Of a stretch of 64,000 nucleotides of DNA, positions 1-64,000 are shown piece by piece (positions within the stretch are counted from its first letter, which is position 1; each line of letters begins with the position of its first letter). Source of the stretch: Sphingopyxis sp. PAMC25046 (GTDB lineage Bacteria; Pseudomonadota; Alphaproteobacteria; Sphingomonadales; Sphingomonadaceae). Location: NCBI RefSeq assembly GCF_004795895.1, contig NZ_CP039250.1, positions 372,001 through 436,000 on the forward strand. Reading direction: 5' to 3'. The notes beneath the pieces were generated by a model. That model had not been told where the DNA came from. It saw only the letters and a program-made list of their open reading frames with translations, and made no database searches. The translations under genes were made by a program, and so were the position numbers.

Positions 1-934
1 AGAGCCCGTTGACGAGGAAGCTGCGGGCGGCGAGGAAGCGGCCGGCGGCGTGATCGGCGACGAAATGCAGGAAGATGCGGTCGGCGCGACATCTCCGGAA
101 GAAGGCGGCACCGGCGAGGGCGAAGATCCGGATGATCTCGTCCGCCCGCTTCCGGACAAGCTCGTGACCGACCTCACCGCGCACCGCACCCTTGCGCTGC
201 GCGACGCGCTGGCCGCAAGCCCGCTGGTGGCGTTTGCGGCGATGCTCCACGCCATCGTTCTCGAATGCTTCTACACCTATGCCTCCTCGGCGAGTTGCGT
301 CGGCATCGCGCTGCGCAATCATTCGATGGTCGGCTATGATGCGGGGCTCAACGATACGCCGTCCGCGCGGGCCATTCGCGAACGGCACGAAGGCTGGTCC
401 GAGCGGCTGCCCGATGCGACCGCCGATCTGTGGGACGTGCTTGCCGGTCTCGACGCTGATGACCAGGCAGCACTGTTCGCGCACTGCGTCTCCTTCGGCG
501 TCAATGCGGTGTGGGAGCCGGCGACCCGCTATAATGAAGGCCGGGTGTCGGCCCGCGCGGTGGCGAGCCGGATCGACCATTCGCACATCCTCGCGCGGGC
601 GTCGGGCCTCGACATGGTCCAGGCGGGCTGGGTTGCTACCACGGCCAATTACCTCGGACGGGTGACCAAGCCGGGGATCCTCGATGCCGTCGAAGAGGCT
701 TGCGGGGCCGAAGCGGCGGCGCGGATTGCGGGACTGAAGAAGCCCGAGATGGCGAGCGCCGCCGAGGACCTGCTCAAAGGCACCGGCTGGCTTGCACATC
801 CGCTGCGCACGCCCGTCATCGACGAGCCCGACGGTGATGGGGAGCTGGCTGCGGCCAATGACGATGGCCCTGCAATCGAAGCGGGCCATGACGAGCTGGG
901 CGACGACGACATCGAAGCGATTGCCGCCGAATAA
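1..934 (+). CDS. ParB/RepB/Spo0J-like partition protein, C-terminal part
   Basis: This frame is open from the first bases of the window, so the start and the ParB nuclease/HTH part lie outside. What remains is about 310 residues: an acidic Gly/Glu-rich linker, then an alpha-helical, Ala-rich region ending in an acidic tail. Its position directly before a toprim gene and a DUF2493 gene matches the usual parB-like/toprim/DUF2493 trio of alphaproteobacterial conjugative elements. The likely role is DNA binding in segregation or element control. The family call rests mainly on this context and the C-terminal look, because the diagnostic domain is not in the window. Confidence 0.6.
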   Translation, partial: EPVDEEAAGGEEAAGGVIGDEMQEDAVGATSPEEGGTGEGEDPDDLVRPLPDKLVTDLTAHRTLALRDALAASPLVAFAAMLHAIVLECFYTYASSASCVGIALRNHSMVGYDAGLNDTPSARAIRERHEGWSERLPDATADLWDVLAGLDADDQAALFAHCVSFGVNAVWEPATRYNEGRVSARAVASRIDHSHILARASGLDMVQAGWVATTANYLGRVTKPGILDAVEEACGAEAAARIAGLKKPEMASAAEDLLKGTGWLAHPLRTPVIDEPDGDGELAAANDDGPAIEAGHDELGDDDIEAIAAE

Positions 935-1123
935 CGCCACCGACTATCATTCGGGGAGTTCGGCGCTGTGCCGGGCTCCCCATTTTTTCGCTGGCCCTTG
1001 AAATCAGGACGCTCCGCGCGAACATCGGAGGTGTCCGGCAGGGGCTGCCAGACCGCCGCATGCCTTCCTGACCCGCTCCACCGGGCGGGATCGCGCGCAG
1101 CCTGTCTTGTGAAGGAGGCCCCC

Positions 1124-2158
1124 ATGTCGAGTCCTGCAGCCGAGGTCGCGCGACGCCTCGCCGACGATGCCGAGGCGGTTTGCCGCCGATATCTCTCCCA
1201 TGGACGCCGCGAGGGACATTATTGGATGGTCGGTGACGTCCGTAATTCGCCGGGCCGCAGCCTTTACGTTCGCCTTTCTGGCACCGCCGACGGTCTTCGG
1301 TCCGCTGGCAAATGGACCGATGCCGCCAGCGGCGATCATGGCGATCTTCTCGATGTCATCGCCGCGAGCTGCGGCCATACATCCTTCCGCGACACGCTCG
1401 ACGAGGCGCGCCGCTTTCTGAGCCTGCCTGCCGTCATGCCCGGCGACCGAAATCCGGCTCCGCGTAAAGCACCGCGCGGCACCCCCGAGGCCGCCCGCAG
1501 GCTATGGGCCGGATCGAAGCCGCTCAGCGGCACCCTTGCCCGCGCCTATCTGTCTGCCCGCGCGATCGGCGACCTTCGCGATGCCGAATGGCTTCGTTTC
1601 CATCCCCATTGCTTCTATCATCCATCCGAGGACGACGCCCCCGATGTCCGCCGGGCATGGCCCGCCCTGATCGCGGCGATCACTGACGAGGCGGGCAATG
1701 TCACCGGAGTCCATCGCACCTGGCTCGACTCGGCCGCCTGCGACAAGGCGCCGGTTGCCTATCCGCGGCGCGCCATGGGCCAATTGCTCGGTCATGGCGT
1801 TCGGTTCGGCACGTCGGCTGCGGTCATGGCGGCGGGCGAAGGCATCGAAACCATCCTGTCTTTGCGTCAGATCACACCAGCCCTGCCGATGATCGCCGCC
1901 CTTTCGGCGGCCCATCTGGGAGCGTTGACCTTCCCGCGCGGACTGCAGCGACTGTATGTCGCGCGTGACGACGACCCGGCGGGTGCGGCCGCCTTCGGGA
2001 CGCTTTGCGACCGAGCCCGGCCGCTCGGCATCGAGGTCATCGCGCTCGAAGCGGATCGCGGCGACTTCAATGCCGATCTCATGACACTCGGCCGACAGCG
2101 AATGATCGGCTCGCTTCGATCCCAGCTCCGGACTGCGGATCGTTCACTCCTGCTCTGA
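1124..2158 (+). CDS. Toprim-domain (DUF7146-like) DNA metabolism protein
   Basis: 344 residues from an ATG preceded by GAAGGAGG at a good distance; an in-frame start 156 bases upstream has no such site and is rejected. The N-terminal third resembles the primase-associated region found in mobile-element toprim proteins (residues about 15-110, with a KWTDAASGDHGDLLD segment). The toprim fold follows near residues 235-310, with AAGEGIETILS as the conserved Glu motif and ARDDDPAG as the DxD-type motif. Toprim domains bind Mg2+ and act in primases and topoisomerases. A role in element replication or transfer-strand priming is inferred from the family and from the neighbouring ParB-like gene. Confidence 0.8.
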   Translation: MSSPAAEVARRLADDAEAVCRRYLSHGRREGHYWMVGDVRNSPGRSLYVRLSGTADGLRSAGKWTDAASGDHGDLLDVIAASCGHTSFRDTLDEARRFLSLPAVMPGDRNPAPRKAPRGTPEAARRLWAGSKPLSGTLARAYLSARAIGDLRDAEWLRFHPHCFYHPSEDDAPDVRRAWPALIAAITDEAGNVTGVHRTWLDSAACDKAPVAYPRRAMGQLLGHGVRFGTSAAVMAAGEGIETILSLRQITPALPMIAALSAAHLGALTFPRGLQRLYVARDDDPAGAAAFGTLCDRARPLGIEVIALEADRGDFNADLMTLGRQRMIGSLRSQLRTADRSLLL

Positions 2159-2475
2159 CGCCTCAGCATCGGCCGGAAGGAGGGCGGGCGAGGGATGGAC
2201 CGGTGCTGATGCAGCACCACGGGGTGGCCGCGCTCCGGCCTTCGCAAGAGGGCGACTGCGGCGAACCGTACCGGGCCCGCAATGGCGGGCGGGCGGCTAT
2301 TTTCCGCCGGGGCGCGCGGCGCCCCTTTGCATCGCGAAACAAAATAGCCTTCGCCCGCCATCCTCCGCCTTCGGCTTCGGCCGCGGCCGGGGCCGCGGTG
2401 CAGTTCGGTACGGCGCGCCGCGAGGGGTCGCCGCGAAGGCCGCGCGAGCGCGGCAAAACCCGACTGGAGACGATC
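2159..2475. other. Structured 317-bp intergenic region
   Basis: No convincing gene lies between the toprim and DUF2493 genes. The stretch is very GC-rich and built of inverted repeats. The most striking is an outer pair, GGCTATTTT (2295-2303) and AAAATAGCC (2341-2349). It encloses an inner perfect hairpin GGGGCGC/GCGCCCC. The A/T-containing outer arms stand out from the GC-rich surroundings. It could be a structured leader, an attenuator or a partition-like site close to the ParB-like gene; the sequence alone does not say which. Confidence 0.5.
2295..2349. repeat. Nested inverted repeat (9-bp outer, 7-bp inner arms)
   Basis: GGCTATTTT pairs perfectly with AAAATAGCC across 37 bases. Inside lies a second perfect 7-bp stem, GGGGCGC/GCGCCCC, with a 3-base loop. 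Elements of comparable design, with an outer arm containing an A/T run, occur at 33756-33866 and 45184-45233. This suggests a recurring class of intergenic structures in this element. Confidence 0.55.
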
Positions 2476-3408
2476 ATGTTGAGCCCCACCGAACCCGCCG
2501 ACGATCCTGCCGAAGCCGGCGCCACCCATCTCCTCCTTCAGGAGATGCAACTCTTCGGACATCGCCCCTTCGAAGACGAACCCGACCCGCGCCCGCTGCC
2601 CGATGCCCGCCTGGCGGCCGGCGCTGTCGCCGACATATTCGATGCCCTTGTCGGCTGTCTCGACGATACGCGGATCGAGCCCGATCTCGAAGAGCTCCTC
2701 TGGAACGTCGTCAACCTCTTCCACCGCGCGGGGGAGCGGGTCGAACGCAGCCTCGACGACAATGAACAGGCGCAACGCCGAGCCCAGCGCGAACAGGACG
2801 GGAGCGAGATCCGGTCGGTCGAGCTCGAACGCCTCGTGCAGCAGGGGATCAGCCTGATCGAACGGCGCGATGCGATGGAATTCTTCCGCGAAAGCGCCGC
2901 CGAACAATTTCGGACCCACTGCCGCAAGGCCTGGTCACCGCGCACCGGATCGCGCGCGCATCACCGGTCGATGACCGCGGCGATGATCGACAGCCGTGAC
3001 TTTCTCGACGCGCGGTTGCGCCAGAAAGCGGCTGCACTTCTTCCCGAGGGCACGCGCATCCTGTTCACCGGCGGCGCTGATGTCGACGATCATAGGGCGA
3101 TCTGGGATGCTCTCGATCGCGCACGCGACCGCCATCCCGATATGATCCTGCTCCATGGGGCAACGCCGACGGGGGCCGAACGCATCGCCGCCTGCTGGGC
3201 CGAAACCCGCAAGGTGACGCAGGTGGCCTTCCGTCCCGACTGGAGCCGGCATGGCAAGTCCGCGCCGTTCAAGCGCAACGACCGGATGCTCGAAGCACTG
3301 CCGGTCGGGGTCATCATCTTCCCCGGCACCGGCATCCAGGACAATCTCGCCGACAAGGCTGCGAAGATCGGCCTTCCGGTCTGGGATTTTCGCAAGCGGG
3401 GCCGATGA
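2476..3408 (+). CDS. DUF2493 (YspA/SLOG-like) protein
   Basis: 310 residues; the ATG at 2476 is the first after the structured intergenic region. The first half is helical and acidic. The second half (about residues 180-305) carries the SLOG-like Rossmann fold of DUF2493: a beta strand then FTGGADVDDHRAIWDAL, followed by MILLHGATPTGAERIAA and a VIIFPGTG strand. SLOG domains bind nucleotides or their derivatives. DUF2493 proteins of this length are common on rhizobial and sphingomonad ICEs and plasmids next to toprim and ParB-like genes. The substrate is unknown and no further function is claimed. Confidence 0.8.
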   Translation: MLSPTEPADDPAEAGATHLLLQEMQLFGHRPFEDEPDPRPLPDARLAAGAVADIFDALVGCLDDTRIEPDLEELLWNVVNLFHRAGERVERSLDDNEQAQRRAQREQDGSEIRSVELERLVQQGISLIERRDAMEFFRESAAEQFRTHCRKAWSPRTGSRAHHRSMTAAMIDSRDFLDARLRQKAAALLPEGTRILFTGGADVDDHRAIWDALDRARDRHPDMILLHGATPTGAERIAACWAETRKVTQVAFRPDWSRHGKSAPFKRNDRMLEALPVGVIIFPGTGIQDNLADKAAKIGLPVWDFRKRGR

Positions 3409-3466
3409 CAGCCGTCGGGCATTCGGACGCTTTCGGCAAAATGGCCCCAATCTGGTTCTATCTCCC

Positions 3467-3487
3467 GAATATAATTGAAATATATTC
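3467..3487. promoter_or_regulatory. 21-bp palindrome in AT-rich promoter region before luxR
   Basis: GAATATA and TATATTC form perfect 7-bp arms around a 7-base centre. It lies in the only clearly AT-rich patch of this region (about 3460-3525), some 165 bases before the luxR start. Size and symmetry fit an operator for a dimeric regulator, but it does not resemble a textbook lux or tra box. A related motif, ATATTC-GGA-GAATAT, lies before the lasso precursors at 6647-6661. Confidence 0.35.
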
Positions 3488-3650
3488 GTAACATCCGCAA
3501 ATTTACATCATTGTAGATCGCTATGACCAGCGGCGATCACCCGTCGCCGGCGGGACGGCCCATTGAGAGGGCACCGCTCGCAGGCCATGACGAGGAGCAG
3601 GGACGGTCGGCCGACTTGGCGACGACTGCCGTCCGCTGCCATGGGTCGCA

Positions 3651-4394
3651 ATGCCGACGATGGACGCTGCGCATGCTTTTGCGCTCGACGTCACGCGGGT
3701 GAAGGATGCGGCGGGTCTGGCCGATCTGCTGGCGGAGGCCTGCGCGCGCATGGGCTGTTCCTGGTTCGCGCTGAGCCACCATGTCGATTTCCTCGCGGCT
3801 CCCGACAGGGGTGTTCGCGTCCACAACTATCCCGAGGATTGGGCCCGCTGGTTTGACGAGCGCGGCCTAGGGCTTACCGATCCGGTGCATCGCGCCAGTC
3901 ACCGCAGTCTCGAGGGTTTCTTCTGGCGCAACATGAAGCCGCTTTCGGGCGAACGCCCCGAGGACGAACTGGTTCTCAGTGAGGCGCAGCGGCACGGAAT
4001 AGGAGACGGGCTTACCATACCGGCGCATATTCCTGGCGAGGCGCATGGTTCGGTGTCCTTCGCCTGGACGCCGGGGATCGCCGCGAATGATATGGCGCTC
4101 CTCTTTGCCCGAATGATCGGTGGGCCAGCCTTCGAAGCCGCGCGGCTGCTCGCCAATCCCGAACTCGCGCAGGTCGGGCCGCGGCTGACGGACCGCCAGC
4201 GCGAATGTCTGATCTTGTCCGCCAAAGGCAACAGTGCCCCGAAGGTTGGACGCATCCTCGATCTCAGTCCCGACACGGTTCGCGAGCATCTTCGCAACGC
4301 GCGGCAGCGTTACGACGCGAATGGTGGGATCACGCTGACGGTGCGCGCGCTTTATGCCGGCGACCTCAGCTACGAGGATATCGCCAAGCGCTGA
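3651..4394 (+). CDS. luxR-like: LuxR-family quorum-sensing regulator (autoinducer-binding)
   Basis: 247 residues, the usual size of a LuxR/TraR protein. Residues about 15-165 form the autoinducer-binding domain. They contain YPEDWARWFDERGL followed by DPVHR, which corresponds to the conserved Y-x3-W ... DP ligand pocket. Residues about 180-240 are the LuxR helix-turn-helix (LTDRQRECLILSAKG, then SPDTVREHL). The luxI-type synthase follows 91 bases after its stop. By analogy with TraR of Agrobacterium and ICEMlSym, it probably senses the acyl-homoserine lactone made by the neighbour and may switch on transfer genes; the targets are not proven here. Confidence 0.93.
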   Translation: MPTMDAAHAFALDVTRVKDAAGLADLLAEACARMGCSWFALSHHVDFLAAPDRGVRVHNYPEDWARWFDERGLGLTDPVHRASHRSLEGFFWRNMKPLSGERPEDELVLSEAQRHGIGDGLTIPAHIPGEAHGSVSFAWTPGIAANDMALLFARMIGGPAFEAARLLANPELAQVGPRLTDRQRECLILSAKGNSAPKVGRILDLSPDTVREHLRNARQRYDANGGITLTVRALYAGDLSYEDIAKR

Positions 4395-4485
4395 ACTTTT
4401 TTCGCCGACACCCCCCGATCGTGCTATGGTGGAGTGGCAAAAAGCCGTTCAATTGGATGGTCTCTTTCGAAAAGGAGACACATCC

Positions 4486-5103
4486 ATGCTTTCGGTAATC
4501 GACCATTCCAACCGCGCGCACGAGCATCAATTGCTCCGCGCGATGTTCGAGGCGCGTAAGCGCGTCTTCATCGATCTTCTGAAATGGGACCTGCCGGTGC
4601 TCGCCGACCGGTTCGAGATCGATCATTTCGACGATCCCCATGCGACCTATCTGATCGTCGGCGATCAGGAGGGCGGGCATCTCGCCTCGGCGCGCCTCCT
4701 TCCCACCACGCGCCCGGCTCTTCTCGATGGTCTCTTCCCCGGCCTCGTCGACGGCATCCCGCCGTCCGGCCCCGACATCTTCGAGATCACGCGCTTCTGC
4801 CTGTCGCCGGGGATCGGTGCGCGCCAGCGCCGCACCGCGCGCGACACGCTTCTTGTCGGGCTGGTAGACTATGCGCTCGCCAACGGCATCCGCTCCTACA
4901 CCGGCGTCGCAGAGCTCGACTGGTTCGCTCAGATCCGGACCTTTGGCTGGGACTGCAAGGCGCTCGGCGAAGCCGGCATTTACGACGGCCGCGCGCTGAC
5001 CTCGCTGCGGATCGAGATCGACGCCGACACCCCCGCAAGGCTCAAGTCGGCGGGGATTGTTTCGGGCAGCGCTGCGACGCCGGTCGCGGCCAATGCAGCG
5101 TGA
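4486..5103 (+). CDS. luxI-like: Acyl-homoserine-lactone synthase (LuxI family)
   Basis: 205 residues from an ATG preceded by AAAGGAG at ideal distance; the longer in-frame start overlaps luxR and is rejected. LuxI hallmarks are visible: MFEARKRVFIDLLKWDLPV near residues 18-36 (conserved Arg, Phe and Trp), DHFDDPHATYLIV, and EITRFCLSP with the conserved Glu and Arg. The enzyme joins S-adenosylmethionine to an acyl group carried by acyl-ACP to make the autoinducer. Acyl-chain length cannot be read from the sequence. It lies in the same direction as luxR and 13 bases before the phyH-like gene, so synthase and dioxygenase are probably co-transcribed. Confidence 0.94.
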   Translation: MLSVIDHSNRAHEHQLLRAMFEARKRVFIDLLKWDLPVLADRFEIDHFDDPHATYLIVGDQEGGHLASARLLPTTRPALLDGLFPGLVDGIPPSGPDIFEITRFCLSPGIGARQRRTARDTLLVGLVDYALANGIRSYTGVAELDWFAQIRTFGWDCKALGEAGIYDGRALTSLRIEIDADTPARLKSAGIVSGSAATPVAANAA

Positions 5104-5116
5104 AAGGAGCGGGACC

Positions 5117-6028
5117 ATGATTACCGATATCGCTCCAGTCGATAGCCACCAGCCGCCCTCTGCTTCGATGCGGGCGCTCAAGGAAAACGGCTACGCGATC
5201 GTTCGCGAAGCCGTTCCCGCCGAGCTGATCGCGGCGATCGATCGCGACCTCGATCCGCGATACGCCGCGACGCCCTTTTGCGAGGGCGGCTTCTATGGGA
5301 CACGCACCAAGCGCTTCGGCCGCCTGCTCATCCGCTCGCCGCATGTTGGCGCATTGGTCATGAACCCGGCGATCCTCGCCCTCGCCGAGGCCGCGCTCGG
5401 CGACTGGTGTGAGCGCATCCAGCTCAATCTCGCCCAAGCGATTGAGCTGCATCCGGGAGCGCTTCCGCAATTCCCGCACCGCGATCAAGATATGTGGCAG
5501 GGCACACTCGGTGAGGTCGAATATCTCGTGAATGTGATGTGGCCGCTGACGCCCTTCACCACCGAGAATGGCGCCACGATCATCTGGCCGAAAAGCCATG
5601 GGCTCGAGGCGCTCATCGAGGAACCGGCGGAGGAGCCGATCATTGCCGAGACCATGCCGGGCGATGCCATCGTCTTCCTGGGTTCGACGCTCCACGGAGC
5701 CGGCGGCAATTGCAGCGCGTCGGTGCGGCGCGGGATCATCATCAGCTACTGCCTTGGCTGGCTGAAACCATATGAGAACCAGTGGCTCGCCTATCCACCC
5801 GACGTCGCGAAGGACTTTCCGCCGGAGCTGGCGGCCTTGACCGGCTATGTACAGCATCGCCCAAACCTCGGCAACTTCGAGGGCCAGTGTCCCTCGATCC
5901 TGTTCCGCGGCTATCCCCCCGACCCGATCGCAGCCGTTGATGCGCTCCGGCCCGACCAGCAGGCGCTTCTTGCCGACTATATCGGCGACCAAAGATCGGC
6001 GGGCGGAGACGGGACGCTCGCGGCATGA
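5117..6028 (+). CDS. phyH-like: Phytanoyl-CoA dioxygenase (PhyH) family protein
   Basis: 303 residues, ATG after GAAAGGAGC. It carries the Fe(II)/2-oxoglutarate oxygenase facial triad: H121 and D123 in PHRDQD, and distal H193 in TLHGAGGN. An Arg pair (RRG, residues 204-205) is placed to bind 2-oxoglutarate. The fold and length match PhyH enzymes, which hydroxylate diverse small molecules. A phyH-like gene beside luxI is a recurring arrangement in sphingomonads. Modification of the signal, or of a quorum-controlled metabolite, is a reasonable guess but not shown. The GntR start codon overlaps its stop (ATGA), implying coupled translation. Confidence 0.85.
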   Translation: MITDIAPVDSHQPPSASMRALKENGYAIVREAVPAELIAAIDRDLDPRYAATPFCEGGFYGTRTKRFGRLLIRSPHVGALVMNPAILALAEAALGDWCERIQLNLAQAIELHPGALPQFPHRDQDMWQGTLGEVEYLVNVMWPLTPFTTENGATIIWPKSHGLEALIEEPAEEPIIAETMPGDAIVFLGSTLHGAGGNCSASVRRGIIISYCLGWLKPYENQWLAYPPDVAKDFPPELAALTGYVQHRPNLGNFEGQCPSILFRGYPPDPIAAVDALRPDQQALLADYIGDQRSAGGDGTLAA

Positions 6029-6663
6029 GCCCGGGCACCACGATGGAGCGGGTCTATCTGGACCTCAAGGCGCGTATCCTGTCGGGCACCTATCCGCCCG
6101 GTACGCGCCTCGAGGCGGCGCAGCTCGCAAAGTCGCTGGCGGCCAGCGCTACCCCCGTTCGCGATGCCCTGTATCGCCTGTCGGGCGAGCGGATCATCGA
6201 GAGCTGGCATCAGGAGGGGTTTCGGCAGCCCCTTCTTAATGAGGCGGATTTGGTCGAACTCTATTGGTGGACCGGCGCCCTTCTCTCGCTGGCGTTGAAG
6301 GGGAGGACGCCGAGGCCCGATTTGCCAGGCGGACTGATCTCGCTCGCGAATCACCAGGCCTATCCTGAGGGGCTCAATGGCCTCTTCCGGACCATCGCAA
6401 TCGGCAGCAGCAACGGCGAACTTCGCGCTACCATCATCAATTGTGTCGAGCGAAGCATGACAATCCGCACATTGGAGGTTCGTGTCGATGGGTCTGTGGG
6501 CGACGCGCTCACGGCGATGGCGGACGATTACCGGTTCGGTCGATGGAGCGCTTTACGCAGTAAAATCACGCGCTTCCATCGCCGCCGCGCGTCATATGCC
6601 GGCCGCGTCGCGGCCGAAATCCGGCGCCGGTCCGAGCCGCTGGATAATATTCGGAGAATATGA
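6025..6663 (+). CDS. GntR-family transcriptional regulator
   Basis: 212 residues; its ATG overlaps the phyH stop. Residues about 7-75 are a classic GntR winged helix: VYLDLKARILSGTYPPGTRL, then SATPVRDALYRL and the wing. The C-terminal domain is helical, shorter than a full FCD, and its ligand is unknown. It is the last gene before the lasso precursors, whose first start lies 82 bases downstream. A palindrome ATATTC-GGA-GAATAT overlaps its stop codon and could be its own operator or that of another factor. Control of the quorum-sensing operon or of the lasso locus is inferred from position only. Confidence 0.85.
   Translation: MSPGTTMERVYLDLKARILSGTYPPGTRLEAAQLAKSLAASATPVRDALYRLSGERIIESWHQEGFRQPLLNEADLVELYWWTGALLSLALKGRTPRPDLPGGLISLANHQAYPEGLNGLFRTIAIGSSNGELRATIINCVERSMTIRTLEVRVDGSVGDALTAMADDYRFGRWSALRSKITRFHRRRASYAGRVAAEIRRRSEPLDNIRRI
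6647..6661. promoter_or_regulatory. Palindrome upstream of the lasso precursor genes
   Basis: ATATTC-GGA-GAATAT is a perfect 15-bp palindrome that overlaps the gntR stop codon. It is followed within 25 bases by AT-rich sequence that could hold promoter elements. The position, about 85 bases before the first precursor start, fits an operator. A GntR dimer is the simplest candidate, but the binding protein is unknown. Confidence 0.35.
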
Positions 6664-6745
6664 GTCGTATTAAATTCCTATACGGCGCGGCCTCCCTAGC
6701 TTCGAGAGGGCCGCAATTCCGCGGCAATCATGGAAGGAAGCGATC

Positions 6746-6868
6746 ATGGACCGCGAACTCAATGAGTTGATCGAACTCGGCAGCGTTACCGGCGACACCG
6801 CGGGCAGCGAAGACGTCGGCATCGAAACGAACGGCAAGTTCAAGCCGCTCGGACTCAGCCAGGACTGA
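6746..6868 (+). CDS. Lasso peptide precursor 1 (A1)
   Basis: A 40-residue peptide with GGAAGGA ahead of its ATG. It is nearly identical in design to the next gene. The leader (about 19 residues) ends GSVTGDTA, with Thr at the penultimate leader position, the hallmark recognised by lasso enzymes. The predicted 21-residue core starts with Gly1, has Glu8 (GSEDVGIE) for a Gly1-Glu8 eight-residue macrolactam ring, and ends LGLSQD. Core start and ring size follow the known rule (Gly at 1, Asp/Glu at 7-9) and are inferred. Processing enzymes B and C lie downstream, so the assignment is strong. Confidence 0.92.
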   Translation: MDRELNELIELGSVTGDTAGSEDVGIETNGKFKPLGLSQD

Positions 6869-6877
6869 CCAGCGCTC

Positions 6878-6904
6878 CGGGGACCGGCCCGAGGCCGGCC
6901 CCCG
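6878..6904 (+). terminator. GC-rich hairpin after precursor 1
   Basis: CGGGGACCGGCC and GGCCGGCCCCCG pair at 11 of 12 positions around a CGA loop, ten bases after the A1 stop. There is no long U tract, so it may be a partial terminator or a 3' mRNA stabiliser. A similar hairpin follows A2. This would raise precursor levels over those of the enzymes. Confidence 0.6.
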
Positions 6905-6936
6905 GTCGTTTCCTTGTGTCTGAGAAGGGAAGCAAC

Positions 6937-7059
6937 ATGGAACGCGATAACGACACGCTCGTCGAACTCGGCTCGGTCTCCGGTGACACCGCCGGCGACT
7001 GGGGCCTGTATGTCGAAGCCGGCGGCCGTATGCCGACGCCCGGTCTCGTCCAGGACTGA
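6937..7059 (+). CDS. Lasso peptide precursor 2 (A2)
   Basis: A 40-residue peptide, ATG preceded by GAGAAGGGA. The leader shares (V/I)ELGSV(S/T)GDTA with precursor 1, keeping Thr at position -2. The predicted 21-residue core begins GDWGLYVE, giving Gly1 and Glu8 for an eight-residue ring, continues through Arg12-Met13 and Pro14/Pro16 (candidate plug region), and ends PGLVQD. Leaders are almost the same while cores differ at most ring and loop positions, as expected for duplicated precursors sharing one maturation machinery. Ring closure and threading are inferred. Confidence 0.93.
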   Translation: MERDNDTLVELGSVSGDTAGDWGLYVEAGGRMPTPGLVQD

Positions 7060-7068
7060 CTGGTGTAT

Positions 7069-7100
7069 CCGGGAGCCGTCCAGCATCGAGCGGCTCCCGG
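7069..7100 (+). terminator. Perfect 10-bp hairpin between precursor 2 and the B gene
   Basis: CCGGGAGCCG and CGGCTCCCGG pair perfectly around a 12-base loop, between the A2 stop (7059) and the B start (7116). No U tract follows. It probably attenuates read-through into B and C, or protects the precursor mRNA, a known layout in lasso operons. Confidence 0.65.
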
Positions 7101-7115
7101 GTCTCGCGCGGCGCC

Positions 7116-7775
7116 ATGACGACCGGCTGGAAACTGGCAACCGGAACGGGCTATTGCGAAGTCGACGGAGATCTCGTCTTCCTCGACCTTGTCCGGGACA
7201 AATATTTCGCGCTGCGCGGGCAAGACCGCGCGGCCTTCGAGCGGCTTCGGGCAGGCGAGCCGAACGACAGCGAGGCGATGGGGCGTCTTGTGGCGACAGG
7301 ATTCCTCGCACGGTCGAGCGAGCCGACGAAGCTCGATCCGGCCTCGCCTCACATTCCGGCCAACGATTTGTCGGCGGTCGCCGACGGACCGACATCGCTC
7401 CGCATGGGTTTCGCAGCGTCCCGCGCGCTGCGCTGGGCAAGACGTTCGATGCGGCCAAACCGGATCGCGTCAACGGTGGAAGCCATGCGGAACGCAAAGC
7501 TTCGGCTCGGCGTGCCGGGCGCCGAAGCGGCGGTTCGGGGCATCGCTTCATCCTATGCAGCATCGCGCTGGATGGCGCGGACCCCGCCACGATGTTTGAT
7601 CGACGCGCTAGCGCTCGACCACATCCTCCTGTCGCACGGCCTAGGCGCGCGGCTGGTTTTTGGGGTGCGTCTCAGCCCCTTTGCCGCACATTGCTGGTTA
7701 CAGAGTCCCGGCGCGGTGTTGACCGGAATCTCGGCCGAGGCCCGCAACTTCACACCAATATTGGCGATCGGATGA
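7116..7775 (+). CDS. Lasso peptide B protein: RRE fused to transglutaminase-like leader protease
   Basis: 219 residues, one chain carrying both B functions. Residues 1 to about 75 resemble the PqqD-like recognition element that binds the leader (YCEVDGDLVFLDLVRDKYFAL). The C-terminal part (about 110-219) is the transglutaminase-like protease of lasso systems, with Cys near residue 160 (PPRCLIDALAL) and His near 192 (FAAHCWLQ) as the catalytic pair, plus a downstream acidic residue. It cuts the precursor after the Thr-containing leader end. The C gene overlaps its stop (ATGA). The fused B is the form expected in proteobacterial clusters; actinobacteria often split it. Confidence 0.9.
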   Translation: MTTGWKLATGTGYCEVDGDLVFLDLVRDKYFALRGQDRAAFERLRAGEPNDSEAMGRLVATGFLARSSEPTKLDPASPHIPANDLSAVADGPTSLRMGFAASRALRWARRSMRPNRIASTVEAMRNAKLRLGVPGAEAAVRGIASSYAASRWMARTPPRCLIDALALDHILLSHGLGARLVFGVRLSPFAAHCWLQSPGAVLTGISAEARNFTPILAIG

Positions 7776-9472
7776 AACGCGGCATTCTCGCACTTGTGGG
7801 AACCACGTCCGGGGGGCTGGCGCTTGCGGCAGCTGCCGAGCGCCACGCATTGCGATGCGTTCAGAATGCGGGCGCACTGACCGTCTATGCAGGCGCCGGC
7901 ATTGCTGACCAAGTGATGGAAAGCGGTGCCCTATTGCTCGGGGACATTTATTCGCTTTCGGGCGCTACCTGCCACGCGCCCGGCGACGGCTGGGGAAGCT
8001 ATCTGGCCTTCACCGTCGACGATGCATCGGTCGAGATCGCGCGCGCCGCGCTCACCGGCATGCCGATCTACTGGACCCGGTTTGAAGACGGCTTTCTGCT
8101 TTGGAACGATCTCGAGCTGGTCGCGCCAATGCTTGGCATCGGGTCATTCGATTGGCAGTTCATCGCCGGGACTTTGGCGTACGCCAATCTGCGGACCGAA
8201 CGGACCGGGCTTGAAGGTGTGAGCGAGCTATTGCCCGGCAGCTGTGCCAAGTTTTTGGCCGAGGAGTCAGCTGTCCAGACTTTGTGGACGCCTTGGAAGG
8301 CTGTCTCGCAGCCCGATCTTCGACCAGTCGCTGAACTTGCGCTAGACCTCGAACGTCGGTTCCTTGGGTGCTTGCGAGGCTGGTGTGGGAATCGGAGCGA
8401 CATCCTGCTCGAGCTGTCGGGCGGACTCGACTCTTCGATCGTCGCGGCAGGCCTGTCATCGGCGCAAGCCAATTTCTCTGCCGTCACTTTCGTTTCGTCC
8501 GGTGCCGACGGCGACGAGCGTCCCTACGCGCGCGCCGTCGCGGCGCATTGCGGTGCTGAGCTTCTCGAAATGCCCCACGCGGATACCGGCATCGATCTGG
8601 TATCGCTACCGCCTGTCCTTCACGCGCGGCCCTCCGCCTATGGCGTGCTCGGCGGGATCGACGATGCCTTCGAATCGGCGTTCCCCGTTTCCGATGCCGC
8701 GATCTTCGGGGGCATCGGTGGGGACAATATCTTCGATTTCGACACGAGCGTCGCGCCGATCCTCGACGCCTTTCGTCATTTCGGGCCGCGGCGCCCTGCA
8801 TTCGAGACGATGCGCGACGTCGCGCGCGCGGGCGATGCAACGGTCTGGCAGGCCGCTCGCTTGGCGTATCGGGCGGTGCGGGACGGCCCGAGCGGCTGGC
8901 GCCGTGAGACCGGCTTCTGCGTCGCGGACCAGGTGCCGGCCTCGCCGCCGGCTCATCCCTGGGATGCGGGCGAGGAGGATGCGCCGCGCGGCAAGCGCAA
9001 CCATGTGCGCGCGCTTCGGCGCATCCTCGACTTCGTCGACCGGCCGCGCCGCTGGCGGGACCGCGATGTCGTAGCGCCGCTGCTTTCACAGCCGGTGGTA
9101 GAATTTTGCCTTACTGTTCCGAGCTGGGCGTGGGTGAGGGGCGGTCGCGACCGCGCGGTTGCCCGCGCCGCATTCGCGTCGCGACTTCCGCCGGAGGTCG
9201 TTTGGAGGCGCGGCAAAGGGCGGCTCGATTCCCTCTGTACCGCAAGCTATCTTCGCCAGCGCGGTGCGCTCGCCGACCTCCTGCTCGGCGGGCGGCTGGC
9301 GGAACGCGGGCTGCTGGACAAGCCTGCGATCGAGACCTACCTCGCGCACGATCTCGTCGAGGGCGACTTCGCCTATTTCCGGCTGCTCGAAATCGCCGAT
9401 GTCGAACGTTGGGTGCGGTCGGTAGAAGCCTCGCCCTTGATGGGGCCGAGCAGCCGCCAGCGACGATACTGA
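7772..9472 (+). CDS. Lasso cyclase (asparagine synthetase-like, C protein)
   Basis: 566 residues from the ATG overlapping the B stop; the same frame stays open far upstream, but that part is antisense or out of frame to the precursors and B. The N-terminal about 200 residues are the degenerate class II amidotransferase half. The C-terminal half is the ATP-dependent synthetase, with ELSGGLDSS near residues 214-222 as the pyrophosphate-binding motif. It activates the Glu8 side chain of the core by adenylation and joins it to the new N-terminal Gly. Its last 100 bases overlap the 3' end of the convergent isopeptidase gene. Confidence 0.93.
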   Translation: MKRGILALVGTTSGGLALAAAAERHALRCVQNAGALTVYAGAGIADQVMESGALLLGDIYSLSGATCHAPGDGWGSYLAFTVDDASVEIARAALTGMPIYWTRFEDGFLLWNDLELVAPMLGIGSFDWQFIAGTLAYANLRTERTGLEGVSELLPGSCAKFLAEESAVQTLWTPWKAVSQPDLRPVAELALDLERRFLGCLRGWCGNRSDILLELSGGLDSSIVAAGLSSAQANFSAVTFVSSGADGDERPYARAVAAHCGAELLEMPHADTGIDLVSLPPVLHARPSAYGVLGGIDDAFESAFPVSDAAIFGGIGGDNIFDFDTSVAPILDAFRHFGPRRPAFETMRDVARAGDATVWQAARLAYRAVRDGPSGWRRETGFCVADQVPASPPAHPWDAGEEDAPRGKRNHVRALRRILDFVDRPRRWRDRDVVAPLLSQPVVEFCLTVPSWAWVRGGRDRAVARAAFASRLPPEVVWRRGKGRLDSLCTASYLRQRGALADLLLGGRLAERGLLDKPAIETYLAHDLVEGDFAYFRLLEIADVERWVRSVEASPLMGPSSRQRRY

Positions 9473-11346
9473 TCGGCCTTCGCTGGATCGGGGTCGATCT
9501 CGCCTTTGAGCCAGAAGCGGAACCAGTCGAGATTGCGCTCATAGGCCGCGAGCTTCTGGCGGGGTTCGACCTTCAGATGCGGGGCGAGGGGGAAGAGGTG
9601 GGTCTCGCCGAGACCGTTGGTAGCAAGCTTGCTCATCAGTTCGGCCGACTGGCGCGCTTCGCTCTCGGGAAGTTGCAGCAGCATCGGCGCCGTGATCATA
9701 TCAATATTGAGCGCGGCCGAAAGCGCCTGCCACTCGGCAGGTTCGGTATCCGGCGGGCCGAGCTTCCAGTTCTGCCGGATATTGCGGGCGAATGTCTCGC
9801 GGCCCGGGCGAGCATTGTACCAGTAATACGTGGGTTCGATCTGGACCGAGGCGATCGAAACCGCCTTGAGAAGATCGCTGTGCATGGCAGTCCATACCGC
9901 AACCTCGCTTCCGAAGCTGAGACCGCCCATGCCGACGCGGCTGCGATCTATCGTTCCGCGCCGGTCGAGGGTGTCGATCGCGGCCCGCACGGCTTCCATG
10001 CCGATCTGGTAGCGATCCTGCGCGATCTCGCCGCCTGGGAGGACGTCGATGCAGAGCGATGCGATGCCGCCCGCGGCAAGCGCGCGCAGAGGCCATTCGT
10101 CGCCTGTTCCGCCGCGCAGATATCCATTGCAGCGATAGTAGGTGACGAAGAGCGGCAGCCGCCCGGGGATCTTCGGGCGGATGAGTATGCCCGACGCACG
10201 GCTGCCGCTCACCTGCCACGCGATCGTTTCGACAAGGAGCCCGTCGCGGCCAGGAAATGAATTTGGGGAATCGATGATCTTCTTGCGGCCAGAGGCCTCG
10301 ATCCGGACGAGGCGGGGTGAGACCGACGCGGCCGCCTCGACGCAAAAGATTGCTTTTTCGCCTGCAGCGCAGGGCTTGCTGTCGCTCCGCCCACTCGAGA
10401 GCTGTCCTGCCGAGACCGCGATCATCTTGAACTTCGCCGACGCGGGCGTCCACACATGCAGGGTCGTTTGGCCCGATTGGGCGCGGAGTGCGATCAGGAC
10501 GCGGCCGTCGGCAAGCCCGCTCCGCCATGCGATACGCTCCGCATCGTTCGGGCAGCCGCTCGCCGCGACGCAGACGCCGCGCTGCCGAAGAATGCCGCGG
10601 AGGCTTTCGGGGATGTCCGGCCCGGGCGCCGGCTTGAGCAGGGCGCGTTCAGCGTCGTTCGCCGGGCGCTCGCTGGTGCCGGATGCGTCTCGGGCAACGA
10701 CAGCGCGCGGTGTATCTTCGAGCAGCGGCACGCGGTCGAACCAGTCACCAGAGAAGCGCTGCGTCGAAGGACGTCCATTGATTGAGGCGCCGCGATAGAG
10801 GGGTTGGGCAAGATCGACGCGCGCGTCGAACAAGATACCGGTGTCGCGCTCGGCCTCCTCTGCCCGCGCGATCGCATCGCGCGGAGGTCCTTCGCGCGAG
10901 ATGACGGTACCGTCAGCGGCGATGGCAAAGGCCTCGATTTCGCCTTCGCTTGGCCCGATCTCGTGGAATCCCGACCCGTCGATGGGACTCACCCACAGGC
11001 CGATTCGTCCGTCGACAAGGGCACGGACAACGACTGCCTTGCCGTCGGGCATCCATGTGGCTTCGCCGGGCAGGACGCTCCCGGCGTCGTTCCACATCGC
11101 GGTGCCGAGTCGTCCGAGCGCGCGGGGAGGGGCGGTGGCGTCCGTGGGCGCTAGATACCAGTCGATATCGATCCGGTTGGTGACGGTGGATGGGCGCTCG
11201 ACCCGATAGGCGATCCAATTTCCGTCAGGAGAGACCGCGAGCCCCGACAGGTCGGCAATCTCGGCGATTTCGCGCGGGGTCGTCTGGCTGGCCGCGGGCG
11301 ATGCCGCGGCCAGGAGACAGCCGAGGATCGCGGCTTTGCTCACCAT
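9373..11346 (-). CDS. Lasso peptide isopeptidase (S9 prolyl-oligopeptidase family, AtxE-like)
   Basis: 657 residues from the ATG that overlaps the TonB-receptor stop by 7 bases; longer starts run antisense into that gene. A signal peptide (MVSKAAILGC, then AAASPAASQ) predicts periplasmic export. A propeller region is followed by an alpha/beta-hydrolase domain with nucleophile Ser477 in GLSFGSE, a Glu near 561-563 and His590 in LAPHLK, matching the Ser/Glu/His arrangement known from AtxE2. The enzyme opens the isopeptide bond of cognate lasso peptides. Presence with a TonB receptor suggests the peptide is recaptured and hydrolysed, perhaps for scavenging. Confidence 0.9.
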   Translation of the reverse strand: MVSKAAILGCLLAAASPAASQTTPREIAEIADLSGLAVSPDGNWIAYRVERPSTVTNRIDIDWYLAPTDATAPPRALGRLGTAMWNDAGSVLPGEATWMPDGKAVVVRALVDGRIGLWVSPIDGSGFHEIGPSEGEIEAFAIAADGTVISREGPPRDAIARAEEAERDTGILFDARVDLAQPLYRGASINGRPSTQRFSGDWFDRVPLLEDTPRAVVARDASGTSERPANDAERALLKPAPGPDIPESLRGILRQRGVCVAASGCPNDAERIAWRSGLADGRVLIALRAQSGQTTLHVWTPASAKFKMIAVSAGQLSSGRSDSKPCAAGEKAIFCVEAAASVSPRLVRIEASGRKKIIDSPNSFPGRDGLLVETIAWQVSGSRASGILIRPKIPGRLPLFVTYYRCNGYLRGGTGDEWPLRALAAGGIASLCIDVLPGGEIAQDRYQIGMEAVRAAIDTLDRRGTIDRSRVGMGGLSFGSEVAVWTAMHSDLLKAVSIASVQIEPTYYWYNARPGRETFARNIRQNWKLGPPDTEPAEWQALSAALNIDMITAPMLLQLPESEARQSAELMSKLATNGLGETHLFPLAPHLKVEPRQKLAAYERNLDWFRFWLKGEIDPDPAKADQYRRWRLLGPIKGEASTDRTQRSTSAISSSRK

Positions 11347-14276
11347 CGGATGGTGGCCTGGAGCGACATCATGCGGCCGAGCGGGCTCGCCTTCTCGGGG
11401 TCGTAGCCGAGCGCGGACGACACGCTGCGGTTGTTCACATAGGGCGGATCCTTGTCGAACAGGTTGGTGATTCCAAGGCTGAGCCGCAGGCCCCGCCCTT
11501 CCACGCCATCGCCGCCCCCGATGCGCTGCGAGATGCTGAGGTCGAACGTGGTCCAAGAACCGACCCGCTCCATCGGCGTCACGACCTGGTTGAGATAGCC
11601 GTCGATGTAGTTGACGAAGGCATTGGCCGAGAAGCCGCCCGTCGCCCAACCGAAGCGACCGCGAAGGCGCCATTTGACCGGCTTGGCATAGGTGCCGACG
11701 ACATCGACCTGCGGCCCGCCCGGAGTCAGTTGCTGTTTTATCGAGAAGATATGCGTGCCCGCGATGCCGAGGTCGAGCGTTCCGCCCGCGAATGCGGGGG
11801 AATAGCCGACATCGAAATCGATCCCGCGCTGGCGTTCGGCGGCGAGGTTGCGGATGCGACCGTCCAGGATCGCGGCGACCTGGCCCGGCGCGATGTTTGC
11901 TGCGTTCACGAAGCTGGGACGTGCGAAATATCCCTCTACCAGTGCCAGCGACGGATTGTCGGTGATCAGCCCGCCGAAGCGCGCCCGGTCGACAAGAAAG
12001 CGGGTGTAATCCTCGCTCGCCGTCCCGATGCGGTCGCGATAGTCGACGTCATAATAGGTGACCGACGCCTTGAAACCGGCAAGCGACGAGGGGGCGACGT
12101 CGATGCCCGCGGTCCAGGTCGTCGCTCTTTCGGGACCTACGTCCGGTGCATAGCCGAACAGGCCGAGTATGTTGGTCGTGCCCGTCGGCGAAGCGGGGTC
12201 GGGGACCGCTTCGGTCTGAAACAGCGAAATCGCCTCGCCGATGAGCTCGTCGAAGGCGGGCGCGCGGAAGGATTTTCCGTAGGACCCGCGCAGCGCAATG
12301 CCCTGGAACGGTTCCCATCGGACGCCGACCTTGGGATTTTCGCTTCGGCCGACGTCGCTGTATTTCTCGGCGCGCCCGGCCAACGAAATGTCGAGCCTGC
12401 GGAAACCCGGCATCCCGTTATCCGGCCCGAAGACCGGCACGAGCAGTTCAGCATAGGCTGCGCGAACCTTCCGCACGCTCGGAATGATGTCGAATGGGTC
12501 GGTGAAGGGCGTCGCGAGGCTGAATCCGTTGACGGTGTAATAGTCGAAATTCTCGCGGCGATACTCCGCGCCGATCGCGAGCCGGACCTCGCCGCCGGGC
12601 AGGCGGAAGAGCGGGCCGTCACCGCGGAGCGCCGCCGACCAGCTTTCGAAATCATTGACCGACTGGAATGTGCCGCGAATGCTGTCGATGGTGACCGGAT
12701 TGTTTGCGGTGCCGTTTCCGAAGACGTTGAATGCGGTTGCTCGGTTGGTGTCGGCAAGCGCCGCAGCAAGGCGCGGGCGATTGACGAGATTGGCCTTGTT
12801 CGCGATGCCGCGCTGATGGCCATAGGCGCCGCCGACCTGCACGCGCCAGCGGCCAATTTCCTGGTCGAAGCCCGCTGAGGCGGTGAGGCCGCGCGCCCGG
12901 CCGCTGTCGATCTGCGGTCCCAAGTCGTTCACGAAGCGATAGGCGACGCTGACCGGCTGGTTCGTGCCGATCGGATCAACGTAGAAAGGATTGGTAACCG
13001 GCACCCGCGCGGCCTGGATGAAGTCTCCGGTACTGACGCGGCTGTAGCGGCGCTGCGCCGCGAGCGCGCTTGCGCGAAAGGTCAACGTGTCGGTAAGGTC
13101 GAATTCGGCAGCGGCATAAAGGCTGTGAATGCGCGTTCTCGGCAAAATGTCGCTGTTCACGCGACCGTCGTAGCGGTTCTGGACACCTGGAATCAGCTGA
13201 GCGGCAGTCAATGCGCGGCCGTCTTGTCCGGCCGGGATGCCAAACCGCTGTCCATTCGCGGCCGTAATCGTCCCGGGCACCGCGAAGTTGGTCCGATAGT
13301 CGGGGCCTCCGAAGGCCCGCAGATCCTCGCGCGCGAAATCGCGGGAGGCGCCCGCGAGCGCACCGCGCTGCGAGTATTGGTAAGCAAGCACCAGCCGTGC
13401 GCCGCCGAAGTCACGACCAAAGATTTGGCCGAACTGCAACTCGGTCGTATCGCCATCGGCGGTGCCCGCGCGCAGCATTGTCTCGGCTCCCTCGAAGCGA
13501 CTCCGCATCCGCACGTTCACCACCCCGGCGACCGCGTCGGCGCCGTAGATCGCCGATGCGCCGTCGATCAGCACTTCGATCCGTTCGACCGCGCCTACCG
13601 GGATGAGCGAGATGTCGGCGAAGACGCCGCCGATCCCGCCAAGCGCTGGGCGCGCATTGTCGATGAGGACGAGGGTCGACGAGGTCCCGAGGCCGCGCAG
13701 GTTGATGCTCGAGCCGAAAGTCGAATCCGAACCCCCGCCGTTCCGGGTCGTGGTCGTCGAGACTGCCTCGTTGGGGCCGCCGCCAAATGCCTGTGGCAGT
13801 GATTGGAGCATCTGCTGAACAGTGCCATAGCCGCTCTTTTCGATGGCTTCGCGGTCGATGGTGACGACCGGAGAACCGGTCGGTCCTGCACCGCGAATGC
13901 GCGAGCCTGTAACGATGATCGCTTCGCCGTTCGTCTCAGTCGATCCAGTCTCCCCGGCATCGACGTTTCCCGAGCGAAGGACCCATGCGCCTTCGACGAG
14001 TTCGATCGTCAGGCCCGTGCCGGTGAGGAGTCGGGAAAGGGCGGCGTCGGGAGAGAGTCGCCCGCGGACACGGTTGCTGCGTCGGCCTTCGAGCAGGCTC
14101 GAAGCCGCGATGACCTCGCGGCCGGAAATGTCCGAATATTTGCGAAGTGCGTCGCTAAGGCGCTGACCCTCGATATTGTAGGTCTGCTCGCCCGTCTGCG
14201 CACACGCGCTGGGTGCATAGAGTGCGGTCGCCGAGACGCCCGAAGCCAGAACGGCCGCGAAAAATTTCATCGTCAT
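11340..14276 (-). CDS. TonB-dependent transducer/receptor for the lasso locus
   Basis: 978 residues. A signal peptide ends near residue 26, followed by an STN (secretin/TonB N-terminal) signalling domain, residues about 30-100 (EQTYNIEGQRLSDALRKYS). Next come the plug (EAIIVTGSRIRGAG ... VQQMLQSLPQAFGG) and a 22-strand-type barrel ending in the aromatic SLQATIRW. An STN domain marks receptors that signal through FecR to a FecI-type sigma factor; both genes lie immediately upstream in the same direction. Uptake of the element's own lasso peptide, or a peptide-metal complex, is the likely role by comparison with astexin- and caulonodin-type clusters; the ligand is inferred. Confidence 0.92.
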   Translation of the reverse strand: MTMKFFAAVLASGVSATALYAPSACAQTGEQTYNIEGQRLSDALRKYSDISGREVIAASSLLEGRRSNRVRGRLSPDAALSRLLTGTGLTIELVEGAWVLRSGNVDAGETGSTETNGEAIIVTGSRIRGAGPTGSPVVTIDREAIEKSGYGTVQQMLQSLPQAFGGGPNEAVSTTTTRNGGGSDSTFGSSINLRGLGTSSTLVLIDNARPALGGIGGVFADISLIPVGAVERIEVLIDGASAIYGADAVAGVVNVRMRSRFEGAETMLRAGTADGDTTELQFGQIFGRDFGGARLVLAYQYSQRGALAGASRDFAREDLRAFGGPDYRTNFAVPGTITAANGQRFGIPAGQDGRALTAAQLIPGVQNRYDGRVNSDILPRTRIHSLYAAAEFDLTDTLTFRASALAAQRRYSRVSTGDFIQAARVPVTNPFYVDPIGTNQPVSVAYRFVNDLGPQIDSGRARGLTASAGFDQEIGRWRVQVGGAYGHQRGIANKANLVNRPRLAAALADTNRATAFNVFGNGTANNPVTIDSIRGTFQSVNDFESWSAALRGDGPLFRLPGGEVRLAIGAEYRRENFDYYTVNGFSLATPFTDPFDIIPSVRKVRAAYAELLVPVFGPDNGMPGFRRLDISLAGRAEKYSDVGRSENPKVGVRWEPFQGIALRGSYGKSFRAPAFDELIGEAISLFQTEAVPDPASPTGTTNILGLFGYAPDVGPERATTWTAGIDVAPSSLAGFKASVTYYDVDYRDRIGTASEDYTRFLVDRARFGGLITDNPSLALVEGYFARPSFVNAANIAPGQVAAILDGRIRNLAAERQRGIDFDVGYSPAFAGGTLDLGIAGTHIFSIKQQLTPGGPQVDVVGTYAKPVKWRLRGRFGWATGGFSANAFVNYIDGYLNQVVTPMERVGSWTTFDLSISQRIGGGDGVEGRGLRLSLGITNLFDKDPPYVNNRSVSSALGYDPEKASPLGRMMSLQATIRW

Positions 14277-14363
14277 TCATCCCTCCCGTGCGGCCGATTT
14301 TGGCCGTCTGAAGGGAAAAAATGACGGGGGCTCCGAACACCCTATGGGTTTTTCTTGGGTGTC

Positions 14364-15284
14364 CTACTCGGATTTCGCGCCGAGAATCGGTCCGTTCGCA
14401 CCGAACTCGACCTTGAGATCGAGCGCGGCGCCGAGCTTCAGCGCAAGTTTCCGGGCATCGGTCATGTCGAAGCGTCCCGTCACCTGCAGCGATGCCAGCG
14501 CCGGATCGGCCAAGCTGATCTTGACGCCATTCTCGCGGCCAGCGCGGTCGAGGATCGCGCCAAGCGGGAGATTGTCGGCCCACAGTGATTTGGCCGGGGC
14601 GTTCGCCTCCTCGCTCTTGATCGTCTGGGGGCCGGTCGACCTGACCTCGGCGCGTTCGCCGGGGCGGAGGCGAAGTGCCTTTCCGCCTTCGAGGCGCCGC
14701 ACTTCGACCGAGCCTTCGACCAGCGCGATGCGCGGAACATCCGCGCGGAGATCGACCTCGAAGATGGTGCCGAGCGCGCGCGTGACCGAATCTCCGGCCT
14801 CGACGAGAAAGGGACGCGACGCGTCGTGTGCGACCTCGAACCTGGCTCGGCCGTCATACAGAATGACGCGGCGTTCGCCGTCCGAGAAGCGCGTCTCGAT
14901 GCGGGCGCCGTCCATCAGCGTCACGCGCGTCCCGTCGGCGAGCTGGCTCTCGCCTTGCGCCGAATTGGTGGCGATGATCGGCTGATCGCTGTCGCGGCCG
15001 ACCAGATACCAGGCGAACCCGACCGCGATCACCGCAGCGAGAATTGTGGCAAAAGCCCATCGCCGCCCGCCGGGTTCACGCTCCCGGGCATCGGCCCGAA
15101 CATCGGCCTCGATCCGGGACGGCGACATCGCCGCAGACCAGTTCCAATTGTCGCGCGCTTCGTCATAGGCCTTGGCGTTGTCCGGCTTGGCCAGCCATTC
15201 GTCGAACGCCGCCCGGTGCTGGTCGGCATCGGGGCCCATCATCTTGTCGAGCCAGGCGGTGGCTTCGCTTTCGGCGCGGCTCAC
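14364..15284 (-). CDS. fecR-like: FecR-like anti-sigma factor
   Basis: 306 residues. The N-terminal cytoplasmic part (about 1-75) has the DUF4880 pattern (ATAWLDKMMGP ... DEWLAKPDNAKAYDEA). One membrane span follows near 73-92 (FATILAAVIAVGFAWYLVG), then the periplasmic FecR domain (LADGTRVTLMDGARIETRF) and a C-terminal STN-interacting region. The start overlaps the sigma-factor stop by 4 bases. It would hold the sigma factor inactive until the TonB transducer binds its ligand. The gap to the receptor gene (14277-14363) contains a weak hairpin and probably the sigma-dependent promoter of receptor and isopeptidase. Confidence 0.92.
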   Translation of the reverse strand: MSRAESEATAWLDKMMGPDADQHRAAFDEWLAKPDNAKAYDEARDNWNWSAAMSPSRIEADVRADAREREPGGRRWAFATILAAVIAVGFAWYLVGRDSDQPIIATNSAQGESQLADGTRVTLMDGARIETRFSDGERRVILYDGRARFEVAHDASRPFLVEAGDSVTRALGTIFEVDLRADVPRIALVEGSVEVRRLEGGKALRLRPGERAEVRSTGPQTIKSEEANAPAKSLWADNLPLGAILDRAGRENGVKISLADPALASLQVTGRFDMTDARKLALKLGAALDLKVEFGANGPILGAKSE

Positions 15285-15859
15285 TGCTTACCCCGCGCGC
15301 GCTTGATGGCGGCAAGGGCTTTGGTCATGTGGCTTTCGACCGTCTTCACGCTGATTCCCTTGATTCGAGCGATCTCGGGATAGCGTAGTCCTTCGAAGCG
15401 ATGCATCAGGAAAATCTCGCGCGTGAGCGGAGATAGCCTCGAAATGGCTCTTTCTGCCCGGCGAAGGACGTCGCGCGCTTCGAGCGCGGCGTGCGGGTCG
15501 CTCGCTCCCTCATGCTCGTCACTGAAACTGTCGTGCTGCGACCGGTGACGGCGCCCGTCGGCGCGACCATATTCGGCGAGGAGCATCCGGGCGCTCTTCA
15601 CGAGATAGGCTCCGGGGCCTTCGACCAGCGCAGCGAGGCCGCCGCGCGCGCTCGCAAAGCGGCTGAAGACTTCCTGCACAAGGTCGCCGACATCTTGGGT
15701 CGGCGCGCGGCTCTTGAAGAAGCGGGTTATTTGGGGGCGGTGTTCGGAGTAGATCGCCTCGATGCGCGCCGATCGGCCGAAGCGCTCCCAATCCTCTGGC
15801 GGCAAGGGGTCGCCGCCGGCAATACCCGGTCGCTCGCTGTCCTTGTCCTCGAAGTCCAT
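15281..15859 (-). CDS. fecI-like: FecI-like ECF sigma factor
   Basis: About 192 residues from the ATG giving MDFEDKDSE; a start 66 bases upstream is possible but less family-like. Sigma region 2 is near residues 35-100 (IEAIYSEHRPQITRFFKSR ... VGDLVQEVFSRF). Region 4 is near 130-190 (ISRLSPLTREIFLMHRFEG, then YPEIARIKGISVKTVESHM). It is a typical FecI-group factor, translationally coupled to FecR. It should drive the receptor and isopeptidase genes, and possibly the precursor operon, when the surface receptor is occupied. Confidence 0.92.
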   Translation of the reverse strand: MDFEDKDSERPGIAGGDPLPPEDWERFGRSARIEAIYSEHRPQITRFFKSRAPTQDVGDLVQEVFSRFASARGGLAALVEGPGAYLVKSARMLLAEYGRADGRRHRSQHDSFSDEHEGASDPHAALEARDVLRRAERAISRLSPLTREIFLMHRFEGLRYPEIARIKGISVKTVESHMTKALAAIKRARGKQ

Positions 15860-16131
15860 ACCTGCCGCCTTCCCGTTCGGGACGAAGGCGGCAAGCCGGG
15901 CGTTGAGAACTTGCTTAGCGAACAAGCGCCGCCGCCTTTAGCCCGAGGGCTTGGACATGCGCAGCGGCCACCCGGCAGGATGGAATAGGAAAACTAAGCT
16001 AAGCAGGTTCTCACGCCTGGCACCGTGCGCCTTGCCCGATGCACCTCAAAGCATAGCTTTGCCCCTGTCGCTTGCAAGCCGGCTGTGCGGAGATAGGTCC
16101 AGATCGAGTCAAATTCCTGCGGACCGCGAGG

Positions 16132-17790
16132 CTATTTCGCGCCCTTTAGTTCGTCGTCGAGTGAGCATTCGGTGACCATCCCCGAAAGGTCGGGAAGGGC
16201 GGGCAGCCCCGAGGGGCCGGGTCCCGTGTCTGGCTTGAAAGCAGGCATCATGAACGACGGGAAATTGAACTCTGGAGGATTTTCGGCCGCGAGCGTCTTG
16301 CCGACCTCGGCGAACGGGTGTTTGAAAAAATGTTGGTTGAGCGCGTCGGCGATACCCTTTTCCTTTCCGGCACGCGCCAACGCAAGAACCGCATCCCCGT
16401 CCTTCCAGTCGATCGGCGCCTTGGACCGCTTGGCCTTTTCTTCCTTGAGAAGATAGAGAGCGTCGGCATCGATCGTTCCGCTCGTCCATATCTCGAAGCG
16501 ATGTTCGGCTTCTCGTAGGGCGGCATGGTTCGCATAGTGCGCACGAAAGATCGGAATCTTTTTGAGCCAGATTTCGACCTCAGCGCGCGACAGTGATCCG
16601 CCGGGCTCTTTGCCTTTACATTCGATCGCTGTCACCGCGCTCGACTGCTGGGTGATGGCCTGAACGTCTATGTCCGCGGTCTGGCCGGTCGCAGGATTTC
16701 GCGCGGTAACCCCCATATCGATAGAGATAGCGCTTCGCCGGGCGAGGTAGCCGACCACTAACTCGAATAGGATGCCGCGCAGGTTGAGGCTGCGTCCCTC
16801 GATGTCGAGCAAATTGTCGAGGAGGTATGTGAGCCGCTCAGGACTGGACGATGCATATTTGGCGGCATTTTTTAGGACTTCGCATAGTGACGCAATCGCC
16901 ACCCCAACCCGTTTGCCGAACAGATCTTTCGGCGTGGCGAGCATCACGCCCGCGGCATGGCCAGCCTTCATTGCTTCGCCGGTAAATTCTTCCGCGACAA
17001 TGATCGACAACACCCCGATATTCTTGAGGGTCGCCTTGAGCATCCTCGCCTTGCGGATGAAGAACTGGATTTCGTCGGCGGTAAGCCGCCCCTCAGCGAA
17101 CACGTCGGCGACAATGAAGCCGGGCTTGCCGCCGGGACCCTGGAGCGGAAGCAGGTAGCTCGGGCCGGCGAAATCGAAGGCGAAGGGGCCGATGGGCTGG
17201 AGTTCTTCGTCGCCGCGGATGCGGATCAGATTGTAGCTCGCAAATCCGATCTTCCTCGCCCATTCGCGCATTCCGTCGAGCAGAATCCCCTCTGTGAGGT
17301 CGCGGGCCCTTAGTCCGGCAGGCGTGCCGAAAGCCAGCGACGGCGCGAGCTCGAAACATCGGCCGTGGTCGATATTATGTATTTCCTTGATGAACCCTGC
17401 GGCGATCAGGCGTTGCGCGACCGTCTCGACCGGCAGCTGTCCGCGCTGCGGGATGACCGTCGCGCCGCTGATCGACGCGAATTGGTCGGCACGGATGAGG
17501 CCGCCGCGTGCGATCATGCCATCGACCGATGCAGCGAAGACCGAATTGGTCGCGCGCATGTCGCGAATGAAATTCTGCCAGAAGCGTTCGCTGTTCCGAT
17601 CCTTGTCGAGATAGAGAAAGGCTTCGCGCTTGGGCAGCATCGGGACTGGAAAGCGGCGTATCGGTTTTGCGACCCGAGCGACGCGCTGGCGCGCTGCCTC
17701 TGGGCTCGCTCCGGCAGCGACGAGCGCCTCGACAATCAGCGACGAGCGCGATGGGCCATGCTCTGAAAGATATTGCGCGATGGTGGTCAT
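16132..17790 (-). CDS. Putative PD-(D/E)XK nuclease-domain protein with N-terminal winged helix
   Basis: 552 residues from the ATG; a GTG 12 bases upstream is the alternative. I do not recognise a named family. The N-terminal about 110 residues look like a winged-helix DNA-binding part (LSEHGPSRSSLIVEALVAAG). Near residues 395-425 the pattern TADIDV followed after about 15 residues by TAIECKGK matches the D ... ExK core of PD-(D/E)XK nucleases, the fold of Mrr-like restriction enzymes. A stand-alone defence or restriction role is inferred. It sits alone between the lasso sigma factor and a lipid kinase, with no methylase nearby. Confidence 0.5.
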   Translation of the reverse strand: MTTIAQYLSEHGPSRSSLIVEALVAAGASPEAARQRVARVAKPIRRFPVPMLPKREAFLYLDKDRNSERFWQNFIRDMRATNSVFAASVDGMIARGGLIRADQFASISGATVIPQRGQLPVETVAQRLIAAGFIKEIHNIDHGRCFELAPSLAFGTPAGLRARDLTEGILLDGMREWARKIGFASYNLIRIRGDEELQPIGPFAFDFAGPSYLLPLQGPGGKPGFIVADVFAEGRLTADEIQFFIRKARMLKATLKNIGVLSIIVAEEFTGEAMKAGHAAGVMLATPKDLFGKRVGVAIASLCEVLKNAAKYASSSPERLTYLLDNLLDIEGRSLNLRGILFELVVGYLARRSAISIDMGVTARNPATGQTADIDVQAITQQSSAVTAIECKGKEPGGSLSRAEVEIWLKKIPIFRAHYANHAALREAEHRFEIWTSGTIDADALYLLKEEKAKRSKAPIDWKDGDAVLALARAGKEKGIADALNQHFFKHPFAEVGKTLAAENPPEFNFPSFMMPAFKPDTGPGPSGLPALPDLSGMVTECSLDDELKGAK

Positions 17791-17993
17791 GGTCGATGTC
17801 ACACTGCTTAATTTATTAATTTAACTACCCTGTGCCTCCTCGTTTTTCAACCTTCGATATGAACTCAAATTTTTCAAATACTTAACGAGACGATTTTTGG
17901 ACGTCCGCGCGGCGCGATGTCACAGAGCCATTTCGAACGACTGAAAATCGTCGCCGCACGCTGCAGCCGCAACTGCGCTGGGCCTTCGCTCGG

Positions 17994-18920
17994 TCAGTGA
18001 TGGTAGAGCGGGAATTGCCGTGCGGTGGTCGGGCATTCGCACGGGGCGAGCACCGATATCGCTCGAGGCAAGACGCGGAAATGCGCAGGCGTCGCGGTGA
18101 CGATCTCACCGTCGGTGTTCACCGGCATCGGCCGCCGCGTCTCGATATCGAACTCGACGCATTTGGCGGTGCGCACTTCCTTCCACGCGCCATGCGTGCC
18201 GGACCGGAAGGCGCGAAGCATGAGGGCGAGCTTCCAGAGGTTTTTGACCTCGAGACTATAAAGATCGAGCGTGCCGTCGTCGATCGCGGCATTCTCTTCT
18301 ACGACATTACCTCCCCCGTAGAGACGCCCGTTGCCGATCGCGACCTGATAGGTGCTGACGGTCCTCGACTCGCCCTTCTCCCTGATCCTCGCCCGGAACC
18401 GCTGGGCAGCCAGGATGACCCGCAGCGCGGCGACGGCATAGCCGAGGCGGCCGAACCTTTTCTTGATCGCCGGGTCGAGCTTCTGCGCAAGTTCGCTGCT
18501 GATCCCGATGCTCGCGACATTGAAGAAGGCATGGCCATTGACCATGCCGACATCGATCCGTCGGCTGTGACTCTCGACAATGACGTCGGCCGCCGCCGCG
18601 AAGTCGAGCGGGATCGACAGGGTGCGCGCCAAGTCATTCGCGGTTCCGGCGGGAATGATTCCCAGCGGCAGGCCGCTCTCGATCACCGCGGGCGCGGCGG
18701 ATGAGATCGAACCGTCGCCGCCGCACACGACAATGATATCGGCGGTCTGATGCAAGCGTGTCACGTCGCGTGCAATTTCGGGCAAGCTCTCGAACGGCTC
18801 GACCGTCACCAGAAGGCCGCCGGCAGCGAGGCGCTCGCGAACGGGAACGAGCGCCTGCTCGCCCTGCCGCGCCTTTGCATTGTGCAGCACGAGGGCGCGC
18901 GTACCTTTGGGCCACGGCAT
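17994..18920 (-). CDS. Diacylglycerol/lipid kinase family protein (YegS/DgkB-like)
   Basis: 308 residues from the ATG with AGGA eight bases before it; a GTG six bases upstream is possible. The ATP-binding signature VVCGGDGSI is near residue 75, followed by LGIIPAGTANDLAR, the second conserved kinase motif. The C-terminal part has the lipid-kinase beta sandwich (IGNGRLYGGGNVV, DDGTLDLY). Members phosphorylate diacylglycerol or related lipids at the inner membrane. There is no obvious functional link to its neighbours, so it looks like cargo. Confidence 0.9.
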   Translation of the reverse strand: MPWPKGTRALVLHNAKARQGEQALVPVRERLAAGGLLVTVEPFESLPEIARDVTRLHQTADIIVVCGGDGSISSAAPAVIESGLPLGIIPAGTANDLARTLSIPLDFAAAADVIVESHSRRIDVGMVNGHAFFNVASIGISSELAQKLDPAIKKRFGRLGYAVAALRVILAAQRFRARIREKGESRTVSTYQVAIGNGRLYGGGNVVEENAAIDDGTLDLYSLEVKNLWKLALMLRAFRSGTHGAWKEVRTAKCVEFDIETRRPMPVNTDGEIVTATPAHFRVLPRAISVLAPCECPTTARQFPLYHH

Positions 18921-19289
18921 CGACACGATCCTGTTCAGCAGAGTTACGACCGTCGAGCGCGTGCCTTCAGAAGAACCACGCCCGATAGAGCAGGCCTATA
19001 TATCGCCGCGACGAGGCCGGGAAGCATCCGTATCGATGCAGCTCCCTTTTCGGCTTCGTCATATCCTTGGCGCGATCGCTCGCCCTGATCGCTCTTCCAT
19101 TTTCGAAGTTCGACCGGTCCCACCCAAGAGCGCTCCGCCAATCTGGTCGGCGGCGGCGCCCGCGCAAGCGAGGCGTAGCCTCACTCCTCCGCTGCGCTTC
19201 GGCCCTTCGGGTGCGCAAGCGCCTCAAGCCGCCGACCCGCCCGGCTGCACGCCCGGGATGGTCCCGGGCAAATCAGCAGGAGTATCGAC
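18921..19289. other. 369-bp GC-rich intergenic region with leader hairpins
   Basis: No supported gene. The stretch carries several short inverted repeats, the clearest being GCCCGGGA-TGG-TCCCGGGC at 19251-19269, ten bases before the ribosome binding site of the DUF736 gene. Similar hairpins precede other small genes of this element. The left part presumably holds the promoter of the divergent lipid kinase. Confidence 0.5.
19251..19269 (+). promoter_or_regulatory. Leader hairpin GGGA-N3-TCCC before a DUF736 gene
   Basis: Perfect 8-bp arms GCCCGGGA/TCCCGGGC around a TGG loop, followed by CAGGAG and the DUF736 start. Comparable elements lie before the genes at 33377, 42206 and 44314. It may be a translational or transcriptional control element, or the 3' end of an upstream terminator. 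Confidence 0.5.
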
Positions 19290-19613
19290 ATGGCGAGCAT
19301 CGGCATCGTCAGCGGCAGCATCGAGAAGGGCTTTGTGGGCCAGCTCATCACGCTGTCGATCAAGGCACCGATCGAGATACGCCCCAACCGCGGCAAGGCG
19401 AGCGATGTGCAGCCCGACTATCGCGTTTGGTCCGATGGCGTCGAGATCGGAGCCGGCTGGATTCGCGTCGCCGAGCAATCGGGGCGTCCCTATGTCTCGC
19501 TCTCGCTCGCGACCCCCGAGTTCGGGCCGCGGCGCATCTACGCCAATCTCGGGCGGGCCGCGGGGCAGGATCGCGACGATGTTTTCGCGATCATCTGGAC
19601 ACCCGCCGACTGA
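19290..19613 (+). CDS. DUF736 family protein (copy 1)
   Basis: 107 residues, ATG after CAGGAG. It shows the DUF736 layout: an N-terminal IGIVSGSIEKGFVGQL strand pair, then PDYRVWSDGVEIGAGW and a C-terminal IIWTPAD. DUF736 proteins are small beta-rich proteins found almost only on alphaproteobacterial plasmids and ICEs, frequently in several copies; this window has four. Their biochemical role is not established. The leader hairpin and strong ribosome binding site suggest high expression. Confidence 0.9.
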   Translation: MASIGIVSGSIEKGFVGQLITLSIKAPIEIRPNRGKASDVQPDYRVWSDGVEIGAGWIRVAEQSGRPYVSLSLATPEFGPRRIYANLGRAAGQDRDDVFAIIWTPAD

Positions 19614-19696
19614 GCGGCGGCCATCTTGCGGCATCCTTGCGCATCGGAACAATCTTCCGGGTGCAAGGGTGCCGCCACCTTGTTAGGGTGACCCCA

Positions 19697-20626
19697 ATGC
19701 AGAGCAGCCTCGAACATCTTCCCCCGCACAAGCAACGCGAGATCGAGCGCGTCGTCGAGATCATCTTCGAGGAATTCGAGGATGCGCTGGCGCTCGCGAC
19801 GCAGGACTGGAAGCGCAAGGGCCGGATTTCCAAGATCATCCTCTACGGCAGCTATGCACGGGGTGGGTGGGTCGACGAGCCGCACACGGCGAAGGGCTAT
19901 CAGTCGGACTATGACCTGCTGATCATCGTCAACGACAAGCGGCTGACCGATCGGGCGGACTATTGGTCGAAGCTCGACGACCGGCTCATTCGTGAGCTGT
20001 CGGTAACGAAGCGGCTCCGCACGCCGGTGAATTTCATCGTTCACAGTCTCGACGAGGTGAATGCCGGACTGACGCAGGGTCGCTATTTCTTCATCGACGT
20101 CGCTCGTGACGGGATCGCGCTGTACGAGGCCGACGGGAAGGAGCTCGCAGAACCCAAGCCGATGACGCCGCATGCGGCGCTCGAGATGGCGCGCGAGTAT
20201 TTTGATGAGTGGTATCCTAGCGGAGCGCAGTTTCTTCATCACTATCGAAGCGCTGTCGCTGCAGGTTGGTTGAACAATGCGGCCTTTCAGCTTCATCAGG
20301 CGACGGAACGATATTACCACTGCATCTTATTGGTATGCACTTTCCACACGCCGCACATCCATAATCTTGTTTTCCTGCGCACCCAAGCCGAGCGGATCGA
20401 TGATCGATTGATCGAGGCATGGCCGCGAGAAGTTAAGGCCGACCGGTCGCGGTTCGAAAAGTTGAAGGAAGCGTACATCAAGGCGCGCTATTCGAAGCAT
20501 TACGCGATCACCGCCGACGAACTGGAATGGCTCGGCGCGCGGGTTCAGCATCTCGCCGGTATCGTCGAGACTATTTGCCGTGACCGCATCGCTGAGCTTG
20601 AGACAACAGCGCGTCAGGCAGGTTGA
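19697..20626 (+). CDS. Nucleotidyltransferase with C-terminal HEPN-like domain
   Basis: 309 residues; the ATG at 19697 is preferred over far upstream starts that overlap DUF736. The MNT-type nucleotidyltransferase motif is clear: LYGSYARGGWVD at residues 49-60, then the metal-binding SDYDLL (D71, D73). The C-terminal half (about 170-300) is helical with the HEPN-like pattern NNAAFQLHQATERYYHCIL. Separate MNT and HEPN genes form toxin-antitoxin pairs in which MNT AMPylates HEPN. A single chain holding both is known and of unclear mode. A defence or stress role is inferred. Confidence 0.75.
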   Translation: MQSSLEHLPPHKQREIERVVEIIFEEFEDALALATQDWKRKGRISKIILYGSYARGGWVDEPHTAKGYQSDYDLLIIVNDKRLTDRADYWSKLDDRLIRELSVTKRLRTPVNFIVHSLDEVNAGLTQGRYFFIDVARDGIALYEADGKELAEPKPMTPHAALEMAREYFDEWYPSGAQFLHHYRSAVAAGWLNNAAFQLHQATERYYHCILLVCTFHTPHIHNLVFLRTQAERIDDRLIEAWPREVKADRSRFEKLKEAYIKARYSKHYAITADELEWLGARVQHLAGIVETICRDRIAELETTARQAG

Positions 20627-20632
20627 GACCCG

Positions 20633-20863
20633 CTACTTTTTCCCGCGGAACCGCTCGAATTTGGCCTTTCCCTCGGCAGTCTCGACCGCGACATTGGCAT
20701 TGCTGCATTCATCGCCGCGCTTGTCGCCCGCCGTGCAGCTTTGGACGACGTCGCGTGCCTCATCGAGATTGGCCTCGAAATATTGAACGCTGCGTGGCTC
20801 CGGCGGAGCACATGCTGTCAGGATCGTCAGGCTGGCGATCGCCAGCATCTTGAAAATGATCAT
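20633..20863 (-). CDS. EexN-family entry-exclusion lipoprotein
   Basis: 76 residues from an ATG with GGAGG five bases ahead. The N-terminus is a lipoprotein signal with lipobox LTAC (Cys near residue 18). The mature part has the EexN pattern: a YFEANLDEARDVVQSC segment and a second Cys in GDECSNA, followed by a charged C-terminal helix. EexN proteins on conjugative plasmids lower entry of a second related element. It faces the nucleotidyltransferase gene convergently and lies far from the trb cluster, which has its own TrbK. Confidence 0.75.
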   Translation of the reverse strand: MIIFKMLAIASLTILTACAPPEPRSVQYFEANLDEARDVVQSCTAGDKRGDECSNANVAVETAEGKAKFERFRGKK

Positions 20864-21072
20864 CGTCACCTCCGACGATCAACTCTAGCGTCGGCGACCC
20901 GGTCCATGCAGTGGCGATTTGAGATTTAGAACCAAATTGAGGCTAGTTCTCCGTCCATCGGCCTATGTGAGCCAGTTTTGCGCCATTCTTAGCTCTCTCT
21001 CAAGCGTCGCATTGGGCGGCGAGGCTCAAGGGAACGATTGAGGAAATCCGTCGCAAAAGCTAGTTTGCAACG

Positions 21073-22149
21073 ATGAGCGAACCACCAGCACCGCGCGGAC
21101 AGCGCCTCGTCACACCATATGCTTTCATCGATACCGAGGCTTTTCGTGCGGCGGGTCTCGACTGGCAATCGCGAACTTGGTCCAGCCTGATCGATCTAGC
21201 GTCGAAGAGCACGCTCGAGCCGATCACGACTTCCATCACCACGCGGGAGGTTGAAGCGAGACTTTCGGAAGCGCTGGCGGAGGCGGAAGCAGCAGCGAAG
21301 AAGCACGGCGCGATTTTTGGCCAGCTTGGAGAAAGCGGTCCCTTTGGTGATACCGATCCAGCCGATCGGAAGGCACTGCTTCACGCGCGCTTTCGAGAAT
21401 TCCTAGCGACAGCAAAATTTACCGAAATCCCCGTTGTTGCCGATCACAAAGCGATTTTTGACGATTATTTTGCTGGTGCTGCGCCCTTTGGGGAGGGCAA
21501 AAAAAAGAGCGAGTTTCCGGACGCCTTTGTGCTGTCGAGCCTCCTCGCCTGGATCCGGCCCGGTCGACCCAGAATATATGTGGTTGGCAAGGATCCGGAC
21601 CTGGTGAAATTCTGCGAGGGACGGGACGATCTGATCCAATTGGACTCCGTTGCCCAGCTTCTCTCGCTGGCTCTGGCGTCAGCCCAGTTGGTGAAGCGTC
21701 TTGAAGCGCATGTCCGTGGAGACGCGTCCCTGCTCGAAAGGCTGAGGGCACGCCTTAACTCCTATCGTCCGCGCCGTGTCGATATCGAGGTTGAAGATGT
21801 CGAGTTCTTCGATCTTGAGATTTCGAGCGTGTTTCTCGTCGACGAATCCGAGGAGGGACAGGATTTTGTCCTTGAGGTCGAAGTCTTGGCTGAGGTCGAA
21901 GCCGACGTTCGTGAGACGGGTCATGAGTATGTCATCTCGCGGCGGGGAGAGCCTGATTTGGATATTCGGACTTACCATGCTCGTCCAACTTCCAGCGCGG
22001 CTATTTATGTTGAGGTGCTGGTGTCCGAGGACGATAGTGGCGAAGAGCCAGCCTTGGTGACGACCGATTGGGCTATCACATCGGGCGATATCGAAATCAA
22101 ATTGCCATCTCAGTTCAGCAGGCGTGAAATCACCCTCGAGGCGCGGTGA
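21073..22149 (+). CDS. PIN-like domain protein (DUF4935 type)
   Basis: 358 residues. The N-terminal about 170 residues show a PIN-like layout: FIDTEAF (first Asp), a distant Glu/Asp-rich middle, and KKSEFPDAFVLSSLLAW, where Asp sits before a helix as in PIN RNases. VVGKDPDLVKFC gives the last acidic strand. The C-terminal about 190 residues are acidic and beta-rich, of unknown role. PIN proteins are metal-dependent RNases, often toxins or defence effectors. No antitoxin gene is adjacent. Its flanks are AT-richer than the backbone, a sign of separate acquisition. Confidence 0.65.
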   Translation: MSEPPAPRGQRLVTPYAFIDTEAFRAAGLDWQSRTWSSLIDLASKSTLEPITTSITTREVEARLSEALAEAEAAAKKHGAIFGQLGESGPFGDTDPADRKALLHARFREFLATAKFTEIPVVADHKAIFDDYFAGAAPFGEGKKKSEFPDAFVLSSLLAWIRPGRPRIYVVGKDPDLVKFCEGRDDLIQLDSVAQLLSLALASAQLVKRLEAHVRGDASLLERLRARLNSYRPRRVDIEVEDVEFFDLEISSVFLVDESEEGQDFVLEVEVLAEVEADVRETGHEYVISRRGEPDLDIRTYHARPTSSAAIYVEVLVSEDDSGEEPALVTTDWAITSGDIEIKLPSQFSRREITLEAR

Positions 22150-22312
22150 CGCCAAAATCCTTCGTTGACGCCACCGGAGCGTTGCCAGTTTCGACGCTTT
22201 CCAGATTTCAGATGAAATTTTTTCCATTTTTTTAATGCAAATTTTCTGCGCAGCAAATATCAAGGTTTTTCCGAATATTCACTTTTAGGGTGATTTTTGC
22301 TGGGCACAAAAT

Positions 22313-23410
22313 ATGGCCGAATTTGAAAATTCTCAGCGCGAATTGCTCGATGCGCTTTTGGAGGCGCTTTTGGCGCTGCCGCAGTCGCACGCGCAAATCG
22401 AGCGATATGAGGTCGAAATCGGGCCTCGCGGCCGCGCCGACGCCCTGATCGGCGCATATATCGGCCGCCAGCCGCTCTTATTGCTTGTCGAAATCAAGGC
22501 GCAGCTTTTTCCGCGCGATGTGCGCGAAGCAATCTGGCAGCTTCGGAATAATCAGGCCCATCTCAGCAATTCCGGTGACGACCGGGAAATCATTCCTTTT
22601 TTTGTCGCCCGTGCGATCTCGCCGGGCGCTCGAGAGATTTTTCGGGAAGAGCGCGTCGGATATTACGACCTCGGAGGCTCGCTTTATATTCCGGGGAAAA
22701 AGGCATTCATATTTCTCGATAAACCGGCTCCGAAAAAAGGGACGAAGAAATTCGATTCCATTTTTCAGGGGCAAAAGGCGCGCGCACTCCATGAAATTTA
22801 TGAGAGGCGGCAGGACTGGCTGGGCGTGAAGGATCTCGCCGATGCGAGCGGCGTATCGCCCGCTACGGCTTCCGAGACCCTCACGGAACTCGAACGGCGC
22901 GAGTGGGTGGATGTGCAGGGGGCGGGTCCGTCGAAACAGCGTCGATTGCGCGCCGCACGGCCCCTTCTCGAAGCTTGGACCAGCTATGCGAGCGATCAGA
23001 AGGCGCCGACAGTGCGGCGTTACTATGTCCCGAAAGGGAGTGACGCACTGGCGCTGGCGCTGCGCCTTGATCAGGCGTGCGACGAGGCGAAAGCCGCCTA
23101 TGCGGTCACCGGCGAGGTAGCCGCTCAAATCTATGCCCCCTATCTTTCTTCCATCTCGCAGCTTCGTTGCCGGATCGAGCCCGGGCAGAAGCTGATCGAG
23201 GCGCTGCTCAATCTCGACGCCCGGCCCGTGGCGGAGGGGTGGAATCTCGGTATCATCGAGGCGAAGAGCCGGCGCGATGTCGCGGTCGGCCAACGGATCG
23301 ATGGCGTCTGCTATGCGCCGCCGCTGCAGGTCTATCTCGACCTGCTCCAGGCGTCCGGCCGTTCCCGTGAATTGGCGATGCACCTCCGTAGCGAATGTCT
23401 GGATAAATAA
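22313..23410 (+). CDS. AbiEi-like regulator/antitoxin with nuclease-like N-terminus
   Basis: 365 residues. Near residues 38-62 the text RADALIG followed by LLLVEIK resembles a PD-(D/E)XK core (D ... ExK). The middle (about 160-210) is a winged helix (LGVKDLADASGVSPATASETL). The C-terminal half resembles the AbiEi antitoxin C-terminal region. Its stop overlaps the next start (TAATG), so the two are coupled, as antitoxin-toxin pairs often are. A type IV AbiE-like system in which this protein represses or neutralises the neighbour is inferred. The nuclease-like N-terminus is unusual for AbiEi. Confidence 0.6.
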   Translation: MAEFENSQRELLDALLEALLALPQSHAQIERYEVEIGPRGRADALIGAYIGRQPLLLLVEIKAQLFPRDVREAIWQLRNNQAHLSNSGDDREIIPFFVARAISPGAREIFREERVGYYDLGGSLYIPGKKAFIFLDKPAPKKGTKKFDSIFQGQKARALHEIYERRQDWLGVKDLADASGVSPATASETLTELERREWVDVQGAGPSKQRRLRAARPLLEAWTSYASDQKAPTVRRYYVPKGSDALALALRLDQACDEAKAAYAVTGEVAAQIYAPYLSSISQLRCRIEPGQKLIEALLNLDARPVAEGWNLGIIEAKSRRDVAVGQRIDGVCYAPPLQVYLDLLQASGRSRELAMHLRSECLDK

Positions 23411-24318
23411 TGCCCAAACCACAGACGATCAGCGGCTATGAGGACATGGTCACCGACGCGTGCGAGCGCGTACTGGTCACGCTCCTGCGCGGGCTTGGAC
23501 CATGGAAGGATTCGGTCTTTCTCGTCGGCGGACTCGCGCCGCGCTATCTCGTGACCGCCAGGCCGCCGAAAGTCCCGAAACATGCGGGCACGGGTGACGT
23601 CGATATCGTCGTCGACGTCGGAATCCTCACGACGACCGAAGCCTACAGTACGCTAGAAGAAAATCTAAAGGCGATGAACTTCGAGCGCGCCGAGAATGAA
23701 AAGGGTGCGAAGCAATCCTGGCGGTGGCGCGCCGAGATCGAGGACGGCACGACGATGATCCTCGAGTTTCTGGCGGACTCGCCGGAACTTGGAGGCGGCA
23801 AGGTAAAGGAACTTCCTTCGGACGGAAATGTCTCGGCGTTGAACATCCCCCACGCTTCCATGGTGTTCGACCATCACGGGACCGTCGAAATCACGGCGGA
23901 CCTGCTGAACGGTAAGGGCCGTGCCACCGAGGTCGTGCGCTACGCTGATATCGTCACCTTCACCTGTCTCAAGGCCTTTGCTTTCGATCAGAGGTTCGAG
24001 CGCAAGGATGCGCACGACCTGATCTACTGCATCGAGAATCTGGAAGGTGGCGTCGGCGCGGCGCAATCCGCATTCGCGGCTGCACTGACCGGTCCGCATG
24101 CCGAGGCGATACGCGAGGCTCTTACTCGCATGGCGGCTCGCTTCCGCGATCCCAATCCCGACGAGAGCTATTTGCGCGACGGGCCCGTCGCCGTGGCAAG
24201 TTTCGAAGACGACGAAGCCGATGTCTCGGCCGACCCCGATCTGCTGAACGCCCGGATCTTGCGGCAGCGACATGCCGCGGAAATTATGGCCGACTTCCTC
24301 AAGGCATTCGAAATCTGA
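23410..24318 (+). CDS. Nucleotidyltransferase, AbiEii-like (partner of the preceding gene)
   Basis: 302 residues, start overlapping the previous stop by one base. The nucleotidyltransferase core is visible: SVFLVGGLAPRYL near residues 35-48, then TGDVDIVVDVG with two metal-binding Asp. A third acidic residue falls in MILEFLAD. The helical C-terminal half includes ADIVTFTCLKAFAFDQRFERKDAHDLIY in sections, as in AbiEii/DUF1814-type enzymes. AbiEii toxins transfer nucleotides to tRNA in phage-abortive systems. Whether this protein is a toxin is inferred from its coupled neighbour. Confidence 0.65.
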   Translation: MPKPQTISGYEDMVTDACERVLVTLLRGLGPWKDSVFLVGGLAPRYLVTARPPKVPKHAGTGDVDIVVDVGILTTTEAYSTLEENLKAMNFERAENEKGAKQSWRWRAEIEDGTTMILEFLADSPELGGGKVKELPSDGNVSALNIPHASMVFDHHGTVEITADLLNGKGRATEVVRYADIVTFTCLKAFAFDQRFERKDAHDLIYCIENLEGGVGAAQSAFAAALTGPHAEAIREALTRMAARFRDPNPDESYLRDGPVAVASFEDDEADVSADPDLLNARILRQRHAAEIMADFLKAFEI

Positions 24319-24370
24319 TGACGAAGGCTGTGATCGCAGTTTCGTTCCGGCGCATTCCAAGAGCTTGCCC

Positions 24371-25087
24371 GTGAACAAAGCGATCATAGTCGGCGCGAGT
24401 TCAGGGATCGGCCGAGAGCTGGCGATGCTGCTCTCGCATCATGGCTATTCGGTTGGCGTCACCAGTCGGCGCCGCGACCTGCTCGCCAATCTCGCTGGCA
24501 ATTCTTCCGGTTCGATAATCTACGAGGCGTTCGACGTGGCCGACACGACCGCGATGCAACGCGGACTCGCCGCCCTGATCGAGCGGCTTGGCGGGCTCGA
24601 CTTGCTGGTGATCAGTGCCGGGGTCGGCCACATAAATGCCGATCTTGTCTGGGAGGCGGAACGCGAGACCATCGCGGTGAATGTCGAAGGTTTCGCGGCC
24701 GCGGCCAATATCGGCATGCAGCACTTCATCGCCCAAGGCACGGGGCATCTGGTGGCCATTTCGTCGATCGCGGGATTGCGGGGAAGCGGCGACGCGCCTG
24801 CCTACAATGCGTCCAAGGCCTTCGTCTCCAACTATATGGAGGCGCTACGCCAGAACATGGCGCGCCGGGGCCTGCCGATTGCAACGACCGACGTGCGGCC
24901 CGGCTTCGTCGACACCGCGATGGCGAAGGGTGACGGACTCTTCTGGGTTGCTTCGCCTGAAAAGGCGGCGAAGCAGATCTACGGCGCCATCCGCGCCCGT
25001 AAGTCTCATGCCTATGTCACCAAACGCTGGTGGCTCGTCGCTGGCCTGATGAAACTTCTGCCGAACGCCATCTACGACCGACTCTAG
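24371..25087 (+). CDS. Short-chain dehydrogenase/reductase
   Basis: 238 residues from a GTG at 24371; the longer in-frame start overlaps the previous gene. The Rossmann motif VGASSGIG lies near residues 6-13, the catalytic Ser in AISSIAG and the Tyr/Lys pair in YNASK, the classical SDR signature. It oxidises or reduces a hydroxyl/keto group with NAD(P). The substrate is unknown. It has no clear tie to the defence genes around it. Confidence 0.88.
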   Translation: MNKAIIVGASSGIGRELAMLLSHHGYSVGVTSRRRDLLANLAGNSSGSIIYEAFDVADTTAMQRGLAALIERLGGLDLLVISAGVGHINADLVWEAERETIAVNVEGFAAAANIGMQHFIAQGTGHLVAISSIAGLRGSGDAPAYNASKAFVSNYMEALRQNMARRGLPIATTDVRPGFVDTAMAKGDGLFWVASPEKAAKQIYGAIRARKSHAYVTKRWWLVAGLMKLLPNAIYDRL

Positions 25088-25097
25088 CCGCTCGCGA

Positions 25098-28034
25098 TCA
25101 TCGCCCGTGGCAGATTTTGTATTTCTTGCCAGAACCGCAGGGACATTTTTCGTTGCGGCCGACCTTTTTCCTCGGCTCAACCTCCCTGGGGGCACCGCGA
25201 CGCTGATCGAACAGCGCCTGCAAAGGGGCAGGAATCACAACCTGTCGCTGCGGGGGACCGCCTTTGCGCCGAACCTCGCGAATGATGGCCTTCTGCTCCT
25301 GGAATGCCGCGCGATGGTTCGGATCCATCGCATCCTCGAACGGCAGCAGCCGCTCGACCTCGTTCGCCGCCGCATCATGGTCGCCGCAGTACGCAAGAAC
25401 CACCGCATATAGAGCGCGAGCTTCGAGAACGGGCCCCGCGAGGCCCGCGCCTTGCAAGATGGGGAAGATGTTCCGTTCGAAGGCCTCGCGGGCGCTTATG
25501 AAGTCGTTCACCCAGACCAGTTCTTCGACAAGATCGAGACCAACCCGGACGAATGACTGGTAGGATTGCGACAGTTCGTAGAATTTCATCGCATGGATGC
25601 GTGCGAGAGTAGATCGCTGGCTCTTCCGGCCCAAGGCCTGCGCGAAAAGATCGTGACTGTCTGCCAGATGTTTCAGCCGATCGGTGAGATCTTCGTCTTT
25701 GGGAAGAAGCTCCCGAAGTTCGGGGGCGTTCCGTCCTATCACATCGTCGGGCCTGATCCCGAGCTCCCGATAATATTCGCCGATGAGGGCGAGTGCCTCA
25801 CTTACCGCTGTATCGTTGTCGCCGAGCTTGAAGAGGGCGAGGGCGCGATTGTAGCGAAACACGCGCAGATGTTCGGGCTGGTCGGGAAGTCGATCCGAAA
25901 CTTCGTCAAGCATGGCCCGGACGCCATCAATGTCGCCAAGCTCGGACAAGAGCAACATCCGCTTCATGCCCCAGGCCATCCACTCCTCGTCGCCGAGCTC
26001 GTTCGCCCTCAGCAGCGATTCCATCTCGTCGACCCGCTCCCGGCCGGCCTCATAATCTCCCTCGCGCAGATCATTGAAGACCAGGCCGTCGAGCGCCCAC
26101 AGCCTTGTCTCGGCATCTCCGTTCGGATCGGCCGCGATCGTCAGCAGATAGGGTTCGATTTCCGGCCAGACCCCGAGTTCGTGGAACAATTCGTCTGTGG
26201 CAAACTGCACCAATATTCTCGCCTGACCGAGAAGCCCGAACAGACGGATGAGCAGTCCTAACTTCGCGAGGCTCCAGTTGGTCCGGATCGAGCTTACGAT
26301 GACCCGCTGCAGCGAGCCCAAGGCTTTCTGCTCGAAGTCCTGACCCTTTGCCGAGACGTCCGCTTTGCCGAGTATCCTCACCGCGTCGTGAATTTTTAGG
26401 CCGCTATTCCCGAATAATTCCAGCGCACCCGTTGCGGGAAGCGCGCGCAACCGGGCCGTGGCCGCCTTCGCGTCGATGTCGCATGCGGCTTGAAGCAAGG
26501 CACTGGCTTCGTCCCGTGAGAGCGCGACATCGGCGAGGCTCAGGACCGCGATCGTTTCTCTGTCGACCGGCGGCAAGCCTTCGAACGCGCGCCTCAGGAT
26601 AATCTCTTGAGCCGTCTCGACGATATTGGTCTGCTGCTCGATATCCGTACAAAAGGCCCTAATGTCGCCGCCATATTCGCGCGCCGCGATCGTCGCCGCA
26701 TTGAGTACATAAAATGGCAGGCCTCCGGTAATTCTGGATAGCCGCTCGCAATCGCCGAAATCGGCACGGCAACCAGCATCTTGAACTGCCGCCGCGATAG
26801 TGTCTTCGTCCCAGCCGTTCAGAGTCTCGGCTTGAATATCTAGTCCTGCTTCGAGTTCGGCGATGTGCCGACCCGGTTGGCTCAGCAGGACAAATCGGAG
26901 ATTGGGGCCCCGTGCTACCAGCGCCTCTATATCGGCCGCGGGAATGCGGTGGCTGTTATCGATGACGACAGCCGCGTGAAGGCCGTCTTCGCCGAGCTTG
27001 ATGCTCAGCGCGCTCACCATGTCCAATCCGCTCGCGCCCGGCAGAAGAATTTCGCCGAGCTTGTCGTTGGAGCGACCGAACATCTTCGCCGCCACTTCGC
27101 GCGCTACCGCTGACGCGAGCGCGGGTCCCGGCGTGTCCCCAACGTCGAGATAGGTGACCGGGAGCGCAGCATGGACCGCGGCCTCGGCCATCCAGGCGGT
27201 TTTCCCCGAGCCCGAAAGTCCCGCTATGATGCGGACGGGCTGGTCACTTAGCAGGGCGGGTTCGTCGACCTGGGCGCGGTACACCGGGGGCGGCGCCGGA
27301 AGCTGCTGCATCTGGACCACGAGCTGCTCGAACAGGTCCGGCAATTCCTCGCGGGAAAAACTGTGATCCTCGCGCGGAGGCGTGCCAGCGGATGCGAGCA
27401 TGACCATGGCGGCCAGCTTCCAGGTCAGCGTCTCCGGCCTGAGCAACCCGAATGGCAGCTGCGCCGCGAGATCCGAGCAATATGCAGCCATACCGGCAAC
27501 ATTGTCGGCAGGTCGAGGCAGGCAATTGTCGGAGGGCTCAGGACCGCCTGGCCAATGCAGCTCGACATCGTCAGGCCAGTCATCCGCGGCAATCTTCTTG
27601 AGCAGGGCTGGCGACGGAGGCGCATTCGTCGCGATCACGAATCTCGCGTCGCCAGCTCGCAGGCCGTTCTGATGATCCGCACGTATGTCCTCGAAACGCT
27701 CTAGTGCTCCTGAAATATCACTGGGATTGAGGACGTCCTGCCGCGTTTTGACCTGCGCATAGATACGGGCGTCCGGAAGCTGGACTTCAATGTCCTCGTC
27801 CCGCTCGACGATGATATGTTCGGCTCCCGCCTTTCCCGCGAGGAGAAGGCACGCTGCCGCGAAAAGATGCTGGTAGAGGAAACCCCTGTGTACGGCCTCG
27901 ATCCGGATGAGTTGGCGCTCGTCGAGAACGAGGAGTTCGTCGACCGGCGGCTGTGGGCGTTCTGCCTCATCCTCCGCGCGGTGATCGGCCGCATTATGAC
28001 CGGAATTGTCTCCGGGATCTTCTGACGCGGTCAT
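25098..28034 (-). CDS. STAND-type NTPase with Cap4-like nuclease N-terminus and SEC-C tail (candidate Avs-like defence protein)
   Basis: 978 residues from the ATG that overlaps the upstream gene's stop (ATGA). Residues about 40-130 match the Cap4/DUF4297-type nuclease: VHRGFLYQHLF, then D81-I-E83 and YAQVK (Lys96), the PD-(D/E)XK triad. A P-loop follows at 271-279 (AGLSGSGKT) with Walker B VVIDN at 356-360, typical of AP-ATPase/STAND proteins. Residues about 540-930 are helical repeats of TPR look. The last about 22 residues are a SEC-C zinc motif (NEKCPCGSGKKYKICHG). This effector-NTPase-repeat order is that of Avs anti-phage proteins; the role is inferred. Confidence 0.75.
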   Translation of the reverse strand: MTASEDPGDNSGHNAADHRAEDEAERPQPPVDELLVLDERQLIRIEAVHRGFLYQHLFAAACLLLAGKAGAEHIIVERDEDIEVQLPDARIYAQVKTRQDVLNPSDISGALERFEDIRADHQNGLRAGDARFVIATNAPPSPALLKKIAADDWPDDVELHWPGGPEPSDNCLPRPADNVAGMAAYCSDLAAQLPFGLLRPETLTWKLAAMVMLASAGTPPREDHSFSREELPDLFEQLVVQMQQLPAPPPVYRAQVDEPALLSDQPVRIIAGLSGSGKTAWMAEAAVHAALPVTYLDVGDTPGPALASAVAREVAAKMFGRSNDKLGEILLPGASGLDMVSALSIKLGEDGLHAAVVIDNSHRIPAADIEALVARGPNLRFVLLSQPGRHIAELEAGLDIQAETLNGWDEDTIAAAVQDAGCRADFGDCERLSRITGGLPFYVLNAATIAAREYGGDIRAFCTDIEQQTNIVETAQEIILRRAFEGLPPVDRETIAVLSLADVALSRDEASALLQAACDIDAKAATARLRALPATGALELFGNSGLKIHDAVRILGKADVSAKGQDFEQKALGSLQRVIVSSIRTNWSLAKLGLLIRLFGLLGQARILVQFATDELFHELGVWPEIEPYLLTIAADPNGDAETRLWALDGLVFNDLREGDYEAGRERVDEMESLLRANELGDEEWMAWGMKRMLLLSELGDIDGVRAMLDEVSDRLPDQPEHLRVFRYNRALALFKLGDNDTAVSEALALIGEYYRELGIRPDDVIGRNAPELRELLPKDEDLTDRLKHLADSHDLFAQALGRKSQRSTLARIHAMKFYELSQSYQSFVRVGLDLVEELVWVNDFISAREAFERNIFPILQGAGLAGPVLEARALYAVVLAYCGDHDAAANEVERLLPFEDAMDPNHRAAFQEQKAIIREVRRKGGPPQRQVVIPAPLQALFDQRRGAPREVEPRKKVGRNEKCPCGSGKKYKICHGR

Positions 28035-28816
28035 CGTGTCGTGAAGGCTGCGACGACCTTGTTCGTCCCGTCCATGAGCAGGCCGCACTGAATGTCGGCG
28101 ACCAGGACCGTCGAATTCACCGTGATATCGGTCGGATTGCTGATCGTCGTCTTGCCATAGGGGTAGGTGGCGCGAACGACATTCGGGAGCTTCGGCACGA
28201 CAACAAAGGCAATCTTGGCTTGGGGTTTGAAGGCTTGCGCTTCGGCGACGCTCATGGGGATGGTCCCGATGACCCCACCCTTGTTGGCGATGAAAAGCTC
28301 TTCGCCATAGCGCGCCGGTTCACCCTCGAAGATCGCGTTCTCGGTCCGGGTAATCTTGCTGATGGTGGCCTTCGCCCCGAAGCCATTCTGCGCGGAATAG
28401 GTGCCGGTCGTGACCTCGCTGCTCGAAATCGTCACGTCGAGGTTGCTGAGGGTGCTGGCCTTCGGACTTTCGACTTTTGCATAATAGAAGGTGTCCCAAG
28501 CGCTGAAGTTCGTATTGTCGAACAGGTAGGACTTCACCTCGAAGGCTCCGAGATCGGCATTATAGGCCAGATATTCCGCGCCTTCGATCTTCTTCGAGAT
28601 GATGAGGGGGCCGGAGCCGCCCGCTGCTGCGAGCCGGGCGCGGTATGCATCGCTGGTCTCGAATTCGTCCTTCGGCGCGACGGGCTTGATGGACGCGATA
28701 GCCTGGTCGAAGGTCTGGGGCTGCACCATGGTGCCCGTATAGGCTGCACAGCCCGATTGCGCCTGCGCCAGTCCCGGCGCGCAGATCAGCGCCGCAGCCA
28801 GAATGATTTTCCTCAT
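28031..28816 (-). CDS. Secreted protein of unknown function, coupled to the STAND gene
   Basis: 261 residues, ATG after GGGGGAG. A Sec signal peptide is clear (MRKIILAAALICAPGLAQAQ), so the mature protein should be periplasmic. The body is rich in Ser, Thr and Val and looks like a beta protein, with Cys near the start (SGCAAY) and near the end (IQCGLL) that could pair. I recognise no family. Its stop overlaps the start of the Avs-like gene (ATGA), so both are translated together. An exported protein tightly coupled to a cytoplasmic STAND NTPase is unexpected. Confidence 0.7.
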   Translation of the reverse strand: MRKIILAAALICAPGLAQAQSGCAAYTGTMVQPQTFDQAIASIKPVAPKDEFETSDAYRARLAAAGGSGPLIISKKIEGAEYLAYNADLGAFEVKSYLFDNTNFSAWDTFYYAKVESPKASTLSNLDVTISSSEVTTGTYSAQNGFGAKATISKITRTENAIFEGEPARYGEELFIANKGGVIGTIPMSVAEAQAFKPQAKIAFVVVPKLPNVVRATYPYGKTTISNPTDITVNSTVLVADIQCGLLMDGTNKVVAAFTTR

Positions 28817-28855
28817 TGGTTTTGCTCCCCCTTGAGCCCGTGCAAAATATCGAGA

Positions 28856-31819
28856 CTAACGCTCCAGGCGAACGCGCAGGCGCCGTGCGCGCTCGCGAAA
28901 CGCATGTTCCCCGCCCTCGAGAATGTCGCAGACCATCTTGCGGATCGGTGCATCTTCGAGGCCGCCGCTCGCATAGGCGATCTCGGGCAAGCCATCCCCC
29001 GGATGCGGGCCGGCCGATGCAACGATGACCTGATCGGCGTCGGTGTTGATCACCAGATTGGCGTTATGCGTGACGATGATGACCTGGCGCTTCGCCTTGG
29101 CCTTGAGGAACAGGCCGACGAGTTCATCATAGATCGACTTGGGATCGAGATTTTCCTCGGGCTGATCGATGATCAGCGGCCGCTCATCTGCGTTGTCGAG
29201 CGCGAGGTACAGCAGCAGGAGTACGATGCCGCGCGTGCCCGGCGAAAGTTTGCGGATGTCGACCCCATCATAATCGACGCTGTACCGGACTTCGATATGA
29301 TCGGTGCCATAGAGCCAGCGCGCGAACAGCTTGAGCCAGCCGCGGAATGCGGCGGCATCGCTGCGCTGTGCGAGAGCATGTTCGAAGAAGCTCTTCTGAT
29401 ATTTTTGGCGAAAGTCTTTGAGCGCCTCGGTCACTTCTTCGGCGGTCCCACTCTCCCAAACGCCGCGAAGCTCGTCATTCGCGGCCTCGAGCAATTTGCC
29501 CTCGCCGCGGAACGGGCCCTGTCGGCGAAGGTCCAGCAGATCCTCGCCGCGCTTTGCCCACTCCGCCATGTCTGCTCGGCGGGTGACGGTGAATGCAAGC
29601 TTCCCGAGCGTCCCGCCCGTCTCGTCCATTCGCGCCCGGATGGGTGCGTAAAGGTCGTTGAGGACCTGCTGTTCCGAAAACACCGCTTCGAAGATCCGCC
29701 GGTAGCTTGACTGCCTTTCCGTAGGCAGGCCCTTGGCGCGCTCCTCTGCGCCCTCATAGTCCTTCAGCTTGTCCTGCAGGACCGAGAGCAATTCGGTCTC
29801 GGTCGTGATTTTCGTCGACAGGGAATTGAACCGTTCGCGTGTTTCCTTGTCGACGTTTATGATATCGCCGAGCCGCCGGATTTCCGCATCGAGCCGGCCA
29901 AGGGGAAGTCTCGTCAGATCGGCATCGTCGGCGATGAGCGGGGTCGCTGGATCGGTGATTGCGATATCGATCCCGCGCCACCCGTCACGGTTCTTCCGGG
30001 TGGAGGACAGGTTGTCGTTGATGATGCCGTCCACATTGCCGCTGTACTGCGTCAGAAACGGGTCCCACGCCTCTCCGGCTATGCCGGCATCCTTGTGGCG
30101 CTCTTGCGCATCGCGCAGATTTTCGGGCGCCTGATGGGTCCGGAAGTCCGAAACCTCGTCCTGGACGAGTAGCAACTTCTGCTCGCGATTGGTCAGGCGC
30201 CTAACCCGTGCGCGCACTTCGTTTGCCGCCTCGGTCAGGGCCTCGAGGCGCTTGATCCGGTCCTCGCTGCCTTTGCGGACAAGCTTGCCGCGGTCCTCGG
30301 TGAGCTGGGTGATCTTGAGCTTCTTCTCGTCGACCTGCTTCCGAATGGCCACGATCTGAGATTGCTTCTCGAGCTCGATGTTGATCCGGTCGGACAATTC
30401 CTCGAGCTTCTGTTCTTCGCGGCGTCGCGCCTCGCGGAACCGGGCTGCCTTGAGGTCGCGAAGGTCCGCAAAATCGACCGCGCCCTCTCGCTCGGTCGGG
30501 CTGTGGGCGTCAAAGACCACGCGCTCGACTTCCGACAGCAGGCCATCGGTCATTCCCTCCGGTGAGCAGAGCGATTCCACGAACTGCTGTGTCAGGTATC
30601 GAGCGCGGGCGTAGCCGTCCCATGCCGCCGCGGCATTATCGAGGCCGCGTTCGGTGACAACGCCATTGCCCCAATCGAGCTTCACCGTCGCATCGTCGAG
30701 ATATTCGCTCGCCCGAACCAGGAAAGACTGCATAGGGAGCTGGTCGGCATGGGCATCGCAGCCCGCTGCGATCATGTCGGCCAGCGCGGTCTTGCCGGAC
30801 CCGCGCGCACCAATGATCGCGACGAGGCCCGGGTTGAGATCGATCACCGAATTGGGGGCCCACGGCGCATTCGTCAGGGTCACACGGTGGATCGTCTCAG
30901 ACGGCGCAGCTGCGGGCGGCGCCTCGGTCCCGACGTAAGCGCGGCCCTCGGGATCGATGCAGGCCTGCTTCAGTCCGTCGAATGTCGCCGCACCTTTGAT
31001 CCAGGTATAGCGGTCGCCATCGGGCGCGCCCGTTCGTTCCACAGAATGCCCGTCGCTGCCGTGCATGCAGGGCTTGAGCCCGCCGTAGGTCTCGCAGATA
31101 TGCTCGCGACTGGTTTTTCGGCCGAGCCAAAATTCACGTTGCGCCGGGCTCGACGCGAACATGATGTGAGCAAAATGTTCAATCTGCTGGCGCAAAGCTT
31201 GGTCTGCGCCATCTTGAAGTCCCGATGTCCCATCGCCCTTCGCGCCGGCGACCGCGATCAGGATATTCTCCTGCGCCCAGCTCATCCCCTTATATTCTTC
31301 ACGGAGCTGATCGAAGCTTACCTTGAATTGTTCGGAGCCGTGGCGAAGCGCTGAACGATCATCGGTCAGCTCGGAATTGAGCGAACGTCCCAGGCGGATC
31401 AGCTCCGAAGGATTACAGGCGAAGGTGTCGGTCGTGGTCTTGAAGGTCAGGCGCTGAAGGAAGCGCGTGAGCTGCTCGATATGATCGGGATCGTCGGGGC
31501 AGACGAGCAGATGGGCGTTGATCCACGACCGCGCGGTTCCCACGCTGAACCGAAGCTCGATATTCGGAAAGATCAGGTCGCAGTCCTTGAGGCGACCTTG
31601 CTCCTTGCGCGCGCGAACCTCCTTGTAGAGTTCAAGCCCGTAATAGTCGGTAATACCGAGCGCACGGATCGCCGGCGTCGCACCCTCGATCGCGGCAAGA
31701 TAGGCTTCCCAATCGCCCTTGAACTGGTCGTTGAAGATCGTGCCCGGGGCGTGGACGTGCGGATCCCATCGCAGCCACAACGATCCCGGTCCGATCGATT
31801 CCTCTTCCCCCACGGTCAT
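28856..31819 (-). CDS. TrlF-like protein: PHP domain plus SMC-like ATPase
   Basis: 987 residues from the ATG; a TTG 21 bases earlier is possible. The N-terminal domain begins DPHVH (residues 19-23), the first metal motif of PHP phosphoesterases, with LGITDYYG next and a later CMHGSDGHS. Walker A is GARGSGKT near 337-344. A long charged coiled coil follows (about 465-760). Then come KLSPGTRG as ABC signature and PLIIDQPEENLDP as Walker B. This PHP plus ABC/SMC layout is that of TrlF proteins, which occur among mobile-element defence genes. It probably acts on nucleic acid ends; target unknown. Confidence 0.8.
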   Translation of the reverse strand: MTVGEEESIGPGSLWLRWDPHVHAPGTIFNDQFKGDWEAYLAAIEGATPAIRALGITDYYGLELYKEVRARKEQGRLKDCDLIFPNIELRFSVGTARSWINAHLLVCPDDPDHIEQLTRFLQRLTFKTTTDTFACNPSELIRLGRSLNSELTDDRSALRHGSEQFKVSFDQLREEYKGMSWAQENILIAVAGAKGDGTSGLQDGADQALRQQIEHFAHIMFASSPAQREFWLGRKTSREHICETYGGLKPCMHGSDGHSVERTGAPDGDRYTWIKGAATFDGLKQACIDPEGRAYVGTEAPPAAAPSETIHRVTLTNAPWAPNSVIDLNPGLVAIIGARGSGKTALADMIAAGCDAHADQLPMQSFLVRASEYLDDATVKLDWGNGVVTERGLDNAAAAWDGYARARYLTQQFVESLCSPEGMTDGLLSEVERVVFDAHSPTEREGAVDFADLRDLKAARFREARRREEQKLEELSDRINIELEKQSQIVAIRKQVDEKKLKITQLTEDRGKLVRKGSEDRIKRLEALTEAANEVRARVRRLTNREQKLLLVQDEVSDFRTHQAPENLRDAQERHKDAGIAGEAWDPFLTQYSGNVDGIINDNLSSTRKNRDGWRGIDIAITDPATPLIADDADLTRLPLGRLDAEIRRLGDIINVDKETRERFNSLSTKITTETELLSVLQDKLKDYEGAEERAKGLPTERQSSYRRIFEAVFSEQQVLNDLYAPIRARMDETGGTLGKLAFTVTRRADMAEWAKRGEDLLDLRRQGPFRGEGKLLEAANDELRGVWESGTAEEVTEALKDFRQKYQKSFFEHALAQRSDAAAFRGWLKLFARWLYGTDHIEVRYSVDYDGVDIRKLSPGTRGIVLLLLYLALDNADERPLIIDQPEENLDPKSIYDELVGLFLKAKAKRQVIIVTHNANLVINTDADQVIVASAGPHPGDGLPEIAYASGGLEDAPIRKMVCDILEGGEHAFRERARRLRVRLER

Positions 31820-31991
31820 GGCGCGGCACGCTATCGTCAACAGGGGGGAAACGGAAGTGCCGCCGCCAGATCAAACCATTTTGGATCTATTTTGTGCCGG
31901 GGCCTGCGGCCTGATCGCAGGGCGGCTCGGGCTCGCCGGAACCGCAGGACTTGCCGGCCGTTTCCCAGTGGCAACGTCCATAGGAGCTGTC

Positions 31992-32120
31992 ATGGCAAGC
32001 GCACCGCCCGACCCGCATCCCGATTCTCCCCCGACCGGCCCCGAGCAAGTTCTGGAGCAGGTTCCCCTTCCTGATGACGACGGTCGGGAAAGTGTCGAGG
32101 ACGTGCCTGACGCAGAATGA
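31992..32120 (+). CDS. Small Pro/Asp-rich protein
   Basis: 42 residues from an ATG with AGGAG five bases ahead. Composition is dominated by Pro, Asp and Glu (PPDPHPDSPP near the start, an acidic end). No homologue is recognised and there are no membrane or DNA-binding features. The good ribosome binding site and the divergent position relative to the TrlF gene make it plausible, but a spurious frame is possible. Confidence 0.4.
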   Translation: MASAPPDPHPDSPPTGPEQVLEQVPLPDDDGRESVEDVPDAE

Positions 32121-32330
32121 TCGTCGGGCCGCTTGGCTTCTCGCCTGCGGCATGGCGCCCGCATATCTGCGGAGCGGAAATGGTAAGCCCCGCTACATCG
32201 CTGCAGCGGGGCTTCCCTAGATTGCATCCGAAGATGCGATCAAATTCTGCCATTCTTTCGTCTGGACAGGTAAGTGAAACGTGCCGGGCGCGCGATGGTT
32301 CCGTGGGCTACTTCGAGGCCCGGAATTTTT

Positions 32331-33236
32331 CTATCGCCGCAGCGTGACCGCGATCGGGCAGTGGTCCGAATAATGCTTCTCGCCGGGCGCATAGAGCGTT
32401 TCGCTGAACCCCGTCCGGTCGGCGGCGGCGCGCCGGTCGAGCACGATATGATCGATGAAACTGTCGTAACGCGGATCGCAGGCCGGCGGCTGGCCCGCGT
32501 CGGCGAGCATCAAATCGGCGTTGGCCGGATCGCCATCGTCGATTTTAGTCCAGATCGCGTCGCCGGGAAGCGCGAGCCGCCGGTTCCAGTCGCCCAGCAC
32601 CGCGAAGCGCTCGGGCCCGGCGGCGGCCGCGTCGATCCAGGCTTCGAGCGCCGGAATCTGGTCCTGGAATATGGGGCAGGCCTTCGCCTCGTTCCCGGAG
32701 AAGCAGCCTGACTTGAGGTGGATGCCGAGAAGGCGGATCGGTGTGCGGCCCTCGGGGCGGAGCGTGATGTCGACGCCCGAGCGAAGCTGTTCGTTGCCGC
32801 GCATCAGCGACGTCACATCGGCATGGCGATCGAAGGCCATATCCTTGCGGATCGCAAAACCGACCGCTTGGCGGATCACCGTCTGCGACGGGAACTTGCC
32901 GCCGCAGGTGCCGCCCGGCGCGCCCTTCCGCGCTTCCATGATCACGACATATTTGGCGGGGTCGAAGACCCGCGCCGCGGCGGTCTCATTCTCGGCCTCC
33001 TGAAAGGCGATCACATCGGCGTCGAGGTCGTCGACGATGCGGCGCATCGCGGCATAATCGCTGTCATCCCTGGGGTTGCAGCCTTCGCCGTTCCTCGCGG
33101 CGAGAAATTCCAGGTTCCAGCTCGCAAGCTTGAGCGGTTTCGATGGAGCAGACGGGTTCGCGGGTGCGGAGGTCGCGGGCGAGCAGGCGGCAGCCAGCAG
33201 GAGCAGGGCGGATGCGATGAGGCGGTGGGGAAGCAT
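32331..33236 (-). CDS. Endonuclease/exonuclease/phosphatase-family lipoprotein
   Basis: 301 residues. A lipoprotein signal ends in LLAAAC (Cys near residue 18), followed by a Pro/Ser/Ala linker. The EEP fold motifs come in order: KLASWNLEFL, IAFQEAEN (metal Glu), LLGIHLKSGCF, VLGDWNR (catalytic Asp/Asn), FIDHIVL and KHYSDHCPI (Asp/His). The enzyme hydrolyses phosphodiesters; a periplasmic, membrane-anchored version could degrade DNA or phospholipid headgroups outside the cytoplasm. Four Cys (GGTCGG, SGCFSG, KACPI, PACDP) may form disulphides. Substrate not determinable here. Confidence 0.85.
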   Translation of the reverse strand: MLPHRLIASALLLLAAACSPATSAPANPSAPSKPLKLASWNLEFLAARNGEGCNPRDDSDYAAMRRIVDDLDADVIAFQEAENETAAARVFDPAKYVVIMEARKGAPGGTCGGKFPSQTVIRQAVGFAIRKDMAFDRHADVTSLMRGNEQLRSGVDITLRPEGRTPIRLLGIHLKSGCFSGNEAKACPIFQDQIPALEAWIDAAAAGPERFAVLGDWNRRLALPGDAIWTKIDDGDPANADLMLADAGQPPACDPRYDSFIDHIVLDRRAAADRTGFSETLYAPGEKHYSDHCPIAVTLRR

Positions 33237-33338
33237 CCGCCGCTACTGCCGCACGCCGCCACCGAGTGCAACTCGCCGTGCCGCGCCTTGGCGCGGCGCA
33301 GATGGCGCCGATCCGTCCGCGGCGCTATAGCGCCCGCC

Positions 33339-33359
33339 CGGCCGGGATCCTTCCGGCCG
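33339..33359 (+). promoter_or_regulatory. Leader hairpin before the HU gene
   Basis: CGGCCGGGA-TCC-TTCCGGCCG pairs at eight of nine positions plus one G-T wobble. It is followed by CAAGGAG and the HU start. It resembles the hairpins before the genes at 19290 and 44314. Confidence 0.45.
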
Positions 33360-33376
33360 CTCAAGGAGATGATTTT

Positions 33377-33652
33377 ATGAACCACGCCGAACTGTCGGAC
33401 AGCGTCGCAACCGCACTTGGTCTGAGCAAGGCCGATGCGAAGAAGGCTGTCGATGCCGTTTTCGCTGCGATCACCGACGCCGCCGCCAAGGGCGACGAAG
33501 TCTCGGTGAACGGCTTCGGCAAGTTCAAGGTCAAGGAATCGGCCGCGCGTGAAGGCCGCAATCCCTCGACTGGCGAAACCATCCAGATTGCGGCTTCGAA
33601 GAAGCTGACCTTCGGCGCCGCGAAGGCCGTCAAGGATCGTCTGAACGGCTGA
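33377..33652 (+). CDS. HU-family DNA-binding protein
   Basis: 91 residues, ATG after AAGGAG. It follows the HU/IHF pattern throughout: an N-terminal helical pair (ELSDSVATALGLSKADAKKAVDAV, in parts), VSVNGFGKFKVKE, then the DNA-intercalating arm GRNPSTGETIQI and KKLTFGAAKAVKDRLNG. HU bends DNA and may assist relaxosome formation or excision of the element. It is a single gene with its own leader hairpin and a strong GC hairpin directly after the stop. Confidence 0.95.
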   Translation: MNHAELSDSVATALGLSKADAKKAVDAVFAAITDAAAKGDEVSVNGFGKFKVKESAAREGRNPSTGETIQIAASKKLTFGAAKAVKDRLNG

Positions 33653-33660
33653 GCCGGTAC

Positions 33661-33687
33661 GTCCCGCCGGCGTGCCCGGCGGGACGG
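33661..33687 (+). terminator. Terminator-like hairpin after HU
   Basis: CGTCCCGCCG and CGGCGGGACG form a perfect 10-bp stem with a 7-base loop, nine bases after the HU stop. There is no U tract, so it might also act as a stabiliser. Confidence 0.65.
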
Positions 33688-33755
33688 CCGCGCGGCGGCA
33701 TGTCGGGCGCGGCATCTGATGAGCGCGCTCTGGCCTCGCAGGCTCGGCCAGGGGT

Positions 33756-33866
33756 CGCACTTTTGTTTTGGCCGCGCGGCACACTCGGCTCGCTATCCTT
33801 GCGGGGCGGCGGCTAGGCACGGGAGCGCATCGCACGCCGCCCCGCTGCGGGCTCGCCAAGAGTGCG
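33756..33866. repeat. Large nested inverted repeat between HU and SRAP-like genes
   Basis: The outer arms CGCACTTTTG and CAAGAGTGCG match at nine of ten positions across about 90 bases. Inside lies a perfect 11-bp pair, GCGGGGCGGCG with CGCCGCCCCGC. The whole stretch could fold into one long RNA structure, and no gene is seen in it. It resembles in design the elements at 2295-2349 and 45184-45233. Confidence 0.45.
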
Positions 33867-33901
33867 GTTGTTCGGGCCCTGCGGGCCGGCGACATCATGA
33901 C

Positions 33902-34414
33902 CTAGAGCGGAAGTTCCGCCTGTTTGCGCAAAGGCTCAACGAACAGCGTGCGACGCGGCGGTTCCTCGAACAGCAGCTCGTTCGGCAGGCTGCCGTCGAG
34001 CCAATGGTTCGCGTCGCGCCGCTGGATGATCACGCCGTGGCGCGACTGATAGGGAATGACATCGGCGCCCGCCGGGATGGTGAGGATGCGGTAGGACAGC
34101 GGCCAGTCGGCGAGTGGCGGGTCCCACACTGCGGCGAGATAGAAGAAATTGCCGCTGTCGAGCGTCACCCGGTAGCGGTGATCGCCGGTTCCCATGCGAA
34201 ACTCGGACGCCGGGATCAGGCAGCGGCGCGCCGGGAAGGCGCGGCCCTCGGCGCGCACGAAACGATAATTGATCCCGTCGCTAAACCGCGGGTCGGAACC
34301 CCAAACCGCTTTGACCATTTCGATCTCGGTCATATTGTCGGGATTGCGCCGGACGAGCGCTTGCACGCCTCCGCTCGGGGCGTCGGGATCGAAAGGGGTT
34401 GGCGCGATACCCAT
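33902..34414 (-). CDS. SRAP/SOS-associated peptidase-like protein lacking the catalytic Cys
   Basis: 170 residues from the ATG at 34414. A longer start at 34477 would put the LexA box inside the coding region, so the short one is chosen. It retains SRAP landmarks: RCLIPASEF (catalytic Glu), a beta core (YRILTIPAGAD) and YQSRHGVII (catalytic His). SRAP proteins use an N-terminal Cys2 to crosslink abasic sites in single-stranded DNA; here the N-terminus is MGIAP without Cys. It is either a non-crosslinking paralogue or a different subfamily. It is divergent from a Cys-containing SRAP gene and shares a LexA box with it. Confidence 0.7.
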   Translation of the reverse strand: MGIAPTPFDPDAPSGGVQALVRRNPDNMTEIEMVKAVWGSDPRFSDGINYRFVRAEGRAFPARRCLIPASEFRMGTGDHRYRVTLDSGNFFYLAAVWDPPLADWPLSYRILTIPAGADVIPYQSRHGVIIQRRDANHWLDGSLPNELLFEEPPRRTLFVEPLRKQAELPL

Positions 34415-34419
34415 ATGTG

Positions 34420-34434
34420 GAACATAATGGGAAC
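34420..34434. promoter_or_regulatory. LexA (SOS) box between divergent SRAP genes
   Basis: GAAC-ATAATGG-GAAC is the direct repeat GAAC-N7-GAAC, i.e. GTTC-N7-GTTC on the other strand, the alphaproteobacterial LexA consensus. It lies 5 bases from one start and 36 from the other, so one repressor site could control both genes. Confidence 0.85.
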
Positions 34435-34469
34435 GATGTTGAGTCGCAAGGGCGAGGGGGCCGACGCGC

Positions 34470-35087
34470 ATGTGCAATGATTATCGGCTCGAAATTGACA
34501 TCGCGTCGATCGCCGAGGACTTCGACAACCTCCAGATCAAGATCGACATGCCCGAGGGCGCACCGAACGTGCCGGCGCGCGAGGATGTCCGCATCACCGA
34601 TACAGCGCCGATCGTGAAGAGCAGCGACGGCGCCGCCGCCGGATCGCTCGTCAACCGGCGCTGGAGCTGGCCCGGACAGGGCGGCAAACCGGTCTATAAT
34701 GTGCGCTCGGAGCGCCGCGATCTCGGCATGCAGCGATGCCTCGTCCTCTGCGACGGTTTCTATGAGTTCACCGATCCCACCGACCCTGCGCAGAAGCGGC
34801 TCGACAAGTGGCTGTTCACGCTGAAGGACCATCGCTGGTTCTGCATGGCCGGCGTCTGGCGCGACAGCCATGTCGGCGAAGCCTTCAGCCTCCTGACCAT
34901 GGACGCAGGTCCCGACATCGCACCCTATCACCATCGCCAGATCATTCCGCTGCCACGCGATCAATGGGCCGCTTGGCTCGATCCGCGCGTTCCGGCCGAG
35001 GACATATTGAAATGGCTTCCCGAAGGCAGCCTCGAGGTGACGCAGGTATATGGTAAGCCGCCTGCACAAGGCGCTCTTGCCTTATGA
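34470..35087 (+). CDS. SRAP-domain protein (HMCES/YedK-like abasic-site sensor)
   Basis: 205 residues starting MCND, so Cys2 becomes N-terminal after Met removal, as needed for the abasic-site crosslink. The catalytic Glu lies in CDGFYEF, and the His in PYHHRQIIPL. The middle segment NRRWSWPGQGGKPVYNVRSE carries DNA-contacting residues of the family. It protects single-stranded DNA with abasic sites, which arise during SOS and possibly on the transferred strand. A LexA box lies 36 bases upstream. The DUF1810 gene overlaps its stop. Confidence 0.92.
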   Translation: MCNDYRLEIDIASIAEDFDNLQIKIDMPEGAPNVPAREDVRITDTAPIVKSSDGAAAGSLVNRRWSWPGQGGKPVYNVRSERRDLGMQRCLVLCDGFYEFTDPTDPAQKRLDKWLFTLKDHRWFCMAGVWRDSHVGEAFSLLTMDAGPDIAPYHHRQIIPLPRDQWAAWLDPRVPAEDILKWLPEGSLEVTQVYGKPPAQGALAL

Positions 35088-35521
35088 CGAACGAAGAGGG
35101 ACTCGATCTGTTCGTGACCGCGCAAGAGCAAATCTACCCGCGCGCGCTCGGCGAGATTCGCCGCGGCAAGAAGTGCTCGCACTGGATGTGGTTCATATTC
35201 CCGCAGCTGGCAGGCCTTGGCCGAAGCGCGACGTCGAAGCTCTACGGTCTCGCGGGAGCCGATGAGGCGCGGGCCTATCTGGCCCATCCGCTTCTCGGCG
35301 CGCGCTATGCCGAATGCGTCGAAGCGATCCAGGACCTGCCGGCAAGCGACCCGGTGGCGGTCTTCGGCGAGGTCGACGCCGTCAAGCTGCGTTCATCGCT
35401 GACATTGTTCGAGGCCGTGAGCCGGCGGCCGCTCTTCTCCGCCGCGCTCATCCGCTGGTTCGGCGGCGAGCGCGATGAGCGCACCCTCGGCCTGCTCAGC
35501 CGCGACGACAGCATGCCGTGA
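35084..35521 (+). CDS. DUF1810 family protein
   Basis: 145 residues; its ATG overlaps the SRAP stop (ATGA). The DUF1810 signature is plain: GLDLFVTAQEQIYPRALGEI, GKKCSHWMWFIFPQL, LYGLAGADEARAYLAHPLLG, and a terminal F...RRPLFSAALIRWFGG segment. Function unknown in the family. Coupling to the SRAP gene suggests it is expressed as part of the SOS response here. Confidence 0.92.
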   Translation: MTNEEGLDLFVTAQEQIYPRALGEIRRGKKCSHWMWFIFPQLAGLGRSATSKLYGLAGADEARAYLAHPLLGARYAECVEAIQDLPASDPVAVFGEVDAVKLRSSLTLFEAVSRRPLFSAALIRWFGGERDERTLGLLSRDDSMP

Positions 35522-35533
35522 CGCCGACGCGTG

Positions 35534-36091
35534 TCAGCCGCGCGGATTGCGAAACAGCGGCAGCATCCGGTGGAGCACTTCGTCCTTGTCGAAAAAATGA
35601 TGCTTGAGCGCGCCGAGAACATGCAGCGCGAGCACGACGTAAATGGCCTTCACCATCAGCTTGTGTATGTCGCCGAGCTCTTCGGCGAGATCCTCGTTCA
35701 GCGGTAGCGGAAGATTGGGCGCGGGCACGGCGCCGTAAAGCGGCACTTCAGGCGCCCCGCCCGCCGACGCTGCGGCCCAGCCGAGAAGCGGGGCGCCGAT
35801 CATCAGCACATAGAAGAGGACATGGGTCGTGCGCGCGAGCATCCGTTCCCATGACGGCATGCCGCCGGGGAAGGCCGGCCAGGGATGGCCGAAGCGCCAA
35901 CCGAGCCGGATAATGCTGAGCGCGAGGATCGTGATCCCGACCGATTTGTGCAGATGATAATAGCCAAGTTTCTCGCTGTCCGAGGCGTCCTCCATCCAGC
36001 CGCCAAAGGTGGCATTGGCGATGATCAGGATGGCGATCGTCCAGTGCAGGACGATCGAGACGGTGGAATAGCGGCTGTGATTCTCACGCAT
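35534..36091 (-). CDS. Cytochrome b561-family membrane protein (CybB/YodB-like)
   Basis: 185 residues from the ATG giving MRENHSRYSTV; an upstream extension of the same frame is antisense to imuA and imuB and rejected. Four transmembrane segments are visible (SIVLHWTIAILIIANATFG; VGITILALSIIRLGWRFG; a hydrophobic third; VKAIYVVLALHVLGALKHH). His residues in the first, second and fourth segments are placed to bind two haems. Such proteins move electrons at the inner membrane, in some members as superoxide:quinone oxidoreductase. It lies between SOS genes, divergent from imuA. Confidence 0.88.
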   Translation of the reverse strand: MRENHSRYSTVSIVLHWTIAILIIANATFGGWMEDASDSEKLGYYHLHKSVGITILALSIIRLGWRFGHPWPAFPGGMPSWERMLARTTHVLFYVLMIGAPLLGWAAASAGGAPEVPLYGAVPAPNLPLPLNEDLAEELGDIHKLMVKAIYVVLALHVLGALKHHFFDKDEVLHRMLPLFRNPRG

Positions 36092-36279
36092 GATTCGCCT
36101 CGCAATAGGTCCGTCACCGGTCTTCCAATGCTTTGGCGGCGATCCTCGTTCCGTCAGCAGGACGCAGCCGTCACGATCATGAGCCCAATTTGTTTCGCTT
36201 TTACAGAGGCCGGGCGGAAGGCGCGCACCGATTCCCGGCGGTTCGTCGCGGCCCGCTTGACGCGCCCTTTGACTCGGTG

Positions 36280-36294
36280 GAACATAAAGGGAAC
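36280..36294 (+). promoter_or_regulatory. LexA (SOS) box before imuA
   Basis: GAAC-ATAAAGG-GAAC matches GAAC-N7-GAAC, 20 bases before the imuA start. It differs by one spacer base from the box at 34420-34434. It should place imuA-imuB-dnaE2 under SOS control, as in other alphaproteobacteria. Confidence 0.88.
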
Positions 36295-36313
36295 ATTTGA
36301 GTCGATATTTCCC

Positions 36314-37102
36314 ATGAGCACGACGCCCCAATCTGCACCTCGGCCAAGTGCCAGAGATATCGACGTGCTTCGCGCGGCGGTGGCGCGTGTAGCCGCCTCG
36401 CGCGGGCCGGTCTTGCCGTTCGGCGTCGGGCCGGTCGATCATCTTCTCGCTGGCGGCGGGCTCGATGGCGCAGGCCTGCACGAGGTCACGGGCGCCTCGG
36501 CAAGCTGGAGCGATGACGCTGCGGCAACGCTCTTCGCGGCTGGAATCGCGTCGCGCTTCGCGGCGGCGCCCGACGTGTCGGCGCTCTGGGCGCTGACGCG
36601 GTTCGATCTCTATGCCCCCGGTCTCGAACAGGCGGGGCTCGGTCCGGACCGCGTGCTCTATGCTCAAGGCAGGACCGACAAGGAACTGCTGGCGCTGTGC
36701 GAGGACGCGCTGCGCGACGGTTCGCTCGCCTGCGTCGTTGCCGAAGTGAAAGCGGCCGATCAGACCGCGACGCGCCGGCTGCAACTGGCAGCATCCGAGG
36801 GCAACACGCCGATGATCCTCTATCGCCGGTACCGGCGTTATGGCCAATGCCCGCTCGCCGATCCGTCGCTCGCAATGACCCGCTGGCGCATCGGCACCTT
36901 GTCGTCGGGCCGCCTCGCCTCGCCCGGCGTCGGGCGCGGGCGCTGGAATGTCGAGCTGGTCCGGCAGCGCGGCGGGCCGCCTTTTTCCCTCGAACTGGAG
37001 GCGTGCGATGACCAGGGTCGCCTCGCTCTTCCTGCCGCAACTGCCGATCGAGCGGTTGCGCCGGGCAGAACGGACACCGTCGCATTCGGGCACGCCGCCT
37101 GA
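36314..37102 (+). CDS. imuA: ImuA, RecA-like SOS mutasome protein
   Basis: 262 residues from the ATG just after the LexA box. The RecA/SulA-like core is recognisable: LPFGVGPVDHLLAGGGLDGAGLHEVTG (in parts), a RFDLYAPGLEQAGL strand-helix and RLQLAASEGNTPMILYR. No intact Walker A is present, usual for ImuA. With ImuB and DnaE2 it forms the damage-induced mutagenesis complex. Its last 95 bases overlap the imuB start region, an unusually long overlap in another frame. Confidence 0.88.
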   Translation: MSTTPQSAPRPSARDIDVLRAAVARVAASRGPVLPFGVGPVDHLLAGGGLDGAGLHEVTGASASWSDDAAATLFAAGIASRFAAAPDVSALWALTRFDLYAPGLEQAGLGPDRVLYAQGRTDKELLALCEDALRDGSLACVVAEVKAADQTATRRLQLAASEGNTPMILYRRYRRYGQCPLADPSLAMTRWRIGTLSSGRLASPGVGRGRWNVELVRQRGGPPFSLELEACDDQGRLALPAATADRAVAPGRTDTVAFGHAA

Positions 37103-38809
37103 TCGGGCGCGGGCGGGTCCGCGCTTCCCCGAGCCTGTCGACGACAATCCCGGCACCTGTTCGGTGCCGCGCGGCGGCGGCTGGCGTCCGGGCGCGCGCT
37201 GGGCGCAAGGCACGCACTCCGGCGAGCCGTCGCTCGACGCCCTCCCGGCGCACCAGCGACCGACGATGCGCGAGCTCGGACGGCGGAGCGAAGCTGCCGC
37301 ACCGGTGTTCCGGGCGTTGCGCTCGGACGACGGGACGTCGGGCGGGATCGCTGCGCCGCTGCCGCCGCTCTGGGGCCTCCGTCCGACGATCGTCGTCGCG
37401 CGAACCGGCCAGCGCGACGTCGTGACCGCCGCCTGTCCGGCGGCGCTCGATCTCGGCCTCGTGCCCGGCATGGCGGCCGCCCATGCCCGCGCGCTGGTCT
37501 CCGATCTCGACATACTCGATGCCGCACCCGACGCCGATCGCGCGTGGCTCGATCGCCTTGCGCTCCACGCCGCCCGCTGCTGGACGCCGACGGCGGCAGT
37601 GTCGGGCATCGACGGGCTGTGGCTCGACCTGTCGGGCACGACGCATCTCTTCGGCGGCGAAGAGCGTTTCGCGGCGCGTCTGCTCGGTTTTCTACGGCGC
37701 CTCGGCTTCACCGCGCGTGTCGCGATCGCCGGCACGCCCGGCGCCGCTCACGCGCTCGCACGCGATGGCGGCGCGGGCGTGCGGATCTTGCCGGAAGGAG
37801 GCGAGAGCGAGGCGCTGGCGCCTTTGCCGCTGGCGGCGCTCCGGCTGGCGCCGGAGGCGCTCGCCGCGGCGGCGCGCTTCGGGATCGAGCGGATCGCCGA
37901 TCTTTATCCGATGCCGCGCGGGCCATTGGCCCGGCGGCTCGGGCGCGGCGCGGTCGAGCGGCTCGACCAGGCGCGAGGGTTCGTACCCGAGCCGATCGTG
38001 CCCGTCGTCCCGTTCGACATGCCCGAGGCGCGCCGTTCCTTGCTCGAGCCGATCGGGACCGCCGAGGCGATCGAGCAGGTCATCGCCGACCTGCTCGGCG
38101 ATCTCGTGCTCGCGCTGCGCGAGCGCAGTCTTGGCGTGCGGAGCCTCGTCTTGCGCTGCGACCGGCTCGACATGGGCGCGCAGTTCGTCACCGTCGGCAC
38201 GGCGCGCGCGACGCGCGATGCGAAACATCTGCTGCGCCTGTTCAGGCTCCGGATCGACCGGATCGAGCCGGGGCTCGGGATCGAGACGATGGTTCTCGCG
38301 GCGCCGCAGGTCGAAGCGCTGGCGCCCGAGGCGATCGCCGCCGTGCTCAACACGGCACGCCAGGCGCCCGACCTCGCTCCGCTCGTCGATGCGCTGGCCG
38401 GCCGCGCCGGCGATGCCGCGCTGTTCCGCCTGTCCGCGATCGAAAGCGATGTCCCCGAGCGCGCGATCGTGCGCGCCGGGCCTTTGGCCCAGCCTGCCGG
38501 CTGGCCCGTCTGGCCGCGGCCGATCCGGATGCTCGCGCGGCCCGAGGCGCTGTCGGGCGTCGTCGCCTTGCTTCCCGACCATCCGCCGCGCCGCTTCGCG
38601 TGGCGCGGGCGGAGCTATGCGGTGGTCGCAGGCGATGGCCCCGAGCGCATCCATGGCGAATGGTGGCGCCGCCCGGGCGAGATGTGGGCGGTTCGCGACT
38701 ATTTCCGGGTCGAGGCGACAAGCGGCGAGCGCTTCTGGCTCTTCCGCCGCGGCGACGCGATCACCGACAAGACGGGTGACCTCAGCTGGTACATGCACGG
38801 CGTGTTCGG

Positions 38810-38813
<4 letters not shown>
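37008..38813 (+). CDS. imuB: ImuB, Y-family polymerase-like mutasome hub
   Basis: 601 residues from the ATG giving [17 protein letters not shown], inside the imuA 3' end. The fold of Y-family polymerases is kept ([20 protein letters not shown]; an HhH region [14 protein letters not shown]), but acidic active-site residues seen in DinB (DMD, SIDE) are absent, as known for ImuB, which is a non-catalytic scaffold that contacts the sliding clamp and DnaE2. A basic Pro/Gly-rich insertion lies near residues 20-100. The C-terminus carries the DUF6504-like tail. dnaE2 overlaps its stop by 4 bases. Confidence 0.9.
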
Positions 38814-42019
<3,206 letters not shown>

Positions 42020-42205
42020 TGGTGGCCAAATGCTCCGGTTGCAGGACCACTCCCTCCTTGGCTGCCTGACTGCGGGCCTCGGCTCGCCTCATGCCGTCAA
42101 CCCCCTGCGGGGGTTCGCCCTCGCGTACCGCTCGGTGACGGCGGCTCGCGGGCCCTTCGGTCGGCGCCATCGGGGATGGTCCCGAGCAACCCAAGGAGAC
42201 ACGAC

Positions 42206-42526
42206 ATGGCCACCATCGCAAATCTCACCGTCAAGGCCGACGGCAGCTTCGAAGGCACGCTGACGACCCTTCTGGTCACCGCGCCGATCGCGATCGTCCC
42301 GAACGGCCGCAAGGTGAAGGACAATGAGCCCGACTTCCGCGTGATCGCGCGCAAGAACGGCTACGAGGTCGGCGCCGGCTGGACCCGCACGTCGCAGTCG
42401 AACGGCACCGAATATGTCTCGGTCACCCTTTCGGCCCCCGAATTCGGCACGATCTACGCGAATATCGCGAACGCGCCCGGCGACGATCCGATGAAGAAGG
42501 TGCTTATCTGGAACCCGCCGAGCTGA
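42206..42526 (+). CDS. DUF736 family protein (copy 2)
   Basis: 106 residues, ATG after AAGGAG. Same layout as the other copies: IANLTVKADGSFEGTL, PDFRVIARKNGYEVGAGWTR, and the terminal VLIWNPPS. A GGGA-TGG-TCCC leader motif lies just upstream (42173-42183), as for copy 1, and a second hairpin AACCCCC/GGGGGTT at 42099-42115. A terminator with a TTCG loop follows. Confidence 0.92.
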   Translation: MATIANLTVKADGSFEGTLTTLLVTAPIAIVPNGRKVKDNEPDFRVIARKNGYEVGAGWTRTSQSNGTEYVSVTLSAPEFGTIYANIANAPGDDPMKKVLIWNPPS

Positions 42527-42532
42527 CCCCAG

Positions 42533-42556
42533 CGGCCCCGCCTTCGGGCGGGGCCG
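42533..42556. terminator. Bidirectional terminator with TTCG tetraloop
   Basis: CGGCCCCGCC and GGCGGGGCCG form a perfect 10-bp stem closed by TTCG, followed by TCATTTTTCC on the + strand. It separates the DUF736 gene from the convergent DUF1289 gene and could end both transcripts. Confidence 0.85.
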
Positions 42557-42730
42557 TCATTTTTCCTGCGTGAGTTTCGCCAATCGGCGCGGAAGCTCCG
42601 AGGCCAGCTTGCGCTGCTGGAATGGCGAGGCCTTCTTCCAGCTCCGGCATTCGGACTGGGTGCGGCCGCAGCCGGGGCACCAGCCCGTCCGACCGTCGAA
42701 CGCACATAATTCGATGCAGGGCGAACGCAT
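42557..42730 (-). CDS. DUF1289 family small Cys-rich protein
   Basis: 57 residues read on the minus strand between the terminator and the efflux gene. It starts MRSPCIELCAF and continues with GWCPGCGRT and ECRSW. The five-Cys pattern C-x3-C ... C-x2-C ... C is the DUF1289 signature, probably an iron-sulphur or zinc site. It ends four bases from the terminator stem's edge and starts three bases after the efflux gene's stop, so it is likely the last gene of the dmeR-dmeF-like operon. Function of the family is unknown. Confidence 0.85.
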   Translation of the reverse strand: MRSPCIELCAFDGRTGWCPGCGRTQSECRSWKKASPFQQRKLASELPRRLAKLTQEK

Positions 42731-42733
42731 CGC

Positions 42734-43696
42734 TCAGTTGCACTCGATCGTGACGTGACGCAGCTCGTGGACCGGCGCGAGGCGCTCGCGGATCGCCGCG
42801 CCGGTGAGACCGGCAGGCCCGGCGACGCTGACGATCGCGGCATGCGCGTCGGGTCCGAGGCGCCATACGTGAAGATCGACGATCCGGGCATCGCCGGGCG
42901 CCTCGACCAGCTCGCGGACTTCCTCCGCCACATGATCGTCGCTCCGGTCGAGCAGGACCGCGGCCGTGTCGCGCATCAGGCTCCACGACCAGCGCGCGAT
43001 CACGATCGCGCCGACGATCCCCATTACGGGGTCCATCCACACCCATCCGAGATAGCGTCCCGCAAGCAGGGCTGCGATGGCGAGCACCGACGTCAACGCA
43101 TCGGCAAGCACATGCACATAGGCCGAGCGCAGATTATTGTCGCCGCTCTGCGCCATTGGCCCATGGTTGTGATGATGATCGTCGCCATGGCCATGGCCAT
43201 GACCATGGTGATGTCCGTGCCCATGACCATGGTGATGCCCGCCCGACAGCAGGAAGGCGCTCGCAATGTTTACGCCAAGGCCAACCGCCGCGACGACAGT
43301 CGCCTCGAGAAAAGCGACGTTGGTCGGATTGAACAGTCGCGACACCGCTTCGACGCCGATGCCGAGCGAAACAAGCCCGAGCGCCATCGCCGAGGCAAAT
43401 CCTCCGAGATCGCCGACCTTGCCGGTTCCGAAGCTATAGGCCGCGTTGTGCGCATTGCGCTTCGCATAACCATAAGCGATCGCCGCCACGCCGAGGGCAC
43501 CGGCATGCGTCGCCATGTGGAAACCATCGGCGAGCAGCGCCATCGATCCCGTGATGTAGCCGGCGATGATCTCGCCGACCATCATCAGCGCGGTCAAAAC
43601 GACGACGAGCAGCGTGCGCCGGGCATTCTCGTCATGTGACGCGCCCAGGAACATATGATCGTGGACACGCGCGTCCGCGATGGGGGTAGTGGCCAT
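42734..43696 (-). CDS. dmeF-like: Cation diffusion facilitator, DmeF-like (Ni/Co/other divalent metals)
   Basis: 320 residues. The N-terminus has HDHMFLGASHDENARRT, the DmeF-type entry. Membrane helices follow, with the CDF metal sites in LLADGFHMATHAGAL and VLADALTSVLAIAALLAGRYLG (in parts). Between helices IV and V lies a very His-rich loop (HHHGHGHGHHHGHGHGHG within about 25 residues), the usual CDF cytosolic metal loop. The C-terminal domain ends with VHELRHVTIECN. It exports divalent metal ions using the proton gradient. A CsoR/RcnR-family regulator precedes it by nine bases, matching the dmeRF operon of rhizobia. Confidence 0.9.
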   Translation of the reverse strand: MATTPIADARVHDHMFLGASHDENARRTLLVVVLTALMMVGEIIAGYITGSMALLADGFHMATHAGALGVAAIAYGYAKRNAHNAAYSFGTGKVGDLGGFASAMALGLVSLGIGVEAVSRLFNPTNVAFLEATVVAAVGLGVNIASAFLLSGGHHHGHGHGHHHGHGHGHGDDHHHNHGPMAQSGDNNLRSAYVHVLADALTSVLAIAALLAGRYLGWVWMDPVMGIVGAIVIARWSWSLMRDTAAVLLDRSDDHVAEEVRELVEAPGDARIVDLHVWRLGPDAHAAIVSVAGPAGLTGAAIRERLAPVHELRHVTIECN

Positions 43697-43705
43697 TATG
43701 CGATC

Positions 43706-43981
43706 CTATTTGCTGTAGCGGCGGATAACGGTGAGCAACTCCTCGGCACCGGCCGCGCGCTCGGCGTCGGTCAGCCCCGGGCGCGAGACATGCTCCTCGA
43801 GATGATCGGAGATCACTTCCTCGATGAGCCCGGCGACCGCGCCGCGGACTGCCGCAACAAGATGCAGGACTTCGGCGCACGGCGCTTGCGACTGGAGCGC
43901 TCGCTCGATCGCGCCAACCTGTCCGCTGATGCGGCGGACGCGCGCAATGAGTTCGGAATTATCGCCTGAAAGATGTGCCAT
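43706..43981 (-). CDS. dmeR-like: CsoR/RcnR-family metal-sensing repressor, DmeR-like
   Basis: 91 residues from the ATG giving MAHLSGDNSELIARVRRISGQVGAIERAL. It is the all-helical CsoR/RcnR fold with one Cys (QAPCAEV, near residue 35) and His residues in LHLVAAV and SDHLEEHV positioned as metal ligands. Such tetramers release DNA on binding Ni, Co or Cu. Its own promoter region carries a C-rich tract typical of RcnR-type operators. It should repress itself and the efflux gene. Confidence 0.9.
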   Translation of the reverse strand: MAHLSGDNSELIARVRRISGQVGAIERALQSQAPCAEVLHLVAAVRGAVAGLIEEVISDHLEEHVSRPGLTDAERAAGAEELLTVIRRYSK

Positions 43982-43985
43982 AGGG

Positions 43986-44004
43986 ATACCCCCTACCCCT
44001 ACCC
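43986..44004 (-). promoter_or_regulatory. C-rich operator-like tract before the dmeR-like gene
   Basis: ATACCCCCTACCCCTACCC lies 5-23 bases upstream of the dmeR-like start and overlaps its ribosome binding site. RcnR/CsoR-family operators contain G/C runs flanked by TA steps, so autorepression through this tract is likely. Exact boundaries are inferred. Confidence 0.5.
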
Positions 44005-44271
44005 AAGGCAGAAGGCAAGCAACCTCGTGTGGAGAGGCACGATCGCCAAGTCCCACTACAGGGGCCACGGCGCACGCAGATTGTGGTCCGGGAGGAAGGC
44101 GCAAGGGCCTCCAGTCCCCGCGAAACCATACCCGCTCTCGATAGCCGCTGATCCCTGGGCTCGAAGCCGGGCCTCCTTCAATCAACCCGTGAAGGGTCCG
44201 CTACGCTTCGCGTGCGGCCGCAGCCTTGCTGCGGTGATTGCGGCCCGCCCCCGGCCGGCGGGGCGACTGTC

Positions 44272-44291
44272 GAGCGGGAACGGTCCCGCTC
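44272..44291 (+). promoter_or_regulatory. Leader hairpin before the 54-residue gene
   Basis: GAGCGGGA and TCCCGCTC form perfect 8-bp arms around ACGG, followed by AGGACAGGAGCC and the start at 44314. It is the same GGGA-loop-TCCC type as before DUF736 copy 1. Confidence 0.5.
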
Positions 44292-44313
44292 CGAAAGGAC
44301 AGGAGCCAAACCC

Positions 44314-44478
44314 ATGCCGCTTTCCACCGCTCAATCGCTCGGCTGGAGCCTCGCCCGCACGATGATGACGATCATCGTCCTTATCGAAACGACAAAAGGC
44401 TATGCGGTGATGCCCATCGAAGAGTTCGACGGCGACCCCGAACACATCGTGTGCGAATATGACCCGTTCAACCGCTGA
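44314..44478 (+). CDS. Small protein of unknown function (54 residues)
   Basis: Starts at an ATG after ACAGGAGCC and a leader hairpin. A hydrophobic stretch (TMMTIIVLIE) is followed by an acidic end (EEFDGDPEHIVCEYDPFN). Too short for a clear domain and not recognised. Its expression signals and the hairpin after the stop (arms CCCGCGA at 44494-44500 and TCGCGGG at 44521-44527) speak for a real gene. Confidence 0.6.
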   Translation: MPLSTAQSLGWSLARTMMTIIVLIETTKGYAVMPIEEFDGDPEHIVCEYDPFNR

Positions 44479-44601
44479 GCCCGCAAAATTTGCCCCGCGA
44501 TGGTTCCAGTTCCGGTTCCGTCGCGGGCGGCTGTCTGCTAGATTGACGGTGCAGACCGCGCTGTGGTGGTGGTGGAGAGCGCGTCCCCAGGGAGGACGCT
44601 C

Positions 44602-45090
44602 GTGACTTTCATGCTTATCCTCGGCGCTGCCGCAGGCCTCTATCTCATCTGGCTTCTGTTCCGGCTGGCGGCACTCGCGCTGCCGCTTGGCACCGGCATT
44701 GCTCTCGCCTTCGAACTTCTGGACCGGGGCTATGGCATTGGCGCTGCCCTTGCGATGGCATTCCTGGCGGGGATCCTGCTCCATCTTGCTGGACGGCACC
44801 TCTACGCGCACGGCGGATCGACATTGCTGCGAGCCTGTGTCGCAATGCTCTTCCTCCTCCCGGCGGGGGTCGCAGGCTATTATGGCATGACGGGGATCGT
44901 GCGGCTCTTCGCTACGGAGGGCATGCTGGTGGCGATCCTGCCTATGCTCGCTGCCGTCGTCGCCGCCGTGGCGGCGGTCCGGGGACTTAACGGGTCTTCG
45001 GTGGATGCAATTGGTGTCGGCGACCGGGAACGTGACGATCGCGCACCCGCGATCCCGGCCTCCGCTTCGCCCGCTTCCGACCGCCTCTGA
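44602..45090 (+). CDS. Membrane protein of unknown function
   Basis: 162 residues from a GTG at 44602 with GGGAGGA six bases ahead; a GTG run 39 bases upstream is in frame but lacks such a site. Four to five hydrophobic segments span most of the protein (for example LILGAAAGLYLIWLLFRL and MLVAILPMLAAVVAAVAAV). The last 30 residues are polar. I recognise no family. It lies between two small element-borne genes, so a role at the envelope during transfer is possible but unsupported. Confidence 0.65.
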   Translation: MTFMLILGAAAGLYLIWLLFRLAALALPLGTGIALAFELLDRGYGIGAALAMAFLAGILLHLAGRHLYAHGGSTLLRACVAMLFLLPAGVAGYYGMTGIVRLFATEGMLVAILPMLAAVVAAVAAVRGLNGSSVDAIGVGDRERDDRAPAIPASASPASDRL

Positions 45091-45183
45091 GTCCTTCGCT
45101 CCCGCCGCAGGAACACGGTCTCTTCCCTGCGCGATCTGCCGGCAAGCCGCTGCGCTGAGCCCGCTGGCCGCAACGGCGCTCCC

Positions 45184-45233
45184 CGATTTTCTTCCCCCGG
45201 CGTGCCGCCGTTCCTCGCGGACCAAGAAAATCG
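45184..45233. repeat. 10-bp inverted repeat before DUF736 copy 3
   Basis: CGATTTTCTT pairs perfectly with AAGAAAATCG across 30 bases of GC-rich sequence. The A/T-containing arms resemble the outer arms at 2295-2349. It lies in the gap 45091-45352, where no other gene is seen. Confidence 0.5.
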
Positions 45234-45352
45234 CTGCGCTGCCGTCCTTTGCTTCGCTCCGGGCCTGCGGCTGCGGCGCGGTCTCCTTTCCGGCCACCGA
45301 TGCGCATCGAGACCGCGATCCTGCGGCTCGAAAGCAAGGAAAGGACTTCAAG

Positions 45353-45664
45353 ATGGCCAAGATCGGAACCTTCAAGAAAGCGAAGGGCGAATATCGGGGC
45401 GCAATCGCGAGCCTCGCCCTCTCGGTCGACGCGGTTCGCATCGTCCCCGAGGACAATCCCAAACCCAGCGCTCCGACCCACCGCATCTATGTCGGCGACG
45501 TCGAGGTGGGTGCGGCCTGGGAGAAGACCAGCCAGGACGACCGCACCTATCTCTCGACCAAGTTCGACGACCCGAGCTTCACCGCGCCCATCTTCGCGCA
45601 GCTCTTCGAAGGAAGCGACGGCGACTATGACCTCGTCTGGACCCGTCCCCAGCGGCGGGACTGA
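45353..45664 (+). CDS. DUF736 family protein (copy 3)
   Basis: 103 residues, starting MAKIGTFKKAKGEYRGAI, with THRIYVGDVEVGAAWEKTS and the terminal YDLVWTRPQ, all DUF736 features. It is the most divergent from copies 1 and 2, with an extended KPSAPT loop. A perfect terminator hairpin lies directly after it. Confidence 0.9.
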   Translation: MAKIGTFKKAKGEYRGAIASLALSVDAVRIVPEDNPKPSAPTHRIYVGDVEVGAAWEKTSQDDRTYLSTKFDDPSFTAPIFAQLFEGSDGDYDLVWTRPQRRD

Positions 45665-45671
45665 TCGAGCA

Positions 45672-45698
45672 CGCCGCCCGGCCGCAAGCCGGGCGGCG
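45672..45698 (+). terminator. Intrinsic terminator-like hairpin after DUF736 copy 3
   Basis: CGCCGCCCGGC and GCCGGGCGGCG form a perfect 11-bp stem with loop CGCAA, followed by ATACTCTCATTTTG. It isolates the transcript from the DUF6499/DUF2285 gene that follows. Confidence 0.85.
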
Positions 45699-45847
45699 AT
45701 ACTCTCATTTTGAGGCTTTTCGCGCGGGGATTCTCCGCCGCAATGCGTTACGATGATCCTTTGCATGCCGCTAACCATGTTCCAGCCGATGCGGGCAAGC
45801 TGCTGATAGGCTTTGCTTTCATTCCTGAAGATCAGCCGGAGGTGCGA

Positions 45848-46631
45848 ATGGATCAGGTCGTCGATTGGCAATCGCCATATTTTCCGAGAATATTCGAAAC
45901 ATATGATCGCGCCGATTTCGCGCAGGAGTTCCTGCGCCGAAGCCCGGCCTATCGCCGCGCCTATCGTTCGGCCGCGTTGGCGCCGACGCGGCGGCGCACC
46001 GCGCGCCTCGCTGGGCTGGCGCGACGATGGGGGTTGGTCTTTCGCCCTAGACCCTGACCGATCCGTCACCGAATCCCCCGCGCTCTGGCAGCCCGAGGCC
46101 TGCGCGCATGTCGCCATCGCCGAACCGGCGCCCGACGGCTTTGCCGCGCCGCGGCTCGCCGAGCTCATCGCCTCCGCGGATATCGCCTCCGAGATCATCC
46201 TGCCGGGCGAGTGGCATCTCGTGTTCGTGGCCGACGGACGGCGCTTCCGCCTCTGGCTTCGCCGCTTCCTCGCCGATGAACGGCTCGCCTATGTAAATCC
46301 GGCCGATCCGCACAGCGAGCTGCGGATGGCCGTGAGCCTCGCCGTACAGCGCCGCTTCTCGGCGGGCGTCACGACGCATCGCTTCCTGCGGGGAGGCGCC
46401 CCCGGACCATCCGAGCGCTGGCGTCTCATCCAGTGGCTGCGGCTCCTCGACGCCTCCGCCGAAGGGCGTTCGGCGCGCGACATCGCCGCCGCCCTCATCC
46501 TCGACGATGCCCAGGATTTCTCGGCCGCCGACTGGGACGGATCGAGCGAGCGCCGTCGCATCGCGCGCTGGCACCGCGCCGCGGTCGCGATGCGCGACGG
46601 CGGCTATCAGGAGCTGCTCGGCGCCGCCTGA
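45848..46631 (+). CDS. FseA-like activator: DUF6499 plus DUF2285, joined by an apparent +1 frameshift
   Basis: The ATG at 45848 has GGAGG five bases ahead. The first frame gives DUF6499 (VVDWQSPYFPRIFETYD, then FAQEFLRRSPAYRRAYR) and stops at 46057 after 69 residues. The DUF2285 part lies in the +1 frame and ends at 46631 (ALDPDRSVTESPALW ... ERWRLIQWLRLLDASAEG). Joining at a TTT-C (46040-46043) restores RRWGLVFALDPDR. In ICEMlSym(R7A), FseA is made by a programmed +1 frameshift between two such genes and activates excision and transfer. This looks like the counterpart; a plain mutation or sequencing error is the alternative. Confidence 0.75.
46040..46046 (+). other. Candidate +1 ribosomal frameshift site
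   Basis: In the first frame the codons read GTC TTT CGC CCT AGA CCC TGA. A tRNA-Phe on TTT can re-pair with TTC one base on, then GCC CTA GAC follows in the DUF2285 frame, giving F-A-L-D. The CCC-TGA at 46052-46057 is a second, less likely slip site. The site is inferred from protein continuity. Confidence 0.55.
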
Positions 46632-46750
46632 TCGGGACATTCCGCGCGTCGTCACTTTGTCCGTTCCTAAACCGCATCCCGATTTCCGAATGTCGCCGCC
46701 TCTCCGCCGGAGCCCCCCACGGGACCCGGCGCTGCGAACGGAGGCCCCTT

Positions 46751-47002
46751 TTGAGCGACATGCATACCCCCATTTCGCCGCGCTACCTCAAGACGCCCGA
46801 CGCTGCGCTGCACCTCGGCCTGTCGAGCCGGACGCTCGAAAAACATCGCTGCTTCGGAACGGGTCCCGAATACCGCAAACTCGGCGGGCGGATCGTCTAC
46901 GCGATCGCTGATCTCGACGCCTGGGCCGAGATCGGCCGCAAGAAGTCGACATCCGATCCCGGCAAGGGCGTCGTCCATCCCGCGCGCCCGGTCCGCCGCT
47001 GA
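46751..47002 (+). CDS. Small helix-turn-helix protein, RdfS/excisionase-like
   Basis: 83 residues from TTG 46751, which has GGAGG at ideal spacing; the ATG at 46760 (80 residues) is the other option. The body is a MerR/AlpA-type HTH: YLKTPDAALHLGLSSRTLEKHRCFGTG (in parts), then YRKLGGRIVYAIADLDAWAE. In R7A-type ICEs the equivalent gene, rdfS, follows the same order (before traF) and encodes the recombination directionality factor activated by FseA. That role is inferred here; a repressor is possible. Its stop overlaps the DUF2840 start. Confidence 0.75.
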   Translation: MSDMHTPISPRYLKTPDAALHLGLSSRTLEKHRCFGTGPEYRKLGGRIVYAIADLDAWAEIGRKKSTSDPGKGVVHPARPVRR

Positions 47003-47523
47003 TGCGCTCCGCCCAGAACATCCCGCCCGCTCCCGGCGTGCAGCCGGTCGCGGCGACCGCGAGCGGTCTCACCGACCTTGAGCTGACCTGGATCGAGCAG
47101 CGGCTCGAGAATTGGCTGCGCTTCGGCCGCGTCGCCGCCGAGCGCATCGTCAGCCGCCGGACGCGCATCGTCTCCTTCCGGCCCGAGGCCGTCTTCGGCT
47201 TCGTCCGTTGGGGCGCGAACGATTTCGGCACGATCTTCTCGAGCATCTCGGTCATCGCGGCGCCCGCGCCCCGCGCCCCCTTCGCGACGCATCCCTACGT
47301 GCGTCCCGGAGGCGACATCCTGCTCCGCGTCGACGGTTGGCCGAAGGTCCAGCAGGTGCTCTCGGCGATCGATGCGATCGAGGCCGACGGGCTCGACCCG
47401 TGCGAGACGGCGCCCGATCATTGGCGCCACATCGGCAGCCATATCGCCGCCGGACTGCCGTTCCGGCCCTATGGTCCGGAGCGGCACCGGGCATGGCTCC
47501 AGCGCAAGGCGATCGCGCCATGA
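47002..47523 (+). CDS. DUF2840 family protein
   Basis: 173 residues, starting in the stop of the HTH gene. DUF2840 features: TWIEQRLENWLRFGRVAAE, FRPEAVFGFVRWGANDFGT, and HWRHIGSHIAAG near the C-terminal end. The family is confined to conjugative elements and sits between the HTH gene and traF. Function unknown, presumably transfer-related from constant linkage. Confidence 0.9.
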   Translation: MRSAQNIPPAPGVQPVAATASGLTDLELTWIEQRLENWLRFGRVAAERIVSRRTRIVSFRPEAVFGFVRWGANDFGTIFSSISVIAAPAPRAPFATHPYVRPGGDILLRVDGWPKVQQVLSAIDAIEADGLDPCETAPDHWRHIGSHIAAGLPFRPYGPERHRAWLQRKAIAP

Positions 47524-48110
47524 ACCGCCGCTGGTTCCGCGCAACCGCGGCGAGCGCTACGCTCTTCGCGGGGCTGTTCGTCGCGGCGGCAGCGCTCGCG
47601 CCGAAACCGCGCCTCATCTGGAACGCGAGCCCGAGCGTTCCGATCGGCTTCTACCGCGTCGATGTCGGCGCCGATCCCGAGGTCGGCGACCTCATCCTCT
47701 TCCACCCGCCCGAGGCGGTCGCGACGCGCCTCGCGGTGCGCGGCTATGTGCCGCGCGGCGTGCCGCTCCTGAAGCATGTCGCCGCCGGTGAAGGCGCGCT
47801 CGTCTGCCGCAGCGGCACCTTCGTGACGATCGACGGCGCGCCGGCAGCGCGCGCGCGGGACGCGGACCGCCTCGGGCGGTCGCTGCCGCGCTGGCTCGGC
47901 TGCCATCTCCTGCGCCCCGGCGAACTGTTCCTCCTAAACCCCGCGCCCGACAGTCTCGACGGCCGATATTTCGGACCGCTCCCCGACACCGGCGTCGTCG
48001 GCGTCGCGCACCCGCTTCTCGTGCGCGATGCGCCCGGCGCGCCGCTGCGCTGGCGCCGTGACGCCGATCGCTCCGCATTCACCCTCGAAGGAAAGGATAT
48101 GTCCTCATGA
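47520..48110 (+). CDS. traF: TraF, S26-family conjugative transfer signal peptidase
   Basis: 196 residues, ATGA overlap with DUF2840. An N-terminal membrane anchor (ATLFAGLFVAAAALAP) leads to NASPSVPIGFYRVD with the catalytic Ser, and VPLLKHVAAGEG with the general-base Lys of S26 peptidases. Later comes FLLNPAPDSLDGRYFGP. TraF of RP4 processes and cyclises the TrbC pilin; the trbC gene in this window is the probable substrate. Confidence 0.92.
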   Translation: MNRRWFRATAASATLFAGLFVAAAALAPKPRLIWNASPSVPIGFYRVDVGADPEVGDLILFHPPEAVATRLAVRGYVPRGVPLLKHVAAGEGALVCRSGTFVTIDGAPAARARDADRLGRSLPRWLGCHLLRPGELFLLNPAPDSLDGRYFGPLPDTGVVGVAHPLLVRDAPGAPLRWRRDADRSAFTLEGKDMSS

Positions 48111-48439
48111 TTATCGGAAGCTTTCAAACTGCTGGCGACGGCTATGCCGGACAGATCCGGACGCTGCTGCTCGATGCGATGATCGCGATCGTTCCGGCGA
48201 AGCCGAACGACGCGGAAAATGCGCCGGCCTGGCGCGTCCTGCTCGTCGAAGCCGATACCGGCGTGGAGATCGGGGCAGGCTGGGAACGCCGCAGCGAACG
48301 CGCCGGCTCCTATATCGCCCTGCAGATCGACGATCCGGCGCTCGCGGTTCCGCTGCGCGCCAATCTGCTCCGTTCGACGCAGAACGAGGATGAATATCAT
48401 CTCCTCTGGACGCGTCCCGTTCCACGCGAACAAGCGTGA
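48107..48439 (+). CDS. DUF736 family protein (copy 4)
   Basis: 110 residues, start overlapping the traF stop. Same family pattern: IIGSFQTAGDGYAGQI, TGVEIGAGWERRS and a terminal HLLWTRP. Unlike the other three copies it has no leader hairpin and is built into the transfer operon, between traF and the transglycosylase, suggesting a link of the family to conjugation. Confidence 0.9.
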   Translation: MIIGSFQTAGDGYAGQIRTLLLDAMIAIVPAKPNDAENAPAWRVLLVEADTGVEIGAGWERRSERAGSYIALQIDDPALAVPLRANLLRSTQNEDEYHLLWTRPVPREQA

Positions 48440-49158
48440 GCATCATGCATCCGGCTCGCTCGGCGCGCGTCCGCGCCGTGCGCCTCGCCTTGCTGCTGCT
48501 CTGCTCGGCGAGCGCCGCCCCGGACCGGGCATGGGGCGCGGCACCGGCGGAAGAGCCGACGGCCGCGGCCCACCCCTATGCCGCTCATGTGGCGGAGGCA
48601 TCGCATCGCTTCGGCGTTCCGGAGGTCTGGATATGGCGCGTGATGCATGTCGAGAGCCGCGGAAAGCCGCGGGCGCTCTCGCATGCCGGTGCAATGGGGC
48701 TGATGCAGATCATGCCCGCAACCTGGGCGATGCTGACGGCGCAGCATCGTCTCGGGTCCGACCCCTTCGACGTGCGTGCCAACATCCTCGCGGGCGCGGC
48801 CTATCTGCGCGCGATGTGGGACCGATATCGCGACGTTCGCCTCATGCTCGCTGCCTATAATGCAGGCCCCGGCCGCGCCGACGCCTATGCAGCGGGGCGG
48901 CGCGGCTTGCCCGCCGAGACGGTGGCTTATGTCGCAGCCATCGCGCCCGCGCTCGGTGCGCCGGCTGCTCCGTCATCTGCGATGGCGCGGACTGCCGAAC
49001 CGCCGAGCTGGCGCAGCGCCTCGCTCTTCGCCGAGCAGCGATCGGACACGCCGGCTGCAACTTCGGTGCAGCGCGGCGACGCCGCGCCTGCTGGGCCGTC
49101 GAATTCCGCGCCTGCTCCCTCGCCCCTCTTCGTCCCGCTTTCCGGGGACAATCGGTGA
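48436..49158 (+). CDS. Lytic transglycosylase (conjugation-associated)
   Basis: 240 residues from a GTG overlapping the previous stop; an ATG nine bases on is possible. A signal peptide (about residues 1-35) is followed by the SLT domain: VMHVESRGKPRALSHAGAMG with catalytic Glu, LMQIMPATW, and MLAAYNAGPGR. The C-terminal about 70 residues are a low-complexity Ala/Pro/Ser tail. It opens peptidoglycan for the transfer channel, like VirB1/TrbN and the msi107 product of R7A. Confidence 0.93.
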   Translation: MSIMHPARSARVRAVRLALLLLCSASAAPDRAWGAAPAEEPTAAAHPYAAHVAEASHRFGVPEVWIWRVMHVESRGKPRALSHAGAMGLMQIMPATWAMLTAQHRLGSDPFDVRANILAGAAYLRAMWDRYRDVRLMLAAYNAGPGRADAYAAGRRGLPAETVAYVAAIAPALGAPAAPSSAMARTAEPPSWRSASLFAEQRSDTPAATSVQRGDAAPAGPSNSAPAPSPLFVPLSGDNR

Positions 49159-49288
49159 TGGTCGTCCTGGCGATATTTGCTGGAGTGCGCCGGTCCATGG
49201 ATAGGCACTGCTTGGCGTTCAGAAGGGGTTCGGGGGGATGGCAAGATAAAAGACCTGCCAGCTCGCCGGCAGATTGTGGTTGGATTAC

Positions 49289-49375
49289 AGCGCTTTATGC
49301 GTATGGCACCCCCCTCCGGCTGCCATATCGACCTCTGGATTTCCGAGGCAGAACAAGCGCTTACGATATGGCACC
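49289..49375. other. Candidate origin of transfer (oriT) upstream of the relaxase
   Basis: Between the transglycosylase and relaxase genes lie imperfect direct repeats, AGCGCTTTATGCGTATGGCA... at 49289-49310 and AGCGCTTACGATATGGCACC at 49356-49375. A perfect 10-bp inverted repeat, TGCCATATCG (49321-49330) with CGATATGGCA (49364-49373), overlaps the second. A short hairpin CTGCC/GGCAG lies just before. Relaxase-adjacent inverted repeats of this kind typify oriT, and the R7A ICE has its oriT at this position. Nick site unknown. Confidence 0.6.
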
Positions 49376-49381
49376 GGCGTT

Positions 49382-51127
49382 GTGAGCGGCGACGAGCATG
49401 ATTTTCGGGTGCGACCGGGAAGGGGTCGCGATGCGGGTTCGGGATCGGCGCGGCGCGGGAAGAGGCTCGCGGCGCAGGTGCGCAAGGCAGCCGCCCGCTC
49501 GGGTTACACCCGCTCCCGTCGGGGCGGCGGCGGTCGCAGCGGAACCGGTCGGCATGGCCGCGGCCGCGCCGCGCTTGCGACGATCCGGCGCGGCCCCGCG
49601 CAGCGCCGCGTGACGGTCATGGCGCGCATCGTCCGGCATAAGGGCGCGCAGTTTCGCTCCGCGCCTCTCGCACGGCATATCGCTTATCTCGAACGCGACG
49701 GCGTCACCCGCGATGGTCGCGATGCCATGATGTTCGATGCGTCTGGAGATACCGCCGACCGCGAGGCCTTTGCCGATCGCTGCGCCGACGATCGCCATCA
49801 TTTCCGTTTCATCGTCAGCCCTGAAGATGCGGAGCAATTGCAGGACCTTCGGACCTTCACCCGCGATCTCATGGGCCGGATGGAGAAGGATCTCGAGACC
49901 CGGCTCGACTGGGTGGCGGTCGATCACTGGAACACCGACAATCCGCATATCCATATACTCCTGCGCGGCGTCGCCGAGGACGGAAGCGACCTGGTCGTCG
50001 ACCGCGCTTATATGTCGGAAGGCGTGCGCGGACGGGCGTCGGAGATCGCGACCCTCGAACTCGGCCCGCGAAACGAACAGGAGATCGACGCGAGCCTCGT
50101 GCGGGAGACGGGCGCCGAGCGTTGGACCGGGCTCGATGCGCGCCTGCGCGAACGCGGCGGCGAAACGGGGATCGTCGATCTTCGTCCCGACCCAAGCTCG
50201 CCGCCGGGCCGCGATCGGCATCTCATCGGACGTGCGGCGAAGCTCGAGGCGCTTGGGCTTGCGACGCGCCTTGGACCCGGCATTTTCGAGATCGATCCGC
50301 GCGCCGAAACCCTATTGCGCGACCTCGGCGAGCGAGGCGACATCATCAAGGGCGTCCACCGCGCCATGCGCATGCAAGGGCTCTCCTTCGACGCATCGAG
50401 GCTCGCCCTTCACGGCGAGGCGGAGCGTTCGGGCCTCGTCGGGCGGCTGGTCGCACGCGGCCTCGACGATGAGCTTGCCGGCTCCGCCTTCGCCATCGTC
50501 GACGGGACCGATGGACGGACCCATCACATCAAATTCTCCGATCTCCAATGGACCGGGGACGCGAAGCCGGGCGCGGTCGTCGAGCTGCGGCGCTGGGAAG
50601 GACGCGACGGCGGCGAGCATCTCTCGCTCGCCCTGCGATCGGACCTTGCGGTCGCCGACCAGACATCCGCGCGCGGCGCAACCTGGCTCGACCGCGAGCT
50701 GGTCGCGGCGAAGCCCACGGCAGGAACCTCGGGCTTCGGCATCGATGTTCGCCGCGCCATGGCAGCGCGCGCCGAGTTTCTCGCGAGCGAAGGCCTCGCG
50801 AGCCGACAGAACGGCAAGCTCGTACTGGCGCCCGATCTCATCGAAACGCTGAAGCGGCGCGACCTCGAGGCGGCCTGCGAAACCATCGCCGCGCGCACCG
50901 GGCTCGCGCATCGCCCGCCGGCCACCGGCGACGCGGTGAGCGGGACCTACCGCGAGCGCGTGTCGCTCGCCTCGGGGCGCTTCGCGATGATCGACGACGG
51001 CCTTGGCTTTCAACTCGTGCCCTGGCGCCCGGCGCTCGACCGGCACCTCGGGCAGCATGTCACCGGCACCGCCACCGCGGGCGGCATCGACTGGAGCCTT
51101 GGCCGCGATCGCGGGATCGCAATCTGA
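49382..51127 (+). CDS. rlxS-like: Relaxase, RlxS type (DUF3363)
   Basis: 581 residues from GTG 49382 (MSGDEHDFRVRPGRGRD), the usual family beginning; no strong ribosome site is seen. An arginine-rich Gly segment (residues about 20-75) leads to the nicking domain: RHIAYLERDGVTRDG, then HFRFIVSPEDA, and DHWNTDNPHIHILLRG with the His pair that binds metal. The DUF3363 region follows (about 160-400). It nicks oriT and pilots the strand. It starts seven bases after the oriT repeats and precedes traG by 13 bases. Confidence 0.92.
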   Translation: MSGDEHDFRVRPGRGRDAGSGSARRGKRLAAQVRKAAARSGYTRSRRGGGGRSGTGRHGRGRAALATIRRGPAQRRVTVMARIVRHKGAQFRSAPLARHIAYLERDGVTRDGRDAMMFDASGDTADREAFADRCADDRHHFRFIVSPEDAEQLQDLRTFTRDLMGRMEKDLETRLDWVAVDHWNTDNPHIHILLRGVAEDGSDLVVDRAYMSEGVRGRASEIATLELGPRNEQEIDASLVRETGAERWTGLDARLRERGGETGIVDLRPDPSSPPGRDRHLIGRAAKLEALGLATRLGPGIFEIDPRAETLLRDLGERGDIIKGVHRAMRMQGLSFDASRLALHGEAERSGLVGRLVARGLDDELAGSAFAIVDGTDGRTHHIKFSDLQWTGDAKPGAVVELRRWEGRDGGEHLSLALRSDLAVADQTSARGATWLDRELVAAKPTAGTSGFGIDVRRAMAARAEFLASEGLASRQNGKLVLAPDLIETLKRRDLEAACETIAARTGLAHRPPATGDAVSGTYRERVSLASGRFAMIDDGLGFQLVPWRPALDRHLGQHVTGTATAGGIDWSLGRDRGIAI

Positions 51128-51140
51128 GAAAGGATGAACG

Positions 51141-53111
51141 ATGAGCGACAGGATATTATGGGGCCAGATCTTCGCGGTGCTGCTGATCGTCCTCGCGGCG
51201 GTCTGGACCGCGACCCAAGCGACGGCGGAAGCGCTCGGATTTCAGGCGGCGCTCGGTGCCCCCTGGTTCCGCATCGGCGACTATCCCGTCTATCCCCCGC
51301 CCGCCTTCTTCTGGTGGTGGTTTGCCTTCGACGCCTATGCGCCGCCGATCTTCTATCGCGGTGCCGCGATCGCCGCGTCGGGCGGGCTGCTGTCGGTTGT
51401 CGTCGCGATCAGCATGTCGGTGTGGCGTGCGCGCGAGCGCCGGCGGGCCGAGACCTACGGATCGGCACGCTGGGCGCAGGAGCGTGAGATACGGGCTGCC
51501 AACATGCTCGGCCCCGATGGCGTCATTCTCGGGCGCATGGCCGGAACATACCTGCGTCACGATGGCGCCGAGCATGTCCTCTGCTTCGCGCCGACCCGAT
51601 CCGGAAAGGGCGTCGGCCTCGTGGTGCCGACCCTGCTGACTTGGCCGGGGAGCTGCATCGTCCATGACATCAAGGGCGAGAACTGGCAGCTCACTGCGGG
51701 CTTTCGCGCAAAGCATGGCCGGGTGCTGCTCTTCGATCCGACCAACCCCGCATCGGCCGCCTATAATCCGCTCCTCGAAGTCCGGCGCGGCGCGTGGGAA
51801 GTACGCGATGTGCAGAATGTCGCCGACGTGCTGGTCGATCCCGAAGGAAGCCTCGAGCGCCGAAACCACTGGGAGAAGACAAGCCACGCCCTGCTCGTCG
51901 GCGCGATCCTCCATGTTCTCTACGCCGAGGAGGAAAAGAGCCTTGCCGGTGTCGCGGCCTTTCTGTCGAACCCCGAGCGCAAGATCGAGGCGACGCTCCA
52001 CCGGATGAAGACCACCAGCCATTTGGGAGATCGCGTCCACCCGGTCGTCGCCGCGGCGGCGCAGGAGCTGCTCAACAAGAGCGAGAATGAGCGGTCCGGC
52101 GTGCTGTCGACCGCCATGTCCTTCCTCGGTCTTTATCGCGATCCGGTGATCGCCAAGGTCACGGGACATTCCGAGTGGCGCATCGCGGACCTGATCGGAA
52201 GCGAGCGCCCGGTCTCGCTCTACCTCGTGGTGCCGCCCGGCGATATCAGCCGGACCAAGCCGCTCATGCGCCTGATCCTCAACCAGATCGGGCGGCGGCT
52301 GACCGAGGAGCTGAATCCCAAGGCACGGTCGCAACGGCTGCTGTTCATGCTCGACGAGTTTCCCGCGCTCGGACGTCTCGATTTCTTCGAAAGCGCGCTC
52401 GCCTTCATGGCGGGCTATGGCATCAAGGCCTTTCTGATCGCCCAGTCGCTCAACCAGATCGAGAAGGCCTATGGCCAGAGCAATGCGATCCTCGACAATT
52501 GCCACGTCCGGGTCAGTTTCGCGACGAACGATGAGCGCACCGCCAAACGGATTTCCGATGCGCTTGGCACTGCGACCGAGCAACGCGCGATGAAGAATTA
52601 TGCCGGCCATCGGCTCTCGCCCTGGCTCGGCCATTTGATGGTGTCGCGCACCGAAACCGCCCGGCCGCTGCTCACCCCCGGCGAAGTCATGCAGCTCCCC
52701 CCGGACGACGAGATCGTGATGGCCGCCGGCCTCGCACCGATCCGGGCCAAGAAGGCGCGCTACTATGGCGACCGGCGCCTGGCCGGCCGCGTCATTCCGC
52801 CGCCCGCACCCGGTCGCGGTCTTCCCGCCGGCCACGATTGGATGGCCGACCGGGTACAGCAGCCGATGGAGACGAAAGCGAAGGCGGCGGAGGACGATGA
52901 CGCGGCCAATGGCGGCATTCGGCAGGAACCCGAACTTCCCGTCCATGAGGATATCGCGCCGCCGCCGCCGCGCAGCGTCAATGGCGAGTTTGATTTCACC
53001 GAGGACGGAGCACAAGCCGATGCAGCGCGGCTTCGCGCCGCCGCGGATCGGCGGATGGCGCGGCGCGCTCAAGCTGCCGCGCTCGATCCCGACGATGGGA
53101 TCCAGCTGTGA
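51141..53111 (+). CDS. traG: TraG/VirD4-type coupling protein
   Basis: 656 residues. Two N-terminal membrane spans (about 7-27 and 70-95) precede the ATPase: FAPTRSGKGVGLVVPTLL (Walker A) and LLFMLDEFPALGRLDF (Walker B). FLIAQSLNQIEKAYG follows as in VirD4/TraG. The C-terminal about 90 residues are an acidic/proline-rich tail. It links the relaxosome to the Trb channel and pumps DNA. Start follows GAAAGGATGA; the CopG-like gene overlaps its stop. Confidence 0.97.
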   Translation: MSDRILWGQIFAVLLIVLAAVWTATQATAEALGFQAALGAPWFRIGDYPVYPPPAFFWWWFAFDAYAPPIFYRGAAIAASGGLLSVVVAISMSVWRARERRRAETYGSARWAQEREIRAANMLGPDGVILGRMAGTYLRHDGAEHVLCFAPTRSGKGVGLVVPTLLTWPGSCIVHDIKGENWQLTAGFRAKHGRVLLFDPTNPASAAYNPLLEVRRGAWEVRDVQNVADVLVDPEGSLERRNHWEKTSHALLVGAILHVLYAEEEKSLAGVAAFLSNPERKIEATLHRMKTTSHLGDRVHPVVAAAAQELLNKSENERSGVLSTAMSFLGLYRDPVIAKVTGHSEWRIADLIGSERPVSLYLVVPPGDISRTKPLMRLILNQIGRRLTEELNPKARSQRLLFMLDEFPALGRLDFFESALAFMAGYGIKAFLIAQSLNQIEKAYGQSNAILDNCHVRVSFATNDERTAKRISDALGTATEQRAMKNYAGHRLSPWLGHLMVSRTETARPLLTPGEVMQLPPDDEIVMAAGLAPIRAKKARYYGDRRLAGRVIPPPAPGRGLPAGHDWMADRVQQPMETKAKAAEDDDAANGGIRQEPELPVHEDIAPPPPRSVNGEFDFTEDGAQADAARLRAAADRRMARRAQAAALDPDDGIQL

Positions 53112-53527
53112 TCCGATCGCATGTCAAACAGACATTCCGGATCGAAACCGGCCTGTCGCGCGACCTGACAGACCTTGCCCGCCGACGCGGCCTCACCCGG
53201 ACCGAAGTGCTGGAGGCTGCACTGCGCTCCTTTCTCTCGCCCGATCAGGAGGAGCGGATCGAGGCGCTGTTGACCCGGCGCCTCGACCGCATCGGCCGCC
53301 AGCTCGACCGCATCGAATGGCATGGCGAAATGTCGGGAGAAGCGATGGCCCTGTTCGTTCGACACTGGCTCACGAGCACGGCGCCTTTGCCCGATGATGC
53401 ATTGCCGGCCGCGCAGGCCAGCGGGAAGCGGCGGTGGGAGGCTTTCGTCGATGCCCTTTCACGTAGGATGGAAGTTGGACCAAAGCTCGCCGCGGAGCTG
53501 ATGCGTGATGTCGGCGGTTCCAATTGA
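53108..53527 (+). CDS. CopG/ribbon-helix-helix family protein
   Basis: 139 residues, ATG overlapping the traG stop. The N-terminal 45 residues are a ribbon-helix-helix (VKQTFRIETGLSRDLTDLARRRGLT, in parts, then RTEVLEAALRSFL). The remainder is helical, with RRLDRIGRQLDRIEW. In this element family a CopG-like gene regularly sits between traG and trbB and may act as relaxosome accessory or repressor. Here, trbB is 5.2 kb away because of an accessory block. Confidence 0.85.
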   Translation: MIRSHVKQTFRIETGLSRDLTDLARRRGLTRTEVLEAALRSFLSPDQEERIEALLTRRLDRIGRQLDRIEWHGEMSGEAMALFVRHWLTSTAPLPDDALPAAQASGKRRWEAFVDALSRRMEVGPKLAAELMRDVGGSN

Positions 53528-53541
53528 AGCCTTTAACCGGC

Positions 53542-53781
53542 TCATCCAGCCCGCAGTTTTAAGAGAAAGCTGATGGCCTCGGCGGGGACACCGCACAGGG
53601 CAGCCGCTAGCAGCAGTATCGCGAGAGCCAGATATTTGGCCAGAGGAGTTCGGCACAGCTCGAGAAGCACCGCCGATTTGTGGCGGCCCAATTGCACAAG
53701 CGCCATGAACTGGGCGAGCTCGGCCTCACGGTCAGTCATCGGACGATCACCTACGGGCGGGAGAGGGGGCATGTCGGTCAT
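53542..53781 (-). CDS. Small membrane protein of unknown function
   Basis: 79 residues from the ATG; a GTG 12 bases upstream is possible. A polar, Pro-rich N-terminus (MTDMPPLPPVGDRPMTDRE) leads to a helix and one membrane span near the end (YLALAILLLAAALCGVPAE). Not recognised. It ends close to the CopG-like stop, convergent with the transfer operon. Confidence 0.5.
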   Translation of the reverse strand: MTDMPPLPPVGDRPMTDREAELAQFMALVQLGRHKSAVLLELCRTPLAKYLALAILLLAAALCGVPAEAISFLLKLRAG

Positions 53782-53977
53782 CACAAACCTCACGGATTCA
53801 TCGCAAAAATGGCGCGCTGTTACAGATGCGCGTGCGGGTTACCGTGAGGGATAAGCCCTCCGGGCTGGAGTGCCCCTCAGGCGAGTCGCTTGTCAACAGG
53901 GTGAATCGCAATTTTATCAACAGTCGGGGGTGCGTCTGGGGATATCTTGCCGCATTTCCGGGAAAGCCGGAGTTCGT

Positions 53978-54607
53978 TCAGTCCTCTTCGCCCTGCTGCT
54001 CGCGCTCGCGTAGTCTCTCGGCATAGCGGTAGCTCGCTTCGACGGAGTGATAGTCATCGGCGTAGCGATCGATGTCGCCGAGCGCGCATTCGACCTCATA
54101 GGCCACCGTATGGGGAGACGAGCCCGGGCGCTTTCGGCCCAGCCAGCGCTCTAGCTTGTCGAAGCGGCTCTGCATCCCCTGCACGCTGCATGCGATGCGC
54201 AGATCGTCGAGATTGCTGCTCGTTCGATTGCGGCTCCAGGCCCTGCAGGCGAACTCAAGCTCTTCACCCCGTGTCGGAGGGCGATCGCTGAGATCAGCCC
54301 CACCATCTTTCGCAAGGGTCGGGTCGGCCTGTACACCGGCAAGGCCCGCACTGAGTGCCTCGCACAGTTCGCTATGATATTTATCCCGGAGCGCGGCGTC
54401 CCAATCATAGGGGCCAGCGCCGACGAAAAGATGCGGCAGCTTGAAATGCGCCCCCACTGCCTTCGGCAGCATCTTCTCGATCCGGATCACTCCGCGAATG
54501 ACGCCGAGAAGGCGCTCGGCGTCGATCCCGGCCCAGGGCCGCGCCAGATTTTCGAGCGCGCCAAGGTTCGAATTGGTGGGCGTGTCCCCCGTGTTCCAGT
54601 ATCGCAT
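53978..54607 (-). CDS. Hypothetical protein
   Basis: 209 residues, mostly helical and charged, with no membrane segments, signal or recognisable catalytic motif. An RSRNRTSSN-like basic stretch and an acidic C-terminus (REREQQGEED) are the only visible features. Two bases separate it from the HEPN-like gene upstream, so the pair is probably co-transcribed and may act together. Confidence 0.6.
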   Translation of the reverse strand: MRYWNTGDTPTNSNLGALENLARPWAGIDAERLLGVIRGVIRIEKMLPKAVGAHFKLPHLFVGAGPYDWDAALRDKYHSELCEALSAGLAGVQADPTLAKDGGADLSDRPPTRGEELEFACRAWSRNRTSSNLDDLRIACSVQGMQSRFDKLERWLGRKRPGSSPHTVAYEVECALGDIDRYADDYHSVEASYRYAERLREREQQGEED

Positions 54608-54609
54608 GG

Positions 54610-55326
54610 TCAGTGCTTCAGTTTCTCTTTGGCCTTGATCCCTAATATGGCTTTCGCTTCCTCGCTCGCATTCTTGCCGATCTCGTCGAGGCGCTTTCTC
54701 ACTATGGGGTCCGCGAGGAGCTGAGCCTTGGGTCCTTCGCCGGAACCGCAGACGACAGCATAGAAGAGCCGGTATAGCTCCTGTGCATGCTCGGCTCCGG
54801 CCACGGCAGCGTCGATGTCGCCCTGCCGGTAAACCAGTATGTCCTTGTCATCGATGGGTTCGGGCCTGATCACGCCGCGTCCATCGGGCAATATCTCAGA
54901 TCTTTGTCGATGGCTGACATTATGGTTCACGATCGTCTTCGGATGGGTGAGCAGGATTGCATCCGGCAGTTCGGAGCTATGACCCCAGACGCGGTGCGCA
55001 AACTGGTTACGCTCGGTTCGCGAGGTCTCGGCCACCGACCCGATGGTCTGCAGGAGCAATTGCTGCCATTCAGGAAGCGCTTCCTTGGCCGCGGCGTTGA
55101 GCGCCGACCTCTGGCCTCCCGAATTGACGAGCGAAAGATACATGGCCGTGCCCACCGCGATATCGGCTTTCAGCATGCGGCTGAGGATGCTCGCGAGATC
55201 GCCATCGATGTGGGCCCAGAGCGCTATGATATAGGCTACATCAGCCGCGAACGGCGAACGGCGCAAAACGCCGGGGCCAAAGAACAGCTGCCCATCGGGC
55301 GCGACATCGAAAAGGCGTTCGGGCAT
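54610..55326 (-). CDS. HEPN-like protein with RX4H motif
   Basis: 238 residues from an ATG overlapping the thioesterase stop (TGATG). Residues 29-120 are helical (ADVAYIIALWAHIDGDLASIL) and contain R106NQFAH111, which fits the RX4-6H motif of HEPN RNases, in the common context ERNQFAH. The rest is mixed. A ribonuclease toxin or immunity role is inferred from this single motif; a non-catalytic helical protein is possible. The following gene would be the natural partner. Confidence 0.55.
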   Translation of the reverse strand: MPERLFDVAPDGQLFFGPGVLRRSPFAADVAYIIALWAHIDGDLASILSRMLKADIAVGTAMYLSLVNSGGQRSALNAAAKEALPEWQQLLLQTIGSVAETSRTERNQFAHRVWGHSSELPDAILLTHPKTIVNHNVSHRQRSEILPDGRGVIRPEPIDDKDILVYRQGDIDAAVAGAEHAQELYRLFYAVVCGSGEGPKAQLLADPIVRKRLDEIGKNASEEAKAILGIKAKEKLKH

Positions 55327-55742
55327 CAGCCGCGATCCAGGCCGCCCGTGGACACCACCCGTGCCGAGGCCGTCGCGCGCGCCACGCATCGGCCCTCGGC
55401 GTCGAAAAGCTCGCCCTCGAGAAAGGCGACCGTCTTCCCCAATTGGACGATCCGGCCGACACCGGTGAAGCTGCCCGGCCGCGCGGGAGCGAGATAGCTG
55501 ATGTTGAGCGAGATGGTTGCGCAATAATAGGCGCCCCCCGATTTCACGAGAACCGTCGGTCCCAGCGTATCGTCGAGCATCGCAGCGACGAAGCCGCCCT
55601 GGATATTGCCTCCGGGATTACAGAAGGCGGGCTTCCCTTCCATTCTCACCCGTATGGTGCCGGTGGCTTCCTCGGCCTCGATAAGCTCCCAGCCAAGTGT
55701 TTCTGCGCAGGGCGGGCGTGCGAAGCTGTCGAATATGCTCAT
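55326..55742 (-). CDS. PaaI-like hotdog thioesterase
   Basis: 138 residues from the ATG giving MSIFDSFARPP, with GGGAG ahead; the upstream extension lacks family features. The hotdog core is plain: FCNPGGNIQGGFVAAMLDDTLGPTV (in parts), then TISLNISYLAPARPGSF and a terminal RCVARATASARVV. It hydrolyses acyl-CoA thioesters. Its stop overlaps the HEPN-like gene. An acyl thioesterase on an element with an acyl-homoserine lactone system is noteworthy, though no link is shown. Confidence 0.88.
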   Translation of the reverse strand: MSIFDSFARPPCAETLGWELIEAEEATGTIRVRMEGKPAFCNPGGNIQGGFVAAMLDDTLGPTVLVKSGGAYYCATISLNISYLAPARPGSFTGVGRIVQLGKTVAFLEGELFDAEGRCVARATASARVVSTGGLDRG

Positions 55743-55925
55743 GTCCATCTCCCGATGCTGCCCGGCTAGTGCAGGCATTCGGCAGCATAGTGACGGGCCT
55801 CTCCCCCAAACTCCAGACCTGTCGCAATCAGCATTCCATCCTGGACCAATCTGTCTGGTCATGCTCGCTTTTCTCCGGGGGCGAATGCTGGCATCCCCGG
55901 TGCTCCATCACATTGGGAGAGAATA

Positions 55926-56156
55926 ATGGACGAAGACGCTTTGTTCGCGGTTGGAACAGTCCTGGCGGCGATCGGCGGCCTGCTGGAACGAAAGGGCGTC
56001 TGTACCACCACCGAATTTGCCGAAACTCTTGGCGGCGTTGCCCTGATGACCGCCGAGTCCGGTGAGCAGTACCGGAACCGTGCCGCCTATGTCGGCAGTT
56101 GGGCACAGATGGTGCGCGCTGCCGCCGAACATGCTGGCGGCGCGCGCGAGCATTGA
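55926..56156 (+). CDS. Hypothetical small protein
   Basis: 76 residues, ATG after GGGAGAG. Helical (ALFAVGTVLAAIGGLLERKG), with a soluble C-terminus. No family recognised. It ends eight bases before the convergent RadC gene. Confidence 0.5.
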   Translation: MDEDALFAVGTVLAAIGGLLERKGVCTTTEFAETLGGVALMTAESGEQYRNRAAYVGSWAQMVRAAAEHAGGAREH

Positions 56157-56163
56157 CCCACCC

Positions 56164-57150
56164 TCATTCGGCGCCAGCTTCGAAATAGGCGCGCATCCGG
56201 TGGGCAATGACTGGGTCGAGCCGGATGAAAGTCCGGCGGCCGTCGATCGGATCGGGCACGCGGCGCGTAATCCCGGCATCGCAGAGGCGCTGTGCCAGCC
56301 TCAACGCGCTGCTCATTGGGATCGAGGATGTGACGCACAGCGCGCTGATGGAGAGACGCTTGCGTTCGCATTCGTGAACGAAGAGATCGATCAGCATCTC
56401 CCAAGCGGGATCGCCGAATAGTTCGGGTGTCCCGATCAGCTGCTGGCGGAGGAGGCGCCTGCGCATTGCGGCCCTTGCATTGGCCAGCGCAATGTCCCCG
56501 TGGTCGATGCGCGCGGGACCTCCCGGACTTCGCAATGTGAAGGAGGCTGACGGAATGGGCGTCCCGGCAAGAGTGTCATTGCTGATGACGTGATGACAGT
56601 GGGTTGATGTCACGACGATGTGGTCGATGATCTCGACGTTGAGCGACCGTCCGATCATTTCGAGCTTCCGCGTCGCCTCGATGTCCTCGACGCTGGGGCG
56701 ATGGTCGCCGCTCGGATGGTTGTGCACGAGGATCAGCCCGGCGGCATTGAGTTCGAGCGCACGCCGGAAGATCGTCCGGGGGTAGATGGCAAGCTGGGCA
56801 AGTGTACCGCTTTGCAAAACTTCGTCGGCAAGAAGATGTCGCCCGCCGTCGAGAAAAAGGATGCGGAGCCGTTCGTCGGAAAGCGAGCCCATCGACATGA
56901 TAAGATAGGAGCGCAGCCTCCGATCGAAAGGATCGATGCTGATACCTCGAAGGTCGCCTGAAAAGCTCTCGGCGGCGAGCTTGCGCGCCTCGAGAATGAC
57001 CTCTGCCACCTGCGGCGCGTCGCCAATTACGCGAGCAAGTGCTTCGGGCGACTGCGCCCAAATGCGGCTGATCGAATGAAACGCAGCAAGAAGCTGGTCG
57101 GCTAGTGCTTCGCAGCGTTCCGGCTCGATGGTCGCAATGAAATGTACCAG
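56164..57150 (-). CDS. radC-like: RadC/JAB-domain protein with C-terminal winged helix
   Basis: About 328 residues if begun near 57150. The order is a helix-hairpin-helix part (SPEALARVIGDAPQVAEVILEA, in parts), then the JAB/MPN domain with metal-binding HNHPSGDH. After that comes a MarR-like winged helix (LSISALCVTSSIPMSSALRLAQRL). Mobile-element RadC proteins are assumed to assist DNA repair or element maintenance; catalytic activity is unproven. The 5' end is odd: no ATG, GTG or TTG lies where the HhH part starts (a CTG is at 57150). The first ATG is 56898, which would drop the HhH. Confidence 0.75.
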   Translation of the reverse strand: MVHFIATIEPERCEALADQLLAAFHSISRIWAQSPEALARVIGDAPQVAEVILEARKLAAESFSGDLRGISIDPFDRRLRSYLIMSMGSLSDERLRILFLDGGRHLLADEVLQSGTLAQLAIYPRTIFRRALELNAAGLILVHNHPSGDHRPSVEDIEATRKLEMIGRSLNVEIIDHIVVTSTHCHHVISNDTLAGTPIPSASFTLRSPGGPARIDHGDIALANARAAMRRRLLRQQLIGTPELFGDPAWEMLIDLFVHECERKRLSISALCVTSSIPMSSALRLAQRLCDAGITRRVPDPIDGRRTFIRLDPVIAHRMRAYFEAGAE

Positions 57151-57587
57151 GACCGATCGCTGCCGGCCTGAGCCAATCGCTTTTGGTGTTGCCAGGTTGC
57201 GGCCACGAGGAGCGGCGGAAGAAGCCAGGATGCAGCAACCTGCATCGTCAGATAAGCTATCGGATGAAGGTCCATGTCGATCGCGCGGGTCGTGTGAGCC
57301 AGCAGCGGAAGGAATTGCAGGACCGCCGCCAGCATGGGCCAGAAACGATAGGCCGTCAGCGCTACGGTCATCGTCGCGGCCGCCGCTATCAGATCGATCA
57401 GGAGGTGACCCGCATCGACCGAGAGGAAATTCACCGCGAATATCAGGTGTAGAGCTTGGTCGGAAATCAGCATGAACAGGAGAATGGCTGCTACTGCCTT
57501 CTCCGGGCCGCCCCCTTTCCGGAGGGCGTAGACGAGAGCCACCAGCAGCAATGTCACGAAGATTGCGATCCGCAGCATCGCGCTCAT
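57102..57587 (-). CDS. Membrane protein of unknown function
   Basis: 161 residues with four membrane segments (LRIAIFVTLLLVALVYAL; VAAILLFMLISDQALHLIFAV, in parts; a third near residue 75; YLTMQVAASWLLPPLLVAA). Charged ends. Not recognised. Its 3' end overlaps the presumed radC start by up to 49 bases, so both may be one transcription unit. Confidence 0.65.
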   Translation of the reverse strand: MSAMLRIAIFVTLLLVALVYALRKGGGPEKAVAAILLFMLISDQALHLIFAVNFLSVDAGHLLIDLIAAAATMTVALTAYRFWPMLAAVLQFLPLLAHTTRAIDMDLHPIAYLTMQVAASWLLPPLLVAATWQHQKRLAQAGSDRSWYISLRPSSRNAAKH

Positions 57588-57619
57588 TCACCATGCCGAT
57601 GGCCCATCGTCAATGTCGC

Positions 57620-57952
57620 TCAGCTCACCAGGGCAATCTTCGCCGGGCCAGCCTCGGCAACTGCCGGGCATTCGTGAAGATCGAGGCCCGACGTTTCACG
57701 GCCGATGTCGGCAAGGTCGCCATGAACACGAAGGATGTCGCCGCTCACACCAACCAGCGCCAGCTGCGCCTCGGCAATACGGCGGATCGTCGCATGGCCC
57801 TTGGCAGCGGGGACGCCTGCCGTGTCGCGACGTGCGGTTACCACTTCCGCCATGAGCGACGATACGGCGATAAGGGCGCCGTCTATCTGTGCCTCAGCGG
57901 CAGGCACCACTTTCTGCAACCGCTCGGCCGCAACGTTGTTCAGATTTTGCAT
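57620..57952 (-). CDS. Hypothetical protein (phasin-like helical)
   Basis: 110 residues from the ATG giving MQNLNNVAAERLQ, with GGAGAG ahead. Entirely helical in outlook, with heptad-like Ala/Leu pattern (AAERLQKVVPAAEAQIDGALIAV, in parts) and a single Cys near the end. I recognise no domain; similar length and composition occur in phasin-like proteins. Confidence 0.6.
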   Translation of the reverse strand: MQNLNNVAAERLQKVVPAAEAQIDGALIAVSSLMAEVVTARRDTAGVPAAKGHATIRRIAEAQLALVGVSGDILRVHGDLADIGRETSGLDLHECPAVAEAGPAKIALVS

Positions 57953-58013
57953 AGACTCTCCTCTCCGGGGAAGCGCACCGCGCTCCCGGACCATGGTTCA
58001 ACAAGAGTTGGGA

Positions 58014-58532
58014 TCAGGCCGCGGCGAGCCGGGTCAGCGAATGACCGATCGACAGGCCTGCGATCACCATGAGCAGGATCGCAATGAGCAAACTCACGAC
58101 GATCACGACCCGGGCCTGAGGCCTGTAATTTGGCCTCAGCAAATCCCTGAACGGAGAGCCTTCGCTCCGAGGCCCGGCTCGGCTTGCCAAATTATCGTTC
58201 AGATGCAGCAAGCTGGCGGGGTCACCGTCCGGGAAGTCGGATGGCACCAGCTCGGGGGCTGGCGGTAGTATGACCGGATCACATGGTATCCGATCATAGG
58301 TCTGGCGCAGCCGCGCATAGATGATCGCGGTCTCGTCACGGTTGGCCGCGCCCAGCGTGTCGCGTGCGGTGGTGAGCCGCAGATCCACCGCCTGCTTCGA
58401 TATGTCGAGGTCGCGGGCGATCTGTTTCGAGGTTTTTCGTTCCAGCAGCAAATCGAGACAGGCCCGCTGCTTTTCTGTCAAGCGCGTCCACCTCAAGAAC
58501 TCGTCCGAATGCTGCGACCCCGAATCACTCAT
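58014..58532 (-). CDS. LuxR-type HTH protein with C-terminal membrane anchor
   Basis: 172 residues. Residues about 14-75 are a LuxR-type HTH (LTEKQRACLDLLLERKTSKQIARDLDIS, in parts). A Pro/Asp-rich linker follows, and one membrane span lies near residues 142-163 (VVIVVSLLIAILLMVIAGLS). This membrane-tethered regulator without sensor domain is typical of sphingomonads. It differs from the quorum-sensing LuxR at 3651 in having the HTH first and no ligand domain. It faces away from trbB. Confidence 0.8.
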   Translation of the reverse strand: MSDSGSQHSDEFLRWTRLTEKQRACLDLLLERKTSKQIARDLDISKQAVDLRLTTARDTLGAANRDETAIIYARLRQTYDRIPCDPVILPPAPELVPSDFPDGDPASLLHLNDNLASRAGPRSEGSPFRDLLRPNYRPQARVVIVVSLLIAILLMVIAGLSIGHSLTRLAAA

Positions 58533-58752
58533 CCTGACACTGTTGTCAAAATTACGCTCGGCACAACCCGCCGACCTTCATTTAATCGCCACCGAATCGG
58601 AACTGATCGCATCGCGGCCTACGCCATTCTCTGTCTTTCTTACCCACAGTACGACGCGCGCAAATCTCTGTTGAAAATAGTGAATCTCTGCGTCTCTTAC
58701 TCGTCCCCGTCGAGCCGGGCGTCCTTGCCCGGACCATCCAACGGGGACTATC

Positions 58753-59730
58753 ATGGGCGCAGAGCCGGTCCGTTTCGAGGCGCAGGGGCGTGGTGCCCGC
58801 ATGCTGCGTACAGCGCTTGGCGGCGCAATTGCCGAGTGGCTTGCCGACCCCGCGGTCATCGAAATCATGCTCAATCCTGACGGTCGGCTCTGGGTCGATC
58901 GCCTCGGCGCAGGGATCACCGATAGCGGTATCCTGCTCGCGGCCACCGACGGTGAGCGCATCATCCGGCTCGTGGCGCATCATGTCGGCGCCGAGGTCCA
59001 TGCCGGGTCGCCGCGCGTGTCGGCCGAGCTTCCCGAAAGCGGCGAGCGCTTTGAGGGTCTGTTGCCGCCCGTGGTCGCGGCGCCGACCTTCGCGATCCGC
59101 AAGCCCGCGGTCGCCGTCTTCTCGCTCGGCGATTATGTCGCAGCCGGCATCATGTCCGCACCGGCGGCCGAGGCGCTACGCTCCGGGGTCGCCGAGCGCC
59201 TCAATATCCTCGTCGCCGGCGGAACCGGGACGGGCAAGACGACGCTCACCAATGCCCTGCTCGCCGAGGTCGCCAAGACCAGCGAACGCGTCGTCCTGAT
59301 CGAAGACACCCGCGAGCTCCAATGCGCGGCTCCGAACCTCGTCGCGATGCGCACCAAGGATGGGGTCGCGTCGCTGTCCGATCTCGTCCGTTCCTCGCTT
59401 CGGCTTCGGCCGGACCGCATCCCGATCGGCGAGGTCCGCGGTGCCGAGGCGCTCGACCTTCTGAAGGCTTGGGGCACCGGACATCCCGGCGGCATCGGCA
59501 CGATCCACGCGGGCAGCGCGATCGGCGCGCTCCGCCGCATGGAGCAGCTCATTCAGGAAGCCGTGATCACGGTCCCACGGGCCCTCCTCGCAGAAACGAT
59601 CGATCTCGTTGCCGTTCTCGTGCGCGACGGCGCCGGGCGGCGCCTTGCCGAACTCGCCCGCGTCGACGGTCTCGATGCGTCGACCGGCGACTATCGCATC
59701 ACCCCCCTCTTTACCCCCGAAGGAGACTGA
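58753..59730 (+). CDS. trbB: TrbB, conjugation ATPase (VirB11 type)
   Basis: 325 residues. Walker A is [16 protein letters not shown] near residues 155-170. The Asp box [14 protein letters not shown] and the His box [15 protein letters not shown] follow as in VirB11 hexameric ATPases. It drives assembly and substrate transfer of the Trb type IV secretion system. First gene of the trb cluster, behind a 5-kb inserted block. Confidence 0.97.
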
Positions 59731-59732
59731 CC

Positions 59733-60065
59733 ATGACCCACGCCGCCCGGCGGGAGGCGCCGCGCTTCCTGCTCGCCTCGACCGCTCTCTATGTCGCGCT
59801 CGTTACCGCCTTGCCCGCTCGGGCCGGTGGCTCGTCGATGCCGTGGGAAGCGCCGCTGCAATCGATCCTCGAAAGCGTCGAGGGGCCCGTCGCGAAGGTG
59901 ATCTCGCTGATCATCATCATCATCACCGGGCTGACCATCTCGTTCGGCGACACGTCGGGCGGTTTTCGCCGCATGGTCCAGATCGTGTTCGGGCTGTCGA
60001 TCGCCTTCGCGGCGTCGAGCTTCTTCCTGACCTTCTTTTCCTTCGGCGGCGGAGCCGTCGTCTGA
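59733..60065 (+). CDS. trbC: TrbC, pilin subunit (VirB2 family)
   Basis: 110 residues, ATG after AAGGAGACTGACC. A long signal (about 35 residues, cut near ARAGGSS) is followed by two hydrophobic helices (AKVISLIIIIITGLTISFG; IVFGLSIAFAASSFFLTFF) separated by a short polar loop, the VirB2/TrbC hairpin. In RP4 the mature pilin is cyclised by TraF. Confidence 0.93.
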   Translation: MTHAARREAPRFLLASTALYVALVTALPARAGGSSMPWEAPLQSILESVEGPVAKVISLIIIIITGLTISFGDTSGGFRRMVQIVFGLSIAFAASSFFLTFFSFGGGAVV

Positions 60066-60334
60066 TGGATGCCCCGGCCGAAGTCACCGGTTTCTTCGCG
60101 CCCGTGCACCGCGCGCTCGCCGAGCCGATCCTGCTCGGCGGCGCGCCGCGCGCCCTCGCGATCGCCAATGGCACGCTCGCGGCCGGGATCGGCCTTGGCC
60201 TCCGCCTCTGGATCGCGGGTCTCGTCCTCTGGATCGTCGGCCATGCGCTCTCGGTCTGGGCGGCGCGCCGCGACCCGCAATTCGTCGACGTCGCCAAGCG
60301 TCACCTCAAATATCCTGTCTGGATGCGGCCATGA
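60065..60334 (+). CDS. trbD: TrbD (VirB3-like)
   Basis: 89 residues, start overlapping the trbC stop. It shows the VirB3/TrbD pattern: FFAPVHRALAEPILLGGAPR, then a hydrophobic segment and HALSVWAARRDPQF, with a terminal KRHLKYPVW. Inner membrane component of the channel. Confidence 0.92.
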   Translation: MDAPAEVTGFFAPVHRALAEPILLGGAPRALAIANGTLAAGIGLGLRLWIAGLVLWIVGHALSVWAARRDPQFVDVAKRHLKYPVWMRP

Positions 60335-62772
60335 TGAACCTCGCCGAATATCGCTCGAAGTCGGCCTGCCTTTCCGATTATCTCCCCTGGGTCGCGCTGG
60401 TCGCCGAGGGCGCGGTGCTCAATAAGGATGGCTCGTTCCAGCGAACCGCGGCCTTCCGCGGCCCCGATCTCGACAGCGCCACCCCCGCCGAACTCGTCGC
60501 GGTCACCGCCCGGCTCAACAATGCGATCCGGCGCCTCGGCTCCGGCTGGGCCTTGTTCGTGGAGGCGCAGCGGCTGCCGTCGAGCGATTATCCCGCATCC
60601 TCATTTCCCGATCCGGCATCCGCTCTTGTCGACATGGAGCGCCGCGAGCAATTCCGGGAGGAAGGGGCGCATTTCGAGAGCCGCTATTATCTGACCCTCC
60701 TGTGGATGCCGCCGGCCGAGGATGCCTCGCGGGCGGAGGGCTGGCTTTATGAGGGTATGGAGCGCTCGGGGGTCGATCCGAAGGAGCATCTCGCGAGCTT
60801 CATCGACCGGTCGAACCGCATCCTTCATCTCGTCGAAGGCTTCATGCCCGAGGCCGAATGGCTCGATGACGGCGAGACGCTGACCTATCTCCATTCAACC
60901 GTATCGACGAAGCGGCAGCGTGTCCGGGTTCCCGAGACGCCAGTCTATCTCGACGCGCTGCTGACGGACCAGCCGCTCATCGGCGGGCTTGAGCCGCGGC
61001 TCGGCGAGCAGCATCTGCGGACCCTGACGATCACGGGCTTTCCGACCGCGACCTGGCCCGGCCTCCTCGACGATCTCAACCGGCTGGCCTTCGCCTATCG
61101 CTGGTCGACCCGCGCGATCATGCTCGACAAGACAGACGCGACCAAGCTGCTGACGAAAATCCGGCGACAATGGTTCGCCAAGCGCAAGTCGATCGCGGCG
61201 ATCCTCAAGGAGGTGATGACCAACGAGCAATCGGCGCTCGTCGACAGCGATGCCTCGAACAAGGCGGCCGACGCCGACATGGCGTTGCAGGAGCTCGGCG
61301 CCGATCATGCCGGCGTCGCCTATGTGACCGCGACCGTCACCGTGTGGGACAGCGACGCGGCCCTCGCCGCCGAGAAGCTCCGGCTGGTCGAGAAAGTCAT
61401 CCAGGGGCGCGACTTCACCTGCACGATCGAGGGCATGAACGCGATCGAGGCCTGGCTCGGGAGCCTGCCCGGCCACGCCTACGCCAATGTCCGCCAGCCG
61501 CCGATTTCCACCCTCAACCTTGCCCACATGATCCCCCTGTCTGCCGTGTGGGCGGGGGCGGAACGGGACGAGCATTTCGGAGACGCCCCCTTGCTCTATG
61601 GCAAGACCGAAGGCTCGACCCCGTTCCGCCTTTCCCTCCATGTCGGCGACGTCGGTCATTGCCTCGTCGTCGGTCCGACGGGGGCAGGCAAATCGGTGCT
61701 GCTCGCGACGATGGCGATGCAGTTTCGCCGCTATCCGGGCTCGCAAATCTTCGCGTTCGATTTCGGCGGCTCGATCCGCGCCGCAGCCCTCGCGATGGGC
61801 GGGGACTGGCAGGATCTTGGCGGGGCGCTCCACGATGGCGAGGGCGGCGTGGCGTTGCAGCCGCTCGCCCGGATCGACGAGGCGTCCGAGCGGAGCTGGG
61901 CTGCCGAATGGCTCGCCGCGCTGTTCGCGGGCGAAGGCATGATGATCGACCCGGCGGCGAAGGAGCATCTCTGGTCGGCGCTGACCTCACTCGCGACGGC
62001 GCCTGTCGCCGAACGCACGCTGACGGGGCTCGCGGTGCTTCTCCAGTCGCGCGACCTCAAGCAGGCGCTCGCGCCCTATTTGGTCGGCGGACCCTGGGGG
62101 CGGCTGCTCGATGCCGACGAGGAGCGCATCGGGGCCGCGCGCGTGCAGGCCTTCGAGACCGAAGGCCTTGTCGGCGCCGCGTCGGCGGGACCCGTCCTGT
62201 CCTATCTGTTTCACCGGATCGCCGGACGGCTCGACGGCTCGCCGACGCTCATCATCATCGACGAAGGCTGGCTCGTGCTCGACAGCCCGGCCTTCGCGGC
62301 GCAGCTCCGCGAATGGCTGAAGACGCTCCGCAAGAAGAATGCGAGCGTGGTCTTCGCGACGCAGAGCCTTGCCGACATCGAAACCTCTAGCATCGCACCC
62401 GCGATCATCGAGAGCTGTCCGACCCGCATATTTCTGCCGAACGAGCGCGCGCTCGAGCCGCAGATTGCCCGCATCTACGAGCGCTTCGGTCTCAATGACC
62501 GGCAAATAGAGATACTGAGCCGGGCGACCCCGAAGCGCGACTATTATTGCCAGTCGCGGCGCGGCAATCGCCTCTTCGACCTGGGGCTAGGCGAGGTTGC
62601 GCTCGCCTTCACCGCGGCATCTTCGAAGACCGATCAGACGCGCATCGCGGAGCTGTTCGCAGCGCACGGCCCCGAAGGGTTCGCGGCCGCCTGGCTTTCC
62701 CACCGCAAGCTCGAATGGGCGGCCGAGCTGCTCCCCACCATTGCCGCCCCCAATGAGGAGTGCCCCCGATGA
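60331..62772 (+). CDS. trbE: TrbE, conjugation ATPase (VirB4 type)
   Basis: 813 residues, ATG overlapping the trbD stop. The N-terminal VirB4 region is followed by Walker A CLVVGPTGAGKSVLLATMAM near 445-460 and Walker B TLIIIDEGWLVLDSP, then FATQSLADI, all typical. It powers pilus and channel assembly. trbJ overlaps its stop (ATGA). Confidence 0.97.
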   Translation: MMNLAEYRSKSACLSDYLPWVALVAEGAVLNKDGSFQRTAAFRGPDLDSATPAELVAVTARLNNAIRRLGSGWALFVEAQRLPSSDYPASSFPDPASALVDMERREQFREEGAHFESRYYLTLLWMPPAEDASRAEGWLYEGMERSGVDPKEHLASFIDRSNRILHLVEGFMPEAEWLDDGETLTYLHSTVSTKRQRVRVPETPVYLDALLTDQPLIGGLEPRLGEQHLRTLTITGFPTATWPGLLDDLNRLAFAYRWSTRAIMLDKTDATKLLTKIRRQWFAKRKSIAAILKEVMTNEQSALVDSDASNKAADADMALQELGADHAGVAYVTATVTVWDSDAALAAEKLRLVEKVIQGRDFTCTIEGMNAIEAWLGSLPGHAYANVRQPPISTLNLAHMIPLSAVWAGAERDEHFGDAPLLYGKTEGSTPFRLSLHVGDVGHCLVVGPTGAGKSVLLATMAMQFRRYPGSQIFAFDFGGSIRAAALAMGGDWQDLGGALHDGEGGVALQPLARIDEASERSWAAEWLAALFAGEGMMIDPAAKEHLWSALTSLATAPVAERTLTGLAVLLQSRDLKQALAPYLVGGPWGRLLDADEERIGAARVQAFETEGLVGAASAGPVLSYLFHRIAGRLDGSPTLIIIDEGWLVLDSPAFAAQLREWLKTLRKKNASVVFATQSLADIETSSIAPAIIESCPTRIFLPNERALEPQIARIYERFGLNDRQIEILSRATPKRDYYCQSRRGNRLFDLGLGEVALAFTAASSKTDQTRIAELFAAHGPEGFAAAWLSHRKLEWAAELLPTIAAPNEECPR

Positions 62773-63485
62773 AGAAGAATATCGTCCGCGCCGTCGCTGC
62801 CGCGGCACTTGTGTTGCTGCCCGTGTCGGGCGCGATGCTGGCCGTCCCGGCGAGCGCCCAGCTCGGCGGCATCGTCCACGATCCGCGCAACTATTCGCAG
62901 AATATCCTGACCGCGGCGCGCACGCTCGAGCAGATCAACAACCAGATCAAGCAGCTGCAGAATCAGGCGACCTCGCTGATGAACGAGGCGAAGAACCTCA
63001 ACAGCCTGCCGACATCGACGCTGGGCACGCTCGAGGCGCAGGTCGACCAGACGCGCCAGCTCCTCGCGCAGGCAGAGGGCATCGCGTTCAACGTGTCGGA
63101 CATCCAGAAGGGGTTCGAGGCGCGCTACAAGGGCGGAGCGCTGACGGGCTCTGCCGCCGAGATGGTCGCCAATGCCGAGGCGCGCTGGAAGGACAGCGTC
63201 GGCGCCTTCGAGGATGCGATGAAGGTGCAGGCCGGCATCGTCACGAACATGGGCGGAACGCGGACGTCGATCTCGACGATCGTCGGCGCCAGCCAGTCGG
63301 CAACCGGCGCGCTGCAGGCCGCGCAGGCGGGCAACCAGCTGCTCGCCATCCAGTCGCAGCAGATCGCCGATCTCGCCGCCGTCATGAGTGCGCAGGGCCG
63401 CGCCGAGATGCTCGATGCCGCGCGCGCGGCGGCCGCCGAGGCCGAAGGCCGCGAGCGCTTCCGCCGCTTCCGCAAGGGCAATTGA
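62769..63485 (+). CDS. trbJ: TrbJ (VirB5-like)
   Basis: 238 residues. A signal peptide (cut near ASAQLGG) precedes a long helical protein with QILTAARTLEQINNQIKQL-type repeats, as in TrbJ/VirB5 pilus-tip proteins. The C-terminal end is basic (RERFRRFRKGN). ATGA overlap with trbE. Confidence 0.92.
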   Translation: MKKNIVRAVAAAALVLLPVSGAMLAVPASAQLGGIVHDPRNYSQNILTAARTLEQINNQIKQLQNQATSLMNEAKNLNSLPTSTLGTLEAQVDQTRQLLAQAEGIAFNVSDIQKGFEARYKGGALTGSAAEMVANAEARWKDSVGAFEDAMKVQAGIVTNMGGTRTSISTIVGASQSATGALQAAQAGNQLLAIQSQQIADLAAVMSAQGRAEMLDAARAAAAEAEGRERFRRFRKGN

Positions 63486-63486
63486 G

Positions 63487-63738
63487 ATGGGCCGGGCGGG
63501 CGGGCTGGTGATGGGGGCAATCGTCCTGGGTCTTGCGCTGACCCTTGCCCTTGTCGCCGCGCTCGATCCGCCCGCGCCCCGTGCGTCCGCCCCCGCGATC
63601 TCCGGGGCGGACGCACCCCCCGATTATGGCGACACGCTTCGTCGCTGCCGAACCGCCACCGAAGCCGATCCCGAATGCGAGGCGGCCTGGGAAGCGAAGC
63701 GGCGCCATTTCTTCCGGACCGAAAAGAGCAAGCCATGA
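63487..63738 (+). CDS. trbK: TrbK-alt, putative entry-exclusion protein
   Basis: 83 residues. One membrane segment (VMGAIVLGLALTLALVAAL) is followed by a short periplasmic tail with two Cys (LRRCRTATEADPECEAAWEAKRRHFF, in parts), the TrbK-alt pattern between trbJ and trbL. It is thought to block entry of like elements. A second exclusion gene, EexN-like, is at 20633. Confidence 0.85.
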   Translation: MGRAGGLVMGAIVLGLALTLALVAALDPPAPRASAPAISGADAPPDYGDTLRRCRTATEADPECEAAWEAKRRHFFRTEKSKP

Positions 63739-64000
63739 ACGACACCGGCGTCATCGATAATTTCCTGTCGGTCTTCTCGACCTATATCGACAGCGGGTTC
63801 GGTCTGCTCGGCGGCGAGGTCGGCTTCCTGTCCTCGACGCTGATCGTGATCGACATAACGATCGCGGCGCTCTTCTGGGCATGGGGCACCGACGAGGATG
63901 TGCTGCAGCGGCTGGTGAAGAAGACGCTCTATATCGGCGTCTTCGCCTTCATCATCGGCAATTTCCAGGCGCTGGCCACGATATTGCTCGAGAGCTTCGC
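63735..64000 (+). CDS. trbL: TrbL (VirB6-like), N-terminal part
   Basis: Begins at an ATG overlapping the trbK stop and runs off the window after 88 residues. FLSVFSTYIDSGFGLLGGEVGFLSS and TIAALFWAWGTDED (in parts) match the TrbL start. Polytopic inner membrane channel protein. Confidence 0.93.
   Translation, partial: MNDTGVIDNFLSVFSTYIDSGFGLLGGEVGFLSSTLIVIDITIAALFWAWGTDEDVLQRLVKKTLYIGVFAFIIGNFQALATILLESF

Follow-up and report, generated by a model that had tools for sequence, protein, structure and literature searches.

A candidate FseA-type transfer activator encoded in two frames, with a +1 slip site, on a mobile element of Sphingopyxis sp. PAMC25046

We find that a gene of Sphingopyxis sp. 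PAMC25046 very probably (about 93% in our estimate) encodes an FseA-type transfer activator that is written in two reading frames and made by a +1 frameshift. The gene lies in the window, i.e., the whole stretch of 64,000 nucleotides of DNA that was analysed (Table 1). According to passages of PMC10359603, genes resembling fseA and their +1 site are spread throughout the alpha-, beta- and gammaproteobacteria. Given that these passages already count 4709 FseA homologues, about 61% of them with the +1 split, the gene is an added case of a known family. Thus, the original prediction that such control occurs outside rhizobia had been anticipated in print. The activator described here is a new and well-documented addition to a family with known members in rhizobia and other proteobacteria.

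The split gene and its joined product

The two halves of the activator had been predicted to lie in different, overlapping frames, and Pfam searches agree. The zero-frame ORF matches PF20109 (formerly DUF6499, now Trans_reg_dom) with an E-value of 6e-17, and the +1 frame contributes PF10074 (formerly DUF2285, now RovC_DNA-bd), matched in the joined protein with an E-value of 3e-21. The +1 frame stays open across the junction and the two ORFs overlap. The sequence also reads as predicted at the TTT-C slip, where TTT (46040-46042) followed by C46043 gives a joined protein running ...RRWGLVF-ALDPDR, with F as residue 65, and the product of the +1 step can be aligned with its relatives over its entire length. 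The codon right after the slip is CGC, a sense codon and not a stop. A GGAGG-like stretch precedes the start codon in most of the aligned relatives, and identical activator sequences are present in named Sphingopyxis records. The domains, the +1 geometry, the slip site, the kept split, the RdfS-like neighbour and the luxI linkage all fit the FseA-like reading that had been proposed.

Table 1. Features of the activator locus and associated genes (positions in the window)
Feature	Position	Strand	Basis or remark
LuxR-type regulator with autoinducer-binding domain	3651..4394	+	
LuxI/TraI-type autoinducer synthase ORF, candidate start	4354..5103	+	NCBIfam TraI models below cut-offs
Likely ribosome-binding site GGAGG for ATG 45848	45838..45842	+	read from sequence
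Zero-frame ORF, ATG 45848 to TGA 46055-46057, 69 aa, DUF6499/PF20109 half	45848..46057	+	
TGGGGGTT, Shine-Dalgarno-like, G-run ending 6 nt 5' of the slip codon	46028..46035	+	putative function
Slip site TTT-C, Phe65, UUU to UUC, +1	46040..46043	+	
+1-frame ORF past the slip, middle domain and DUF2285/PF10074 half, stop 46629-46631	46044..46631	+	
28-bp inverted repeat GGACAT-N16-TTGTCC, FseA-box-like	46635..46662	+	sole match in the window
RdfS-like HTH_17 protein, 80 aa	46760..47002	+	Pfam HTH_17; best solved-structure match 8dgl RdfS, E 3.4e-11
DUF2840 gene	47002..47523	+	domain match
ORF with TraF-like signal peptidase S26 domain, candidate start	47112..48110	+	
Relaxase, DUF3363	49274..51127	+	RlxS model E 5e-161, 537.5 bits against a cut-off of 850
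TraG-type coupling protein	51141..53111	+	
T2SSE-domain ATPase, taken as TrbB-like	58753..59730	+	name putative
TrbE/VirB4-type ATPase	60331..62772	+	

The pattern TGGGGGTTGNNNTTTC, which was picked post hoc from these genes, is found exactly twice in the 5.2-Mb host genome, at its two fseA-like genes. The second of these (L073, G000:C1:4229689-4230861, gene 4230099-4230861) is also split, with TGGGGGTTGGTGTTTCCC; it is preceded at a short distance by a lone DUF2285 (QseM-like) ORF and followed by a replication initiator of the RPA type. A lone DUF2285 ORF upstream and an initiator gene downstream likewise flank the activator on Indioceanicola and Sphingopyxis indica plasmids.

The joined protein is predicted to form one coherent fold. 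An AlphaFold2 model of residues 13-260, based on 57 sequences, has a mean pLDDT of 90.6 and a pTM of 0.88, and the slip residue sits in a block averaging a pLDDT of 96. Foldseek searches of this model against the PDB gave 762 matches at E ≤ 10, none of them at E ≤ 0.001, and RovC was absent from the best 50. A profile built from the homologue alignment placed two PDB entries at the top, both weak matches, viz., RovC (6xz5; E-value 0.019) and 7uqt (E-value 0.036), which is titled 'Quorum sensing master protein' and which we took as QseM. A phmmer search of the PDB with the joined protein returned five matches at E ≤ 1, the best of which (E-value 0.098) is unrelated. In passages of PMC10359603, RovC is described as an activator of type VI secretion genes and QseM as an antiactivator with DUF2285 alone.

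Conservation of the split and competing explanations

Protein searches with the joined query (the 7997 candidates with the most words in common being scored) retrieved 51 matches. PF10074 alone was found in 44 of these homologues, at 50-93% identity, and 36 of the 44 span 70-94% of the joined query, as would be expected if gene finders detect just the second frame. Another homologue combines PF10074 with PF22792, and both activator domains share one frame in only five distant homologues (P0047-P0051; 32-40% identity). A metagenome protein, P0045, consists of most of a DUF736 protein fused to the DUF6499 half (PF20109), as if the intervening stretch had been deleted.

At the DNA level, 32 loci were recovered from named genomes, and matches at E ≤ 0.001 were found in 47 of 79 genomes of the genus, the own genome counted. 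The 62 loci with both halves reduce to 41 distinct sequences, window included, of which 40 are split +1; TGGGG-N7-TTTC is present in 39 of these 40, the remaining split one being L029 with TTTT, and the sole unsplit one is L019 from Sphingomonas soli, which is continuous. PF20109 was matched in 14 of 289 genomes of the class and in 27 of 299 genomes of the phylum, again with the own genome included. For the wider set, 111 loci entered the scoring and five were dropped, L033 and L110 with one half unmatched and L111, L112 and L115 with the N-half match not in place. The original prediction had proposed that aligned orthologues would reveal whether the split and slip site are shared. They largely are, as 76 of the 83 distinct sequences, window included, are split, always +1 and never +2, and seven are continuous, though continuous relatives are under-counted, since L111, L112 and L115 had earlier been in one ORF and L110 has a long zero frame. 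The exact TGGGG-N7-TTTC occurs in 72 of the 76 split sequences and TTT stands at the site in 74. The exceptions are L086, with an extra codon ahead of TTTC; L029, with TTTT at the slip site and still split +1; L093, split without the motif, where the +1 frame opens only 160 bases past the zero-frame stop; and L100, likewise without the motif (TGG AGG TTG CGG TGT C), which is perhaps a decaying copy. Past the slip codon the zero frame continues for a median of 8 further codons (range 2-236; 10 or fewer in 51 of 74 sequences), and the length of this tail is not conserved.

Four named plasmid loci, drawn from 64 plasmid records matching a distant relative, share the motif (Sinorhizobium medicae, Indioceanicola, Sphingopyxis indica and Paracoccus pantotrophus); in three of them the annotation gives DUF6499 and DUF2285 as two distinct genes, and in the fourth this stretch is unannotated. 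Queried with the joined protein, the plasmid collection gave a single record, from Paracoccus denitrificans, at 34%. A search initiated with a continuous relative at E ≤ 1e-20, in which up to six candidates per genome were scored, found matches in at least 4 of 397 family genomes; the continuous homologues were too few for a comparison of codon use.

Skipping one base would restore a single frame, which is also what an extra base introduced by sequencing or assembly into a continuous gene would look like. We regard such an error as extremely improbable given that the identical split recurs in separately assembled genomes and named records, and in 76 of 83 distinct sequences it is +1 without exception; the codon bias at the slip motif, described below, likewise argues against it. 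Decay of an activator broken by an indel is scarcely a stronger contender. In its favour, annotations show fragments alone, L093 and L100, both from other genomes, may be decaying copies, and two of the seven comparisons made between other relatives suggest weak selection on the N half. In these two the raw non-synonymous counts exceed the synonymous ones (L013-L047, 3 against 1; L010-L055, 6 against 3), and because of this reversal the case for N-half constraint among the other relatives is weaker, while in the C half synonymous changes outnumber non-synonymous ones in all seven. Against decay, six comparisons with L001, which are not independent, give 18 synonymous changes to 1 non-synonymous in the zero-frame N half and 88 to 4 in the +1-frame C half. 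Moreover, the split with the same site is common to the genus, the class and the phylum, and a confident single fold is predicted for the joined protein.

The halves could also be two separate proteins, with the DUF2285 part started independently or by re-initiation and no fusion made. Both halves are kept, proteins with DUF2285 alone exist, and the Shine-Dalgarno-like stretch might in principle serve a start. Yet ATG, GTG or TTG in the +1 frame occurs between -30 and +60 of the slip in just 21 of 74 split sequences, and ATG in four; the window has no +1 start codon in this range, the first one after the slip being a GTG at 46221, 59 codons on. The fixed TTT is also unexplained by two separate proteins, and we consider this alternative improbable, if less so than either an error or a pseudogene. 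A full-length activator made by +1 frameshifting at TTT-C is the reading that we prefer.

The slip site and its possible stimulators

The codons just before the slip are biased among 43 representatives chosen at 60% protein identity, with the C halves of the same genes as codon background. GGG encodes the Gly in 23 of 42 cases as against 78 of 583 C-half Gly codons (p 2.7e-10), and TTG encodes the Leu in 19 of 37 (p 1.3e-9). The presence of TTT in 43 of 43 representatives is circular, as the search for the slip demanded it. Among 64 well-conserved C-half columns, the strongest bias (p 4e-8) is towards a common codon, CTC. GGC, GGT or GGA replaces GGG in 19 of 42, so the Shine-Dalgarno-like element is not universal. 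Of 74 sequences, 44 have CGC and 23 have CCC as the codon following the slip. No published description of the GGG-TTG bias was found in the abstracts and passages searched.

Pairing with CACCUCCUUU, computed in 8-nt windows over 74 sequences, averages -8.1 kcal/mol at position -12 as against -1.3 from -60 to -25, and much of it is due to the Trp-Gly pair. The stretch before the slip may thus be read, as we do from its sequence, as an internal Shine-Dalgarno-like stimulator, with codon rarity a live alternative. Both GGG and TTG belong to the less used codons of these genes, and the bias could reflect slow, rare codons that pause the ribosome and not pairing with the anti-Shine-Dalgarno. We find this explanation rather unlikely: the best-window mean of -7.47 beats each of 200 synonymous recodings made at random with the codon usage of these genes (mean -5.85, sd 0.19), a test that cannot by itself separate pairing from rarity. 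A downstream RNA stimulator is unsupported in the stretches folded, since six of 100 nt past the slip gave z-scores from +0.99 to -2.11, with L011 alone below -2, and a seventh, spanning the slip, gave -1.59.

The site resembles the prfB (RF2) cassette in that a +1 slip takes place at a pyrimidine tetramer after a G-rich Shine-Dalgarno-like stretch. In prfB the order is AGGGGG, 3 nt, CTTT and then a stop in the A site, as given in the passages of PMC12421855. In contrast, the site here has GGGGG, a spacing of 6 nt, TTTC and then a sense codon in place of the A-site stop, with the stop four codons on. We tentatively suggest that the FseA-family site may constitute a distinct +1 cassette, in which Shine-Dalgarno-like UGGGGGUU would keep the ribosome in place with UUU in the P site, at the spacing usual for initiation, and the slip would be followed by a sense codon and not by a stop, no downstream structure being evident; we hold this to be possible, though somewhat short of an even chance. 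If true, anti-Shine-Dalgarno pairing would help to set how often a great many mobile elements transfer. The pre-slip codon bias offers a direct and testable idea of what causes the slippage.

The mobile element and comparison with known systems

Exact repeats of a tRNA-Gly(GCC) 3' end, 51-55 bp pairwise, are located at G000:C1:4656257, 4777604 and 4926096. The first is part of an intact tRNA-Gly(GCC) gene, and minus-strand integrase domains lie just before the second and third (4776212 and 4924730, the latter with Arm-DNA-bind_3 and Phage_integrase). We infer two tandem elements at one tRNA-Gly(GCC), G000:C1:4656257-4926126, with the window (4851473-4915472) inside the second element of ~148.5 kb, which carries luxR and luxI. 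A lasso-peptide cluster is present within the element (window 6746-15925), with two 40-codon precursor-like ORFs recognized by eye (6746-6868 and 6937-7059), a B2 protein (7116-7775), an Atxe2-type isopeptidase (9373-11673, minus strand), a TonB receptor, FecR and a sigma factor. Further cargo appears defence-like (19067-31840) and comprises HEPN and nucleotidyltransferase, PIN and AAA_21 ATPase domains, as well as SEC-C with a match to Cap4 nuclease below threshold. A cation-efflux gene next to a metal-sensitive repressor (42734-44185, minus strand) lies immediately ahead of the transfer region. Among the transfer genes is a 172-aa protein with a LuxR-type HTH (GerE; 58014-58532, minus strand) and no autoinducer-binding domain by Pfam.

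The inverted repeat begins three bases past the activator stop codon. Searching for GGACAT/TTGTCC with a spacer of 14-18, a pattern picked after the alignment was viewed, gave one match in the window as against 0.01 expected in shuffles. All 21 distinct sequences downstream of close loci, i.e., loci whose C half shows 50% identity or more, have the repeat (spacer of 16 bp in 18 and of 17 bp in three), and none of 19 from distant loci does. In the 18 with equal spacers neither hexamer varies, nor do the flanking bases or six of the 16 spacer positions; the other 10 spacer positions vary. Ten distant loci (L019, L021-L023, L025-L028, L033 and L062) are without GGACAT-N16-TTGTCC and have, by eye, a AGCCGCTCC stretch at or soon after the activator stop, which is perhaps the box of another subfamily.

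The original prediction had claimed conserved linkage to an RdfS-like gene and to luxR/luxI. The RdfS-like gene indeed adjoins the activator, but luxR/luxI, on the same element, are ~41 kb away. At 17 of 28 close loci, window included (C-half E-value below 1e-59 in the genus search), a luxI homologue lies up to 80 kb upstream on the same strand, two of the 17 being mirror-image copies on one contig; of the other 11, seven lack luxI on the contig and four have it farther off, and no other arrangement was seen within 80 kb. The mirror-image copies (L006 and L018 on NZ_LNRU01000012.1; G027:C12, luxI at 12178+ and 129384-, fseA at 53524+ and 87867-) may reflect a true inverted duplication or else an artefact of assembly. 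In the genus as a whole LuxI homologues are frequent, 59 of 79 genomes having one at E ≤ 1e-10.

By homology and conservation, we infer frameshifting, binding to the repeat and AHL control as follows. Only a small share of ribosomes would slip, with peptidyl-tRNA-Phe re-pairing from UUU to UUC; all others would go on for four codons to the stop at 46055-46057 and yield the DUF6499 peptide by itself. The full-length protein, made rarely, would bind the repeat and turn on the rdfS-like and traF-relaxase genes, and its scarcity would keep excision and transfer rare. Transcription of the activator is probably controlled by the luxR/luxI pair on the element. The same control logic as in ICEMlSym(R7A) had been predicted here, and it is favoured by the RdfS-like gene and by luxR/luxI on the element; on the other side, no QseM-like, DUF2285-only antiactivator was found in the element (of four PF10074 matches in the genome at E ≤ 0.001, the only one within the element is the activator itself), and no clear palindrome that could be a Lux/Tra box was recognized by eye in the upstream alignment.

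The gene shares with FseA (msi172-msi171) of ICEMlSym(R7A) from Mesorhizobium japonicum the DUF6499 and DUF2285 domains, the overlapping ORFs and the +1 join, and the two elements have in common an RdfS gene, FseA-box geometry, rdfS ahead of traF and relaxase, and AHL genes. Slippage of tRNA-Phe from UUU to UUC in R7A was reportedly described in the 2015 PNAS paper. The slip site of R7A fseA we take to be UUU-C, and its position presumably separate from rdfS, whereas the activator here is directly upstream of the rdfS-like gene. The R7A frameshift is also covered in the Atkins review, as passages of PMC5009743 indicate. The published FseA box consists of two inverted hexamers 16 bp apart, 28 bp in total, with the nearer hexamer 62-67 bases upstream in the published logo (passages of PMC10359603); by geometry, and not by the letters of the R7A box, the repeat here compares well, but its distance to the start is longer, as it ends 97 bp before the rdfS-like ATG. 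Downstream of the rdfS-like gene the order is DUF2840, S26 (TraF-like), DUF736, transglycosylase, relaxase and TraG, and in R7A rdfS is followed by traF, msi107 and rlxS according to passages of PMC11963761. Also unlike R7A, the host is a sphingomonad and its element seems to be without the QseM arm, which makes the R7A model testable in an unrelated host. A known transfer switch is here placed in an element of Sphingopyxis in which the likely target gene, the likely binding repeat and the putative ends are mapped.
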